The notes under the pieces are model-generated. The model was not told the origin of the DNA, did no database searches, and saw nothing but the letters and a program-made list of their open reading frames with translations. Positions 1 through 64,000 of a stretch of 64,000 nt of DNA are shown piece by piece (the first letter of the stretch is position 1; each line of letters opens with the position of its first letter). The stretch is from Siphonodentalium dalli (taxonomy: Eukaryota; Mollusca; Scaphopoda; Gadilida; Siphonodentaliidae). Both the position numbers and the translations under genes were made by a program. Location: the NCBI GenBank assembly GCA_032622095.1, contig CP136061.1:682001-746000 (forward strand), written 5' to 3'.

Positions 1-466
1 TACTCTTTGCATGACTAAATCCTTTGGCATGGGCTACAGGTCGTACCTTTAGTCAGATCATCATGAAATTTGTCACAGATGTTGACAATGAGATGTAGAT
101 GTGAATGATTCATTTTGGGGTCATTCGACCAAAAAACATGGCCACCAGCAGCCATCTTGGTTTTTACTCTTTACATGACTAAATACTTTGGCACAGGCTA
201 CAGGTCATACATTTGATCTGATCATTATCAAATTTGTTGTGGCTGTTGACATTTATATGTAGATGGGAACGAGTCGTTTTGGGGTCATTCGGCAAAAAAA
301 GTTGGCCTCCAGTGGTCATCTTGGATTTCAAAATTCAATCCATTAGCATGGGTTACAGGCCATACTGTTTGTCTGATCATAATGAAATTTGTCATGGATG
401 TTAATATTGAGATGTAGATGTGGTCATTCGGCCGCCAGCAGCCATGTTGGATTTTACTCTTTGCAT
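1..466. repeat. Dispersed repeat family A, 5' part
   Basis: Non-coding sequence made of diverged subrepeats around an AACATGGCCNCCAG...CCATCTTGGATTTT core, with ACTCTTTGCATGACTAAAT between them. The same sequence resumes at 2031 after an inserted element and recurs at about 17690-18310 and 20190-20525. The orientation of the parent element is not known and I see no coding capacity. Confidence 0.7.
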
Positions 467-2030
467 CAGGGGGGGGTCGGAAATTTTTTCCAGGCACGTA
501 TGATGGGGTGGGTGGGTGTCTCTTGGGTCCAAAAAGCAGTTTTTTCCATATGCCAATTTTTTTTTCCATTCCTGCTATTGAGTCTTATTTTGATGTGTTT
601 TGAACAGAAACGGGTCATATATAGTTAATTGTAATGCTATGCTACATATAGAGGTTATCAGAAGTTGGATCAGTTGCACAATCGCCAACAATAACCCAAA
701 TTCAACTTGATAGAACTAGAAACTGCGCTATTGGAAAAATAAAATTTAATCAGGATTCCATCTACTGATACAACAAAATAAGAATGACTATGCAGAACTC
801 AGCTGAAATAAGTAATAAAATGAAAGCACACTTGACCATATGTGACATGGAAATAAAGATATAATAAATAATGGAATAAAATAGACTTTTGACAACGTAA
901 AACATAAAATCTTAACAAATAAATTGAAGGCCAGCCAGGCCAGCTTGAACAATTTCACATTGTTTTCCATGTTAATGTGGATCAGCTTGTAATGTTAATC
1001 ACAGTAATGAAGATTTTATCGTCACTGATATCGTGAGCAAAAAAAGAAGTGAAATTGGGCTATCCATCCATATTATTCCCAATTATTACGAAGCCTATTA
1101 CTTCAGGCAGTGGCTACCAGCCTGCCATTACACGCTATAACATGTTTCCTCAGTTCTGGTTTCTGAGATGCCCCAAGAAGAGTAGCGCGGTTATATCATG
1201 GTTATGTTTGGTATTAGCATTATTCTTCAAACTGGGATGAACTGGGATGAACAGTTGTATTTCCACATGTTTTGATAAACAATTTGATTCCAGCAATACA
1301 GTAATGCCCTAATTAAACGACTCCATAACCACAGCAGAATAATGAGTAATTTTTCACAATTTAGTCGGAAATATGGCTTGTTGTCATTCATTGGAAAGCT
1401 CTCACCGAGAGCTTTCCGATGAATGACAACAAGCCATATTTCCGACTAAATCCTGAAAAATTACCTATTATTCTGCTGTGTTTATGGAGTCGATTAATTA
1501 GGGCATTACTGTATATCACATAGCAAATATCAAAATATCAAATAATCTGAAATTTGTTGTACCGGTACCATGTATTATGTAGAATACTCAAATGTGATTA
1601 TGTGACTAGATCATGTGACTATATATTATGAAAATGAATGTTAATAAACACTTTGGCACTCTGTCTATATATCCCTTGAAATGTGATTATGTTGACACAT
1701 TTCTTGATTAATGACACTTATATAATAAATTCAAATAGTATCGTTATCTCATTATGCACTGTTCTATTCAAATATCGCGCAATAAATTATGATAATGCAG
1801 GATAATCAGCTATTTGGTTGCTCAATTGATAATTTTCTCAAATTTAGGGGGGTGGGTGTCCAAAACTGACCGGAAAAAAACTTCCTGAAACGGAAAAAAA
1901 AAGGGTGGGTGTCCAAAATTGCCTGGAAAAAAAGACCGGAAACGGAAGAAATTGGGTGGGTGGGTGGTCCGAGGCCGGAAAAAATAAAAATCATCATACG
2001 TGCCTGGATATTTTTTCCGACCCCCCCCTG
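467..2030. mobile_element. Non-autonomous TIR element, CAGGGGGGGGTCGG ends
   Basis: The left end begins CAGGGGGGGGTCGGAAA and the right end reads TTTTCCGACCCCCCCCTG. The terminal inverted repeats run about 39 bases, including the shared CCAGGCACGTATGATG segment, with a few differences. The direct repeat TTTGCAT flanks the element (460-466 and 2031-2037), and the host repeat (family A) is continuous across it. CAG...CTG ends suggest a hAT-like element, but the duplication is 7 rather than 8 bases. No transposase is visible. It contains a nested foldback element at 1299-1511. Confidence 0.75.
1299..1511. mobile_element. Tc1/mariner-like foldback MITE, copy 1
   Basis: A nearly perfect palindrome of 213 bases. 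It starts CAGTAATGCCCTAAT, ends ATTAGGGCATTACTG, is centred on GAGAGCTTTCC and is flanked by TA on both sides. CAGT termini at a TA target fit a Tc1/mariner-type non-autonomous element. Further copies are at 52163-52374 and 56173-56385, and a single arm is at 31007-31110. Confidence 0.8.
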
Positions 2031-2560
2031 TTTGCATGACTACTTTGTTTGGAACGAGTCATTTTTTGGTTTTTGGGTCATTCGGCAAAAAAAAAAAAAA
2101 CTGCCACTGGCCATCTTGGATTTCAAAATTCAATCCATTAGCACAGACTACAGCCTGGAGTGTTCGTCTGATCATCATTAAATTTGTCGTGGAAGTTAAT
2201 ATTGACATGTAGATGGGAATGAGTTATTTTTGGTGGTCATTCGGCCATAAAACATGGCCGTCGGTAGCCATCTTGGATTTTACTCTTTGTATGACTAAAT
2301 CATCTGACACAGGCTACAGGTCGTATGTTTTGTCGGATCATCATGAATTTTTTTATGGATGTTAACATTGACATTTAAATGGGAACGAGTCATTTTGGGG
2401 TCATTCGGCAAAAAAACATGGCTGCCAGTGGCCATCTTGGATTTTTCTCTTTGCATAACTAGACCTTTCAACTTTCCACATTCCTAATCACTCCATTGAC
2501 TGAAACACATGAAATTATTCCCTTTCCAAGTTGGGATACAGTGTCATTGACACTTTCATT
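2031..2560. repeat. Dispersed repeat family A, 3' part
   Basis: Continuation of the repeat at 1-466, ending near an ACAGTGTCATTGACACTTTCATT motif. That motif is also seen at about 20500 and, more diverged, at 40029, so it may mark the end of the element. No coding signal. Confidence 0.65.
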
Positions 2561-2699
2561 ATATATATTGGTATGGATGAGCAAATGGAAACTGAACTAA
2601 TGTGATATCTATCAGTGAGCAGAGATCTTCGCTCCTATGATTCAACACGCGTATGTCCCTGTGTGTGTAAAAATATGTATAAAAGAACTAGTAAAATTT

Positions 2700-3830
2700 G
2701 GTATGTGGGTTTATTAGCCGAAAAGTAAGTTCAAGTTCGAATTTGGGTTCCGCCCGCCAATTTTCACCGGAGTTATGCCCCTTATTTAACGTTTTTTGAC
2801 TTAGAAAATCCTTGAAATTTGTTGTCCGGATGATAACTTTAGTATAGTTTATCGGAATGAATCCAAATTTGGTATATTACTTTCTTTCACCAAAACACAG
2901 GTCAAGTTCGAACTTGGGTTCTGTCCGACCATTTTTGGCAGAGTTATGCCCCTTTTTCGACTCAGAAAATTCAGTTTTTCTTATGTTTTTTGGTTTCCGG
3001 ATGATAACTCGATTTTGGAATGTTTATACGCAAAACCCGTTTTTTGTGGATTACATATATCAAAATACAGCTCACGTCCGAATTTCGTTTTAATCCGATA
3101 ATTTTTGCGAGAGTTATGGCCCCTTTTTTGACGTAATTTGACTTAGAAAATCCCTGAAATTTGTTGTCCGGATGATAACTTTAGTTAGAGTGAACCGATT
3201 TCAATCAAATTTGGTATGTGGATAAAAGACAGCTCAAGTTCGAATTTGGGTTCCGTCCGCCAATTTTCACCGGAGTTATGCCCCTTATTTGATGTAATTT
3301 GACTTAGAAAATCCCTGAAATTTGTTGTCCGGATGATAACTTTACTAGAGCTTATCGGATTCAATGATAATTTGGTATATTACTTTCTCCCACCAAAACA
3401 CAGGTCAAGTTCAAATTTGAGTTCCGTCCGCCAATTTTTACCAGAGTTATGCCCCTTTTTTACCAGTTTCCGCCGACCCAAGAGAGGGCGTATATTGCAC
3501 GCCCAGCGTAGCTCTTGTTAGCAATGTTATCACTGTTAGCGCGATAACTCAATGAAATATTAACCAATTTAAACAATATTTGGTATATGAGTCTATTGCG
3601 ACAATATCTCGGACGAGTTCGAAAACCTGGTTTGTCCGAATTTTTTCCCGGAGTTATGGGTCTTAGTTTGTCTATTTTAATCACAATTTTATCACCGTTA
3701 GTGCGATAACTCAATGAAATATTAACGGATTCAATTGATATTTGGTATATAGGTCTATTGCAATAATATACCACCGTCCAACTTTTTTTCCCGGAGTTGT
3801 GCACCTTATTGGCAGAAGTTTGGTTCAACT
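2700..3830. repeat. Dispersed repeat family B (GTCCGGATGATAACTT)
   Basis: Several diverged tandem subunits of roughly 180-200 bases. Each carries TTGTTGTCCGGATGATAACT, AATTTGGTATRTG, AAGTTCGAATTTGGGTTC and GGAGTTATGCCCC in the same order. Matching blocks occur at 10160-10740 and 57515-57905. The copy at 57515 begins TACGCCCTTTTGAAAAA and has the fullest left end. Open frames in it are short and inconsistent between subunits, so I treat it as non-coding. Confidence 0.7.
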
Positions 3831-4772
3831 GCCAAAAAACTCGACAAAAGCATCTCAGATGTGTACCCCTTGTTAATTATTAAGATTGTGATTATTTGTT
3901 AAATATATATATTTGTAAATGACAACTCTCATGATACATATATCATTCGGGCCGAAAGCATATCCCTTAGGCCTGAGGGGGGGGGGGGGGGTTGGGAGGT
4001 GATGTCCCTCTCCTGTTGGTGCGTGGTCCAGAGGTTTTTCCCCCAGAAAATGTTTGAAAATCCAATGCATTGAGAGCAAATCAAGGGCAGTATTTTGAAT
4101 TGGTCAATTTGATCAAGTTTCTAAAGTGTTTCTAACTTAGGAAATTTTGATATATGTATGGGATTGGAAATGCTTATAAGTTATTGTCAGATATGTTTTG
4201 GTTCAATGGATTTTGCTTATCCTGCTTGAAATGAGACTTACCGTATTATCACTTTAATATGCTATTTTCTAAAATTCAAGTGAGAGACACATGCATAATA
4301 TAGTGCGGAAACAATATATATTAATTTAGTAATTACTAGTTGTAATATTCTCTATGTTAGTTATTCATTTGGTATTATTTGATCACACCTGATAACCATG
4401 TAGATTTTATCAAATTGTCAATGTTCCTGTGCTTTTTTGTGTAATTTCACTTGAATTCAACTGAAAATCTGAAGTCTGAAGGCTGAATGATAACAATCCT
4501 GAACTCAAACTCACAGATGAAAGCTAGATAAAGTCAAACATACTTTACAGTATAATTCCACCTGTTTAACTTAAATCATTTTTAAAACTTAAATGTCTTA
4601 TGTCAATATATAATTGTATTAGTATCTTGGTATGATATGAATTGTGACGTGAATAAAAATATATTTAAAAAAAAAATAGCCTCCCTCTCTCATCTCAATT
4701 CAGATTTAATTGCCTGAGAACAGATTTTTTTTATTTTAATGGCATATAAATTGTTGAATTCTATTATTACAG
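3831..4772. other. Non-coding stretch upstream of EB1
   Basis: AT-rich sequence with a 15-base G run at 3977-3991 and no supported exon. The last 35 bases give the acceptor context of the next exon (TTATTACAG). Confidence 0.5.
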
Positions 4773-4910
4773 GCCTCGGATTCAATGATGCATGTTCCGG
4801 AGCTCAGTTCCCAGAAATGCCATGCAGTTCAGAGTTCACATGCTCTGCAGAAGGGAAATGTGTCTGTACTGGAACTAATCAGTATTATACAGGGTCAACT
4901 TGTCAACCCA
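4773..4910 (+). CDS. Exon: EB/EGF-like cysteine-rich module 1
   Basis: This exon of 138 bases (46 codons, phase 1 to phase 1) encodes a disulfide-rich extracellular module with the spacing DAC...MPC...FTC...GKCVCTG, then an aromatic NQYYTG and a final TC. That pattern resembles the EB module or EGF-like repeats of invertebrate receptors. The acceptor is TATTATTACAG at 4764-4772. The donor is GTAGGT at 4911. A competing donor four bases downstream (GTATCA) would give phase 2 and break the join to exon 2. The exon's 3' half and donor are the source of the tandem array that follows. Upstream exons (signal peptide) are expected outside the window. Ligand unknown. Confidence 0.85.
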
Positions 4911-5388
4911 GTAGGTATCATGTGAAAATGTGTTTGTACTGGAACTAATCAGTATTATACAGGGTCAACTTGTCAACCCAGTAGGTATCATGTGAAAATG
5001 TGTTTGTACTGGAATTAATCAGTATTATACAGGGTCAACCTGTCAAGCCAGTATGCATGAAATGAAATGTGTCTGTACTGGAACTAATCAGTATTATACA
5101 GGGTCAACCTATGTGAAAATGTGTTTGTACTGGAATTAATCAGTATTAATCATGGTCAACTTGTCAAGCCAGTATGCATTAAATGAAATGTGTCTGTACT
5201 GGAATTTATCAGTATTAATCATGGTCAATTTGTCAAGCCAGTATGTATAAAATGAAATGTGTCTTACATGTACAGGAACTAATCAGTATTATACAGGATA
5301 AACCTGTCAAGCCAGTATGTATGAAATAAAATGTGTCTGTACTGGAACCAATCAGTATTATACAGGGTCAACTTATCAAGCCAGTACA
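4856..5388 (+). repeat. Minisatellite derived from exon 3' end plus 5' splice site
   Basis: About eight units of roughly 70 bases, the first being the coding exon end itself. Each unit carries TGTGTCTGTACTGGAACTAATC and TATACAGGGTCAAC or a close variant, followed by CCAGTAGGT, CCAGTATGC or CCAGTATGT. The unit length is not a multiple of three, so the copies cannot extend the reading frame in tandem. Later units carry small indels (one lacks about 15 bases). Confidence 0.85.
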
Positions 5389-6943
5389 GCTATTCTTAAA
5401 GTAATTGACCACTTATAACATATGGTGTCACCCCGGTAATACTGCGGTAACCTCAAACAATGCGGTGAGGTTAAACGGTATTACCGCTTCAAAACTGCGA
5501 GTACCGTGGCTACATTACAATACAGTTGCTTTAATGAGCATGGCATCGGGCATTTGAAGTGCAGATATCAAACAGGTACTACATGTCATCCGTCGTAATT
5601 CTGCGTATCCTGTGAAGCAAAGTCAAGTGCGGGCAGGTCATGCTTTGAATTGATAACTAGATTAATTTTCACACGTGCGCAGTGATAGACATTTCCGGAA
5701 AGGTACATAGTTTCACTTTCAGTTTCTGGTTCGATTATAAACATGGGCGCCAACGTTAACCATAATTGTGGCAAAGGCAATAAAGTTAAACTGAATACAT
5801 ACAAGAATTTGAATATGGGAGGTCAAATTGGGTTGGAGACATCAAAAGTTGATGGCTGTGAATATGTGATTTAAACTTGGTCATCATTGGAAAGCTCTGT
5901 CAAGGAACAATCCACTGCATTACTTACTCCCCAAAAAGGGAAATATTCTGAATCTACAGAGTAAACTAAGTAAAATTGAATTGCTCTTTCCATAATCCAA
6001 ATTTTTTATAAATCCCTTATTTAATTGTTGAATTACAGCAGTATTGTGTCGTTTTATTGGGATTACTAAAATGAAAATATACTAAAATGAAAATATTTGG
6101 TGCCCCAAACAAACTGATGTGTGTATTTTGGTAAGCTGGTGATACATCCCCTATTAATGTGATAATCCTGACGATCTCGTCTGCGAATGTCATGGATACA
6201 CATCTAATTCTGAAACAGATTCGTCCACATTTAAACGCATGCGGGGAGGTCATGGTTAGCGCGTGGTCACTATTGAGATAATCCTGACGATAAAGTGTGC
6301 AAACGTCATGCATGGATACATATGTTTATCTGAAACAGATGCGTCCACTGTAAAGGCATGTGCGGAGGGGAACTTTGTTCTCATTTCATATATCAATTAT
6401 GCGAAAATCTGAAGAGGTCCCAGATATTAAAAGAAATAACCCAACGTGAACCACACGGCAATTAAAAGCAGAAATGTCACAATTACAACAGTAAACACGG
6501 TACAAATAAATCATGTGCACTTTTTGTGGATGCGACATGATTGGTCTTCATTGCAATTTTCCAGCTGAGTGCCCCACAATGTAGCATGCCAGGAACTTTA
6601 TGCAACTTTGAAGTTGTTGACATTGCTTCAGCTGTCAATTTTTATAAACTCCACTCATCGCCTGGTCAGATCGCATTGATTGGCATTACACATGCAGGCA
6701 TGAAAATAAAATGCAGTGATTCACCTTATATCTGTGGAACTTAAAAACATCCTTATAGGCGTACTATTTGTTCAACCGTCGGTGTGATGACCCACTAATA
6801 GACTGTGGTCTCATAAGTGCGCGATACCGATACCACCTAAGTGACCGCCTTGATACTGCGGTGGACACCGTATAGTACCAGTAATACCGCGGTCATGACC
6901 AGGGTATCATCCCATTTTTCAGGTCAATTACTTTGAGGATAGC
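5389..6943. mobile_element. Non-autonomous TIR element in intron
   Basis: Inverted termini of about 22 bases, GCTATTCTTAAAGTAATTGACC at the left and its near complement at the right (two differences). Both ends are followed inward by GGTAATACTGCGGT / ACCGCGGTCAT-type sequence. GTACAG lies just outside each end. No transposase ORF is visible, and the superfamily is not assigned. Confidence 0.6.
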
Positions 6944-7171
6944 GGTACAGTGATACCTGTTATGAATGACCACCCGTTTTGCGACGGAAAAACAGTCGAT
7001 AATGACAGGTGGTCGCTCACAAGAGGTTTCTACCAGAAGTACTAATCTGTAAATTTAGAAATTCTCATTCTCTGTTAGGTAGGGAAGACTGAACATATAA
7101 CTTGAAGATGGATTATCTCTTCCTTTAACAAGTTTTATATAGTTTCCTGGGTATAAAATAATAAATATGAA

Positions 7172-7787
7172 TCTAAGGTAGCAGTACACGATTTCACGGG
7201 TTGTAGGGGGTCTGAAAAATAGAAAAATAAGTATCTGGGGGGCATTACTGTGTATTTACTGGTTTGAAGGTTTAAAGTTCTCAAAAAAGTGAAAAATTTG
7301 GATACGCAACAGGGTTTTCGTATTAAGTGGAGGCCAACTCTGTGTTATTGGTTACAGGAAAATAGCCCGATTTCTCTCCCCTGAATTCTGTCATCTGGGT
7401 TCACAAGACATTTTTTTCAAATTGATACGATAACTGTTTTTCTATTTCAAATATTTCTCAGCTCCAACATAGCTCTATCACGTGGAAGAAGCTGATTTAC
7501 TGACATTCGCTCTATCATGGTCTGTTTTTGGGTTGAAAATGGTCAATTTGAGTCAAAAAATGGGTAAAATTGAGCGTTTTGTGTGTGCAAACCAAGTGGC
7601 ATAACTCAATAACAAATTGTACGAAGAAGCTAATGTACAGACAAATGATTACACCTAAAATTTCTGTCGAAATTAAAACCTGTTTGATGGGACATATGCC
7701 AAAGATAATGGCTCAGCATTGATTTGAAGTACAGTACCCCCTCCCAGGTTGGCAAAATTGCTGGAAATAGTGTACTGCTACCTTAGA
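7172..7787. mobile_element. 616-bp TIR element with perfect 18-bp ends
   Basis: It starts TCTAAGGTAGCAGTACAC and ends with the exact complement. The flanks (GTATAAAATA on the left; CTGTCTGGAAATGCTTCTA on the right) are contiguous at 35045-35105, which looks like an unoccupied relative of the same host repeat. No coding capacity is seen. Confidence 0.7.
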
Positions 7788-8820
7788 CCTCTGTCTGGAA
7801 ATGCTTCTATCAATTAATATTGATTTTAATTTAAAAAAAATTATATTCAGTGGTTGCCAAATTGCAATCAATAATAAGACATGTAAGTGAGCCATACTCT
7901 ATATTATTTTATCACTCATTATTTTCACTAAATACCAGTATTGTTTGGTGATGGTTTACCGATCAATCGGTTCATGAGAGTATCGTGATGCGATTACATA
8001 CCATGTGCCTCTGAATTAGAACGAGGCTTCAAAACTATTTTCTGACTGACATTAACATTTCTTCATGAAATTGTTGCGATCATTAAATTTAAAATTCAAC
8101 TGATGATGTTTACTTGTAGAAATCCTTCTGCTCAAGGCACATTGAGAAATCCTTACGCACGAGGGAATTCCCCTAAAAATGTTGTTGACAAATTAATTTG
8201 CTAATTATAAATAATTAGATTTCTCAATAAATTTCAATAAATTTCACTGAATTCAATTAGTCATATAATAAACATACAATGTACTATCATACAGTTAAGT
8301 TATCTGGGTGTCCACATAACGTTGCATCCAGATTTAGAAGGTTAGATCTCCAAGTAGCTTGTCTGATTCAGGATCTCACCTTCTCAACTCGACGTGATAT
8401 GGCGACTCAGATCACTTCACTGTAGTGATAATCTCTAATTTACACATGCATGGCTTGCACACAAATGATGGCTGTGAAGTATGTTTTATCAGTGGGTTGT
8501 CACTCTCTAACTGCCAAAGTATTATGGATTGGATAATCCAGACCACACATGGAATGGCATTAATATCAAGAAAGAGCTGGAAATGTATTTAAACTCTTTA
8601 AATTATTTATTCAAATTTATCACAAACTTTCAAGATTTAAATAATATCGACAGTCTATGATGTAGCCCATTAAATACTTGAGTATAATATACACCTATTA
8701 CTTTTCAGCTCAGTTTGTGGATGCGAGTGGTGACAGTGGTTAATGTTAATCTACTCACATAGGTTGGTGAGGTCTCATGATGAAGGGTTTCATCGTTCTC
8801 TTCTCTTTATAAACTCAGCA
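7788..8820. other. Intronic sequence, no feature recognised
   Basis: AT-rich. The first 100 bases continue the host repeat shared with 35040-35120. I see no exon, RNA gene or clear element in the remainder. Confidence 0.4.
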
Positions 8821-8821
8821 T

Positions 8822-8926
8822 TGCTAAAGTTCTAGATTATATGCTAAGGTTCTAGATTCTATGCTAAGGTTCTAGATTCTATGCTAAGGTTCTAGATTCT
8901 ATGCTAAGGTTCTAGATTCTATGCTA
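8822..8926. repeat. 20-bp tandem repeat, five copies
   Basis: The unit TTCTAGATTCTATGCTAAGG is repeated about five times with very little divergence, 110 bases upstream of the exon 2 acceptor. Confidence 0.9.
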
Positions 8927-9036
8927 CTCTTTTGTTGTGCTCCTCGTACTTGAATACCTTTTCTCTGCTGAACTCTTTTTCTTGTAATATATTATGTTTA
9001 ATTCTGTAAATAAACATATCACCTTTGTTTTGTTAG

Positions 9037-9174
9037 GAATCACTTATCAACAATCATGTACTGATCCTTTGAATGGGGAGAATCCTTGCCTGAGTAACCT
9101 GCAGTGTTCCAGTAATACTTGTCAATGTGCCTATCAATATTTTTGGAATTCTGTCTCTGAGATATGTGCTCCTG
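9037..9174 (+). CDS. Exon: EB/EGF-like cysteine-rich module 2
   Basis: This exon is 138 bases, phase 1 to phase 1, the same length as module 1. Its pattern QQSC...NPC...LQC...NTCQCAYQYFWN...EIC matches the cysteine spacing and the aromatic patch of module 1, so the two are probably internal duplicates. Acceptor TTTTGTTAG (ends 9036); donor GTAAGT at 9175, a perfect consensus. The join with exon 1 makes an AGA codon and keeps frame. Function inferred only as part of a modular ectodomain. Confidence 0.85.
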
Positions 9175-9763
9175 GTAAGTACATTTATAATTTGATATGT
9201 TTTATGTGAACATTATATAAAAGCCAAGTTCATATTAATTGTTCAATAATTAAATAAAAAGAACAAAAAGCAATCTAGGAACGTAACACACATGCCCAAA
9301 CCCCAAATAAGTGATAGTTTGAGATGAGATAATTAACACTTAACACGCATGCCCAAACCCAAAGTAAGTAATAATTTAAGATGAAATAATTATTATTATC
9401 GATCCCTTAACTAACACTATTTCTGATTGGGCAGAAGCCGCCACGTGATAATCCAGGAAAAAGTCATATTGGACTCCCGAATGTCATATTGGACTCCCAA
9501 GTGTGCAATATGACTTTTTTATCGGGACTCTGTGATGTCACGAATTAACTCTATTGTGAAATGAATCGGTGAAAGTGTAATGCGCGAGCAACACTGGTGG
9601 ATTGAGCAGACGTTTAACTTCCGCATTGAGTTTTTTTTTTACTTCCATGTTTACTTTTCCAAATCATGCTTTCTGATGATCAATTACAGGCTTTTATGGA
9701 GAATTAAGTGCCGACAAATACCAAAATTAACCACAAAAGTTTTATTCCCAAAATTTGGATAAA

Positions 9764-9942
9764 CATACAGATGGATAATAAAAATGTCATTATACAATGT
9801 TGTGTACAGTATGTGTTTTTTTGTACTCGTCCAGGTTGTGGTGCAAAAGTCATATTGGACTCGACACTACGTGTCTCGTCCAATATGACTTTTCACCACA
9901 ACCTGGTACAAGAAAAACACATACTGTACACAACATTGTATA
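9764..9942. mobile_element. Palindromic MITE (ATATTGGAC family), copy 1
   Basis: Bases 9791-9942 fold on themselves. The arms carry TATACAATGTTGTGTACAGT, CCAGGTTGTGGTG and AGTCATATTGGAC, with a short centre. The left flank (GATGGATAATAAAAATGTC) is shared with the second copy at 22894-23051. A shorter relative with AAAAGTCATATTGGACTCCC lies at 9466-9525. Confidence 0.75.
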
Positions 9943-10159
9943 GTAACTTTATAACACTTAACACGCTCTTCAAATCCAAATAGGTCATAGAAGCAGACCT
10001 ATTTACATTAGTTACAACACCAAAGTTGTTTGGACCCTGTGAACATTCACCACTAACGTTATTATAGTGAACTTTATTATTGTGCATGTTACTTGTATAT
10101 ATGTAATGCGCCTTGAGCCAACTGGGATTTGGTGTTATTTAAGAAAACTGTTTATTATT

Positions 10160-10740
10160 ATACACCCTTTTGAAAATGTCTGTTAACATTTTTGGTTTAA
10201 CATGATCATTTTTGGTTTCCCAATCGATAACTCCAGTTTGGATTATTTGATCTGAACCAAAGTTGGTATATATATTTCACAGCTAAAAATACCGGCCAAG
10301 TTCGAATATGGGTTCCATCCAATTATTTTTGCATGAGTTACTCCCCTTTTTCGACTTAGAATTTACCATCTGTTAACATTTAATTATGGTTTCCAATCGA
10401 TAACTCCAGTTTGAATTATTTGATCTGAACCAAAGTTGGTATGTGTATTTTCCATCTAAAGATACAGGCCAAGTTCGAATATGTGTTCTGTCCAATTATT
10501 TTGACATGAGTTACGGCCCTTTTTCAACTTAGAATTTGACCGGTTTCATAAAATTTCGGTTTCCAACCATTAACTCCATTGGAATATTTTATCTGAACCA
10601 AAGCTGGAATGTCTGTTTTCCAGCTATAACTACAGACCACGTTCAAATATAAGTTCTGTCCAATTATTTTTTACAAGAGTTACGCACATTTTTCGACTTA
10701 GAATTTGACCGCATTTTGCCATTGAAATTAGGGGTATATC
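10160..10740. repeat. Dispersed repeat family B, second copy
   Basis: It starts TACACCCTTTTGAAAATG and contains three diverged subunits with GGTTTCCAATCGATAACTCCA, AAGTTGGTATRTG and AGTTCGAATATG. This is the same order of blocks as at 2700-3830. It is followed by an ATTGAAATTAGGGGTATAT block that also occurs at 18340. Confidence 0.6.
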
Positions 10741-11911
10741 AGATATTCTTTGTAAGCTCAAATTTTATTTTATTTTGCAGTAGCACAATTCGAAATGGCT
10801 AAAGGGCTTATTCACACAAATATGCTGTGTCATATTTCACCAGGAAGATTTGTGTCTTGTTTGAGATAATTCCCGTGTACACTGATTATGAAGAATAAGA
10901 TCTGAACTTACCGAAGCATACACATGTATATTTTCCACCATGTCACGTATTGACATATTGACATTAATTTTCATCTTCCGCCCATTGTAGCAGATTCTGC
11001 GTTATGTTATTGCTATTCGTTGAAGCTGCACCTGACACCAAATGTTGCCATTATTTTTATCCATACATTTTGATAGGGCAACATCATAGTTTATTAAATT
11101 ATGTGATGGAATTTTTTGAGAATTTTATGTGTTAAATGCTTTGGATTATCGCTCAACAATCAACCTATGTCTGCTATATGAGAATTCAGAGAGGTGAATC
11201 GAAAATCATTTTTATTTGATGCATCGCATGGCCCTACTCTGCAGGTTTATTAATTGTCATTGAAAATCCCCCCCTGCACTATTATTTTGGTCTACGTACA
11301 CTTATGTTTGGGGCCCGAGTATACTATTGCCACACAAACTTCCGAGAAAAGTACCTGATCATCTCAAACGCTGTACACAGAACTTATAGGTGATAATCTA
11401 TTTTAAAAAGTAATTATGTAATTATTACTGCCATGGGTTGTCAGATCTGAAAGAAAGTTTATATAGAGGTTTGCCATCATTAATGCTTGGAAATGAGGGA
11501 CCAATGGCATTTTCCTTTTTAGAGTTATCATTCTTGTCTATCTAGAAAGCTTGGTTATTTGTCTCTCCATGTTCATCAGATCTCAATGAAATTTGGTTTT
11601 GGAGGTTCACTATCCCAATTGCTTTCAGACTAGAGCCCAATGATGTTGCTTGTATTTTCTGTTCTTGAGTTACCCTTGTTTGTTGGAAGTAATATTTGTT
11701 TTGTTCTCAGCTATAGGCTATAGGATCTCAATGACATTTGGTGTAGATATTTATTTATTAGGCCATACAATTAAGTTCTTCCATTTAAGAGTTACTTATC
11801 CTTTGTTTACTATTTTTAATTTGTATTCCGCCCTGTCCATGTTTCACTTGAAGTGCCACCTTTTGTTTCACATCATATTTCCTCACATTTTACATCCTTT
11901 TCTTTTTACAG
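10741..11911. other. Intron, no gene recognised
   Basis: The first about 70 bases repeat at 18327-18425. The remainder is AT-rich intron. The open frame running into exon 3 from 11650 is intronic read-through with no domain resemblance. Confidence 0.4.
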
Positions 11912-12055
11912 CGGGTGGCTATGGAGCAAGTTGCACCTTAGATAGTCAGTGTAATTCAGACAAAGGACTGAGTTGTAGAACCTTGGGAGCTGATCAACTC
12001 TGCAGGTGTCCGTCTACACAATTCTGGTCCTCCAGTGGGGATTATTGTAATGGAT
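11912..12055 (+). CDS. Exon: EB/EGF-like cysteine-rich module 3
   Basis: This exon is 144 bases, phase 1 to phase 1. Its cysteines run GASC...SQC...LSC...LCRCPSTQFW...DYC, again with a CxC pair followed by an aromatic stretch (QFW). It is therefore a third copy of the same module type. The acceptor is a strong polypyrimidine tract ending TCTTTTTACAG. Donor GTGAGT at 12056. The join from exon 2 gives GCG (Ala) followed by GGYG. Confidence 0.85.
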
Positions 12056-12762
12056 GTGAGTGATCCAAACTAATTCTCATCTACTTAGAACATAGTGGAA
12101 ACAACTGGAATTGGAGAGTTTTTCAACTGAACACAGTACAACAATGTAACATTATTAGATTTGAAGAGCAGCAAACTATACCACATAGTTTCAGCATTGA
12201 CACTTTCTGTAATTAATACTCATTTATGATTAGCTTATTTAGGAAATGTTTAGATCATAAGTTCAACCAACGTGTTTGAACTTATTATCTGAACATTTCT
12301 CACCAGCGAAAACAGATCCTTTTGCACATGTATTGTCATTTTACCTCTCTCCAAATGAAAAATAGACCATTCCAATGTATACTTTATAACTGATGAAGAA
12401 GTGTTAAATAAATGCCTCCATAACTACAATGTCGTGAATCCAATTATCCTGGTAACAGGAATAACTGAGAAACAAGTCGTCCTCAAGAATAAAATAAGTC
12501 ATAAAAGTCCTTCCGTTTGGGGTTAAAATGAAATACATGATGATAGTCGGATGGCTCAGCACAATCCCTTTAAAATATTCAAATGACCTCATTTATTTTT
12601 AGAAATTGACTCTTGGTGGGGCAATTCATGAAGCAGAATTAATGAGGTTGATGCGTGTGAGAAAATCACAATCATCATCTGGCAATATTGAATTCGCATA
12701 AAACATTTTTACTGTTGTTTATAACTTAAAACCTTATAGTTGCATTTGCACATGGAAATCTA
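12056..12762. other. Intron, no feature recognised
   Basis: AT-rich intronic sequence between exon 3 and the inverted-repeat element. No coding or repeat signal that I can support. Confidence 0.35.
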
Positions 12763-13426
12763 TGGCAAGCCAAACCGCTATTTAATATTAATTTTACTTA
12801 AGTAAAATAAAATGACACTTTATTTCACTTAAGTGAAATAAAATGACATTTTATTTTTTACTTAAGTAAAATAAAGTGTCATTTTATTTTACTTAAGTGA
12901 AATAAAGTGCCATCTACATGGTTTTAAGTAAAATTAAAACGCACACTAATTTTACTTAAGTGAAATAAAATTACCATTATGTTACGCCCTTTTTTTATTT
13001 TACACTTAAGTAAAAAAGAATTTTACTTAAGTGAAATAAAACACAGTTTTTATTTAACTTAAGTAAAATTCTTTTTCACTTAAGTAAATTAAATGAACAT
13101 TTGGGTTTATTTCACTTAAGTGAAATAAACGCCATCTACCGGTCATCGATAGATGTCATTTATTTTTCTTAAGTAAAATAAAGTGCAACCGGGTGTTAAG
13201 AGTTATTAATGATTTCCCCCCAATCAGTTTAGAGACCATCGCCAAATCCCACCAAACCACATGTGACCTTGTTATAAGGACAGCTTAAGTAAAATAAAAC
13301 CATGTAGATGGCGCTTTATTTCACTTAAGTGAAATAAAATGACACTTTATTTTACTTAAGTGAAATAAAGTGTCATTTTATTTTACTTAAGTAAAATTAG
13401 TATTAAATAGCGGTTTGGCTTGCCAT
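12763..13426. mobile_element. Inverted-repeat element packed with CTTAAG palindromes
   Basis: The termini TGGCAAGCCAAACCGCTA and TAGCGGTTTGGCTTGCCA are exact complements, each bordered by TA. The inverted similarity extends well over 80 bases inward. Between them are more than a dozen copies of small palindromes of the type TTTTACTTAAGTAAAA or TTATTTCACTTAAGTGAAATAA. This fits a MITE with long TIRs at a TA target, whose interior was built by repeated duplication of a short palindrome. Confidence 0.8.
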
Positions 13427-13671
13427 ATGGGGCATGGCGATCAGAACTTTTTATTCATGATGTAAAAAGATGTGATCTGATGAATCTCCAGCTTGATCCA
13501 TCAACTGAAGAAAATCTTTCAAAGGAGTGAAATTTGTGAATAATAGTTACTGTCCTTCTCAATGTTTTATTCAAGATATCGACTTCATGTATCGTTATTC
13601 TCAATCACCTTTTGACCTTAATCTGAACCTGGAGAGATATTATATTCATGTTTTCAATTTTTTAATTACAG

Positions 13672-13941
13672 TGAATAATTTACGTGTCACCACAGTAACA
13701 TGGAAAGATCAGACACCAGATTCTCTTGTTATATCATGGACTGCTCCATCACTCAGTACATTCATTACAAGATACGATGTCACCTACTCTCCTGGTAGTA
13801 GTCTCACAGACCAACAAAGTTCATCCACAACAATCAGTTCTTTGACAGCAGGAACAACATATAGCATTAAAGTCATATCTGTTGTTGTCGAACTTGGAGA
13901 AACAAAGTCTACAGAATCTGCTTCAAATGATTACACCACAG
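13672..13941 (+). CDS. Exon: fibronectin type III domain 1
   Basis: A single exon of 270 bases (90 codons, phase 1 to phase 1) encodes one whole FN3 domain. The B-strand tryptophan appears in SLVISWTAPS, the C strand in ITRYDVTYSPG, and the E-F turn and F strand in SLTAGTTYSIKV. Acceptor TTTAATTACAG; donor GTATGT at 13942. FN3 domains act as binding or spacer modules of ectodomains. The exon follows the third cysteine-rich exon directly, which fixes the module order. Bases before 13672 that are open in the same frame are intron. Confidence 0.9.
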
Positions 13942-14347
13942 GTATGTTGACAACATTCTTATTCACCACATCAGTATAGCTGGTTTGGATTTGAATGTTT
14001 TCATTGATATCATGTACCCTGGATCTCCAATTGTTGACTTTGATACTGAGGATTTCTAAATCTTGCCCAATCAGAACACAATCTGTGACACAGAAACACA
14101 CGCTAAGACGATGACAGCTATTTCGGAATTTCAAATTGCGTAGGCAGACTTATGATAGAAACATGCAATAATTTTTCTCTTTTTTTTTTCAATCAGTCAA
14201 ATTTTGCAAAACAATTTTCGCTTAGGGAGGAGGCAGATTTATAGAATATGTTATTCAGCATTTGACACTTTTATATGGTCAGAGATGCAACAAAATTGAC
14301 CTTGAGTGCATGCATTAAATTGAAGCACATTTGACCTATCTTTGCAG

Positions 14348-14629
14348 AACCAGCCCAGCCGGGAGCCATAACTTCCCCCTCATTAGATGCTATCAATGCA
14401 CCAGATTTTGTACTGGTATGGACAGTCTCATCTGGAATCGTACAACATTACAATGTGAAAGTGATGGATGGAAACACAGAGGCATTCAGTGGGAATACTG
14501 ACAACAATGTTCCTCAGAAAACAGTGACTGGACTGAAGCATGGATATCGGTATCAGGTTCAGATAATGGCATACGTTGGATCTCTAAACAGTGTAACTAT
14601 GACTACGGACATCAGAACTGTTGTTACAC
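14348..14629 (+). CDS. Exon: fibronectin type III domain 2
   Basis: This exon is 282 bases (94 codons, phase 1 to phase 1), again one whole FN3. It begins with a Pro-rich EPAQPGA linker, has the B-strand tryptophan in FVLVWTVSS and the F-strand tyrosine in GLKHGYRYQVQIMA, and ends in DIRTVVT. Acceptor TATCTTTGCAG; donor GTAAGT at 14630. The intron before it is the shortest of the confirmed introns (406 bases). Phase-1 symmetrical exons like this one and domain 1 can be duplicated or skipped without frame loss. Confidence 0.9.
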
Positions 14630-16485
14630 GTAAGTAAATATTCAGTTACACGAGTCACATGACACACTGAGATTAAAATACCTCACAACAGAGATATATA
14701 AAATGCTAAGATCTAAGTCATGATAAGTAACTTGAGATTTGCTTTGAAGGCAATAGGGTCGCAGGAATTTTTCACATCTGCCAGTAACTGGTTCCAAATA
14801 GTTTGTGCGAAATATTGAGAAGACATTCATCCTCACATTTCCACTGTAATTTCGATCATACCATACCTGATATTGCACTCTAAATTAACACTGCTATTAT
14901 GTCACATATGTTTTAATAGCAGGGTGACCCAGTGTTGCCCATTTTAATGTGATGTGGTGCACTCCACTGGGGAAATTTGATGGGAATAGAGAATACTCTT
15001 CCTCAAATGCCTAATATATTTAGAGGAAATTTGGGAACCAACATGGTTTTATCAATTCTAGTGCCTTTAGCTCCCGATCCCTAATGTCACCCAGGGCTGG
15101 GAACCTGTCAACCTATGTCATTAATTGCTCGAAAATGGTGGCGAGATGTCTCACCTTGAAGTGAACATTTATAGTTTTCTTCACCTTTATAAATAACTTA
15201 AATAAAAAGCATCCCATTAGACTCAGCTTGCAGGTTGAAATAGGGAGAAGTGAGAAAAAAATAGGGAGAAGTGAGAGACTGGAGAATAATTTCATCTGAT
15301 AATTTATTTAATATGTATAGGTGTTAAACAAACGAAAAAAACGTTATCATGGAAAAGAAATTTAAATTTTTCATTTAAATGTAATATAGATTGTTTGTTG
15401 CATTTGGTTTGCATATATATGCCACAATTAACGACCTTGAGTCATGACATCGACTACCGAGTGTCTCTAAAATCACTGAATCATTGGGAATAAAATTACG
15501 ATTTTCTGGTTATGGATCACGTTTTATTTCGAACAAGGCAATACAACGATTAAAACTTTATTTGCACACTATAAAAGGGTGCTCTCGGATAATTTTGTTG
15601 CCAAATATATTCAGTAACATGAGGTAACATCGGATAATTTAAAGGGACTACGATTCAATAAAATTGTTTGAGGTCTGTTCGATTGGCATTCTGTTATTGT
15701 GTAAAAACATGGAATACCACAAAGACGGAAACGGAACTAAAACAAACAAAACGTTTAAATCGGCAATATAATAATAATTTGAGTCGGCGATTTTAAAGCA
15801 GTCGGTCGGGACGAGCAGAAACCAACACTTTATTAAGTATGGCCAAAACTGAAGGCTTCTTTGTTTGCTATATTATAATCTTTGTCTGAACATTGAAGAC
15901 CGCATTTACTTACTCAACACTGTTAAACAAAAGGAGTCGACCTTGTGTCAACATTTTGTCACTGTTGACTCGCAGGCAATATATTCATAATTGATTTGTA
16001 ACACTACAGCATGCATGGCTTATCGCTTGCTACAGCCATAGGATAATTTTGGGAAAATCGGAGGGCAACTTCACTTCTCCCTGGCGCGACACTAAGGCGA
16101 CTTCGAGGCGTCGAGGGCAATTATTTCGCCCTACTCGCCTGGTAAGCTGAGGCCTGATTAGACTCCTCATATCATGTAGATGATATCTACCTTTGGCGGA
16201 AATTGGTGTTGAAAAAAATGTCATTTGTTGCCCCTCCCCCTTTTTCTGTCCCTGACCTCAACAGTGTCACTTTAGAAATTTTAACCTGCACCATTATCTT
16301 CCTCATAAAAATTGACCCCTGTCAGACCAATTTTGAGCCCTCTAAATGGTCCCCAGTTAATTTCTATAGCGGACAGACATTCGCAAATATAGATATGAGA
16401 AATGTTGTAGAACCAAATATAGTAGCAGAGCTCACCTCTAAATGTGTGACCATTACACAAATAACTCTCTTGCATATCCTGTCAC
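14630..16485. other. Intron with degraded repeat pieces
   Basis: Mostly unassigned. At about 16060-16156 there is a fragment ending AAGCTGAGGCCTG, which matches the right end of the hAT element at 42073-43220 (GGCGACTTCG, TCGCC, CTGAGGCCTG). It is therefore probably a broken relative; I could not find its left end. Confidence 0.45.
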
Positions 16486-16559
16486 ATGATCAGTCTGCCC
16501 TTGTCACATGACACATTTATAGTGACACCATGTACACTAGTACAACAACCATTTTGGGA

Positions 16560-17075
16560 GAATAGTTTAAAGTTCTCATCCATATCAGACGGTGCATTCA
16601 GTTATGCCAGACCCACACTGTGGAATGCGCTTTCGATAGAGCTTAGAACAGAAGTGTTTGTCAACAATTTCAAGCGGCAGCTCAAAACATATTTATTCTT
16701 TGAACATTTTGGTGCAGACATGGCTAAGAAAGACCTTAAATAATTACTTGTTTATTACACGTGTCACTTAATCAAACTCGTTTTTAATCTATATCTGTCT
16801 TTTGTTTTGTTTTATAATGTTTTTCTTTTATTATTGTTTTTATTTTGTTTTTTAATCGGAGCAATTTTAGACCCTATATTATACATTGATAATATCATGC
16901 AGATAATAATGGTTTATGACCTGATCTTTCTTATTTTAACTAGCATATTTTAATTTAGATGTGTTGCGTGTATATATTTATTATTTTATCATACTTTATG
17001 TTGAATTATAATTGTACTAGTAAGAATTTTAGAGGATGTCAATGGATTTACGCTATATAAAATAAATTAATATTA
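16560..17075 (+). mobile_element. 3' remnant of a non-LTR retrotransposon
   Basis: The open frame ending at 16743 carries FSYARPTLWNALSIELRTE followed by FKRQLKTYLF. This is the highly conserved C-terminus of reverse transcriptases of the CR1/L2/jockey group. It is followed by a T-rich 3' UTR and a TTTACGCTATATAAAATAAATTAA tail-like end. The upstream part of the element is missing, so this is a 5'-truncated dead copy sitting in the intron between FN3-2 and FN3-3. Confidence 0.7.
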
Positions 17076-17350
17076 TTTTGTATGTAATTATACAAGGCTT
17101 TATAGTCTATGATCATGTTTTACCTGCTATGTGGGACGACCTGAACAAGATATATGGAGACCCAACATACATGTTCAAATGTGCAAATTAGTGATGTGAT
17201 CATATTACCTGAGGGAGAATATGTTTTTTTCTCTTTGATATCTATAATTACCCAATTTATTGCATTATTTTAGTATTTCTGTTGATTAAACATAATGAAA
17301 TTTGCCACATAGCTATTAGAAACTTAACTGTGATTTATTTTCATCCATAG

Positions 17351-17566
17351 GCCCTACTGCTCCTGGTCCTGTGACTCTAACAGTGGAATCATCAAATTCA
17401 GTTCGTGCTCGTTGGTCCATACCATCAGCTGTAAACGGGGATCTCAGAGGCTACGTTATTGAGGTGTATACGAAAATGTATACAGATGAGCAGCTTACTC
17501 TTTCCAATACACTGATCATATCTGTTGTTACTGAAACAACATTGAATACCATCGGTCTTACAGCAG
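17351..17566 (+). CDS. Exon: FN3 domain 3, N-terminal part
   Basis: This exon is 216 bases, phase 1 to phase 1. It encodes the A to E strands of an FN3: a PTAPGPV linker, the B-strand tryptophan in VRARWSIPSAVNG, the C strand in LRGYVIEVYTK, and the start of the E-F turn in TIGLTAG. Acceptor TTTTCATCCATAG; donor GTAAAT at 17567. The domain is completed by the exon at 19854. The exon joins domain 2 through a CGC codon. Confidence 0.9.
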
Positions 17567-17689
17567 GTAAATATTCCCTTCATAGATGTCACAATAAGGT
17601 GTGGTGTATATTAATTAACTAATTGTAACTAATTCAATACAAACCAATATAGAATTTCATGCAATTCTAAAGCAGTTCTGTAGAACGAA

Positions 17690-18425
17690 GATTACAATTT
17701 CAGGACAACATCACCCATCCGATCATCACCAAACTTCATATGGATCTTTGGGGTAACCTCTGGATGGGAGCCATTGATTATATCTGAAATTCGTTAAAAT
17801 AACATGCCTGTCAGCAACCATCTTGGATTTCAAACTTGAATCCATCGGCACATACTGCAGCCCGCATATAGCAAAGAAATGTTTTGTAGATTGACAGGCA
17901 TGTTTATGATCACCTCCAGATGGGAGCTATTGATTTTGAACGGTTTTCTATGGAAAACATGGCCATCAGGAGCCATCTTGTATTTTACTCTTTGCTTGGC
18001 TAAATCCTTTGGCACACCCTACAGACCACATCGCTCATGCGATCATCACCAATCTTTATTTGGATCTTCAGGGTGACTTCCAGATGGGAGCCATCGATTA
18101 TTTCCAAATTTCGTTATACAACATGGCTACCAGCAGCCATCTTGGATTTCAAATTTGAATCCATCGGCAGCCCTAATTTATTGGTGAAATGTTTGAATTG
18201 AAATTAATTTCATCTACACAATATAAGACCTTACTAACTTTTTGACGTTCTTTCTTCTTTATCATTGTATTCGTTGCTCAGCACAAAATTCTCCTTCCCT
18301 GACACTTTCATTTACTTAGAATTTTACCGCATTTTGGCATTGAAATTAGGGGTATATGAGATATTCTTTGAAAGCTCAAATTGATATTGTATTTTGCAGT
18401 ACTAGTAGAACAGTTCGAAATGGCA
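17690..18425. repeat. Dispersed repeat family A copy plus a shared block
   Basis: Contains ACATGGCTACCAGCAGCCATCTTGGATTTC-type cores and ATCCATCGGCA spacers, as in 1-466 and 2031-2560. Then at 18327-18425 comes a segment also found at 10720-10800 (ATTGAAATTAGGGGTATAT). Short open frames here are by-products. Confidence 0.6.
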
Positions 18426-19295
18426 GAATGGCATATATTGCCACGTCCTACCAATGCTCTTATTAACTACTGTATCGCCCATCAGTAAGCCCGGGTCATT
18501 CCTCAACCATCAAAACTGGCAAAGTCACAATATTAGTGAGTTTACGATTTAATAGGTATAGTTGAGCATCGCAAATGATTTTACATGTAGAATTCTGCAC
18601 ATTGATTAGTTATGTGTGGGAAGCCGACAGGAACAAAAATTTTATATGATATAGAGCAATTGTACTTTTCATTTGACGTTATATTTGTCGTTCAAGAGAT
18701 TACGGCATCTCGATACTTAGTTGCATTCAACAGAGATAAGGCGACAATGGGAGTGGTTGGATGTCTGTCTTCCTTGGTAAAATTTTCAACAATTGGATTT
18801 CACGACTGATTTCATAAACCGATTGACTGTTGACTAAAACAACAGTTAGAATTTATAGACTGAGAAAATGTGATAGCTCTAATATACAACGTTAGTTCAA
18901 GTTCCCAACTAGTTTAACTATGAGCAATAGCAGGTTCTAGATTTTGTGTTGTGTAACATTTCCTCCAATTGCCATTATTGGGTTTTATCTCAGAACTCAG
19001 ATATTTTGAGCTGCTCCTTTAGAGGCATTAAAATGGATTGTGGTCTATGAATTGTACTTAAAAAACAGAATCTATCGTGATAAGTCCTTTTATTCCACAA
19101 AAAAAATATTGGTATTATTATTTTTATTGGAATTTAGAAGCAAATTATCAAATCTCCTTGAGATTGAAGTTTTTGTATGAGAAGGTTAAGACTTTGTTTG
19201 AAGCAGAATGATATATTTATTGTGAAATAAAGACTTAGATAGTCCTTAAAACATGATTTGAAAATTACCAGAATAGAGCACATAATTATGAGCTT
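18426..19295. other. Intron, no feature recognised
   Basis: AT-rich. No supported exon, RNA or complete element seen. Confidence 0.35.
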
Positions 19296-19299
19296 TAAC

Positions 19300-19529
19300 C
19301 CTTTCATGATGGGAGCCATGCTGGTGCAGCATTAATCATCCTGTTCCAGTGCTTTCTCTTATATGATTGAGTCTCCCATAGGGTGCCTCGCATATATAAG
19401 AGAATAAACTGGCTTACACGGTTGGGGTAAATATTGTCAGGCCAGTGCATTCTCTTATGGTATATTTATAAGAGAATGCATTGGCACAGAGTTTTCGCAA
19501 AATTTCAGGAAGCTTCAATCATGGAAGAG
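19300..19529. mobile_element. piggyBac-like MITE, CCCTTTCATGA ends
   Basis: TTAA at 19296-19299 is followed by CCCTTTCATGATGGGAGC. The right end is the diverged complement (GAAGCTTCAATCATGGAAGAG) without an intact TTAA. The interior holds two hairpins built on TTATAAGAGAATGCATTGGCAC. TTAA target and CCC termini are the marks of piggyBac-type elements; no transposase is present. Confidence 0.65.
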
Positions 19530-19853
19530 CCTAGACAATAAGCTATTTGCTGATTGAAGTTGTTGTGTGAAATTATTAATTATTCTAGCAGTTCTTGTAC
19601 CGAAAGCGACAAAAAAGAAAATAATATTTTCAACTTTTCAAAATCTTTGTTTTTGTTGTCTCTTAAAACTTGCACAGATTATACATACAATGAAGATGAT
19701 GATATGTGAAATTCAAGGTTTTTCGCTAGATAGATCCAGAGAAATTATTTGTTGAACATCTCTTGTCATTTTTGGCTAGATTTAAGCAAAAAGTGCATCT
19801 CCCCATTAAATAAATGAATGCTTATAAACTAATAGTTTTTTCCTTTTCTACAG

Positions 19854-19946
19854 GAACATTCACTAAGGTTCACATGTATGCTACCAATGATGTTTATAAT
19901 GGAACCTTGATTACTGAAAGCTTGGAAGTGCGGACAACTGCAGGAA
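19854..19946 (+). CDS. Exon: FN3 domain 3, C-terminal part
   Basis: This exon is 93 bases (31 codons, phase 1 to phase 1). It completes FN3-3 with TFTKVHMYATND (F strand) and TLITESLEVRTTAG (G strand and linker). Acceptor TTTTCTACAG; donor GTAAGT at 19947. The usual F-strand tyrosine is replaced by a phenylalanine or threonine. Frame continues from 17566 and into 23089 (AGT codon). Confidence 0.85.
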
Positions 19947-22490
19947 GTAAGTGTGGACGTTAACAATGAAATTGTTCCAGCTATATACAGATTCATATGA
20001 ATCAATTTCATGGAAAAAAGTCAATTTTATATTAAAGGAGACTAGCAACCCCCCTCCCCTGGAATCTGACATCTAGATTGAAATAGACTTCAGCATCCTG
20101 ACAACTCTAAAACAGAGAGGCAGAATACTGCCAGGTTATCAAAAATCGAAAATAGATCGATGGGTCACAGCAAACTGTAACATCGGATTTTATATTTTAA
20201 TTTATTGGCACACCCTATTGGCTGCAGCCCACATTTATCGAAGAAATGTTTTTAGAGTTTACATGCTTGTTTAGGATCATATGTAGATGGGAACTGTCAA
20301 ATTTGTATGATTTTCAATGAAAAACGTGACCGCTGGCAGTCATCTTGTATTTTACTCTTTAAATGACTAACTTATTCATCCTATAACGATCATTTTCCAT
20401 CCGACTGATCCAAAACCTCTATTATTACTTAAATATTTATACTTTCCGAGTTCCTTATCCCTCCATTTACTGTAACATTATCCTGTCTCCTAGTTGAGCT
20501 ACAGTGTCATTGGCACTTTCATTTTTCATCTGGTGGAAATTATGGTCCAATGATAAAAACAGTAAAGTGTAATATTCCCGGTCCATAATTGGTAAATCCA
20601 TTTTCCAGTGAAAATTCAGGAATGTGAGCACCGGAAATGTGCGACATTTATGATTCGTCTGTAATTCCATGGTATATAATATGTCACGACGATGAACTGA
20701 ATAAACCCAACACAACCCATTTAAAATATATTTTTGGCTGGCCAGAACGATACTTGTATGTTGAAAATTCTCAAAATTGTGACAGTACACGTGTATAAAA
20801 GGGAACTGGAGCCGTGTTTTATGGAAAGCTGATTATTTTGTAAAAATTATAATCAGGCCATAACCGGTCACATCGACTCATAAACGTACCATATAGCCGC
20901 ATTTATTCAACGGGTGTAAGCATGCATTTTATTTTGTTATATATGCATACAGTACTGTTGCATTGCCACACGAAGTTAATTAAATCCCTTGTAGGGATCG
21001 AGATGTGTGTGTTTACCTCATATTTCTTAAATAACCCATTGCGAACCCCATAGCAGAATTCTAGATAACATGTGCATGAATTTTTGTTACGTTGTAATTC
21101 GTTATAATATCAAAGGTAAAAAAATATGTAAACATTTCATTGAATTGATCTGTTTGCTACAAAGTATTCTGTAAATGAAACTGGTTTGTCACTCAAAAGA
21201 CAAGACAGCATGGACAGATTGACTAAGAAATGAGCCATGCATTTCTATGTTGTGCTCCTTGGTCAATGATCTCAACAAAGTTTGGCAAAGTTTTGTGGTC
21301 AGCAATGTACCCTTTAGATTTGCATTTAATTGAAATTGACGTTGTGTACTTATGGAATAAGTTAAATTCAACTCTAGAATTTTGTAAAATATAGGCTGGG
21401 GAATGGAACTGGAAATGCGTTGATTCGTTTGGACACAAACTATGTGCGTCGTGGCAATTATAAAATTATAGTTTTTTAAATATTTTGTTTCCCGTGTTTC
21501 TTAAATACACTTACCACTCACAAACGCTCTTTATTGTTTCATTCTGAAGAAAACTTTGGCCCCGATTTTCCCAGATTCAATGACCGGACAATGATTTTAA
21601 GGGAGGCCCATATAATTAAAAAGCAAATATTATTGGATATTGAATTTGTCTTGCACAGAATACAATACGGAGCAGACCTGTTAAGTTTTTTAAATGGTCA
21701 TCCGGGAGATTTTTGCGGGAGGGACCACCTCCAATTTGTGAATACATTTCCTGTTCACTGACTGGTTTATTCTATATATCACCTTCAATGAGAGATCACC
21801 TGTTAAACTCGACCGCGCCCACCTAATTGTTGGTTCAAAACACAAATTCCTCCACCTGTGTTGAGAGACCGCCACCATTTATTAAAGAGAAATAAGCAGA
21901 CACTTTGTTTAAATTAATTAAAATACTCAGAACTCCACCAGATACGGCCGGATTTGCAAGAAACTGAAAGTACAAAATTGGAATAAACTATAAAATGGAC
22001 TTGTCTTATGATCTGGATCTGGATGTACACTTCCAAGTAACCAATTATGGTATAATAGGACGGGCAGGAAGAAAAAAGAAATGGACACATTCCACCATTT
22101 ATTAAATAATTTTAAGGAGCAGAAACTTTATTTAAAATAAGTGAAATGAACCAGAGTTACACAGGTTACAACCGGACATGCATGAAACCGGGAGTACAAA
22201 ATGGACCCATCTTACAGTTTAACACGCAAACAAAATTGACTGAGGGTGTAAAATAATGATTAGTGGCCGATGCGTGTTCTCATTTTATCTATTGACATGC
22301 GTGGCCCAACTAATTGGCCACATTGTGACATGCGGGAGAAATGGATGATTATCCGTATTTTAGATGTTTTCGCTATGGCAATATGGGAGTCTCACGGACA
22401 ATCCATGAAACTTAACAACTCTGATTCAGGCTCTGCCCAATGGCTTACATTTCAATAGCAATTGATAAAATATCAGTATTGAGTTACAGG
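19947..22490. other. Intron with family A copy and old tandem duplication
   Basis: About 20190-20525 is a family A repeat copy ending in the ACAGTGTCATTGGCACTTTCATT motif. Two diverged copies of a block of about 130 bases (CCACCATTTATTAAA, AGCAGA, AGTACAAAAT, TGGAC) are at 21868-22010 and 22086-22210. No exon is supported. Confidence 0.45.
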
Positions 22491-22504
22491 CTGATGAGCC
22501 AATT

Positions 22505-22680
22505 TTCCAATGACATGCAGTCACTTGTAGGCATCCCATGACATGCAGTGACTTGTAGGCATTCCATGACATGCAGTCACTTGTAGGCATTCCATGACAT
22601 GCAGTCACTTGTAGGCATCCCATGACATGCAGTGACTTGTAGGCATTCCATGACATGCTGTCACTTGGTGGCATTCCAGT
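22505..22680. repeat. 28-bp tandem repeat, about six copies
   Basis: The unit CATGACATGCAGTCACTTGTAGGCATTC (split here as CATGACATGCAG / TCACTTGTAGGCATTC) repeats with single-base changes. The last copies are more diverged (TGCTGTCACTTGGTGG). Confidence 0.9.
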
Positions 22681-22893
22681 ACTTACTTGTCAAATATCCA
22701 CATGATACCAATTGAGTGTGCTTGTTGTCGGTAATAGCACACCCGTGTTGCCTAATAATTGACCACCGTGACCTCTTCCTAATCAGGATGGATTATGACA
22801 CCTTGATTTGATGAAAGTATAGGATGTTGACTGCTACAACAGTTTTATTCCCAAAATTTGGATAAACAAACAGATGGATAATAAAAATGTCAT

Positions 22894-23051
22894 TATACAA
22901 TGTTGTGAACAGTATGAGTTTTTCTTGTACTCGTCCAGGTTGAGGTGAAAAGCCATATTGGACTTGACACTGGCGTGTCTCGTCCAATATGACTTTTCAC
23001 CACAACCTGGACTCGTACAAGAAAAACTCATACTGCACACAACATTGTATA
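22894..23051. mobile_element. Palindromic MITE (ATATTGGAC family), copy 2
   Basis: This is the same foldback family as 9791-9942, with arms TATACAATGTTGTG / CACAACATTGTATA and an inner CCATATTGGAC / GTCCAATATGAC. It ends only 36 bases before the AG of the next exon, so the hairpin base overlaps the place where a branchpoint would lie. Confidence 0.75.
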
Positions 23052-23088
23052 TAAATAACTATATAATATATATAATTTTTTCACACAG

Positions 23089-23276
23089 GTCCTGGTGTCG
23101 TCGCCTCTCCATCAGCCAATCAGGTGGCAGCAACTTCATTCCAAATCAACTGGCAGAGACCAGCAGAACCTGGCGGTGACATTGTGGCATACAGCATTGA
23201 ATTAAGAAGCTCTGTAGCGGGTTACTATAAAAGCGAATGTTCCGTCCAGAAAACACTATGTAATAATTGCAATAAT
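23089..23276 (+). CDS. Exon: FN3 domain 4, N-terminal part
   Basis: This exon is 188 bases, phase 1 to phase 0. It encodes a linker SPGVVASPSAN, the B strand FQINWQRPAEPGG with the key tryptophan, the C strand IVAYSIELRSS, and then an unusual cysteine-rich loop (SECSVQKTLCNNCNN) containing three cysteines. Acceptor TTTTTTCACACAG; donor GTAAGT at 23277. The change to phase 0 shows that this domain is split by an intron at a different place from domain 3. Confidence 0.9.
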
Positions 23277-24123
23277 GTAAGTTGTTACAGTTACTGAATG
23301 TTTATGAATAAAGAATTCGAGTGTCCCCATATCATCAGGTTGCAACAGCAACAACATTCCTTGAAATGCCGCTTCAGTTATCAGAATCGATTATTTGACA
23401 ATAAATAATGCTAACCACTTTCAACTATAGTATAAAATTGCTCAAAAATTGTTATATAATAAAAAATTTCCACTGCAATTTGGTACCGAGAGTATGTTGG
23501 TCAGCATTTATCAAATATTTTCCAGGCCGCCAAATATTCCAGGTGGTGACAAATAACAGATTTAAAAAATCAATATCTGATAACTCTGAGCTTTGATGGG
23601 TGGGTTCCTCGACTCGAATCAAATATTTTTTACCCTCGAAGCCAAACAGATAGTAATTTATGAGCTTTAATTCGGATTGTGCATATTTAATTAACTTTTG
23701 TGCAAACTAAATCTCAAATATTCTCAATAATATCATGACAATGAGATCAAAGTAAGATATAAACACTGCAAAAAAACACTTTGAAGGGGGGAGATACCGA
23801 CTTAATACAGGTTTCGTTCATTCATTTTTAACAGAGGTACGGCCCTTGTTTGACTTCAAATTTGTGAATTTTGTCTCTGTTCAAACAATTCATCTTGTAA
23901 TTCGGGCATGGATCATCAGATATTGTTGTGCTTTGGTATCGTGATACCCCAGCATTTGGTAAAGGATACCCACATACAATGGATTTCGTCAATTAATTTT
24001 TACCAGAGTTACATCCCTTGTTTGACTTGGGAATGTCTGAATTTTGTATCCATATGAAAAGATCAGCTTGTAACTTGGGTTTGGTTGTGCTTTGGTGAAT
24101 TGAATGCCCAGTTTAAGGGGAAA
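23277..24123. other. Intron, no feature recognised
   Basis: Includes two diverged copies of an ACAGAGGTACGGCCCTTGTTTGACTT-like block at about 23830 and 24005, distantly like family B. Nothing coding is seen. Confidence 0.35.
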
Positions 24124-26550
24124 CAGGGTTCACGCTGCCACTTACCAAATTTTCCAATGGCAAGAAATATTTCTATTTGGCAAATAAAATTTCATTTGGC
24201 AAATATTTTGGCAAGTGGGTTGTAAATTATGTGATGTGAACTATCTAGTCATAAAACAGTATCGAGTGTGGATTATCTGTTACATACAATGCAATGCAAA
24301 AAAACACAGTCAACAAAAGTATCAACCTAGCGGTTAGCAGTATTATATCGTCAGTGATACATGTATTTAATCTTCCGTAGTTTTCACAAATACTCATCTT
24401 TCTGCCTAAATCAAATTGTCATCAAACAGTTATTCAACCGGGGTTAAAATATGACAGTCAGGAAAAAGAGATGTTCTTTAAATTTTTCATTGAGGTTTTT
24501 ATAAGTAATTTGTTTGTAATAGGCTCTCAAGTTAGATTACTTCACTTTACACGAAACAGCCAAAGGTAATTATAAAATTGATTTTACTGTTAATTAATCC
24601 CCATCATATGCAAATTACTGCAGACATTGTACACAGCGTTATGTTAATCAGTCAAAGGTGAATGACGAGCACCGGATTAATTGGTGGCTCAGCTTTGTTG
24701 CCAACTAAAATATAGATCCAAATAATATGTATGCTATGGATCCCGAAGCCACGACAAATAGTTTTCGCAGCTGGCTCAAACAATTTCATGGCTGGTTAGC
24801 TAGCTAAGCCGGCTCAGTCGCGACATTCATGGCAGACAAAATATGGCAGCTGAGACATTATCATTCAGCATATTTTCATTTCTGAAATTGTCCTAATCAT
24901 CAGTTAGTTATAGACCATAAGTCCTTTATTTATTTTTGCCATTATGGAAAAGCCCAGCGCCAAAATAATACTTGTGGACTGGAATTCTACGGGTCCACTA
25001 ACGCTATAAAACACATGGATATACTATGTAGTTTCCCACTTAAATGGTATAAGTTACATTGGGACTTCTGTCGACTTCAGACTGCTATCATCACTGACAT
25101 CTTGCGATATATGTATGCAGCATTGAAGGATGAATCCGATAGTAATCATATATAATATGTCAAAATATTTATATTTTAACCCCTTCAAGTTTGAATACAG
25201 AATGGATGCTCCCATTCAGTTATATGAATGCATGCATTGGAATAGTCTATTCACATTGAGAGGCCCGGGTGTTCTGATAATATAACAACCAAGCAGTGTC
25301 CATTTGTGTATGCCGATATTAGGCAATGCGGATTAGTCTTTTCGATGCAAAGTACTGTTGTGCTTGACATATAAGCCCATGTGCATGGCTCAGCCATTTT
25401 ACAATTCCGGTGGCGGAGTTTTTTTCATGTGGCAGATGTTAAGATAATATGGCTGGCGGTGGCTTGTATCTTGCAATATTAAATGTAATTTTCTGGTGTC
25501 GCTTAGATATTTATTGCTACTTTGATATATATTATAATACTAGCTCATTTTACCTGCGTATGTGGTTAACATGTAACAGGGGTCTTCCCGATCACCCGGA
25601 AGGTATTTTTTAGGGTCAATGTGTCATAATCGGGTACATCTTAGAGATGCTGACTATAGTTACTGTTTATATCTTAGTTTGGTGGAGAATTCCCAGTCAC
25701 CTGACAAGAGTTGAAGCCGGCATGATAATTTCAAATCACACCTTTTATTTAATAGAAGAGAGCAACAACTTGTTTCACATAACATACATAACATGATACA
25801 ATATCATACGATATACATGTGTATATTATATATAAAAACTAATAACTTGCACAAGATGCTTTTACATAACTTTGTTTACCGAACATACACAACATGGTAT
25901 GATATTTAAACTAATTCAAATGTCCCAGTGAATTGTCAATTTTCCTATACTTCTTTCTTCGCAGCATAAGTCGACCAACAGCACTTAGATGGATAATCAT
26001 GGCAGTCAGCTTTTTAACTTTTTAACTTTGGTATTATACCATACATTAGCAAAAATGAAAGAGGGGAGTGAAGCAAAGTACCGTATATATTTGTATTTCA
26101 TTTATATCTTTGTTTGACGGAGAACTCTTTTTTACAACAGTGCCAGTGAATTCGTTCATTCCTGAGGGACTTTATGCTGAACTTATAACTATCAAATATC
26201 TACCATTTGGAATGTAATGCACATTTACTTTGGCATTAGCCACGGTGAAATAAAGATGATTTAAAATGAGAAATATATCATCTTACATCATACTGGTTAC
26301 TGATCACAATTCACAGTGATATATCAAGGTGGGCAAGTGGGAACAAAACATACCCTTAAGTTGATATGGACTATAACTGCGGCTTGTTAATTATGTAACT
26401 GCTCGCTGTCGAGTGAACTGGAATAACCTAGCTGTGTAACAAAGATAACAAAAATTGAATTTTCTTCAAATTCCCTGATTATATACCCTCAATTAAATTT
26501 GCCCAAAAATAATTTCCTTTGGTAAAAATTTTGGCCCAGCGCCAACCCTG
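24124..26550. mobile_element. hAT-like non-autonomous element, 2.4 kb
   Basis: The left end is CAGGGTTCACGCTG and the right end is CAGCGCCAACCCTG, inverted with two mismatches in 14. Subterminal TTTGGCAAAT motifs on the left are matched by ATTTGCCCAAA on the right. Flanking octamers AGGGGAAA and AGTGAAAA agree at six of eight positions, fitting an aged 8-base hAT target duplication. No transposase ORF. It occupies most of the intron that splits FN3-4. Confidence 0.65.
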
Positions 26551-26698
26551 AGTGAAAAGGATACCTACTTTTTGGATTTATAAAATAATAAATAAAACTC
26601 CATCCATACAAATATTTAGTATTGCCCGATCTCTAAACTGAGCATTGGTGGGGGGCACCTTTAGCACGCTTGGAATTGCAGTTATTTGTTATTAATCC

Positions 26699-26765
26699 AG
26701 CTCTTCTCTTTTTGTCATTGAGTGTCTCCATAACTTTCTGTTCTCAACAACAAAAATACTTATTT
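26699..26765 (+). pseudogene. Decayed duplicate of exon 5' end and acceptor
   Basis: About 65 bases match the junction of the next exon at 26830-26895. Shared pieces are CTTCTCTTT, CATTGAGTGTCTC, ATAACT and CTCAACAAC. The acceptor CAGG has become TTGT, so the copy cannot be spliced. It lies about 125 bases upstream of its source. Confidence 0.75.
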
Positions 26766-26844
26766 TGAAATGCCTCCATGTGTCTTTAAGTTTATATTAT
26801 TTGAATCTTATTTTTATTATTAAAACATGGTTCTTCTCTTTCAG

Positions 26845-27043
26845 GCATTGAGTGTCTCTATAACTCCCTGCTCTCAACAACAGAATATTGTTACTCTGCC
26901 ATACTTCATTGATTTAGCAGTGAATCATTCACCAACTATTCATAACCTGAAGCCAGATACAGAGTACACCATTGATATATATGCATACACATCACAGTAC
27001 AGAGGTCAGAAGCACAGTATGACTCAACGGACAGGTCTTGCAG
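26845..27043 (+). CDS. Exon: FN3 domain 4, C-terminal part
   Basis: This exon is 199 bases, phase 0 to phase 1. It supplies the rest of FN3-4: SVSITPCSQQQ with a further cysteine, then TIHNLKPDTEYTIDIYAYTS with the canonical L..DT.Y E-F/F-strand motif, and a G strand ending RTGLAG. Acceptor CTTCTCTTTCAG. Donor GTACAA at 27044; an alternative GTCTTG nine bases earlier has the same phase but is weaker. The in-frame ATG at 26827 lies in intron. Confidence 0.9.
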
Positions 27044-27137
27044 GTACAAGTCATTTAATTCATAAATAATGGAGAAAATATTAGATAATATGGTTAGAAA
27101 GGAATTATTTTCGCATGCAATAAACTATTATTTGTTG

Positions 27138-27299
27138 AATTCAAAAAGGCGAGGATGATCCTCCAGGGAGGTAATCTCAATCACTTGAACATCCTGGTCC
27201 TGAAGAAGATACACTTGTATCAAAAGCGCTAGACCATTTTTAGGATATTCAAGTGATTGAGATTACCTCCCTGGAGGATCATCCTCGCCTTTTTGAATT
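27138..27299. repeat. Perfect 52-bp inverted repeat
   Basis: The arms 27138-27189 and 27248-27299 are exact complements (AATTCAAAAAGGCGAGG ... CCTCGCCTTTTTGAATT), separated by a 58-base spacer. The absence of any mismatch suggests a recent origin or gene conversion. No target duplication was recognised. Confidence 0.9.
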
Positions 27300-27979
27300 T
27301 ATTAACTCACAACTCAATCACATTAAATATGGCCACGAGCATTTCTATCACCAGTGTCACACCCGTTGACATCAACTTCCCCACACCCAACGTGTCCCTC
27401 ACTATAGTAATCCATGATGACAACTTACAAAGGGGAACTAAATGCACACGCACAAATCTGGAACACTAAACCTCAGCACAGCACCTCAGCGCGCAAATAA
27501 AGAGAGAGATAGCGCGGATCTGCACTCTCCGCGCACCCTACCACCAGTAGGCACTAACAAGAAGGACTTTAATTAGTCGCCTCCAATTTATATTATTTGT
27601 TGAAGATGTCCCAATAAGACTTTGTTTGATCCCCATATAACATAAGGCTGGATTGAGCCCCATATAACATAAGGCTGTGTATATGTTGTTTTTATATTTT
27701 TCCCAGGTCAATCTCTTCAGGTGGAGGGCTCGCTATTAAAAGTAGGCAATGGTTCCTCTACCTAATTAGGTAAAACCTTATGCTATTTGTTGTCCCCCAA
27801 ATTTCAGAGGTTATTACAATCTTATTACACAGCCTTGTGGTCCATCCATCTGCCGAGCCATCTGTCCATCAGAATTGTTTTGATGATAACTTGAATAGCA
27901 TTTGACAGAATTTGATGAAACGTTGAACTTCAATCAATATTCAAATGTCATGATATGATGTTTGTATAGAACGTGCGAT

Positions 27980-30900
27980 ATGTGGTCACGATGAACACAG
28001 TTGTTGAGCCACTTGTTAATTTGACTTATATCGCGTTGATTCACATTTGTAATAAGAATGTATAAGCTGTCTATTCTAGACACAACAAGTGATAGTGCAG
28101 AAGGTTTGATGGCTTACTCACTCAGAAGGCATTTCACTCTTCCTAGACATCTTAGGTGGAAATAACACGTGCTAATTAAATTGGACACCATAGCACTCAT
28201 AGACATTTCAACAAAGAAAGTTCCAAAGTTACGAAGATTTGAGCTAGATTCTATATCCGTCCCCACACGGTTTATTTTGAACTTACTGGTTGAATTTCAT
28301 TTACATTTGCTGACAACACTTTGAGTGAGTGTTTGGATCCTAGAACTAAGAATTCAGATTTGTCATTATTGAGCTTTAGACATTTGGTCTGCATCCAAAG
28401 CCTGACTTCCAGGAAACACGTTTCTAGTTGATGAAGTGCATTTCTGTAACCTTAAGTTTCTTCTGCGAAAAATCAAGGTATATCTGTGTGTCGTCCGCAT
28501 ACATGTGATATCTGACCTTATGTTTATCAAGGATCAGTGTTCGCGCTGGACCGAAAAAAACTTTAGCCAAAAGTTTAGCCAAATGAAAATTTTATTAGCC
28601 AAATGAAAAAATCTTTAGCCAAAAGTTTTTTGGCCAAATTAAAAAAAACTATGGCCAAATTAAATCATCGTTTTCTGGTCGGTTCACAATTAATGACTAA
28701 AACGTCAAATCTAACAGACACAGGTAAAATAAACATTAATTTAACTAATTTTAATGAACTAGAAATATTTTTATATATATATCATTTATTAAAAAAATAT
28801 TAATCTCTATGTGAAAGAGTGATTTGGGGAGGGGATGACCCGGGATTGTCCTTCTTAATGTCATTATGTTTTTGTTTTATATCAATATCTTTTAATTGAT
28901 TAAATCATGAAATATTAATTATCCTTGCGAAAATATCTAAGTGACATCTGGAAACTAATAAGTTAATATTGTTACGCCATTATCAAATTACAATCTGTCA
29001 TAAAAGCATGCATATTATTTTGAATGTATCGGTTTTGACAAATAGCAACAAAATATCTGTCATGATTCACATTTGGCTGATTAAGCTATTGTCTTACACT
29101 TGGTGCTCATAAACCTTGACCGTCATAAATACAATGTCATCATAAACATGCATTGTGCAGGAGCCCCGTGAGTGACCAGACAGACAATGGGGGATTAGCG
29201 GATTAAATTTAAAATAAATACTTTTGCTGTTTCGTGCAGAGTTAGTGGTTTCCCTTTGTACTGTCTGCGATCGGGTTTCCCTTTGTACAGTCGGCGATAT
29301 ATTCCCACTTACGATGTTTTTGGACTAGATCGTTCACATCACAGAATTGAAAACCCACTTGCCAAAAATTCATGCTTTCATTCTCCATTTGGATTAAAAA
29401 AAAAGTTTAGCCAAAAGTTTAGCCAAATGAAATTTGTATTAGCCAAATTCGAAAAAGATTAGCCATTGGCTAATTTGGCTACCGACAGCGCGAACACTGT
29501 CAAGGATAACATCAATTGGAAGAGTATATACAAGGTGACGGAGAGGTCCTAATATGAATCCCTGGGGTACTCCAAAAGTCAAGCTAACATTCTGTTAGAC
29601 AGAATATGTGTCCCCAATTAAAACCTTCTGTGTTCGCAACATTAAATTGGACCGAAACCCCGCTAATGCTGTTCAGCTAACACCAACCAAATCACTGAGC
29701 CTATTTACCAAAACATCATGATTGCATATTTCAAAAGCTGAGCTCAGGTAGAGTATAAGCAACAGCACACACCTTCGCAATCAAGTGAGAGGTCGATTTC
29801 ATTCTTCACTCATAGTCTCATACCAATGCGTCTCAAGTGAGTGGTGTTTCCTGTATGCCGACTGAAATTTGTTGAAACGATCATGTTTGTTAATGCCATC
29901 TCACGTTTCCTGTATTTATTGAAACGATTATGTTTGTTAATATGTTCGCACAGCTACTGATCGACTTGCTACGTTCACTATTACATTCAAAATTAATGAC
30001 AAATTTGACAATGGTCTATACTTTTTCCAAACATCTTGATCCAAGTTAGATTTGTTCAGGATCGGAATTACTGTGGCCATTTTCATGTGATCTCTGATAG
30101 TTCCTGTAGTTAGCAACATTTACAATTCCTTCATGTAACCATGTGACTGTCATGAATAGCATCATTTTTCAGAATCTTGGTGGGTATAGGAGCATGCATG
30201 TTGTACTCTTCATACCACGAACTGCTGACAATCTTGTCCGTGGAAATGGTGTAAACTTTATCAAGCGTGATGTCTCATGCAAATGGTATGGTGGTGTTGG
30301 AGGCTGTTCCGTCAACTGGAAAACTCATCGGAATTTTGTCATGAAAGAAAGTGGAAAACTTATATGCCAGGATTCTATTGTCCATGCCTCGTGGGAGTTT
30401 GGTTTCAATTTTTAGTCAACATATCGATGCACTGAGAAATATTTTTTTGTGAGGCATTTACTAGCAAAGTTTCATAGTAGTCCCTTTCGCTTCTTTTTTT
30501 GCTTGTCATTAAACCAAGGGTGGTGTTTCCTATTCCATAGGAAACACTACCCTTGATTAACATTATCGGTGGGTGCAAACATATCCGCAGCACGCTACAC
30601 ACTGGAATTGTATAGTTGAACAGTAGCTATATCATCTAACTCAGGCTCCAAAACCTCCATAAATCAAACTGGGTCGAAGTTTTTAAATGACTTTCTTGAA
30701 ACTGGTGCCTTAGTAACATGCGTATATCTACTACTGAATACCAGCTCACACCTCACAGCATGGTGGTCAGAACGAAAATGAATACAATCTAAAACTGTCA
30801 CATTGGTAACAATACTGTGTTGGCCTGTTATAATGTGGTCAAGGGTGTGGCCGGAATAATGTGGTCAAGGCTGTGGCCAGGATAATGTGGTCAAGGGTGT

Positions 30901-31005
30901 GGCCGGAATGCAGCACTGCATGTACAGCCTGTCCCAATTACGTCCATCAAGTTTGAATATTTATTATCATAACAGTCAGTATCACCTCAACCCTGATGTT
31001 AATAT
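27980..31005 (-). mobile_element. Minus-strand L2/CR1-type LINE, degenerate
   Basis: Reading the minus strand, one sees in order: an endonuclease end (GHTLDHII near 30900, then SDHHAVRCEL near 30760), reverse transcriptase blocks (MATVIPILNKSNLDQD and YRPLSNLS near 30080-30000, AFEICNHDVLVNRL near 29730, GVPQGFILGP near 29560), the catalytic YADDTQIYL near 28480, and KLNNDKSEFLVLGS near 28370. Stops and frameshifts are frequent, so it is dead. A hAT element (28535-29499) interrupts it just before the YADD block. The residue pattern fits the CR1/L2 clade. Confidence 0.85.
28535..29499. mobile_element. hAT-like element, 965 bp, in the LINE
   Basis: Terminal inverted repeats CAGTGTTCGCGCTG / CAGCGCGAACACTG are perfect. 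An exact 8-base target duplication TCAAGGAT lies at 28527-28534 and 29500-29507. Removing the element restores the LINE coding context. Both subterminal regions carry TTTAGCCAAAAGTTTAGCC in the same orientation, which is a direct, not inverted, arrangement. No transposase. Confidence 0.9.
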
Positions 31006-31006
31006 A

Positions 31007-31110
31007 CAGTTATGCCCTAAATAATCGACTCTTTAACCACAGCAGAATTATGGGTCATTTTTCAGGATTTAGTTGGAAATAAGGCTTTTTACCATTCATC
31101 GGAAAGGTGT
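31007..31110. mobile_element. Single arm of the Tc1-like foldback MITE
   Basis: CAGTTATGCCCTAAATAATCGAC, CCACAGCAGAATTATGGGTC and TTCATCGGAAAG match the left arm of the element at 1299-1511. The second arm is absent. Confidence 0.65.
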
Positions 31111-31869
31111 AATGTATAGTGCAGTGTTGCGCTAAATTTAGCTCACTACTATACCAAACTTGCATGCAAAAAGCAATAAACAGAGGCAACAATCTTGAGA
31201 ATATATATACAGAAAGATGTCCCAACAATTTACTAAAGCGTGTCCAATAGAAGTTAAAACATTTGAACTGTGTCACAAGAACAACGTCAACTTGTGAAGT
31301 GGCAACATTTGGGTTGAATTCACCTTGTGGCACAGTTTTGGGTTTTCGTGTATTCAAAACTGAACCTAAATACTGCGTGTTTGGTTTATTGAACTAGATT
31401 TTGACACATTCTTGTGGTGTTTATGTTTATGATTTTTTCGGTAAGTTGATAATCATATTTGTTCTTATTAAATCAAGCTGTACTTGATTTCTATTAATAT
31501 CTTTTATGAAGGGAATGTGAACAGTCCAGCTGTTGGTGTTAGTAGGATACGGTTACGTAGTATGCATGCTGTTTGAATTGTTCAGTAAAATATAATAAGT
31601 TTGTTCTGTCATTGACTGTGCAGGTATAGTGCCCATTGGGGTGGTTATAGTTCACTACATTTTGTGTCGTGAACTATACCCCCACTGGGCATTATGAGTG
31701 TAGTCAACTCCAAGCCATGCTCTATTTAAAATAGTGTCATTCTTAAACTGTATTCATACTTGAATCGGACCGATTACCCCAACCCTGGAATCGGTTCAAT
31801 CCCTAAATATGCTGCAGCAACTCAAAATAATATTTATATCTCCTAATTGGTAAACCTTGATTATTTCAG
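31111..31869. other. Intron with a small inverted repeat
   Basis: Bases 31626-31693 form a hairpin (ATAGTGCCCATTGGGGT ... CCCACTGGGCATTAT). Otherwise no feature is supported. Confidence 0.5.
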
Positions 31870-32031
31870 CTCCAGAGAAAGTTACAATCCTTCGCGTTGC
31901 TAGTAAAGCAGAAACATCTGTTACCATGGAATGGAAGATACCCGAAATAAGACCAGGTCCAACAAAGTACATCGTCAAGGTTTTGGATAAATATGAAATT
32001 AGCGGTGCTATGGCAGGATGCATGGGAAACG
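31870..32031 (+). CDS. Exon: FN3 domain 5, N-terminal part
   Basis: This exon is 162 bases, phase 1 to phase 1. It begins APEKVTILRVASKAE, carries the B-strand tryptophan in SVTMEWKIPEIRPGP and the C strand in TKYIVKVLDKYE, and ends in a loop with one cysteine (AGCMGNG). Acceptor TTGATTATTTCAG; donor GTAAGT at 32032. It is completed by the exon at 38225 after an intron of about 6 kb that is mostly satellite DNA. Confidence 0.9.
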
Positions 32032-32056
32032 GTAAGTTTCATCTTTCTATGCTTAA

Positions 32057-32176
32057 CCCTTTGATGGCAGGAGCTGCGCTGGTGCCGCTTTAAAGATTCT
32101 GTGCCAGTGCATTCTCTTATATATGTGAGGTTCCCTATGGGAGACCTGTATAAATAAGAGAATGCATTGGCACATG
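32057..32176. mobile_element. piggyBac-like MITE, right end missing
   Basis: TTAA then CCCTTTGATGGCAGGAGC, followed by the shared hairpin core (GTGCCAGTGCATTCTCTTATAT ... AATAAGAGAATGCATTGGCAC). It starts only 25 bases after the exon donor. The right terminus is not present. Confidence 0.6.
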
Positions 32177-32470
32177 ATTTTTAAATAATACTTTCGACTT
32201 CAAAAAGTTCTGAGGTTTTGTGCTGGTGGAATATGATTTCTACAAATATTAGCCAGAGTAGAGATTCATGGCATGATCTACAAAAACAGAAACAAAATGA
32301 AGGTTGAAAAAAGCCATGTGTCAAATAAAGCCACCTTATTCGGGGGGACATCAAAATGACTAGGGACCATTGGTGTGTGTTTGGTTGGCCCCAAACCAAT
32401 ATAACATAGCCGTTTATTGATAGATTCTGACCCCAAAGTAAAAAATTAATTACTGTTAATTACAATTACA

Positions 32471-34924
32471 AATTACTGTTAACCCATCCCTGAGATGGTC
32501 TGACATTCAATTACTGTTAATCATCCCTGAAATGGTCTGACATTTAATTACTGTTAGCCCATCCCTGAAATGATCTGACATTTAATTACTGTTAACCCAT
32601 CCCTGAGATGGTCTGACATTTAATTACTGTTAACCCATCCCTGAGATGGTCTGACATTTAATTACTGTTAACCCATCCCTGAAATGATCTGACATTTAAT
32701 TACTATTAACCCATTCCTGAGATGGTCTGACATTTAATTACTGTTAACCCATCCCTGAGATGGTCTGACATTTAATTACTGTAACCCATCCCTGAGATGG
32801 TCTGACATTTAATTACTGTTAACCCATCCCTGAGATGGTCTAACATTTAATTACTATTAACCCATCCCTGAGATGGTCCGACATTTAATTACTGTTAACC
32901 CATCCCTGAGATGGTCTAACATTTAATTACTATTATCCCATTCCTGAGATGGTCTAACATTTAATTACTATTAACCCATCCCTGAGATGGTCTAACATTT
33001 AATTACTGTTAACCCATCCCTGAGATGGTCTAACATTTAATTACTATTAACCCATCCCTGAGATGGTCTGACATTTAATTACTGTTAACCCATCCCTGAG
33101 ATGGTCTGACATTTAATTACTATTAACCCATCCCTGAGATGGTCTAACATTTAATTACTTTTAACCCATCCCTGAGATGGTCTGACATTTAATTACTATT
33201 AACCCATCCCTGAGATGGTCTAACATTTAATTACTATTAACCCATTCCTGAGATGGTCTAACATTTAATTACTATTAACCCATCCCTGAGATGGTCCGAC
33301 ATTTAATTACTGTTAACCCATCCCTGAGATGGTCTAACATTTAATTACTATTATCCCATTCCTGAGATGGTCTAACATTTAATTACTATTAACCCATCCC
33401 TGAGATGGTCTAACATTTAATTACTGTTAACCCATCCCTGAGATGGTCTGACATTTAATTACTGTTAACCCATCCCTGAGATGGTCTTAACATTTAATTA
33501 CTATTATCCCATCCCTGAGATGGTCTAACATTTAATTACTATTAGCCCATCCCTGAGATGGTCTGACATTTAATTACTATTAACCCATCCCTGAGATGGT
33601 CTAACATTTAATTACTGTTAACCCATCCCTGAGATGGTCTAACATTTAATTACTATTAACCCATCCCTGAGATGGTCTAACATTTAATTACTGTTAACCC
33701 ATCCCTGAGATGGTCTGACATTTAATTACTGTTAACCCATCCCTGAGATGGTCTAACATTTAAATACTATTAACCCATCCCTGAGATGGTCTGACATTTA
33801 ATTACTATTAACCCATCCCTGAGATGGTCTGACATTTAATTACTATTAACCCATACCTGAGATGGTCTGACATTTAATTACTATTAACCCATCCCTGAGA
33901 TGGTCTGACATTTAATTACTATTAACCCATCCCTGAGATGGTCTGACATTTAATTACTATTAACCCACCCCTGAGATGGTCTGACATTTAATTACTATTA
34001 ACCCATCCCTGAGATGGTCTGACATTTAATTACTATTATCTGACATTTAATTACTATTAACCCATCCCTGAGATGGTCTAACATTTAATTACTATTAACC
34101 CATCCCTGAGATGGTCTAACATTTAATTACTGTTAACCCATCCCTGAGATGGTCTAACATTTAATTACTATTATCCCATCCCTGAGATGGTCTAACATTT
34201 AATTACTATTAACCCATCCCTGAGATGGTCTAACATTTAATTACTATTAACCCATCCCTGAGATGGTCTGACATTTAATTACTATTAACCCATCCCTGAG
34301 ATGGTCTGACATATAATTACTATTAACCCATCCCTGAGATGGTCTGACATTTAATTACTATTAACCCATCCCTGAGATGGTCTAACATTTAATTACTATT
34401 AACCCATCCCTGAGATGGTCTAACATTTAATTACTGTTAACCCATCCCTGAGATGGTCTGACATTTAATTACTGTTAACCCATCCCTGAGATGGTCTAAC
34501 ATTTAATTACTGTTAACCCATCCCTGAGATGGTCTAACATTTAATTACTATTAACCCATCCCTGAGATGGTCTGACATTTAATTACTATTAACCCATCCC
34601 TGAGATGGTCTGACATTTAATTACTATTAACCCATCCCTGAGATGGTCTGACATTTAATTACTGTTAACCCATCCCTGAGATGGTGTCTGGCATGTATTT
34701 ACTGTTAACCCATCCCTGAGATGGTCTGACATTTAATTACTATTAACCCATCCCTGAGATGGTCTGACATTTAATTACTATTAACCCATCCCTGAGATGG
34801 TCTGACATTTAATTACTATTAACCCATCCCTGAGATGGTCTGACATTTAATTACTATTAACCCATCCCTGAGATGGTCTGACATTTAATTACTGTTAACC
34901 CATCCCTGAGATGGTCTGACATTT
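32471..34924. repeat. 38-bp minisatellite, about 65 copies
   Basis: The unit reads ACATTTAATTACTATTAACC then CATCCCTGAGATGGTCTG. Most units differ only at ACTATT/ACTGTT and TCTGAC/TCTAAC. The first copies (32410-32600) are more irregular. Blocks of variant order recur, as expected of unequal exchange. It lies inside the intron that splits FN3-5. Confidence 0.95.
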
Positions 34925-35037
34925 TGTTTGGAACACAACATAATCAACATCCATTCCTTATATTTATACCTAGATAGCAGATTAAAAGAAAATGTAGTTC
35001 AACTGTGGACTATCTCTTTGTAAACATGTATTATATA

Positions 35038-35510
35038 GTTACCGGGGTATAAAATATTAGATCTCAATCGAAGACTCCTGTCTGGAAATGCTTCTACCGA
35101 TTAATATTGATTTTATTTCAAATATTTTCTGATCTAAAAAGGTGTGGTTGTTTAGCTATCGAACAATAGTAGTTACTGTTAACAGAGACCAGAAAGTTTA
35201 TTTCGTAATTTTGTCACAAATAAATGTTAATTATACCCATTATCGCTTATTACTATGGAATAAAACTATACAACCAATCAATCTGGGTCATTTTATGTTC
35301 GGTACGTAGCCATAAGAAAGCCCAATCCTCTCTATCACTATATGGTATCACCCATATGGTCTGTTCTAAAAATAGACAAATAAAGTGCCCCAATTAATCG
35401 TCTCATTTCATAATAATATAATCGAAATAAAATCAATATTAATTGATAGAAGCATTTCCGGACAGGGATCTTCGGTTCATATTTATTATTTTAAACCCAC
35501 ACAACTATTT
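35038..35510. mobile_element. Inverted-repeat element (CTGTCTGGAAATGC family)
   Basis: The left part (GGGTATAAAATATTAGA, CTGTCTGGAAATGCTTCTA, ATTAATATTGATTTTAT) is complemented by 35425-35505. The left part is also the host of the element at 7172-7787. Confidence 0.6.
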
Positions 35511-35551
35511 CAAATTTGTTATTGATAATCCATCTTTAAACGTTATTCAGA

Positions 35552-37600
35552 TAGTGAGTTGCCAGTTGCATTCATAAGATATGCAAGCAAGTTGGAGTTA
35601 TCATGCGATGTCACAAGGCTCAATTTCAACCAACCAACATGCATGCTGCATTCAAGCTTCACAGCGTGAATACAAGCGTACATGTGTTATAACATGCTAG
35701 CGTGAATACATGCTAGCGTGAATACATGCGTACATGTGTTATAACATACCAGCGTGAATACATGCGTACATGTGTTATAACATGCTAGCGTGAATACATG
35801 CTAGCGTGAATACATGCGTACATGTGTTATAACATACCAGCGTGAATACATGCGTACATGTGTTATAACATACCAGTGTGAATACTTGCCTACATGTGTT
35901 ATAACATGCCAGCGTGAATACATGCGTACATGTGTTATAACATACCAGTGTGAATACTTGCCTACATGTGTTATAACATGCCAGCGTGAATACATGCCTA
36001 CATGTGTTATAACATGCCAGCGTGAATACATGCCTACATGTGTTATAACATGCCAGCGTGAATACATGCGTACATGTGTTATAACATACCAGCGTGAATA
36101 CATGCCTACATGTGTTATAACATGCCAGCGTGAATACATGCCTACATGTGTTATAACATGCCAGCGTGAATACATGCCTACATGTGTTATAACATGCCAG
36201 CGTGAATACATGCCTACATGTGTTATAACATGCCAGCGTGAATACATGCCTACATGTGTTATAACATGCCAGCGTGAATACATGCCTACATGTGTTATAA
36301 CATGCTAGCGTGAATACATGCGTACATGTGTTATAACATACCAGCGTGACTACATGTGTACATGTGTTATAACATACCAGTGTGAATACTTGCCTACATG
36401 TGTTATAACATGCCAGCGTGAATACATGCCTACATGTGTTATAACATGCCAGCGTGAATACATGCCTACATGTGTTATAACATGCCAGCGTGAATACATG
36501 CGTACATGTGTTATAACATGCCAGCGTGAATACATGCCTACATGTGTATAACATGCCAGCGTGAATACATGCCTACATGTGTTATAACATGCCATCGTGA
36601 ATTGATGCCTACATGTGTTATAACATGCCAGCGTGAATACATGCCTACATGTGTTATAACATGCCAGCGTGAATACATGCCTACATGTGTTATAACATAC
36701 CAGCGTGAATACATGCCTACATGTGTTATAACATGCCAGCGTGAATACATGCGTACATGTGTTATAACATGCCAGCGTGAATACATGCCTACATGTGTAT
36801 AACATGCCAGCGTGAATACATGCCTACATGTGTTATAACATGCCAGGGTGAATTGATGCCTACATGTGTTATAACATGCCAGCGTGAATACATGCCTACA
36901 TGTGTTATAACATGCCAGCGTGAATACATGCCTACATGTGTTATAACATACCAGCGTGAATACATGCGTACATGTGTTATAACATACCAGCGTGAATACA
37001 TGCGTACATGTGTTATAACATACCAGCGTGAATACATGCCTACAAGTGTTATAACATGCCAGCGTGAATACATGCCTACATGTGTTATAACATGCCAGCG
37101 TGAATACATGCCTACATGTGTTATAACATACCAGCGTGAATACATGCCTACATGTGTTATAACATGCCAGCGTGAATACATGCCTACATGTGTTATAACA
37201 TACCAGCGTGAATACATGCCTACAATAGCTAGTGAGTTGCCAGTTGCATTCATAAGATATGCAAGCAAGTTGGAGTTATCATGCGATGTCACAAGGCTCA
37301 ATTTCAACCAACCAACATGCATGCTGCATTCAAGCTTCACAGCGTGAATACAAGCCTACATGTGTTATAACATGCCAGCGTGAATACATGCCTACATGTG
37401 TTATAACATACCAGCGTGAATACATGCCTACATGTGTTATAACATGCCAGCGTGAATACATGCCTACATGTGTTATAACATACCAGCGTGAATACATGCC
37501 TACATGTGTTATAACATGCCAGCGTGATACATGCCTACATGTGTTATAACATGCCAGCGTGAATGGATGCCTACATGTGTTATAACATGCCAGCGTTGTT
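35552..37600. repeat. 36-bp minisatellite with duplicated flank
   Basis: The unit GCGTGAATACATGCCTACAT then GTGTTATAACATGCCA is repeated about 50 times. Because 36 is a multiple of three and the unit lacks stops in several frames, long but meaningless open frames arise on both strands. The unique lead-in at 35552-35690 (TAGTGAGTTGCCAGTTGC ... CAAGCTTCACAGC) recurs at 37230-37360 inside the array, so flank and array were duplicated together. Confidence 0.95.
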
Positions 37601-37832
37601 AATTTCCATTAACCGACAAATGAAAATAAAAATTTCTCTTCAACTGGATAGTAATTCATATGATTTTATGTAAATTTATCTGTATAACAAGATGTTTTGC
37701 ACCAGCACTATGATTAAACTATAAGCGATAACTCTTGTTTAAACAAAAATGTTTGATGACAGATTTACCATAAAGCACAACACGTTATAGAACTTGTCAT
37801 CAAACCATTTGATTATAACTTATTAAACTTAA

Positions 37833-37973
37833 CCCTTTCATGACGGGAGCTGCGCTGGTGCAGCTTTAAATATTCTGTGCCAGTGCATTATCTTATATAT
37901 GGAGACTTGCATATAAAAGAGAATATATTGGCACAGGTTTGCAAAATTTCAGGAAGCTCCAGTCATGAAAGAG
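37833..37973. mobile_element. piggyBac-like MITE, both TTAA sites intact
   Basis: 141 bases from CCCTTTCATGACGGGAGC to GCTCCAGTCATGAAAGAG, flanked by TTAA on both sides (37829-37832 and 37974-37977). The interior is the shared GAGAATATATTGGCAC hairpin. This is the best bounded member of the CCCTTTCATGA subfamily in the window. Confidence 0.8.
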
Positions 37974-38224
37974 TTAATCAAAACAAGAGTTATTTCTTAA
38001 TTATTTTATATATGACCACCCACCAACAATGTGGATTTAGACATCTTATTCTTACCTGAATGTTAATTTAATATTTCATTCAGGTTGGTGTAAACATACT
38101 TTATTATTCCAAATAAAATATACATATATAATTTGTAACAACAGTTTATTAGCTATTGGCGGAATAAGTGGATTTGGCGTAAAGCAAAGGATACTGAATT
38201 AAAGCGACATCCATATTTTTTCAG

Positions 38225-38359
38225 ATTACATTTCGACAGGATGTCAGGTGACGGGATTAGATGCATTCTGGGAGTATGGAATCTCTGTTACCACGAGCGT
38301 TGGGAGTCCGCCGACGACTGTTGATACTACTGAACTAGTCTTTAGAACAGAAGAAGGAG
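38225..38359 (+). CDS. Exon: FN3 domain 5, C-terminal part
   Basis: This exon is 135 bases, phase 1 to phase 1. It completes domain 5 with STGCQVTGLDAFWEYGISV (E-F turn and F strand) and a G strand ending TELVFRTEEG. The cysteine here could pair with the one in the preceding exon's loop. Acceptor ATATTTTTTCAG; donor GTAATT at 38360. The junction codon with 32031 is GAT. Confidence 0.9.
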
Positions 38360-40245
38360 GTAATTTATGTTGCAAATTCAATTTCAGTTACTCAGGCCAA
38401 AAGTTTTCTGATAAACCTGTTGTATGCTGTTTTTAGTTTAATTTTTTATTTCTATGTTACACGCCAACGAAGCATTACATCTCTGTATCGGCTATTTCTG
38501 GCTCCAATATTAGTTGCCCATGGCTATTACCCTAACGGATGTATGTGAATAAAAAGGTTTTACACGTGGCGTTTATTAAGCAAGTTATTTTTTTGTGTGT
38601 TTCTTTATATTTTTGTTTTAGTTTCTGTTTTCTCCATAGTTGTCCTCACAAAATAAGTCATTGTTCTCATTTCTATTCAAATTAACTTGCTGATTTTGAT
38701 AGTGATAACATGACGTTTCCTAATTTCGTGCAATGACACATGTTTTATGAGTTACCAGGAATTATACAAATTACAATACTACCTTTTCATTGTCTGCTAT
38801 GAGGTTTTAGAATTTATTCCACACCCATCTACGCGAGGCACATGTATTCAACAGAATATGAGCCATTGAATACATATTATTGTGTACCTCTAGTGGAATA
38901 CAAGCCGGAACTATTCTTATTGACGTTGTCGCCAAGAAAGATGACGTACATTACGTCAGCGATCCGATTCGGGTGATGCCCAGAAAATTACTGGTTATTC
39001 ATCAGAGAGTAAATCACAATAAAGGTAGTCATAGTTTCAATGAAGGTGGCAGTAATGGATTTAATTTATCTGACACAACAGATGTAGAATAAATACAGAA
39101 CACAACTTGCATCATAATCTCAAATCTTTTATCGAACTCGTTGCGGACGGCGCATAGTTACATTATATATCCTTGCGCCATCCCCAACTCATTCGATAAA
39201 AGATTCTTAATTAAGATGCGTGTTGTGTTCTGTCTATATTTTACATCAATGACCATGCACCGTGGATGAATAATTGGCAAAACCAATAAATTTATTTGTT
39301 TTGTTTCTGAGAATCAAAAAAACAATTGTCGTTTTTTTTGTGTGCATCGGAACCAATGCTTTTTTCGAACATCATGTTCATAATAATAATAATGTGGATT
39401 CTCGGCAGATTTTTCACCCTGTACCGGGTGCACTGCAGTGAACATAGATGTGTCCTGCACTGGGTTCACGGCAGTGGACATAGACTTGTCCTGTACCGGG
39501 TTCACTGCAGTTCGCTATTTATTGATCATATACAACTAGCCAATGTGAGGCTTGATATGTGTTCAACTTTGGAATGATTGCCTATAATGGCTCCTATCTC
39601 ACCAAGAAGATTACATTATTTTAAGCCTTAACTATGAATGACAGCAATGGAAGTTCTGTGGCAGCTACCGCTGGTCCTGCCTCCGGTTTCCAGGTTCATT
39701 CCTTCTCTGCACATGCCGACTTCTTGCCATAGCTACACCAATGTCGGTGGTCCATGTAGCTGGCAAGCCACGTTGCTCTCGACACATTGCCTGCCATCAC
39801 AGTTCAATGTTTCACCTGCCACTGCCTCCATTCCAGGGGAATTTACCATACAGGCTTCGACCTGTCAGGCTACCATCTCTCCAGATTTTGGGGCGGGCCA
39901 GAATCCCTGACACCAGATATATATAGTCACCGCTACAACTAGGGGGGGGGGGGGCCTCTAGTTTACTTTTACTCTTCTTTATTATTCTATTCATGATAGC
40001 AAACAATTAACTACTTCCCAAGTATAGCTACAGTGTAATTGACACTCATTATTCTGGGGAATTGCGACCTAGTACCCTTTTATTTAAAAAGTGATGCTAT
40101 CAGTCTGCTGTAGGTAATACAGCGATTCGATTCGACTAACCGTGCTCAATGCTTTATCGGACAAGGATAGTGGTACAAGAATTAGTCCACTAGTCACATC
40201 TTGAACCCTGGGTGTTATGCGACTAACAATTTTCAATGCTTTTAG
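38360..40245. other. Intron with inverted repeat and GC-richer block
   Basis: Bases 39078-39243 form an imperfect inverted repeat (GATGTAGAATAAATACAGAACACAAC / GTTGTGTTCTGTCTATATTTTACATC, and TCTTTTATCGAA / TTCGATAAAAGA). Bases 39640-39900 are GC-richer, with short overlapping open frames but no recognisable domain; this is possibly a transposon ORF relic. A 13-base G run is at 39942-39954. Confidence 0.5.
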
Positions 40246-40382
40246 TTCCAGAAGGAGTTCAGCAATTGAAAAATAGTATGCCAGGGAGTTTTATTCAGCG
40301 TAAAATTACCTGGATGGAGCCCGGACTGAGGAACCGAAATGCGAACATCACAGAATATCAAATCGATATCACCGGTCACAAG
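40246..40382 (+). CDS. Exon: FN3 domain 6, N-terminal part
   Basis: This exon is 137 bases, phase 1 to phase 0, the same phase pattern as the first half of FN3-4. It reads VPEGVQQLKNSMPG, then IQRKITWMEPGLRNRN with the B-strand tryptophan, then ITEYQIDITGHK (C strand). Acceptor CAATGCTTTTAG is weak in pyrimidines; donor GTATGT at 40383 is strong. The completing phase-0 exon was not found before the gap. The last about 50 bases and the donor are the source of the array that follows. Confidence 0.85.
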
Positions 40383-41440
40383 GTATGTGAGGTCAGATTA
40401 AATGTACCCGATAATGTAATAGCATTCATAGAAGTGAAGAAATGTGAACATCACAGAATATCAAATCGATTATAGTGGTTATAAGGTATGATATATCAGA
40501 TTAAATGTACCCATAATCTAATAATATTGATAGAAGAACCGAAATGTGAACATCACCGAATATCAAATCGATTACAGTGGTTACAAGGTATGTGATATCA
40601 GATTAAATGTACCCATAATGTATTAACATTGATAGAAGAACCGAAATGTGAACATCACCGAATATCAAATCGATTACAGTGGTTACAAGGTATGTGCTAT
40701 CAGATTAAATGTACCCATAATGTAATAACATTGATAGAAGAACCGAAATGTGAACATCACATAATATCAAATCAATTACACTGGTTAAAAGGTAGGTGAT
40801 ATCAGATTAAATGTACCCATAATGTAATAATATTGATAGAAGAACCGAAATGTGAACATCACATAATATCAAATCGATTACAGTGGTTACAAGGTATGTG
40901 AGATATCAGATTAAATGTACCCATAATGTATTAACATTGATAGAAGTAAAGAAATGCGAATTTCACTAAATAATAACTGAACTACACAGGTCATAAGGTA
41001 TTAAACATCGGATTAAATGGACCTGTGACGAAATAACATCGATGGAGGAACCGAAATGTGAACGTCAGAGAATATAAACTCCATTACACTGGTCATAAGG
41101 TATGGAGCATCAGATTAAATGTACCCGTAACCTGTTTACACTGGTCATAAGGTAGGTGATATCAGATTAAATGTACCCGTAACCTGTTTACACTGGTCAT
41201 AAGGTATGGAGCATCATATTAAATGCACCCGTAACCTGTTTACACTGGTCATAAGGTATGGAGCATCAGGTTAAATGTAACCGTAACCTGTTTACACTGG
41301 TCATAAGGTATGGAGCATCAGGTTAAATGTACCCCTAACATGTTTACACTGGTCATAAGGTATGGAGCATCAGGTTAATTGCACCCCTAACATGTTTACA
41401 CTGGTCATAAGGTATGGAGCATCAGATTAAATGTAAATAA
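40383..41440 (+). repeat. Array of exon-end plus 5' splice site copies
   Basis: Seven units of about 102 bases carry GAAATGTGAACATCAC, AATATCAAATCGATTAC and TGGTTACAAGGTATGTG, then ATCAGATTAAATGTACCC. They are followed by about six shorter units of about 53 bases with ACTGGTCATAAGGTATGGAG and the same ATTAAATGTACCC. Every unit keeps an AAG followed by GTATGT, GTAGGT, GTATGG or similar, that is, a usable-looking donor. In most long units the exon-derived part stays open in the original frame (ITEYQID-like). Confidence 0.9.
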
Positions 41441-42064
41441 TTAGATCGGACCCAAGATCTCATATGTTTTTGATTACTTTCAAATGAAGTTGTAACATAT
41501 TTTGAATTATTGTCAGCAAAAGTCCAATTTTATAAATATTTTCACCCAAAATTAGTAGATAATAAAGAGCCTTTTGTGATCGTTTTCCACATTTTACTTA
41601 TGGACGATTATGTGGATCTTTAAGATGCTAATGATTTTGATTCTTTATTTTCTATTGCCTGGTATGCAGAAATGTGCTCAGGAACTTCTGAACAATTTTG
41701 GTGTCAAACGGACCATGGTGCTTTAACGTAATAACAGTGACAAATCAATGTAACAGGTTTATTTATTTTACAATGGTCTCAACCAATGAAATTTTGTTAT
41801 TGGAAAACATCAACATTAAATATAAGAAATAGAGGATCTACAATGAGTCCTCAGTTTATAGCGGAATTTACAAAACGAGTCCACTAAATTAGGTCTGGAC
41901 CGAGCCTTTGCCGAGGTCCAGACCTAATTTACTGGACAAGTTTTGTAAATTCGGCTATTAACTTGGGACGAGTTGTAGATTCGATTTATTACATGATCCA
42001 AAACCTCGACAAAACATACTTAAATCAAAAATGGGACGCAAAACTAACATCAACTTCTATTAGG
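41441..42064. other. Non-coding stretch with foldback element
   Basis: Bases 41834-41982 form an imperfect hairpin (GGAATTTACAAAACGAGTCC ... GACAAGTTTTGTAAATTC, with GGTCTGGACC / GGTCCAGACC near the centre). It resembles the hairpin at 58788-58910. No exon is supported. Confidence 0.55.
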
Positions 42065-42072
42065 CATGCGAT

Positions 42073-43220
42073 CAGGCCTCAGCCTAGGGGTCCAGAACAG
42101 GGAGACCTGAAGTCTCCCTCCAGGAAATTTAGGGAGACTTCAGGAAATTTAGGGAGACTTCAGGGTGGGGAGACTACCAAAAATTGACAATTTTCAAATA
42201 ACGCTTTATTTTATAACATCTGTCATCTGACAATAAAAAATTTAAAAAGATAAAATAACAAATAAAAAAAAAAAATTTGACTTTATCTGAAATTAGCTTA
42301 ATTAATTGTTATTATTATACATTTAAAAAAATTTTGAAATGTTTTGTGTAGCTACCATTTAAGCAAGACAATTATCAAGTTACAGTAATAGTTACTTTTT
42401 TAACTAAATGAAAGTAGTATTATTTCCAAGACTGCAGCTTGGAAGATACGTTTGTACAGTCTGATGAATCATGATGCATGTAACTTTTTAAGTTTAATTT
42501 GGTCACGGCTGTAATGTGGGTGTCCGCTAAAATAAACAATAAGGACTAACTAACAAAGGAGTTGCAAAAGCTTTTATTAATTAATGGCCTCCCTTAATTA
42601 ATGCCAACATCACTGGTATAATCCGATTAAAGCAATAAACTTGACATTATTTTATTTACGGAAGTCGGTCTCTTCAAAAAGTCCGACGCGGTCTCTTCAA
42701 AAAGTCCGACGCGTTACCGAAACGAACTTCCGAAGCGCCTGGTACATACTCTGATAATGTCGTAATTGTTTTATATCTGAAAAGCGGGACGGCGGTCTTT
42801 TAAGTTAATTAAAACATTTATTTGTGACACTCACGATGGTCAGTAACAACACAGATGCGAACATCTCATCGTGTTTTCAGCGTGTCAAAACATTCGTGAT
42901 TAACATTCATTACCGCAAAGGGAACAAAGGCGACGGAATTTAATAACAACACAATTTTAAAACAATAGGTCATATTTTATTTTTTTATTTTAAACACTTG
43001 GGTCTTTGGCTCTGCATCGTCTGTTTCTTTTTGGGATGGCCGCCACAATTCATCTATATACGGACATGTCCGGAAAAAAAACTAGAAAAAAAATTAAGAA
43101 AAAAAAACATTCCCCCTAAAATTGAAGGCGACTTCGATTTCGCCTTAGAGCGACGATAGGGCGAAGTCAGCGACAGTAAGGCGACAATCTCGCCCGAGTC
43201 GCCTTGTGAGCTGAGGCCTG
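42073..43220. mobile_element. hAT-like element, 1148 bp, exact 8-bp TSD
   Basis: Left end CAGGCCTCAGCC, right end GAGCTGAGGCCTG, bounded by the exact octamer CATGCGAT (42065-42072 and 43221-43228). Subterminal GGGAGACTTCAGG repeats sit on the left and GGCGACTT..CGCC repeats on the right. An internal GGGTGTCCGCTAAAAT segment is shared with the longer element that starts at 43928. No coding capacity. Confidence 0.85.
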
Positions 43221-43228
43221 CATGCGAT

Positions 43229-43927
43229 GACGTTTCACACAACTCTGCGGTATTTGCCCGCGCAAAGAAATAGTCCCAGATAAATAAAGACTCTTTGGCG
43301 TATTTAATGGCATATATTTAATGACATAACTTTTCAAATCTTCATTTATTATAGTTTGTTGAAATTATATTGGAAGCCATAGTATTTTGAGACGTAGAGT
43401 ACGGAATGTAAAGAAACCACAAACCGGAAGTCAAAGGTCACCTGGCACTATTTCCTGTTATTAAACGAACATTTAATATCACAATTTATAGAATGGGTTT
43501 ATTGAATGGAATAAAGGTAGGATCATGTAATAAATAGGTTTATTTATTTCTCCATGTGATGTTTTTATAGACTTTTTAACAGTGCCTTGGGTCATTTTAA
43601 AATATTCTTTTTTTTATGATTTAATCAATCAATCATAAATATGTCATTCATTTTGATAAAATGATAAAATTATATTCAGTCTAGCATTTGTCATGTAAGT
43701 TGGTTGTATATCTGCATTGGTACAAACCCTAAGGTACTGTAAAAGACTTTAAATTTGTTGGTATAAATTTTTGTGGTTCAAACATTTACAATTTTTTAGT
43801 GTGTTCGTAAATGTGTGGGTCCGCCGGCACTAACTGTCACCTCCAAAGACCCAATAATAACAAACAAGTCCAACTAATAGAAGTGTAGCCACCTCGGCAT
43901 GTGGTCTGAAATTGCATCAGCATCCAC
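43229..43927. other. Spacer between two hAT elements, nothing recognised
   Basis: AT-rich, with an ATCAATCAATCAT simple tract at about 43623 that could be the tail of a SINE. No exon is supported. Confidence 0.35.
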
Positions 43928-45605
43928 CAGGGCCCATGCTAGGGATTGAAAACAGGGAGAGATGAAGTCTCCCTCTGCAGATTTTAGGGAGACTTCAACC
44001 AAAACAGGGAGACTTATAAAAAAAAGATCAATTTTCAAAAATTGCTTTATTTATAATAAATTTTCAAAAATTGCTTTATTTATAACATTAATAAATAAGA
44101 CAAAAACAACAAGATAAAACATGTTTAGCAAGAAACAGCACAAGTATAGCACAAGTATAGATCGACAATCTTAACTAAATTTATTACTTTTATTTTTGTA
44201 AACTGTTGACTGTTTTTAAACAGCAATCTGAAGAAAAATTAATTGTTGAAAATTTGAATAAATGCCATTGAAAGCAAGAAAATTAAAAAAGTTACAGTAG
44301 TTGTTCGAAATAGCTTATGTATTGACATACAAAATTGTATGATTCCGTCATTGTAGCATTAACACTTCCTAGACTGGAAGATATATTTGTAATGTATCAT
44401 TCTGGTATATATATACACGATAATGAGTTAATGAGGAAAATATGCTTGTATTACTAAATTTACTCCCTAGACTGGAAGATATATTAATATCATTATAGTA
44501 ACTACTGTATTTACTCTCTAGACTGTAGTATTCTAGTCTAACTTCCTATACTGGAAGATCTGTTTGTTGTTGTTCGTCTTTGGTAATTTTCGCAATGATG
44601 AGTTTCTGCATTGGCATTTGTTTGGCGAGCTGGCTTTTTGTCACTGCTGTAAGATGGGTGTCCGCTAAAATGAACGATAAGGACTAATCAAGGAGTTGTA
44701 AAGGCTATTTTTATTTCTTAAGCTTTAAATTAATGAATAGGCATGCCAACGTCGACTGTATAATCCGATTAAAGCCATCAATTGGATACAATAGAAATTA
44801 ATGCGTTCTAAACAAAGACCTGTAGAACTTACATATACCATATACCCGTCAGGTAATAGCTGCATTGTGTACATGCAATTAATTTACGAAGTTAAAACGA
44901 AAACACACGTGTTACGCGCGGTATTTTAATAGAGTTTTAATTTCGTGGTAAAATCCGATAAATGTGACAAGTAGGATAGCTGTGTTACGATAGAAATTTA
45001 TGCGTTCTTAACACATACCAATAGAGCTTATAATATACCGAATCAGGTTCTTTCAATACCTGCATTGTTACTAAGTGCATGCAATGAATTTACGAAGTTA
45101 AATCGAAAACGCACGTGTTACGCGCGGTATTTTAATAGATAGAGTTATCTTTCGTAGATATAATTTTAATTTCGAGTTGAACAAAATAAAAGAGTTATCC
45201 TTCTTCAATAATCGATACCAAACTGGTAACAATTTTGTCAGATTTGATTCGGCATTCGTTATGGATAATCGAAGTGTACTTACATAAACCGTGTCGAGTG
45301 TGATTTGTAGTTTTAGCAGGAACAGCATGCCCTCGAGCGTATGCCGTTTCCAGCTTTGCAGCGCGACACACAGAACAATGCCACTTATCATCGTCGTCTT
45401 TGACATACCATTCAAAGGCAGTCTGCGCGAGTTTTTTACAATGTTTTTTACTTGGCGATTCTGATTTACATTCGGTATAGAATTTCCATTTAGAAGCCGG
45501 AGAACTCTTTAACCAAGATGAAAGCGCCATCTCGAATGAGAAACTGTTATGAAATGTCTATCGTGACTCGAGCATATATATGCGTGTTGGCTTACAACAA
45601 CAGTT
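43928..45605. mobile_element. Larger hAT-family element cut by the assembly gap
   Basis: Left end CAGGGCCCATGCTAGGG, then AACAGGGAGAGATGAAGTC and GGGAGACTTCAAC, as in the element at 42073. The internal GGGTGTCCGCTAAAATGAAC segment is also shared. It carries a minus-strand zinc-finger ORF (45195-45530) and may be the coding-type relative of the short element. The right end is lost in the N run. Confidence 0.6.
45195..45530 (-). CDS. TTF/BED-like zinc-finger N-terminus of a hAT-type transposase
   Basis: This frame of 111 codons starts MALSSWLKSSPASKW and contains KWHCSVCRAAKLE followed by ARGHAVPAKTTNHTRH. That gives a C-x2-C...H-x-H type finger, as found at the start of hAT-type transposases and of the C17orf113-like genes related to them. 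The frame stops after VSIIEEG, so either an intron or a frameshift follows. The catalytic core is not visible. Its position inside an element with hAT-like ends supports a transposon origin; domestication cannot be excluded. Confidence 0.55.
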   Translation of the reverse strand: MALSSWLKSSPASKWKFYTECKSESPSKKHCKKLAQTAFEWYVKDDDDKWHCSVCRAAKLETAYARGHAVPAKTTNHTRHGLCKYTSIIHNECRIKSDKIVTSLVSIIEEG

Positions 45606-45705
45606 NNNNNNNNNNNNNNNNNNNNNNNNNNNNNNNNNNNNNNNNNNNNNNNNNNNNNNNNNNNNNNNNNNNNNNNNNNNNNNNNNNNNNNNNNNNNNNN
45701 NNNNN
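45606..45705. other. Assembly gap (100 N)
   Basis: Exactly 100 unspecified bases, the usual placeholder for a gap of unknown size. The sequence to its right starts in the middle of a MITE whose complete version is at 60075-60455. Confidence 0.99.
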
Positions 45706-45897
45706 ATAAGAGAATGCATTGGCCTAAAAAAAAATCTTTTTTAACACTTTTTACCATTTTTTCTTACATTCTTTAACAATTTTATAATTTTTAATGTGTT
45801 AAGCCAATGCATTCTCTTATATATGCGAGGCGACCTATGGTCGACTCGCATATATAAGAGAATGCATTGGCACATGGCCGTTCTGTTGGGTAAAGGG
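45706..45897. mobile_element. piggyBac-like MITE, left part lost in gap
   Basis: Right two thirds of the element seen complete at 60075-60455, with an identical ending (GGCCGTTCTGTTGGGTAAAGGG). Confidence 0.8.
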
Positions 45898-45932
45898 TCA
45901 AAGACCGATTTCGGGGCTGAAAAATTTCCAGC

Positions 45933-46064
45933 AAGTCGTGTATGCTCTGATCGATGGAATAATCGTTTAAACGCCAAACGACCTAGAAACACCTATTTGG
46001 AAACACATGTCATACGTCAATCAACCGAGATGATGGCCAAAATGGTGCATGCAGTTAAAAACTA
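45933..46064 (+). pseudogene. Possible terminal coding exon, unrecognised
   Basis: After an AAATTTCCAG acceptor-like site there is an open frame SRVCSDRWNNRLNAKRPRN then TYLETHVIRQSTEMMAKMV, ending in TAA at 46062-46064. The charged, low-hydrophobicity composition looks coding rather than random, but I do not recognise a family and no partner exon was identified. An identical copy is at 60491-60622. It could equally be chance. Confidence 0.25.
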
Positions 46065-46128
46065 AATATTTCATGTATATTATATAGTTTATTTAATTCA
46101 GGCTCAAATGGCCCATATGATAGAAATA

Positions 46129-46400
46129 TCAATTATATGTAATACAGAATGTCTTTCCAATGTTTGAAAAGATAAGATTCTTTCTTATCAACATAGGAAC
46201 AGAGCTCACAGCATTCCTGGCGTACATCCCACTTGCGCTACATCTCCATTCATATGCCATAAACTTCCTATAGGCATTGTTATAACATACAATTATGGGT
46301 GAAATTTTCCCACAAAGTGCAGCTGCAAAGTACAACAATATAATGATGAAATATACGATGAAAAAGATGGCGTTTTACATCAAATGAGCACTTGTTAAAA
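46129..46400 (-). pseudogene. Hydrophobic ORF, possible GPCR TM7 fragment
   Basis: The minus strand reads a hydrophobic stretch FFIVYFIIILLYFAAALCGK, then ISPIIVCYNNAYRKFMAYEW. This resembles the end of helix 7 and helix 8 of rhodopsin-like receptors, with SPIIV in place of the NPxxY motif. No acceptor or upstream helices were found, and a stop precedes the stretch, so if real it is a fragment. It is repeated exactly at 60687-60958. Confidence 0.3.
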
Positions 46401-46474
46401 AATTCATGTGGATATTGGAACGGGAACAAATTATTCTATATTGCCTCATAATATCATCATCAAACGAACGCGAT

Positions 46475-46738
46475 TTGATTGATTGATTTTATTTGGCACA
46501 GGGTACCAGGGATAACACAAGAAAGTCTAGCACGCGCCGTTAGGGAGAGTCGTTTCTTGAAGTATCCATCCAGGCACACTATCTGACTCAGACAGGCACA
46601 CTCATCCAGTTTTGCGATTTTTTTTCGATCCACCGGGATTCGAACTGACGGCGCGCACCTGGTCGTTCGTAGAGCAATTGTCTGTCACTGGTGCAGAAGG
46701 GTTATTTCACTTTTCCGATTGCGCTAACGGAGCTCTCT
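46475..46738 (-). mobile_element. tRNA-derived SINE
   Basis: On the minus strand there is an A-box-like TTAGCGCAATCGG near 46726-46714 and a B-box AGTTCGAATCCC near 46643-46632. They are about 70 bases apart, too far for a plain tRNA. A unique body follows, ending in CCAAATAAAATCAATCAATC. Internal promoter plus a short repeated tail is the pattern of a tRNA-derived SINE. An identical copy is at 61033-61296. Confidence 0.65.
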
Positions 46739-47104
46739 ATAATGATGTTGACGGCTAAATATGGGGAATTTACTTGTACGTATGTGTCAGTAATTATTAA
46801 ATTGAGTACCGGTATATTACTGACCCCCCCCCCCCCGCATTAATAGTTACTTGTTATGTAAATTGTTTATCCTCATGCATTGCAACGTCACGTCAAATGC
46901 GTTGCATGTATACCTTGGTTAATAAACTGCTTTACTCGTATTTAAATGAGGGGAAAAATAGTTGGACTCAAGTTTATCTAAACTACAGTCCATAGGTAAA
47001 ACATAGGTTCGAACGGAAGCAATTGATTTTTAAATTGATTTCAGTTTTGTCATCATTCTGCTTTTCTAATAAATTGGTTATTGTAAACGTCATCCAATTA
47101 GAAA

Positions 47105-47260
47105 ATTATAAGTGGGTTATAAGTGGCACTTTTTGATACATTGTGCGCTATAACTGGGCGAGGCACATTTTGTACATTGTGCGTTATAAGTGAGCGTGGC
47201 ACTTTTTGGTACAGTGTGCGTAATAAGTGGGCGTTTCCAAAGTCGGCAATGACAAAAAAC
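47105..47260. repeat. Inverted outlying units of the CCACGCCCAC array
   Basis: GTGGCACTTTTTGGTACAGTGTGCG and TAAGTGGGCG here are the complement of the repeat unit at 47520-49070. The array therefore has a few units in opposite orientation at its left side, as if it grew from one end of an inverted-repeat element. Confidence 0.75.
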
Positions 47261-47514
47261 AGTTTTCAGCGCCTTGCTTCGCTCGGACTGCGTAATGAAG
47301 ATGCGCAAACATTGACTCTCAAAGTAACCCGACCAACGGAGAGATAGCGTGCGGATGGGTTCAGACTTTTGGAAAATTCCTCCGTAAATGGCTGTATTTG
47401 AGTGCGGCATCACTAAGCTATTTTTGGTATCGTATGTTGGCGGACGACAAAAATGTTTTTTCAGCGCCTCGCTTCGCTCGGACTATGCAGTGTAGATGCG
47501 CAAACTTTGATCGC

Positions 47515-49070
47515 ACTTTCAGCGCACACTGTACCAAAAAGTTTACCAAAAAGTGCCACGCCCACTTTCAGCGCACGCTGTACCAAAAATTGTACCAAAA
47601 AGTGTACAAAAAAGTGACACCCACTTTTAGCGCACACTACCAAAAAGTGTACCAAAAAGTGCCACGCCCACTTATACCGTACGCTGTACAAAAAATAGTA
47701 CCAAAAAGTGCCACGCCCACTTTCAGCGCACACTGTACCAAAAGTGTACTTTCAGCGCACACTGTACCAAAAGTGTACCAAAAAGCGTACCAAAAAGTGC
47801 CACACCCACTTTTAGCGCATACTGTACCAAAAAGTGTACAAAAAAGCGTACCAAAAACTGCCACGCCCACTTTCAGCGCACGCTGTACCAAAAAGTGTAA
47901 CAAAAAGTGACACCCACTTTTAGCGCACACTGTACCAAAAAGTGTACCAAAAAGTACCACGCCCACTTTTAGCGTACGCTGTACCAAAAAGTGCCACGCC
48001 CACTTTCAGAGCGAACTGTTCCAAAAAGTGTACCAAAAAGTGCCACGCCCACTTTTAGCGCACACTGTACCAAAAAGTGTACCAAAAAGTACCACGCCCA
48101 CTTTTAGCCTACGCTGTACCAAAAAGTGCCACGCCCACTTTCAGAGCGAACTGTACCAAAAAGTGTACCAAAAAGTGCCACGCCCACTTTCCGCGCACAC
48201 TGTACCAAAAAGTGTACCAAAAAGTGTACCAAAAAGTACCACGCCCACTTTTAGCGTACGCTGTACCAAAAAGTGCCACGCCCACTTTCAGAGCGAACTG
48301 TACCAAAAAGTGTACAAAAAAGTGCCACGCCCACTTTTAGCGCACACTGTACCAAAAAGTGTAGCAAAAAGTACCACGCCCACTTTTAGCGTACGCTGTA
48401 CCAAAAAGTGCCACGCCCACTTTCAGAGCGAACTGTACCAAAAAGTGTACCAAAAAGTACCATGCCCACTTTTAGCGTACGCTGTACCAAAAAGTGCCAC
48501 GCCCACTTTCAGAGCGAACTGTACCAAAAAGTGTACCAAAAAGTGTAGCAAAAAGTACCACGCCCACTTTTAGCGTACGCTGTACCAAAAAGTGCCACGC
48601 CCACTTTCAGAGCGAACTGTACCAAAAAGTGTACCAAAAAGTACCATGCCCACTTTTAGCGTACGCTGTACCAAAAAGTGCCACGCCCACTTTCAGAGCG
48701 AACTGTACCAAAAAGTGTACCAAAAAGTGCCACGCCCACTTTTAGCGCACACTGTACCAAAAATTACCACGCCCACTTTTAACGTACGCTGTACCAAAAA
48801 GTACCACGCCCACTTTCAGAGCGAACTGTACCAAAAAGTGTACCAAAAAGTACCATGCCCACTTTTAGCGTACGCTGTACCAAAAAGTGCCACGCTCACT
48901 TTCAGCGCACACTGTACCAAAAAGTGTACCAAAAAGTGCCACGCCCACTTTCAGCGCACACTGTACCAAAAAGTGTACAAAAAAGCGTACCAAAAAGTGC
49001 CACGCCCACTTTCAGCGCACACTGTACCAAAAAGTGTACAAAAAAGCGTACCAAAAAGTGCCACGCCCAC
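47515..49070. repeat. 37/49-bp minisatellite (GTGCCACGCCCAC)
   Basis: Units GTGCCACGCCCACTTTCAG / AGCGAACTGTACCAAAAA (37 bases) alternate with longer ones carrying one or two extra AGTGTACCAAAA dodecamers (49 or more bases). Roughly 35 copies. Open frames across it are repeats of TKKCHAHFQ or VPKSATPTF with no biological pattern. Confidence 0.95.
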
Positions 49071-50222
49071 CATACTGATTCAATGCTACTAACTGTTATG
49101 GACCATACTGATTCAATGCTACTAACTGTTATGGACCATACTGATTCAATGCTACTACCTGTTATGGACCATACTGATTCAATGCTACTAACTGTTATGT
49201 ACCATACTGATTCAATGCTACTAACTGTTATGTACCATACTGATTCAATGCTACTAACTGTTATGGACCATACTGATTCAATGCTACTACCTGTTATGGA
49301 CCATACTGATTCAATGCTACTAACTGTTATGTACCATACTGATTCAATGCTACTAACTGTTATGTACCATACTGATTCAATGCTACTAACTGTTATGGAC
49401 CATACTGATTCAATGCTACTAACTGTTATGTACCATACTGATTCAATGCTACTAACTGTTATGTACCATACTGATTCAATGCATTTACTAACTGTTATGT
49501 ACAATACTGATTCATTGCATTTACTAACTGTTATGTACCATACTGATTCAATGCTACTAACTGTTATGGACCATACTGATTCAATGCTACTAACTGTTAT
49601 GTACCATACTGATTCAATGCTACTAACTGTTATGTACCATACTGATTCAATGCTACTAACTGTTATGGACCATACTGATTCAATGCTACTAACTGTTATG
49701 TACCATACTGATTCAATGCTACTAACTGTTATGTACCATACTGATTCAATGCATTTACTAACTGTTATGTACCATACTGATTCAATGCTACTAACTGTTA
49801 TGTACCATACTGATTCAATGCTACTACCTGTTATGGACCATACTGATTCAATGCGACTACCTGTTATGTACCATACTGATTCAATGCTACTAACTGTTAT
49901 GTACCATACTGATTCAATGCTACTAACTGTTATGGACCATACTGATTCAATGCTACTAACTGTTATGTACCATACTGATTCAATGCTACTAACTGTTATG
50001 TACCATACTGATTCAATGCTACTAACTGTTATGGACCATACTGATTCAATGCTACTAACTGTTATGGACCATACTGATTCAATGCTACTACCTGTTATGG
50101 ACCATACTGATTCAATACTACTAACTGTTATGTACCATACTGATTCAATGCTACTAACTGTTATGTACCATACTGATTCAATGCATTTACTAACTGTTAT
50201 GTACAATACTGATTCAATGCAT
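49071..50222. repeat. 33-bp minisatellite carrying TACTAAC
   Basis: The unit CATACTGATTCAATGC / TACTAACTGTTATGGAC (or GTAC) is repeated about 35 times. Most units contain TACTAAC; a minority have TACTACC, and a few have an expanded CATTTACTAAC. No AG dinucleotide occurs on the + strand anywhere in the array. It ends 14 bases before the next exon. Confidence 0.95.
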
Positions 50223-50236
50223 TTGATGTTCACCAG

Positions 50237-50411
50237 ATTGGAGTACAAGTATTGTAAGCTGATTGATGAGACGAGTGGTAAGGGTGAACTACCACCCTCC
50301 GAAACGTGTGCCTTTGATGACGATGAAGACGAAGAGGCCGACCAAGTTGAATTCAAAAGTAATAAGAGTGGGATGCTATTTAGTAAGCTCAAAAACAAGA
50401 TTTCAAAAAAG
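50237..50411 (+). CDS. Exon: acidic/basic hydrophilic tail
   Basis: This exon is 175 bases, phase 2 to phase 0. It encodes LEYKYCKLIDETSGKGELPP, then a strongly acidic DDDEDEEAD run, then SNKSGMLFSKLKNKISKK. Acceptor GATGTTCACCAG is pyrimidine-poor but lies downstream of a TACTAAC at 50188-50194. Donor GTTTGT at 50412. Codon structure and non-repetitive composition separate it from the satellite open frame that runs into it. It could be a cytoplasmic tail of the FN3 protein, since strand and position fit, but the linking exon(s) with a phase-2 donor are missing. Confidence 0.6.
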
Positions 50412-50943
50412 GTTTGTGTCACGCATAATTCTCCATCTATTTATATAAAAAAAATAGCAGGATCTGTCTGTCCGTCTGTCTATTTGTTCACGATTTTTCT
50501 TGCAGACCCTGGACTGATTTCAACCAAAGTTGTTGTTGTGACTTGAGGCAGATATTATAACGGCATTAGTTTTTCAAAATTTTAATTTAAAAAACAGTTT
50601 GTTTTATTAAAGCTACATGACTTTTGATTTTTTTCTGATGTCGAAATTGGTCGATAAATACTTTCTATGAGCATTATATGTCCCAGAATGACATATTGAA
50701 GTCATAAAAAATACAACTTTGAACAAGATGTTTTGGTCCCAAACAAAAAAACAGCCATGTGCAGGGCATGGGACAGAAAAGAGCGTTCAGTGTTATTCTA
50801 TTCCTGATTTGACCTAAACACTTCGGAAAATTAAAATCAGTCTTTATACCGGTTACTTTTTACTCCCTGAGTGGTAATAATATATAAATTCTGTCTTTTT
50901 ACTACCTGAGTGGTAATAATATATAAATTCTGTCTTTTTACAG
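50412..50943. other. Intron between tail exons
   Basis: Contains a two-copy 40-base tandem repeat just before the acceptor (50855-50940, CCTGAGTGGTAATAATATAT). No other feature. Confidence 0.5.
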
Positions 50944-50991
50944 GATGATTTTGATAACATGAAGCTGGACGAGAAAATGCCATTGACGTAA
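50944..50991 (+). CDS. Terminal exon: C-terminus with stop
   Basis: Phase 0 acceptor TGTCTTTTTACAG, then 15 codons DDFDNMKLDEKMPLT and TAA (50989-50991). It joins in frame to the exon ending at 50411, giving ...KISKK followed by DDFDN. The short, charged C-terminus fits an intracellular tail. Only this phase match and the good acceptor support it. Confidence 0.6.
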   Translation, partial: DDFDNMKLDEKMPLT

Positions 50992-51044
50992 ACAGCTGTG
51001 CTGACATAATCGTATGATTATCAATGTAATCTGACATAATTGTT

Positions 51045-51386
51045 GACTCATTAGGTAGTGCAGACGCTCATCACCCATGACTCATTAGGTAGTGCAGACG
51101 CTCATCACCCATGACTCATTAGGTAGTGCAGACGCTCATCACCCATGACTCATTAGGTAGTGCAGACGCTCATCACCCATGACTCATTAGGTAGTGCAGA
51201 CGCTCATCACCCATGACTCATTAGGTAGTGCAGACGCTCATCACCCATGACTCATTAGGTAGTGCAGACGCTCATCACCCATGACTCATTAGGTAGTGCA
51301 GACGCTCATCACCCATGACTCATTAGGTAGTGCAGACGCTCATCACCCATGACTCATTAGGTAGAGCAGACGCTCATCACCCATGA
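51045..51386. repeat. 34-bp tandem repeat, ten copies (possible 3' UTR)
   Basis: The unit GACTCATTAGGTAGTGCAG / ACGCTCATCACCCAT is almost invariant; the last copy has GTAGAG. It starts 53 bases after the stop codon, so if the tail exon is real this array is in the 3' UTR. Confidence 0.95.
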
Positions 51387-51430
51387 CATATTTCCTCATA
51401 ATTTTTTTGAACATATGATATTGTTGCCTG

Positions 51431-51436
51431 AATAAA
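51431..51436 (+). terminator. Candidate polyadenylation signal
   Basis: AATAAA in AT-rich sequence 440 bases after the TAA at 50989. It is the first such hexamer that I noticed downstream of the stop. Weak evidence by itself. Confidence 0.3.
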
Positions 51437-51479
51437 TAATATAATATAGTTATCATATTTATATTGTACAGAAATGACA

Positions 51480-51600
51480 TTTGCAGAATGTGTCTGACAT
51501 TTGAAGAATGAGGTCCCCAAAGGGTGATTTTAATGACGCTATCCCGCATAGTTGGCTAGCATCACCAAATTCACCATCTGGCTACCTCATTCTATATCCC
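51480..51600. mobile_element. Foldback repeat (GAATGAGGTCCCC family), copy 1
   Basis: GTCTGACATTTGAAGAATGAGG / CCCCAAAGGGTGATTTTAATG is followed by a complementary arm (CATCACCAAATTCACCATCTGG, CTCATTCT). Other copies are at 52605-52740, 52895-53000 and 56989-57315, with a fragment at 58430-58520. Confidence 0.6.
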
Positions 51601-51675
51601 ATAATTTGCAGAAGATAAATTGCATAATCGAGGTGACTAATGGGTGAACATCACCAACCTCAACTTGGGAACTTC

Positions 51676-51930
51676 AATCATAATAGATACTCATGTCTCC
51701 CTCTAGGCTGGTTCCCCGCCTGGTATAATGATCTACTGATGTAATCTCCAGTCTATGTAATCATAATAGATACTCATGTCTCCCTCTAGGCTGGTTCCCC
51801 ACCTGGTGTAATGATCTACTGATGTAATCTCCAGTCTATGTAATCATAATAGATACTCATGTCTCCCTCTAGACTGGTTCCCCACCTGGTGTAATGATCT
51901 ACTGATGTAATCTCCAGTCTATGTAATAGA
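51676..51930. repeat. 84-bp tandem repeat, three copies
   Basis: The unit contains AATCATAATAGATACTCATG, TCTCCCTCTAGGCTGGTTCC and GTAATGATCTACTGATGTAA. Only a few base changes between copies. Confidence 0.9.
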
Positions 51931-52162
51931 TATACTCATGTCAGTCTCATGTGTAATCACCATTATAATCACTCACCAGTTAGAGCAGAATCTCATTTAC
52001 TATCTTTGCTTTGGGGCTGCGACGATACAAAATTTTATATGATATGCATCGTGATATAAATGGGTCACAATGAGGTGATGTGTATTGTGGTGCATTGATG
52101 AAATGTTGCAGCCCTTTGTTCATGCTTTGTAGCGGCATATTAACACATTACCACCATTCTAC

Positions 52163-52374
52163 AGTAATGCTCTAAATAATCGACTCCTTAACCACAGCAG
52201 AATTATGGGTAATTTTTCAGGATTTAGTCGGAAATATGGCTTGTTGCCATTCATCGGAAAGCTCTCAGTGAGAGCTTTCCAATGAATGGCAACAAGCCAT
52301 ATTTCCGACTAAATCCTGAAAAGTTACCTAAAATTCTGCTGTGGTTAAGGAGTTGATTATTTAGAGCATTACTG
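52163..52374. mobile_element. Tc1/mariner-like foldback MITE, copy 2
   Basis: Same palindrome as 1299-1511 (CAGTAATGCTCTAAATAATC ... ATTATTTAGAGCATTACTG), TA on each side, near-perfect arms. Confidence 0.85.
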
Positions 52375-52604
52375 TATATCACATCCCCATTTACTTATCA
52401 AACTACTATCGCAGAAACACTGCTATAGATTACGTGGTGATATTGTACATTCCGTAATATTGACATTGATCATATTCCAAGCCATGAATGTCAATCGACC
52501 ATAATAACACATGTCTCTTTGTCTCAAACTTTTAAATGAATTGCCATGACTTTGTTTCATATACATCAAGGAAACTATAGGGAACTATAGAAGCCTGGAA
52601 ATAC

Positions 52605-53000
52605 TGTGTCTGACATTTTCAGAATGAGGTCCCCAGACGGTGAGATTAGTGATGCTACCCCACAAAGGGAACTAGCATCGCCAAATTCACCCTCTGGAGA
52701 CCTCTTTCTGCTTAGACCTCATCTTCTGTGAAGTATCTACAGTCTCAAATTAACATTGTTTTAGTTACTTTTTCCCTTCTGTTCAGTTTCTATATCCCAT
52801 AATTTGCAGAAGATAAAATGTTTAATCGATGTGACTAATGGTGAACATCACAAATGTCAGCTGGGGAACATCAGGTCTCCCATAGCAGTTGAGGCCTGAG
52901 CAGAATGAGGTTCCCTATGGATGAATTTGGTGACATTCACCATGTGTGTGTGGTAGCATTACTATATTCACAATCCTGGGACCTTATTCTGCAAATGACA
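52605..53000. mobile_element. Foldback repeats (GAATGAGGTCCCC family), copies 2-3
   Basis: Two inverted-repeat units: GAATGAGGTCCCCAGACGG ... CCTCTGGAGACCTC at 52620-52715, and AGAATGAGGTTCCCTATGG ... at 52898-52992. They are linked by a shared spacer (CTCATCTTCTGTGAAGTATC, AGTCTCAAATTAACATTG). Confidence 0.55.
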
Positions 53001-53210
53001 GACAGAGTACTTCCAGACTTGGAACTATATTGTGAACGGTGCAAGGATATGAGATATATGAGTGAAATGTGATTGCACCATTCACAATGAATCTCATGCT
53101 TACGACATTCCATGTTTGTTACAAACCTTGTATCATATATATCCAGCACATGAATATGACTCAGATGTATATTTTAATGTTTGCTGTTTTGTACTGCTGA
53201 AACCTCTAAC

Positions 53211-54043
53211 TTAGGCCAATGGGGGAATTGTCACAAGGCACCGATCACATTTGTAGCCAGATTTTAAAATCGATCACAAATGTAGCCAGCTTTTCACAGG
53301 CAATCACATTCGTAGCTAGCTTTTCAAATTCCATCGTTTTATATGCAATATATGACATTGCGTAAGTTATATGACTAAAATTTGCGATGTCATGCTTCAG
53401 AACTGGGTTCATTTTTTGGTTGAAAGCCCTATGTATATAAATGATTAAATAATATTTAATGTATTTCTTCCATTATAAATGTATGTTGTTTTTCATTCAT
53501 CTACTCAAGAATATGATTAGCCAAACAATTAGTCTCGTTCATTAACCCTTTACCCAACAGAACGGCCCTGTGCCTCGCATATATAAGAGAATGCATTGGC
53601 TTAACACATATTAAAAATGATAAAATTGTCAAAGAATGTAGAAAAATATTATAAAAATTGTTTAAAAAATGTAAGAAAAAATTATAAAATTGTTAAAGAA
53701 TGTAAGAAAAAATGGTAAAAAGTGTTATGGTCGACTCGCATATATAAGAGAATGCATTGGCACAGGGCATAACTGTAACCATCACAATGTGGTCAATGAA
53801 CCGGTTCCAATGATATCCATATTTGTATGGTGTTATTGAGACAGACCGAAGATATTTTAGGCTGTTGAAGCTTTATTTGGGCGTTTTTGGCCGTTTTGTT
53901 GGGTAAAGGGTTAAACCCACATGAAGATGAAAAGCTGGCAACGAATGTGATCGCCCTTGAAAAGCTAACTACATTTGTGTTCAATTTTAAAAGCTGGATA
54001 CGAATGTGATCGATGCCTTGTGACAATGACCCCATCGGCCTAA
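53211..54043. mobile_element. TIR element with nested piggyBac-like MITE
   Basis: The outer ends TTAGGCCAATGGGG and CCCATCGGCCTAA, followed inward by TTGTCACAAGGCA / TGCCTTGTGACAA and several GATCACATTTGTAGCCAG-type repeats, are inverted copies. The element at 53546-53910 is inserted in its centre. Confidence 0.7.
53546..53910. mobile_element. piggyBac-like MITE, CCCTTTACCCAACA ends
   Basis: 365 bases bounded by TTAA (53542-53545 and 53911-53914), with ends CCCTTTACCCAACAGAACGG and CCGTTTTGTTGGGTAAAGGG. Inside is the GCATATATAAGAGAATGCATTGG hairpin core shared with the CCCTTTCATGA elements, and short AGAAAAAATTATAAAATTGTT repeats. Confidence 0.85.
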
Positions 54044-54272
54044 CTTTGATGCCCTAAATTTTCTGGTTTGCTCTGTTTATCCTGACAATGTCCACAATAA
54101 TAATGTCAATTGGCTGAACATGAAATGTACCTGTAACTTATCTTGTCTTCCTGTAATTATTTCCGTTGATGACAAAAGTTATAAATATAGTTAGGTTTCA
54201 TTTGTTTATTTAAATGATGCTCAATTTATTTACAAATGCTTTTTAATCCTTTTTAACTTTCAATTTTTGCAA

Positions 54273-54437
54273 ATGCATTCTCTTATATATGCGAGTCTCC
54301 CACAGGAGCTTCATACATATATAAGAGAATACATTGACCTAACAATATTTACCTATGGTCGACTCACATATATAATAGAATGCACAGGCACAGGATCTTT
54401 AATGCTGCACCAGCGCAGTTCCCATCATGAAATTAAT
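54273..54437. mobile_element. Degenerate piggyBac-like MITE fragment
   Basis: Three arms of the TATATAAGAGAATGCATTGGC core followed by GCTGCACCAGCGCAGTTCCC and ATCATGAAATTAA, a decayed right end of the CCCTTTCATGA type. Confidence 0.6.
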
Positions 54438-56172
54438 TTAGACCAAGTAGGGTAATAGTGCTTAGTTAAGAACTGCTTTTAGAAGTGAATTTTACTTGGC
54501 TAAATAGATAAAAAAAAAAACTATGTTCTCAGGTGCCTTCCTATCACATCAAGAGGCCTCATAAAACATGTTATTTACAAATTTATGCAGATTTCAAAAT
54601 CTGATGTTCCATTTTTCCACATTTTGATAATTAGATTGTTTATAATGACTATAAAGCACTGGGTGAGGGTTTTATAAAACTCTGTATATCTGCTAATTTC
54701 TAAAATTCTTGAGAAATAGTAAAAGTCCGGCCTCCCTTATTCAGTTTTCCATGTTTAATTATCTGTGAACAGATATTTATTTCTATGACCTAATTTTGTT
54801 TTCTAGCATAATATAACTTGTTAAAGTGAAAGTGCAATACAGCTGAAGGCCAGTGTTTTGTTAAACAAGACGTGAATTGTGTCACTGTACGGAAATTTGT
54901 TAATTCTTCTGAATACTTAATGGATTCTCCCATTCAGTGATAAAAGAGTACACTGGAATGGTCCATTCTTCATTTGTAGGGGTGTTTAGATACTATAATC
55001 AGACGTCAATCGGAGAAACATTCTTTTTGGATTCATTTGTAATGGTGTTCAGATAATAAGGCTCGCTGTTGAACTTATAAACTGAACATCATACAAATGA
55101 ATTATTAGGAATCGAGTAATTATGCATCATCACATATTTAGTTATCAGCCCGTTGAATGATAAATGTAACTAATTTAACAAGTTTGATAGATGATTGTGT
55201 GAATTGTGTTCTATAGTTATTCCACATCTCAGCACCAAGGCCATTATTAAAGTGATGTGAAACATTCTGGTAGGTTGATAAAATAAAAATGGAGAATAAT
55301 CTTACTCAAAGTAGTTATTATTACAAATATTATATCCAAATTGACAACACATGCCGTCATTCTTATATATTAATTGAATGCAATGAATCTCGGTGGCCAA
55401 ATCATTTTTGTTAGCTTATCGCCGATAGTTGCGTCCCAAATAGAGAAGTAAATATTTACAATTGAGCGTGGTTCAGACGATGTTTCTATGCAGTTGTACG
55501 GTCGATTTGCTTGAGATTTTCGCCGATGTGAGTAGAATGCTACATTCCCACAGTTGACATAGCGCCTGAATACTAAATTATCAGTTCCACGCACCCGAGC
55601 AAGTCCATAATATATCTTTAATGTGTATTTTGTATTATGTATTATGTTTCACATGTGAGAAATTGAAATGTTTATTTCATGCTGATGATTTAGTATGCTA
55701 AATACTTATTGGACATTGAAAGATGTATTCAGGGTTCCAGGGCAAGTTTTACGATTAAATTCTAGTGTTTATAAGTTAGCATGTGTGGAATTGGAATGCC
55801 ACCTCAAAAACTAACCATTAATTTCATATAGTTTTGTTGATCTGGATGGACAATAAAAGTTAGCACCTTGATTTTTCAACAACTATATGACAATTTTACA
55901 CTCGAGTCATGAACTCTTTTCATTATAATTACCATGTTGTTTGCATCGTTCATAGAACACATGAGTGTATTTTGCACTAATCCATGGCTCAAATTCATTA
56001 ATTTGTTGCATATATTCGGTTGAGTATAAAAGGAAATGGTACCATAAATGGCCAGTGTACAGTACCCTTTTAACAAGCTATTTGTGTGTGGATCTTCAAA
56101 TTCAGGTATCACCTCCCAGAAAAAACAAACATCCAGAGCAACACATAAACCCATATCGCTAAATTGATCATA
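54438..56172. other. Intergenic stretch, nothing recognised
   Basis: AT-rich. A block around 55235-55300 (AAAGTGATGTGAAACATTCTGGTAGG) recurs at 57440-57510, so part is repetitive. No coding exon is supported; the short frames lack any domain. Confidence 0.4.
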
Positions 56173-56385
56173 CAGTAATGCCCTAAATAATCAGACCCCT
56201 TAACCACAGCAGAATTATGGGTAACTTTTCAGGATTTGGTCGGAAATATGAATTGTTGCATTCATCAGAAAGCTCTCAGTGAGAGCTTTCCGATGAATGG
56301 CAACAAGACATATTTCCAACTAAATCCTGAAAAATTACCCATAATTCTGCTGTGGTTAAGGAGTCGATTATTTAGTTCATTACTG
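56173..56385. mobile_element. Tc1/mariner-like foldback MITE, copy 3
   Basis: CAGTAATGCCCTAAATAATC ... TTTAGTTCATTACTG with TA on both sides; slightly more diverged arms than copies 1 and 2. Confidence 0.85.
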
Positions 56386-56582
56386 TATGTTGTAACTCTC
56401 GAATCGTGAGTATATCTTTAACAGATGTGTATTAAGTTATGTTGCAGGATACATCTTTAACAGGTGTGTAATAAGTTATGTTGCATGATACTTTTCTGTA
56501 AATCAAAGCTAACATTTTGTGATCCTTCGAATATTGTTATAAAACGGTCACACATCAATCATGTTATTTTAGATTGCTAAAT

Positions 56583-56752
56583 ATAAATTAATACACAACT
56601 ATTGTTTATATGAACGGTTCTAAATGTCAAATTAATAGACAACTATTCTTTATATGTATGATTCTAAATGTCAAATTAATAGACAACTATTCTTTATATG
56701 TATGGTTCTAAATGTCAAATTAATAGACAACTATTCTTTATATGTATGGTTC
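56583..56752. repeat. 43-bp tandem repeat, about four copies
   Basis: The unit TCTAAATGTCAAATTAATAG / ACAACTATTCTTTATATGTATGG; the first copy is diverged. Confidence 0.85.
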
Positions 56753-56988
56753 TTTTTCCAATTTTCCACATTCCAAAATTTATTTTCTCGTTTCATATTT
56801 GTTTATATAAAACACAAACTTACTTTCTTATTTTCTTAGATTAACACGAACATTCCATTTATTATACTATCTTTATTTATTACATATTTCTTATTTCATT
56901 CCGAGATGTAAACAGATGGCGAGATGTACGAAGCTTGTGTATTATATGATACGATTTTATTTCGTAGTAACACAAGCATGCCTGGTGT

Positions 56989-57315
56989 GTCTGACATCTG
57001 CAGAATGAGGTCCCCAGAGGGTAAATTTAGTGATGCTACCCTGCATGGTGGGCTAGCATAACCAAATTCACCCTCTGGGGACCTCATTCTGCTTTGGCCT
57101 CATCTTCTGGGAAGTATCTACAGTCTCAAATTAACATTGTTTTTAGTTACTTTCTCCATTCAACTGGGGAACTTCAATTTGATCCTAGGCCTCCCATAGC
57201 AGTTAACGCCTAAGCAGAATGAGGTCCCCAGTGGGTAAATTTGGTGATGTTAACCCTCTATGCAGGATAGCTTCACTAAATTCACCCTCTAGGGACCTCA
57301 TTCTACAATTGACAG
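56989..57315. mobile_element. Foldback repeat (GAATGAGGTCCCC family), copy 4
   Basis: GTGTCTGACATCTGCAGAATG / AGGTCCCCAGAGGGTAAATTT and its complement at 57062-57090, then a second inverted pair at 57215-57305. Confidence 0.65.
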
Positions 57316-57514
57316 ACACACTATGTGCAGGCTTGAACACGAGCTATCTGTTACAAGTAATGTCATCTCAAACAATTTATGTATAGAATGTTCTGTAATA
57401 TTGTGATCTGAAGTACTGAACTTTGTGTTGTTATATTAAAGTGATGTGAAACACTCCGGTAGGGTGATCAAATATAAAAGGAGAATAACCTTGTTCAAAG
57501 TAGTAATTTTTATA

Positions 57515-57905
57515 CGCCCTTTTGAAAAAAAAGGCCGTATTATAGTATTGGTCTGTCCGTCCGGGCGGGCGTCCGGTGCGTCCGTTAACCTGTTGTCCGG
57601 ATGATAACTTTAGTTAGAGTGAACCGATTTCAATAAAATTTGGTATGTGGGTTTATTAGCCGAAAAGTAAGTTCAAGTTCGAATTTGGGTTCCGCCCGCC
57701 AATTTTCACCGGAGTTATGCCCCTTATTTGACGTTTTTTGACTTAGAAAATCCTTGAAATTTGTTGTCCGGATGATAACTTTAGTATAGTTTATCGGAAT
57801 GAATCCAAATTTGGTATATTACTTTCTCCCACCAAAACACAGGTCAAGTTCGAACTTGGGTTCTGTCCGACCATTTTTGGCAGAGTTATGCCCCTTTTTT
57901 GATAA
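57515..57905. repeat. Dispersed repeat family B, third copy
   Basis: Opens with TACGCCCTTTTGAAAAAAAAGG and a GTCTGTCCGTCCGGGCGGGC run, then GTCCGGATGATAACTTTAG subunits nearly identical to 2697-2960. The high identity points to a fairly recent copy. Confidence 0.75.
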
Positions 57906-58334
57906 ACTATGATACCTGTGGTATTGTTGTGAATATTTATTGTTAATAAACTAATTTTGATCACTGAAGCAGCGTTCGATGTAATACTGATGTAACTAGA
58001 TGATACTGGGGACCCTTGAAGCGGACAGTGAATCTCTAAGAATAATGTCTCCAATAATACTTGTGTTCACATACAAAATTAGGTTTCCTGAGTGAAGTAA
58101 TATCCAGGAATTTTCTGTTTCTATGTTTTGTTTCTACAGTTTCATTTCTATATTTTAAGATGTTTATATTATTTCTGTTGTATAAATTGTGTTTTTCATG
58201 TGATAATACAGGTCAGATGTACAAGTTCAATGTCTACTTATTTCATTTGAATACTAACCACCTATGGATAAAGCTGATCAAAATATGTTTTAAGTCAGTC
58301 ACTGTCTGTTTTCTTGAGGAAATCCCTGGCGTAA

Positions 58335-58440
58335 CCCTTTCATGACTGGAGCTTCCTGAAAGTTTGTGAAAACCCTGTGCCAGTGCATTCTCTGATATAT
58401 GCGAGTCTCCCATAGGATTATGCATATTAATCTTCTGCAA
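58335..58440. mobile_element. piggyBac-like MITE fragment
   Basis: GTAACCCTTTCATGACTGGAGC then GTGCCAGTGCATTCTCTGATAT; the right half is replaced by a piece of the GAATGAGGTCCCC family. Confidence 0.6.
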
Positions 58441-58787
58441 ACAAGGGGATATAGAAACTGAGCAGAAGTAACTAAAAACAATGTTAAATTGAGACTAAAG
58501 ATACTATCCCAGAAGACGAGGCAAATAAGATATTCTGAAATATGTAGACATTATCTGTGATCCATACAGTTTAGAGATGACTCAGATAAGGTATAGTGTG
58601 ACCTGTATGATTGTTTACTTATGACATGCTTCATAAATTATACATTTTATACTCTACTTCATACCCTTTCTTTCTCTAACACTGCCTGATTATTTTATTT
58701 ACAGTAAAATAATTCAATTTACATTGTGTTTGACTTAGTTATTCCCTGACACCCAGTTCTGACATATATTGCCAAAAAATCACATGA

Positions 58788-58910
58788 GTTTCTATTTTAT
58801 ACGGAATTTATCAACCGAGTTGACAAAATTCGATTCGAGCCGAGGTTTACCGAGGCTCAAATAGAATTTAGTGGACGAGGTTGATAAATTACGCATAAAA
58901 TAGGACGAGT
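58788..58910. mobile_element. Foldback element (GGAATTTATCAACCGAG)
   Basis: Imperfect hairpin, TTTTATACGGAATTTATCAACC ... GGTTGATAAATTACGCATAAAA, with TTCGAGCCGAGG / CCGAGGCTCAA at the centre. Same type as 41834-41982. Confidence 0.6.
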
Positions 58911-60070
58911 ATGAGATACCTTTTATCACATGATCAAATAAACGCGAAGCAACGCGAACAATTCATCGAAAACAACAATCATAAACTACAGCGATCGCAA
59001 GTTATTTGAAGAACGCCGTGACGTCATCGCACGCGCTGATATTAAACGTGTCTATTACCGATAATTATGAAACTGCTTTTATGGCCAAATTATGTGATAA
59101 AACCAAATATGACGTACCAACAGAGAATACTTTATCTTGTTAGCATTCTCAATCAAGGAAAATTGCAGATCAGCTGAGCTGAGAGATTTAATGTGAATTA
59201 TGATAAAATTAATCCAATTTAGGCCAAAATAAAAAATGTGTTTTGATTCTCGGGCATAGCTGCGTCTGGAAAAAAGACCCGCATTGAACCATTTGATTAC
59301 GATTTTCAAATTTTACCAAAGCTGTCAAATGATAACACGAAAATAGGAAACTAGAAAACAGAAATTAGTTATGTTTCAAACATCGAATATGATAGACATA
59401 CAATGGTGCATGTGTTGGTATTCAAAAACAGACACTAGGCAACGATAACTACCAGGTATATTGTCACCACAAGCTGCCCAAACCCCAAGTTTATTAAATC
59501 TAATGTGTTAAAATATTTCGGTATTTTATCAATTCGAAAAGGTAAACGGTAAACAATTTTGAGATTTACAATTTCGGGAACGCAAACCGGAAAGAAATAT
59601 GGTGAGTATTGGTGATGTGTATGCTGGTTTAATATTTGAAGTTTTTATGGCTAGCATGTATTGAGGTACATAATACTTATTCAGATACGACAGACTAAAT
59701 CATTCTAGACTTTCTATGAAGATCATTATATATATCTTTTCGTTTCGATTGTATTCACGTTCCGTATTTTTATTTGAGTAATTGAACCGGATATTTAGGT
59801 GACACTCGAGAGTTTCGAATGATCAGTAGGGGTAAATTTCTTAGAATAGAGTACCAGTGTTTTCTGTCACCGTGGGTGTGGTATGTTTATTGAGAGAAGG
59901 TTAGTTATGAATTTGTGGATTTTTAGAGGATGTCTTTGAGTTTTGAAAAATATTGTTTCAGGTTACCTTGACCCCACCAGTATGAAGTAGTAGCGATTTC
60001 TGCGAAACAGTGGCTCCAGACACCAGCGTGACTTTTTAGCACCTAAAATTGCAGCGTTCTGTTTAGATAC
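58911..60070. other. Non-coding stretch, no gene supported
   Basis: Somewhat richer in CpG around 58930-59030 (with a TGACGTCA octamer at 59019-59026). An ATGGTGAGTA start/donor-like string at 59599 is not backed by other exons. Confidence 0.35.
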
Positions 60071-60074
60071 TTAA

Positions 60075-60455
60075 CCCTTTACCCAACAAACCGGCCAAAT
60101 AAAGCTTCAACAGCCTAAAATATCTTCGGTCTGTCTCAATAGAACCATACAAATATGGATATCATTGGAACCGGCTCATTGACACACTGTGATAGTTACA
60201 GTTATGCCATGTGCCAATGCATTCTCTTATATATGCGAGTCGACCATAGGTCGCCTCGCATATATAAGAGAATGCATTGGCCTAAAAAAAAATCTTTTTT
60301 AACACTTTTTACCATTTTTTCTTACATTCTTTAACAATTTTATAATTTTTAATGTGTTAAGCCAATGCATTCTCTTATATATGCGAGGCGACCTATGGTC
60401 GACTCGCATATATAAGAGAATGCATTGGCACATGGCCGTTCTGTTGGGTAAAGGG
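60075..60455. mobile_element. piggyBac-like MITE, complete, in duplication copy 2
   Basis: TTAA at 60071-60074, ends CCCTTTACCCAACAAACCGG and GGCCGTTCTGTTGGGTAAAGGG. The right-hand TTAA has become TCAA. It contains three GCATATATAAGAGAATGCATTGG arms. Its left part replaces what is missing at the 45606-45705 gap. Confidence 0.8.
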
Positions 60456-63400
60456 TCAAAGACCGATTTCGGGGCTGAAAAATTTCCAGCAAGTCGTGTA
60501 TGCTCTGATCGATGGAATAATCGTTTAAACGCCAAACGACCTAGAAACACCTATTTGGAAACACATGTCATACGTCAATCAACCGAGATGATGGCCAAAA
60601 TGGTGCATGCAGTTAAAAACTAAATATTTCATGTATATTATATAGTTTATTTAATTCAGGCTCAAATGGCCCATATGATAGAAATATCAATTATATGTAA
60701 TACAGAATGTCTTTCCAATGTTTGAAAAGATAAGATTCTTTCTTATCAACATAGGAACAGAGCTCACAGCATTCCTGGCGTACATCCCACTTGCGCTACA
60801 TCTCCATTCATATGCCATAAACTTCCTATAGGCATTGTTATAACATACAATTATGGGTGAAATTTTCCCACAAAGTGCAGCTGCAAAGTACAACAATATA
60901 ATGATGAAATATACGATGAAAAAGATGGCGTTTTACATCAAATGAGCACTTGTTAAAAAATTCATGTGGATATTGGAACGGGAACAAATTATTCTATATT
61001 GCCTCATAATATCATCATCAAACGAACGCGATTTGATTGATTGATTTTATTTGGCACAGGGTACCAGGGATAACACAAGAAAGTCTAGCACGCGCCGTTA
61101 GGGAGAGTCGTTTCTTGAAGTATCCATCCAGGCACACTATCTGACTCAGACAGGCACACTCATCCAGTTTTGCGATTTTTTTTCGATCCACCGGGATTCG
61201 AACTGACGGCGCGCACCTGGTCGTTCGTAGAGCAATTGTCTGTCACTGGTGCAGAAGGGTTATTTCACTTTTCCGATTGCGCTAACGGAGCTCTCTATAA
61301 TGATGTTGACGGCTAAATATGGGGAATTTACTTGTACGTATGTGTCAGTAATTATTAAATTGAGTACCGGTATATTACTGACCCCCCCCCCCCCGCATTA
61401 ATAGTTACTTGTTATGTAAATTGTTTATCCTCATGCATTGCAACGTCACGTCAAATGCGTTGCATGTATACCTTGGTTAATAAACTGCTTTACTCGTATT
61501 TAAATGAGGGGAAAAATAGTTGGACTCAAGTTTATCTAAACTACAGTCCATAGGTAAAACATAGGTTCGAACGGAAGCAATTGATTTTTAAATTGATTTC
61601 AGTTTTGTCATCATTCTGCTTTTCTAATAAATTGGTTATTGTAAACGTCATCCAATTAGAAAATTATAAGTGGGTTATAAGTGGCACTTTTTGATACATT
61701 GTGCGCTATAACTGGGCGAGGCACATTTTGTACATTGTGCGTTATAAGTGAGCGTGGCACTTTTTGGTACAGTGTGCGTAATAAGTGGGCGTTTCCAAAG
61801 TCGGCAATGACAAAAAACAGTTTTCAGCGCCTTGCTTCGCTCGGACTGCGTAATGAAGATGCGCAAACATTGACTCTCAAAGTAACCCGACCAACGGAGA
61901 GATAGCGTGCGGATGGGTTCAGACTTTTGGAAAATTCCTCCGTAAATGGCTGTATTTGAGTGCGGCATCACTAAGCTATTTTTGGTATCGTATGTTGGCG
62001 GACGACAAAAATGTTTTTTCAGCGCCTCGCTTCGCTCGGACTATGCAGTGTAGATGCGCAAACTTTGATCGCACTTTCAGCGCACACTGTACCAAAAAGT
62101 TTACCAAAAAGTGCCACGCCCACTTTCAGCGCACGCTGTACCAAAAATTGTACCAAAAAGTGTACAAAAAAGTGACACCCACTTTTAGCGCACACTACCA
62201 AAAAGTGTACCAAAAAGTGCCACGCCCACTTATACCGTACGCTGTACAAAAAATAGTACCAAAAAGTGCCACGCCCACTTTCAGCGCACACTGTACCAAA
62301 AGTGTACTTTCAGCGCACACTGTACCAAAAGTGTACCAAAAAGCGTACCAAAAAGTGCCACACCCACTTTTAGCGCATACTGTACCAAAAAGTGTACAAA
62401 AAAGCGTACCAAAAACTGCCACGCCCACTTTCAGCGCACGCTGTACCAAAAAGTGTAACAAAAAGTGACACCCACTTTTAGCGCACACTGTACCAAAAAG
62501 TGTACCAAAAAGTACCACGCCCACTTTTAGCGTACGCTGTACCAAAAAGTGCCACGCCCACTTTCAGAGCGAACTGTTCCAAAAAGTGTACCAAAAAGTG
62601 CCACGCCCACTTTTAGCGCACACTGTACCAAAAAGTGTACCAAAAAGTACCACGCCCACTTTTAGCCTACGCTGTACCAAAAAGTGCCACGCCCACTTTC
62701 AGAGCGAACTGTACCAAAAAGTGTACCAAAAAGTGCCACGCCCACTTTCCGCGCACACTGTACCAAAAAGTGTACCAAAAAGTGTACCAAAAAGTACCAC
62801 GCCCACTTTTAGCGTACGCTGTACCAAAAAGTGCCACGCCCACTTTCAGAGCGAACTGTACCAAAAAGTGTACAAAAAAGTGCCACGCCCACTTTTAGCG
62901 CACACTGTACCAAAAAGTGTAGCAAAAAGTACCACGCCCACTTTTAGCGTACGCTGTACCAAAAAGTGCCACGCCCACTTTCAGAGCGAACTGTACCAAA
63001 AAGTGTACCAAAAAGTACCATGCCCACTTTTAGCGTACGCTGTACCAAAAAGTGCCACGCCCACTTTCAGAGCGAACTGTACCAAAAAGTGTACCAAAAA
63101 GTGTAGCAAAAAGTACCACGCCCACTTTTAGCGTACGCTGTACCAAAAAGTGCCACGCCCACTTTCAGAGCGAACTGTACCAAAAAGTGTACCAAAAAGT
63201 ACCATGCCCACTTTTAGCGTACGCTGTACCAAAAAGTGCCACGCCCACTTTCAGAGCGAACTGTACCAAAAAGTGTACCAAAAAGTGCCACGCCCACTTT
63301 TAGCGCACACTGTACCAAAAATTACCACGCCCACTTTTAACGTACGCTGTACCAAAAAGTACCACGCCCACTTTCAGAGCGAACTGTACCAAAAAGTGTA

Positions 63401-64000
63401 CCAAAAAGTACCATGCCCACTTTTAGCGTACGCTGTACCAAAAAGTGCCACGCTCACTTTCAGCGCACACTGTACCAAAAAGTGTACCAAAAAGTGCCAC
63501 GCCCACTTTCAGCGCACACTGTACCAAAAAGTGTACAAAAAAGCGTACCAAAAAGTGCCACGCCCACTTTCAGCGCACACTGTACCAAAAAGTGTACAAA
63601 AAAGCGTACCAAAAAGTGCCACGCCCACCATACTGATTCAATGCTACTAACTGTTATGGACCATACTGATTCAATGCTACTAACTGTTATGGACCATACT
63701 GATTCAATGCTACTACCTGTTATGGACCATACTGATTCAATGCTACTAACTGTTATGTACCATACTGATTCAATGCTACTAACTGTTATGTACCATACTG
63801 ATTCAATGCTACTAACTGTTATGGACCATACTGATTCAATGCTACTACCTGTTATGGACCATACTGATTCAATGCTACTAACTGTTATGTACCATACTGA
63901 TTCAATGCTACTAACTGTTATGTACCATACTGATTCAATGCTACTAACTGTTATGGACCATACTGATTCAATGCTACTAACTGTTATGTACCATACTGAT
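60264..64000. repeat. Large duplication, copy 2 (continues past window)
   Basis: Copy of 45706-49442: MITE end, hydrophobic ORF fragment (60687-60958), SINE (61033-61296), CCACGCCCAC array (62073-63628) and the first third of the TACTAAC array (63629-64000). No differences were noticed. The tail exons would be expected about 800 bases beyond the window if the duplication goes on. Confidence 0.95.

Follow-up and report, generated by a model that had tools for sequence, protein, structure and literature searches.

In the window (the whole 64,000-base stretch of Siphonodentalium dalli DNA that was analysed), the intron upstream of the penultimate coding exon of an ELAPOR1-like gene ends in a minisatellite whose units carry branch-site words. 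We consider it probable that this intronic minisatellite originated in the branch-site region of the very intron it occupies, with the last one or two units used in splicing and the upstream copies carried along as passengers. The observation itself is true, and it is most likely an ordinary one, one more minisatellite lying next to a splice acceptor. The features of the locus are as follows.

47514-49068, + strand: neighbouring minisatellite cluster on the upstream side, in the same intron but built of another unit (TRF)
49059-50234, + strand: AG-free stretch of 1176 bases (sequence)
49069-50224, + strand: minisatellite of 33- and 36-bp units, 35 in all if the partial one at the end is counted (TRF and unit parsing)
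50188-50194, + strand: last TACTAAC, candidate branch A at 50193 (position -44) (sequence)
50207-50213, + strand: last TACTGAT, candidate branch A at 50212 (-25), the best-placed branch-site candidate (sequence)
50225-50236, + strand: all of the 3' splice site that lies outside the array, GATGTTCACCAG, with the AG at 50235-50236 (sequence)
50237-50411, + strand: penultimate coding exon, with which the cytoplasmic tail of the ELAPOR1-like protein starts (ELAPOR1 similarity; donor by consensus)
50412-50943, + strand: last intron, with a 39-bp x 2.2 tandem duplication at its 3' end (50856-50941) (ELAPOR1 alignment crosses the junction)
50944-50991, + strand: last coding exon, with a TAA stop codon at its end (ELAPOR1 similarity)

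TRF analysis described the array as a 33-bp minisatellite (49069-50220, 34.5 copies, 95% matches), a unit length that falls within the minisatellite range of ~10-100 bp. Combined with unit parsing, it agreed with the count of about 35 units of 33 bases given by the sequence-only reading, namely 30 units of 33 bp, four of 36 bp with three extra bases and one terminal partial unit, all 35 of which start with ATACTGATTCA. The order of unit types along the array, AABCCABCCACCDEACCACCFCBGCACCAABHCDI, has blocks that recur, ACCACC among them, a pattern expected from duplication of several units at a time. The terminal partial unit runs into the acceptor, matching the 36-bp variant over 19 bases, to 50224, and has the GCATTT variant in common with the 36-bp units. 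The array had been said to reach to about 15 bases from the acceptor; its closeness was borne out, and the actual gap of 12 bases is slightly smaller. The array intron is seen only from its 3' side, its downstream exon being supported by homology and its upstream exon not found. GG is absent on the + strand over 1620 bases (47480-49100) in a strongly strand-asymmetric minisatellite cluster.

The acceptor was analysed by comparison with ELAPOR1. The spliced peptide of the last two exons matched ELAPOR1 PDB chains in their C-terminal tail with an E value of 1.9e-4 (query residues 1-67 to chain residues 929-995), and the alignment spanned the last-intron junction. With a 105-aa query that was array-coded at its front, the match ran from residue 46 onward (E 1.8e-3). 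Residue 46 lies one codon before the acceptor-spanning codon, showing that the similarity starts with the exon and not in the array. Thus 50236/50237, proposed earlier as the acceptor of the tail exon, is very probably a true acceptor, judged from a match of modest score with one protein behind it.

Exons for the upstream ELAPOR ectodomain and transmembrane segment were not found in Pfam and PDB scans with long queries, and a contig gap lies ~4.5 kb upstream. These scans were insensitive, since one long query held 54 in-frame tail-exon codons and did not report ELAPOR1, which the short query found. PDB scans of the three + frames at 35400-50400 and 50300-64000 gave only matches with E values of 0.2 or worse. 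A search for phase-2 donors preceded by a transmembrane stretch gave no candidate at strict settings; relaxed settings kept 9 of 1764, one of which completes a K/R codon (24566, on the other contig), and this was judged unconvincing. The Pfam scans covered all three + frames apart from 9901-10499 and the gap, and the - strand at 39000-48900 only. They yielded fn3 matches near 13.7 and 14.4 kb, with further ones that fell short of the curated cut-off at about 23.1 and 26.9 kb, and otherwise sub-threshold matches only, among them a 2OG-FeII_Oxy match located in the array, which was taken as spurious. The fn3 exons are located on the contig preceding the gap, and may belong to a different gene from that of the tail exon. 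In viral_contigs, the 29-base unit core had no exact match, and the tail-peptide pattern matched 84 stretches, none encoding a relative.

Most units of the array were said to carry TACTAAC, and the heptamer is present in 29 of the 34 complete units (29 occurrences in the region). The other five have TACTACC (four units) or GACTACC (one unit), the sixth base, which is the branch adenosine of TACTAAC, being C in each. The coordinates given for the last TACTAAC were also correct, its branch A at 50193 lying 43 bases from the final G of the intron. A second good branch-site word, TACTGAT, had been overlooked and is kept in all 35 units. The terminal unit therefore holds TACTGAT at -25 and the preceding unit TACTAAC at -44, with 12 bases between the array and the exon; a branch A at -25 is at an ordinary branchpoint-to-acceptor distance. 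The number of TACTAAC words on both strands of the window (41, against 8.98 +/- 3.25 in shuffles) is far beyond chance, and is made up of 29 in the array region, nine in an exact copy and three elsewhere (two on the + strand, one on the - strand). Outside the array, TACTRAY occurs 14 times in 59,085 bases, a chance of ~1.3% per 60 bases.

On this basis, the array would have grown by repeated tandem duplication of the intron's own branch-site region, and because that region itself was duplicated, the branch-site words would have multiplied as a by-product. For splicing of the tail exon, the branch site would then come from the final unit or the one before it, with TACTGAT at -25 as the most likely choice, and the acceptor could work from the last unit alone. 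The simplest reading is that the last array units supply the working branch site. The upstream copies would be redundant passengers in a presumably neutral array, tolerated because the unit happens to be without AG. As the first AG downstream is the same for every unit, the same mRNA would result whichever copy was used, and only efficiency or lariat form could differ. The terminal unit is the evidence that points to a branch-site origin; alternatively, the array may have expanded towards the acceptor from further upstream.

The sequence-only reading had also reported that the + strand contains no AG from 49059 to 50234, and this was confirmed, the flanking AGs starting at 49057 and 50235. Elsewhere on the + strand, the distance from one AG to the next does not exceed 185. 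To be set beside this is the frequency with which a unit of such length would give an AG-free array: 8805 of 47,020 array-free 33-mers of the window (18.7%) are AG-free on the + strand as a tandem unit, the fraction being 17.4% when only this region was excluded and 19.1% when the array was kept in the sample. Among nine array units compared, the 33-bp unit is the only one lacking AG on the + strand, and all nine have AG on the - strand; outside this comparison stand arrays of less than ~5 copies and at least two with more copies, those at 12791 and 53631, whose consensus units contain AG. A distant-branchpoint acceptor is recognized by the lack of AG between the distant branch site and the acceptor, which is seen here over 1176 bases, and by the lack of a good candidate in the conventional place, where this acceptor has both TACTGAT (-25) and TACTAAC (-44). 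Thus the formal properties of an extended AG-exclusion zone that had been proposed are present (the AG-free run, the many heptamers and a probable acceptor), whereas a functional zone with many used branchpoints, or splicing that depends on array length, is unsupported, since an AG-free unit is expected in nearly one case in five, the units give no sign that the branch adenosine is conserved and the word at -25 could suffice.

The units were further compared for traces of selection. Fourteen of the 99 possible single-base changes in the unit create an AG, and none of the six different substitutions inferred among units does so, an outcome with P ~0.40 by chance. Two of the six fall inside the two heptamers (~2.5 expected), one of them being the loss of the TACTAAC branch A in 5/34 units. 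Thus the units, as far as their sequences can tell, show no sign of selection, in line with the earlier caution that selection was not proven; six substitutions are too few to reveal weak selection.

We then compared the tail-exon acceptor with eight others in the window, four at fn3-match exons, one at the last exon of the ELAPOR1-like gene and three chosen by eye (at 11.9, 17.3 and 40.2 kb, from reading frame and consensus only). The tail-exon acceptor has the fewest pyrimidines of the nine at -20 to -4 (0.59, compared with 0.65-0.82), and its longest pyrimidine run is 3, compared with 5-13 at the others. When branch words were scored at -15 to -55 against the general branch-site consensus, it matched at 7/7 positions at both -25 and -44, and the others at 5-6. 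With the fewest pyrimidines but the best branch words, the tail-exon acceptor could depend more heavily on a strong branch site than its neighbours do, which counts against the passenger explanation.

The pyrimidine-poor acceptor, the 29 TACTAAC and 35 TACTGAT words and the AG-free stretch are what would be expected if U2 snRNP engaged many of up to 64 branch words, all scanning to the AG at 50235-50236, so as to give redundancy or length-dependent splicing. We regard this as unlikely. The two branch words nearest the exon, at -25 and -44, could be enough, the TACTAAC branch A is lost in 5/34 units with no sign of selection, and the folding of the last 300 bases (49937-50236) is not unusual (z -0.76). 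In addition, of the human AG-free zones given in the passages cited from PMC1431707, the longest is 438, compared with 1176 here, and splicing is described in the abstract of PMC9508853 as weakened by longer spacing. A more far-reaching form, in which dozens of equivalent branchpoints stand at 33-base steps over 1.2 kb and the splicing rate or intron retention of the ELAPOR1-like gene is set by how many units there are in a minisatellite that arose from the branch site itself, seems improbable too.

Known systems provide partial parallels. In the cited passages of Gooding et al. 2006 (PMC1431707), human exon IDB1079466.8106 has an AG-exclusion zone of 369 that comes from a repetitive element without AG; its only good branch site is at -17, and the large zone was judged unrelated to splicing. 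As in that exon, an AG-less repeat upstream of the acceptor inflates the AG-free zone here, with a good branch site near the exon; the differences are that here the branch-site words are part of the repeat, a tandem array, and that the zone measures 1176 bases. The distant-branchpoint exons given in the same passages, PTB exon 11 (zone 381) and nPTB (zone 438), resemble the present case in having a long AG-free stretch before the acceptor and strong branch heptamers upstream. However, many distant-branchpoint exons are described there as having no obvious branch site near the exon, whereas the present acceptor has candidates at -25 and -44. Among the literature matches listed, within the library and terms covered, there was none for a minisatellite of branch sites at an acceptor.

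Tandem duplication is frequent in the surroundings, 27 merged arrays covering 12,141 of 60,263 bases (~20% of the stretch examined). The 39-bp duplication in the last intron copies that intron's own branch and pyrimidine region and ends 2 bases from the intron end; its unit contains AG, and thus arrays at acceptors are not always AG-free, one of the two minisatellites observed in the window to end no more than 50 bases from an acceptor being so. The arrays at 40331-41435 (102 bp, ~8 copies; 52 bp, ~7 copies) contain the 3' end of a likely fn3 exon with its donor, giving 14 donor-like words AAGGTA[TG], the first of which is the proposed real donor. Together with the 39-bp duplication, they indicate that tandem duplication at intron ends occurred more than once here. 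Junctions lying within 20 bases outside an array edge numbered two, compared with 0.30 expected (P ~0.04, in a test chosen after the first ones had been seen), a hint of more than random placement. Among 17 junctions there was no enrichment either within 20 bases of arrays (three seen, 3.7 expected) or inside arrays (one seen, 3.4 expected).

The region 40246-41435 comprises the likely fn3 exon mentioned above, recognized by eye and with no Pfam match, and the arrays into which its 3' end and 5' splice site have been copied. Other arrays were also observed in the window. A 34-bp x 10 array (51044-51387, 99% matches) begins ~50 bases past the stop codon and probably lies in the 3' UTR. Two long array regions are on the fn3-exon contig, one at 32471-34924 (38 bp, ~64 copies) and one at 35708-37596 (36 bp, ~40 copies, with more after a break).

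The bases 45706-49442 are identical letter for letter with 60264-64000 (3737 bases, offset 14,558), including the first 11 array units. Position 45706 is the first base after a gap of 100 Ns (45606-45705), where a new contig begins. The second copy begins in the right arm of a 27-bp inverted repeat, its array part starts at 63627 and it is cut by the end of the window. This exact duplicate may be a recent duplication, a circular overlap or an assembly artefact. Given that the contig starts at 45706 and contains an exact repeat of itself 14,558 bases further on, the length or position of the array could be wrong in the assembly, and the gap and the start of the 3737-bp duplicate inside the inverted-repeat arm fit such an error. 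We think this improbable, as the gap is the only N run in the window, so that the array and the tail exon are on one contig, and the unit pattern of the array is varied.

Multiple copies of UACUAAC within one RNA are also known from Gomafu/MIAT, which according to passages of PMC3116199 has 3-7 copies in an exon of a nuclear lncRNA, compared with 29 in an intron here, and Table 1 of that paper gives eight copies for a rare mouse Gfap transcript with intron sequence. The tandem UACUAAC of Gomafu is described there as binding SF1 better than degenerate sites and as delaying splicing in vitro. By analogy with what was proposed for Gomafu/MIAT, the excised intron or the unspliced RNA, with its 29 copies, might act as an SF1 decoy, which we consider very unlikely here: nothing points to accumulation of the array intron RNA. 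An excised lariat is, moreover, short-lived, which also counts against a decoy.

A protein-coding array was rejected as scarcely credible: the tail-exon frame is open through the array and beyond (48783-50546, 587 codons) and the 33- and 36-bp units preserve the frame, but the ELAPOR1 match ends at the acceptor, all four variable columns of the 33-bp units alter a residue, and an 11-codon frame is open by chance about six times in 10. A structured RNA was likewise set aside, with no fold signal in 49937-50236 and no Rfam match in the window at gathering thresholds.

If the upstream copies were used, near-identical branch sites would lie in 33-base increments ahead of one and the same AG, and the choice of branchpoint and the scanning for AG could be tested on this intron as it stands; if dozens of branchpoints did serve this acceptor, it would be a natural ruler of the distance over which the spliceosome scans from branchpoint to AG. 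If they are unused, which is more likely, the locus shows how a tandem repeat can give an acceptor the formal appearance of using a distant branchpoint when it does not, and would be a caution for AG-exclusion-zone scans of repeat-rich animal genomes.
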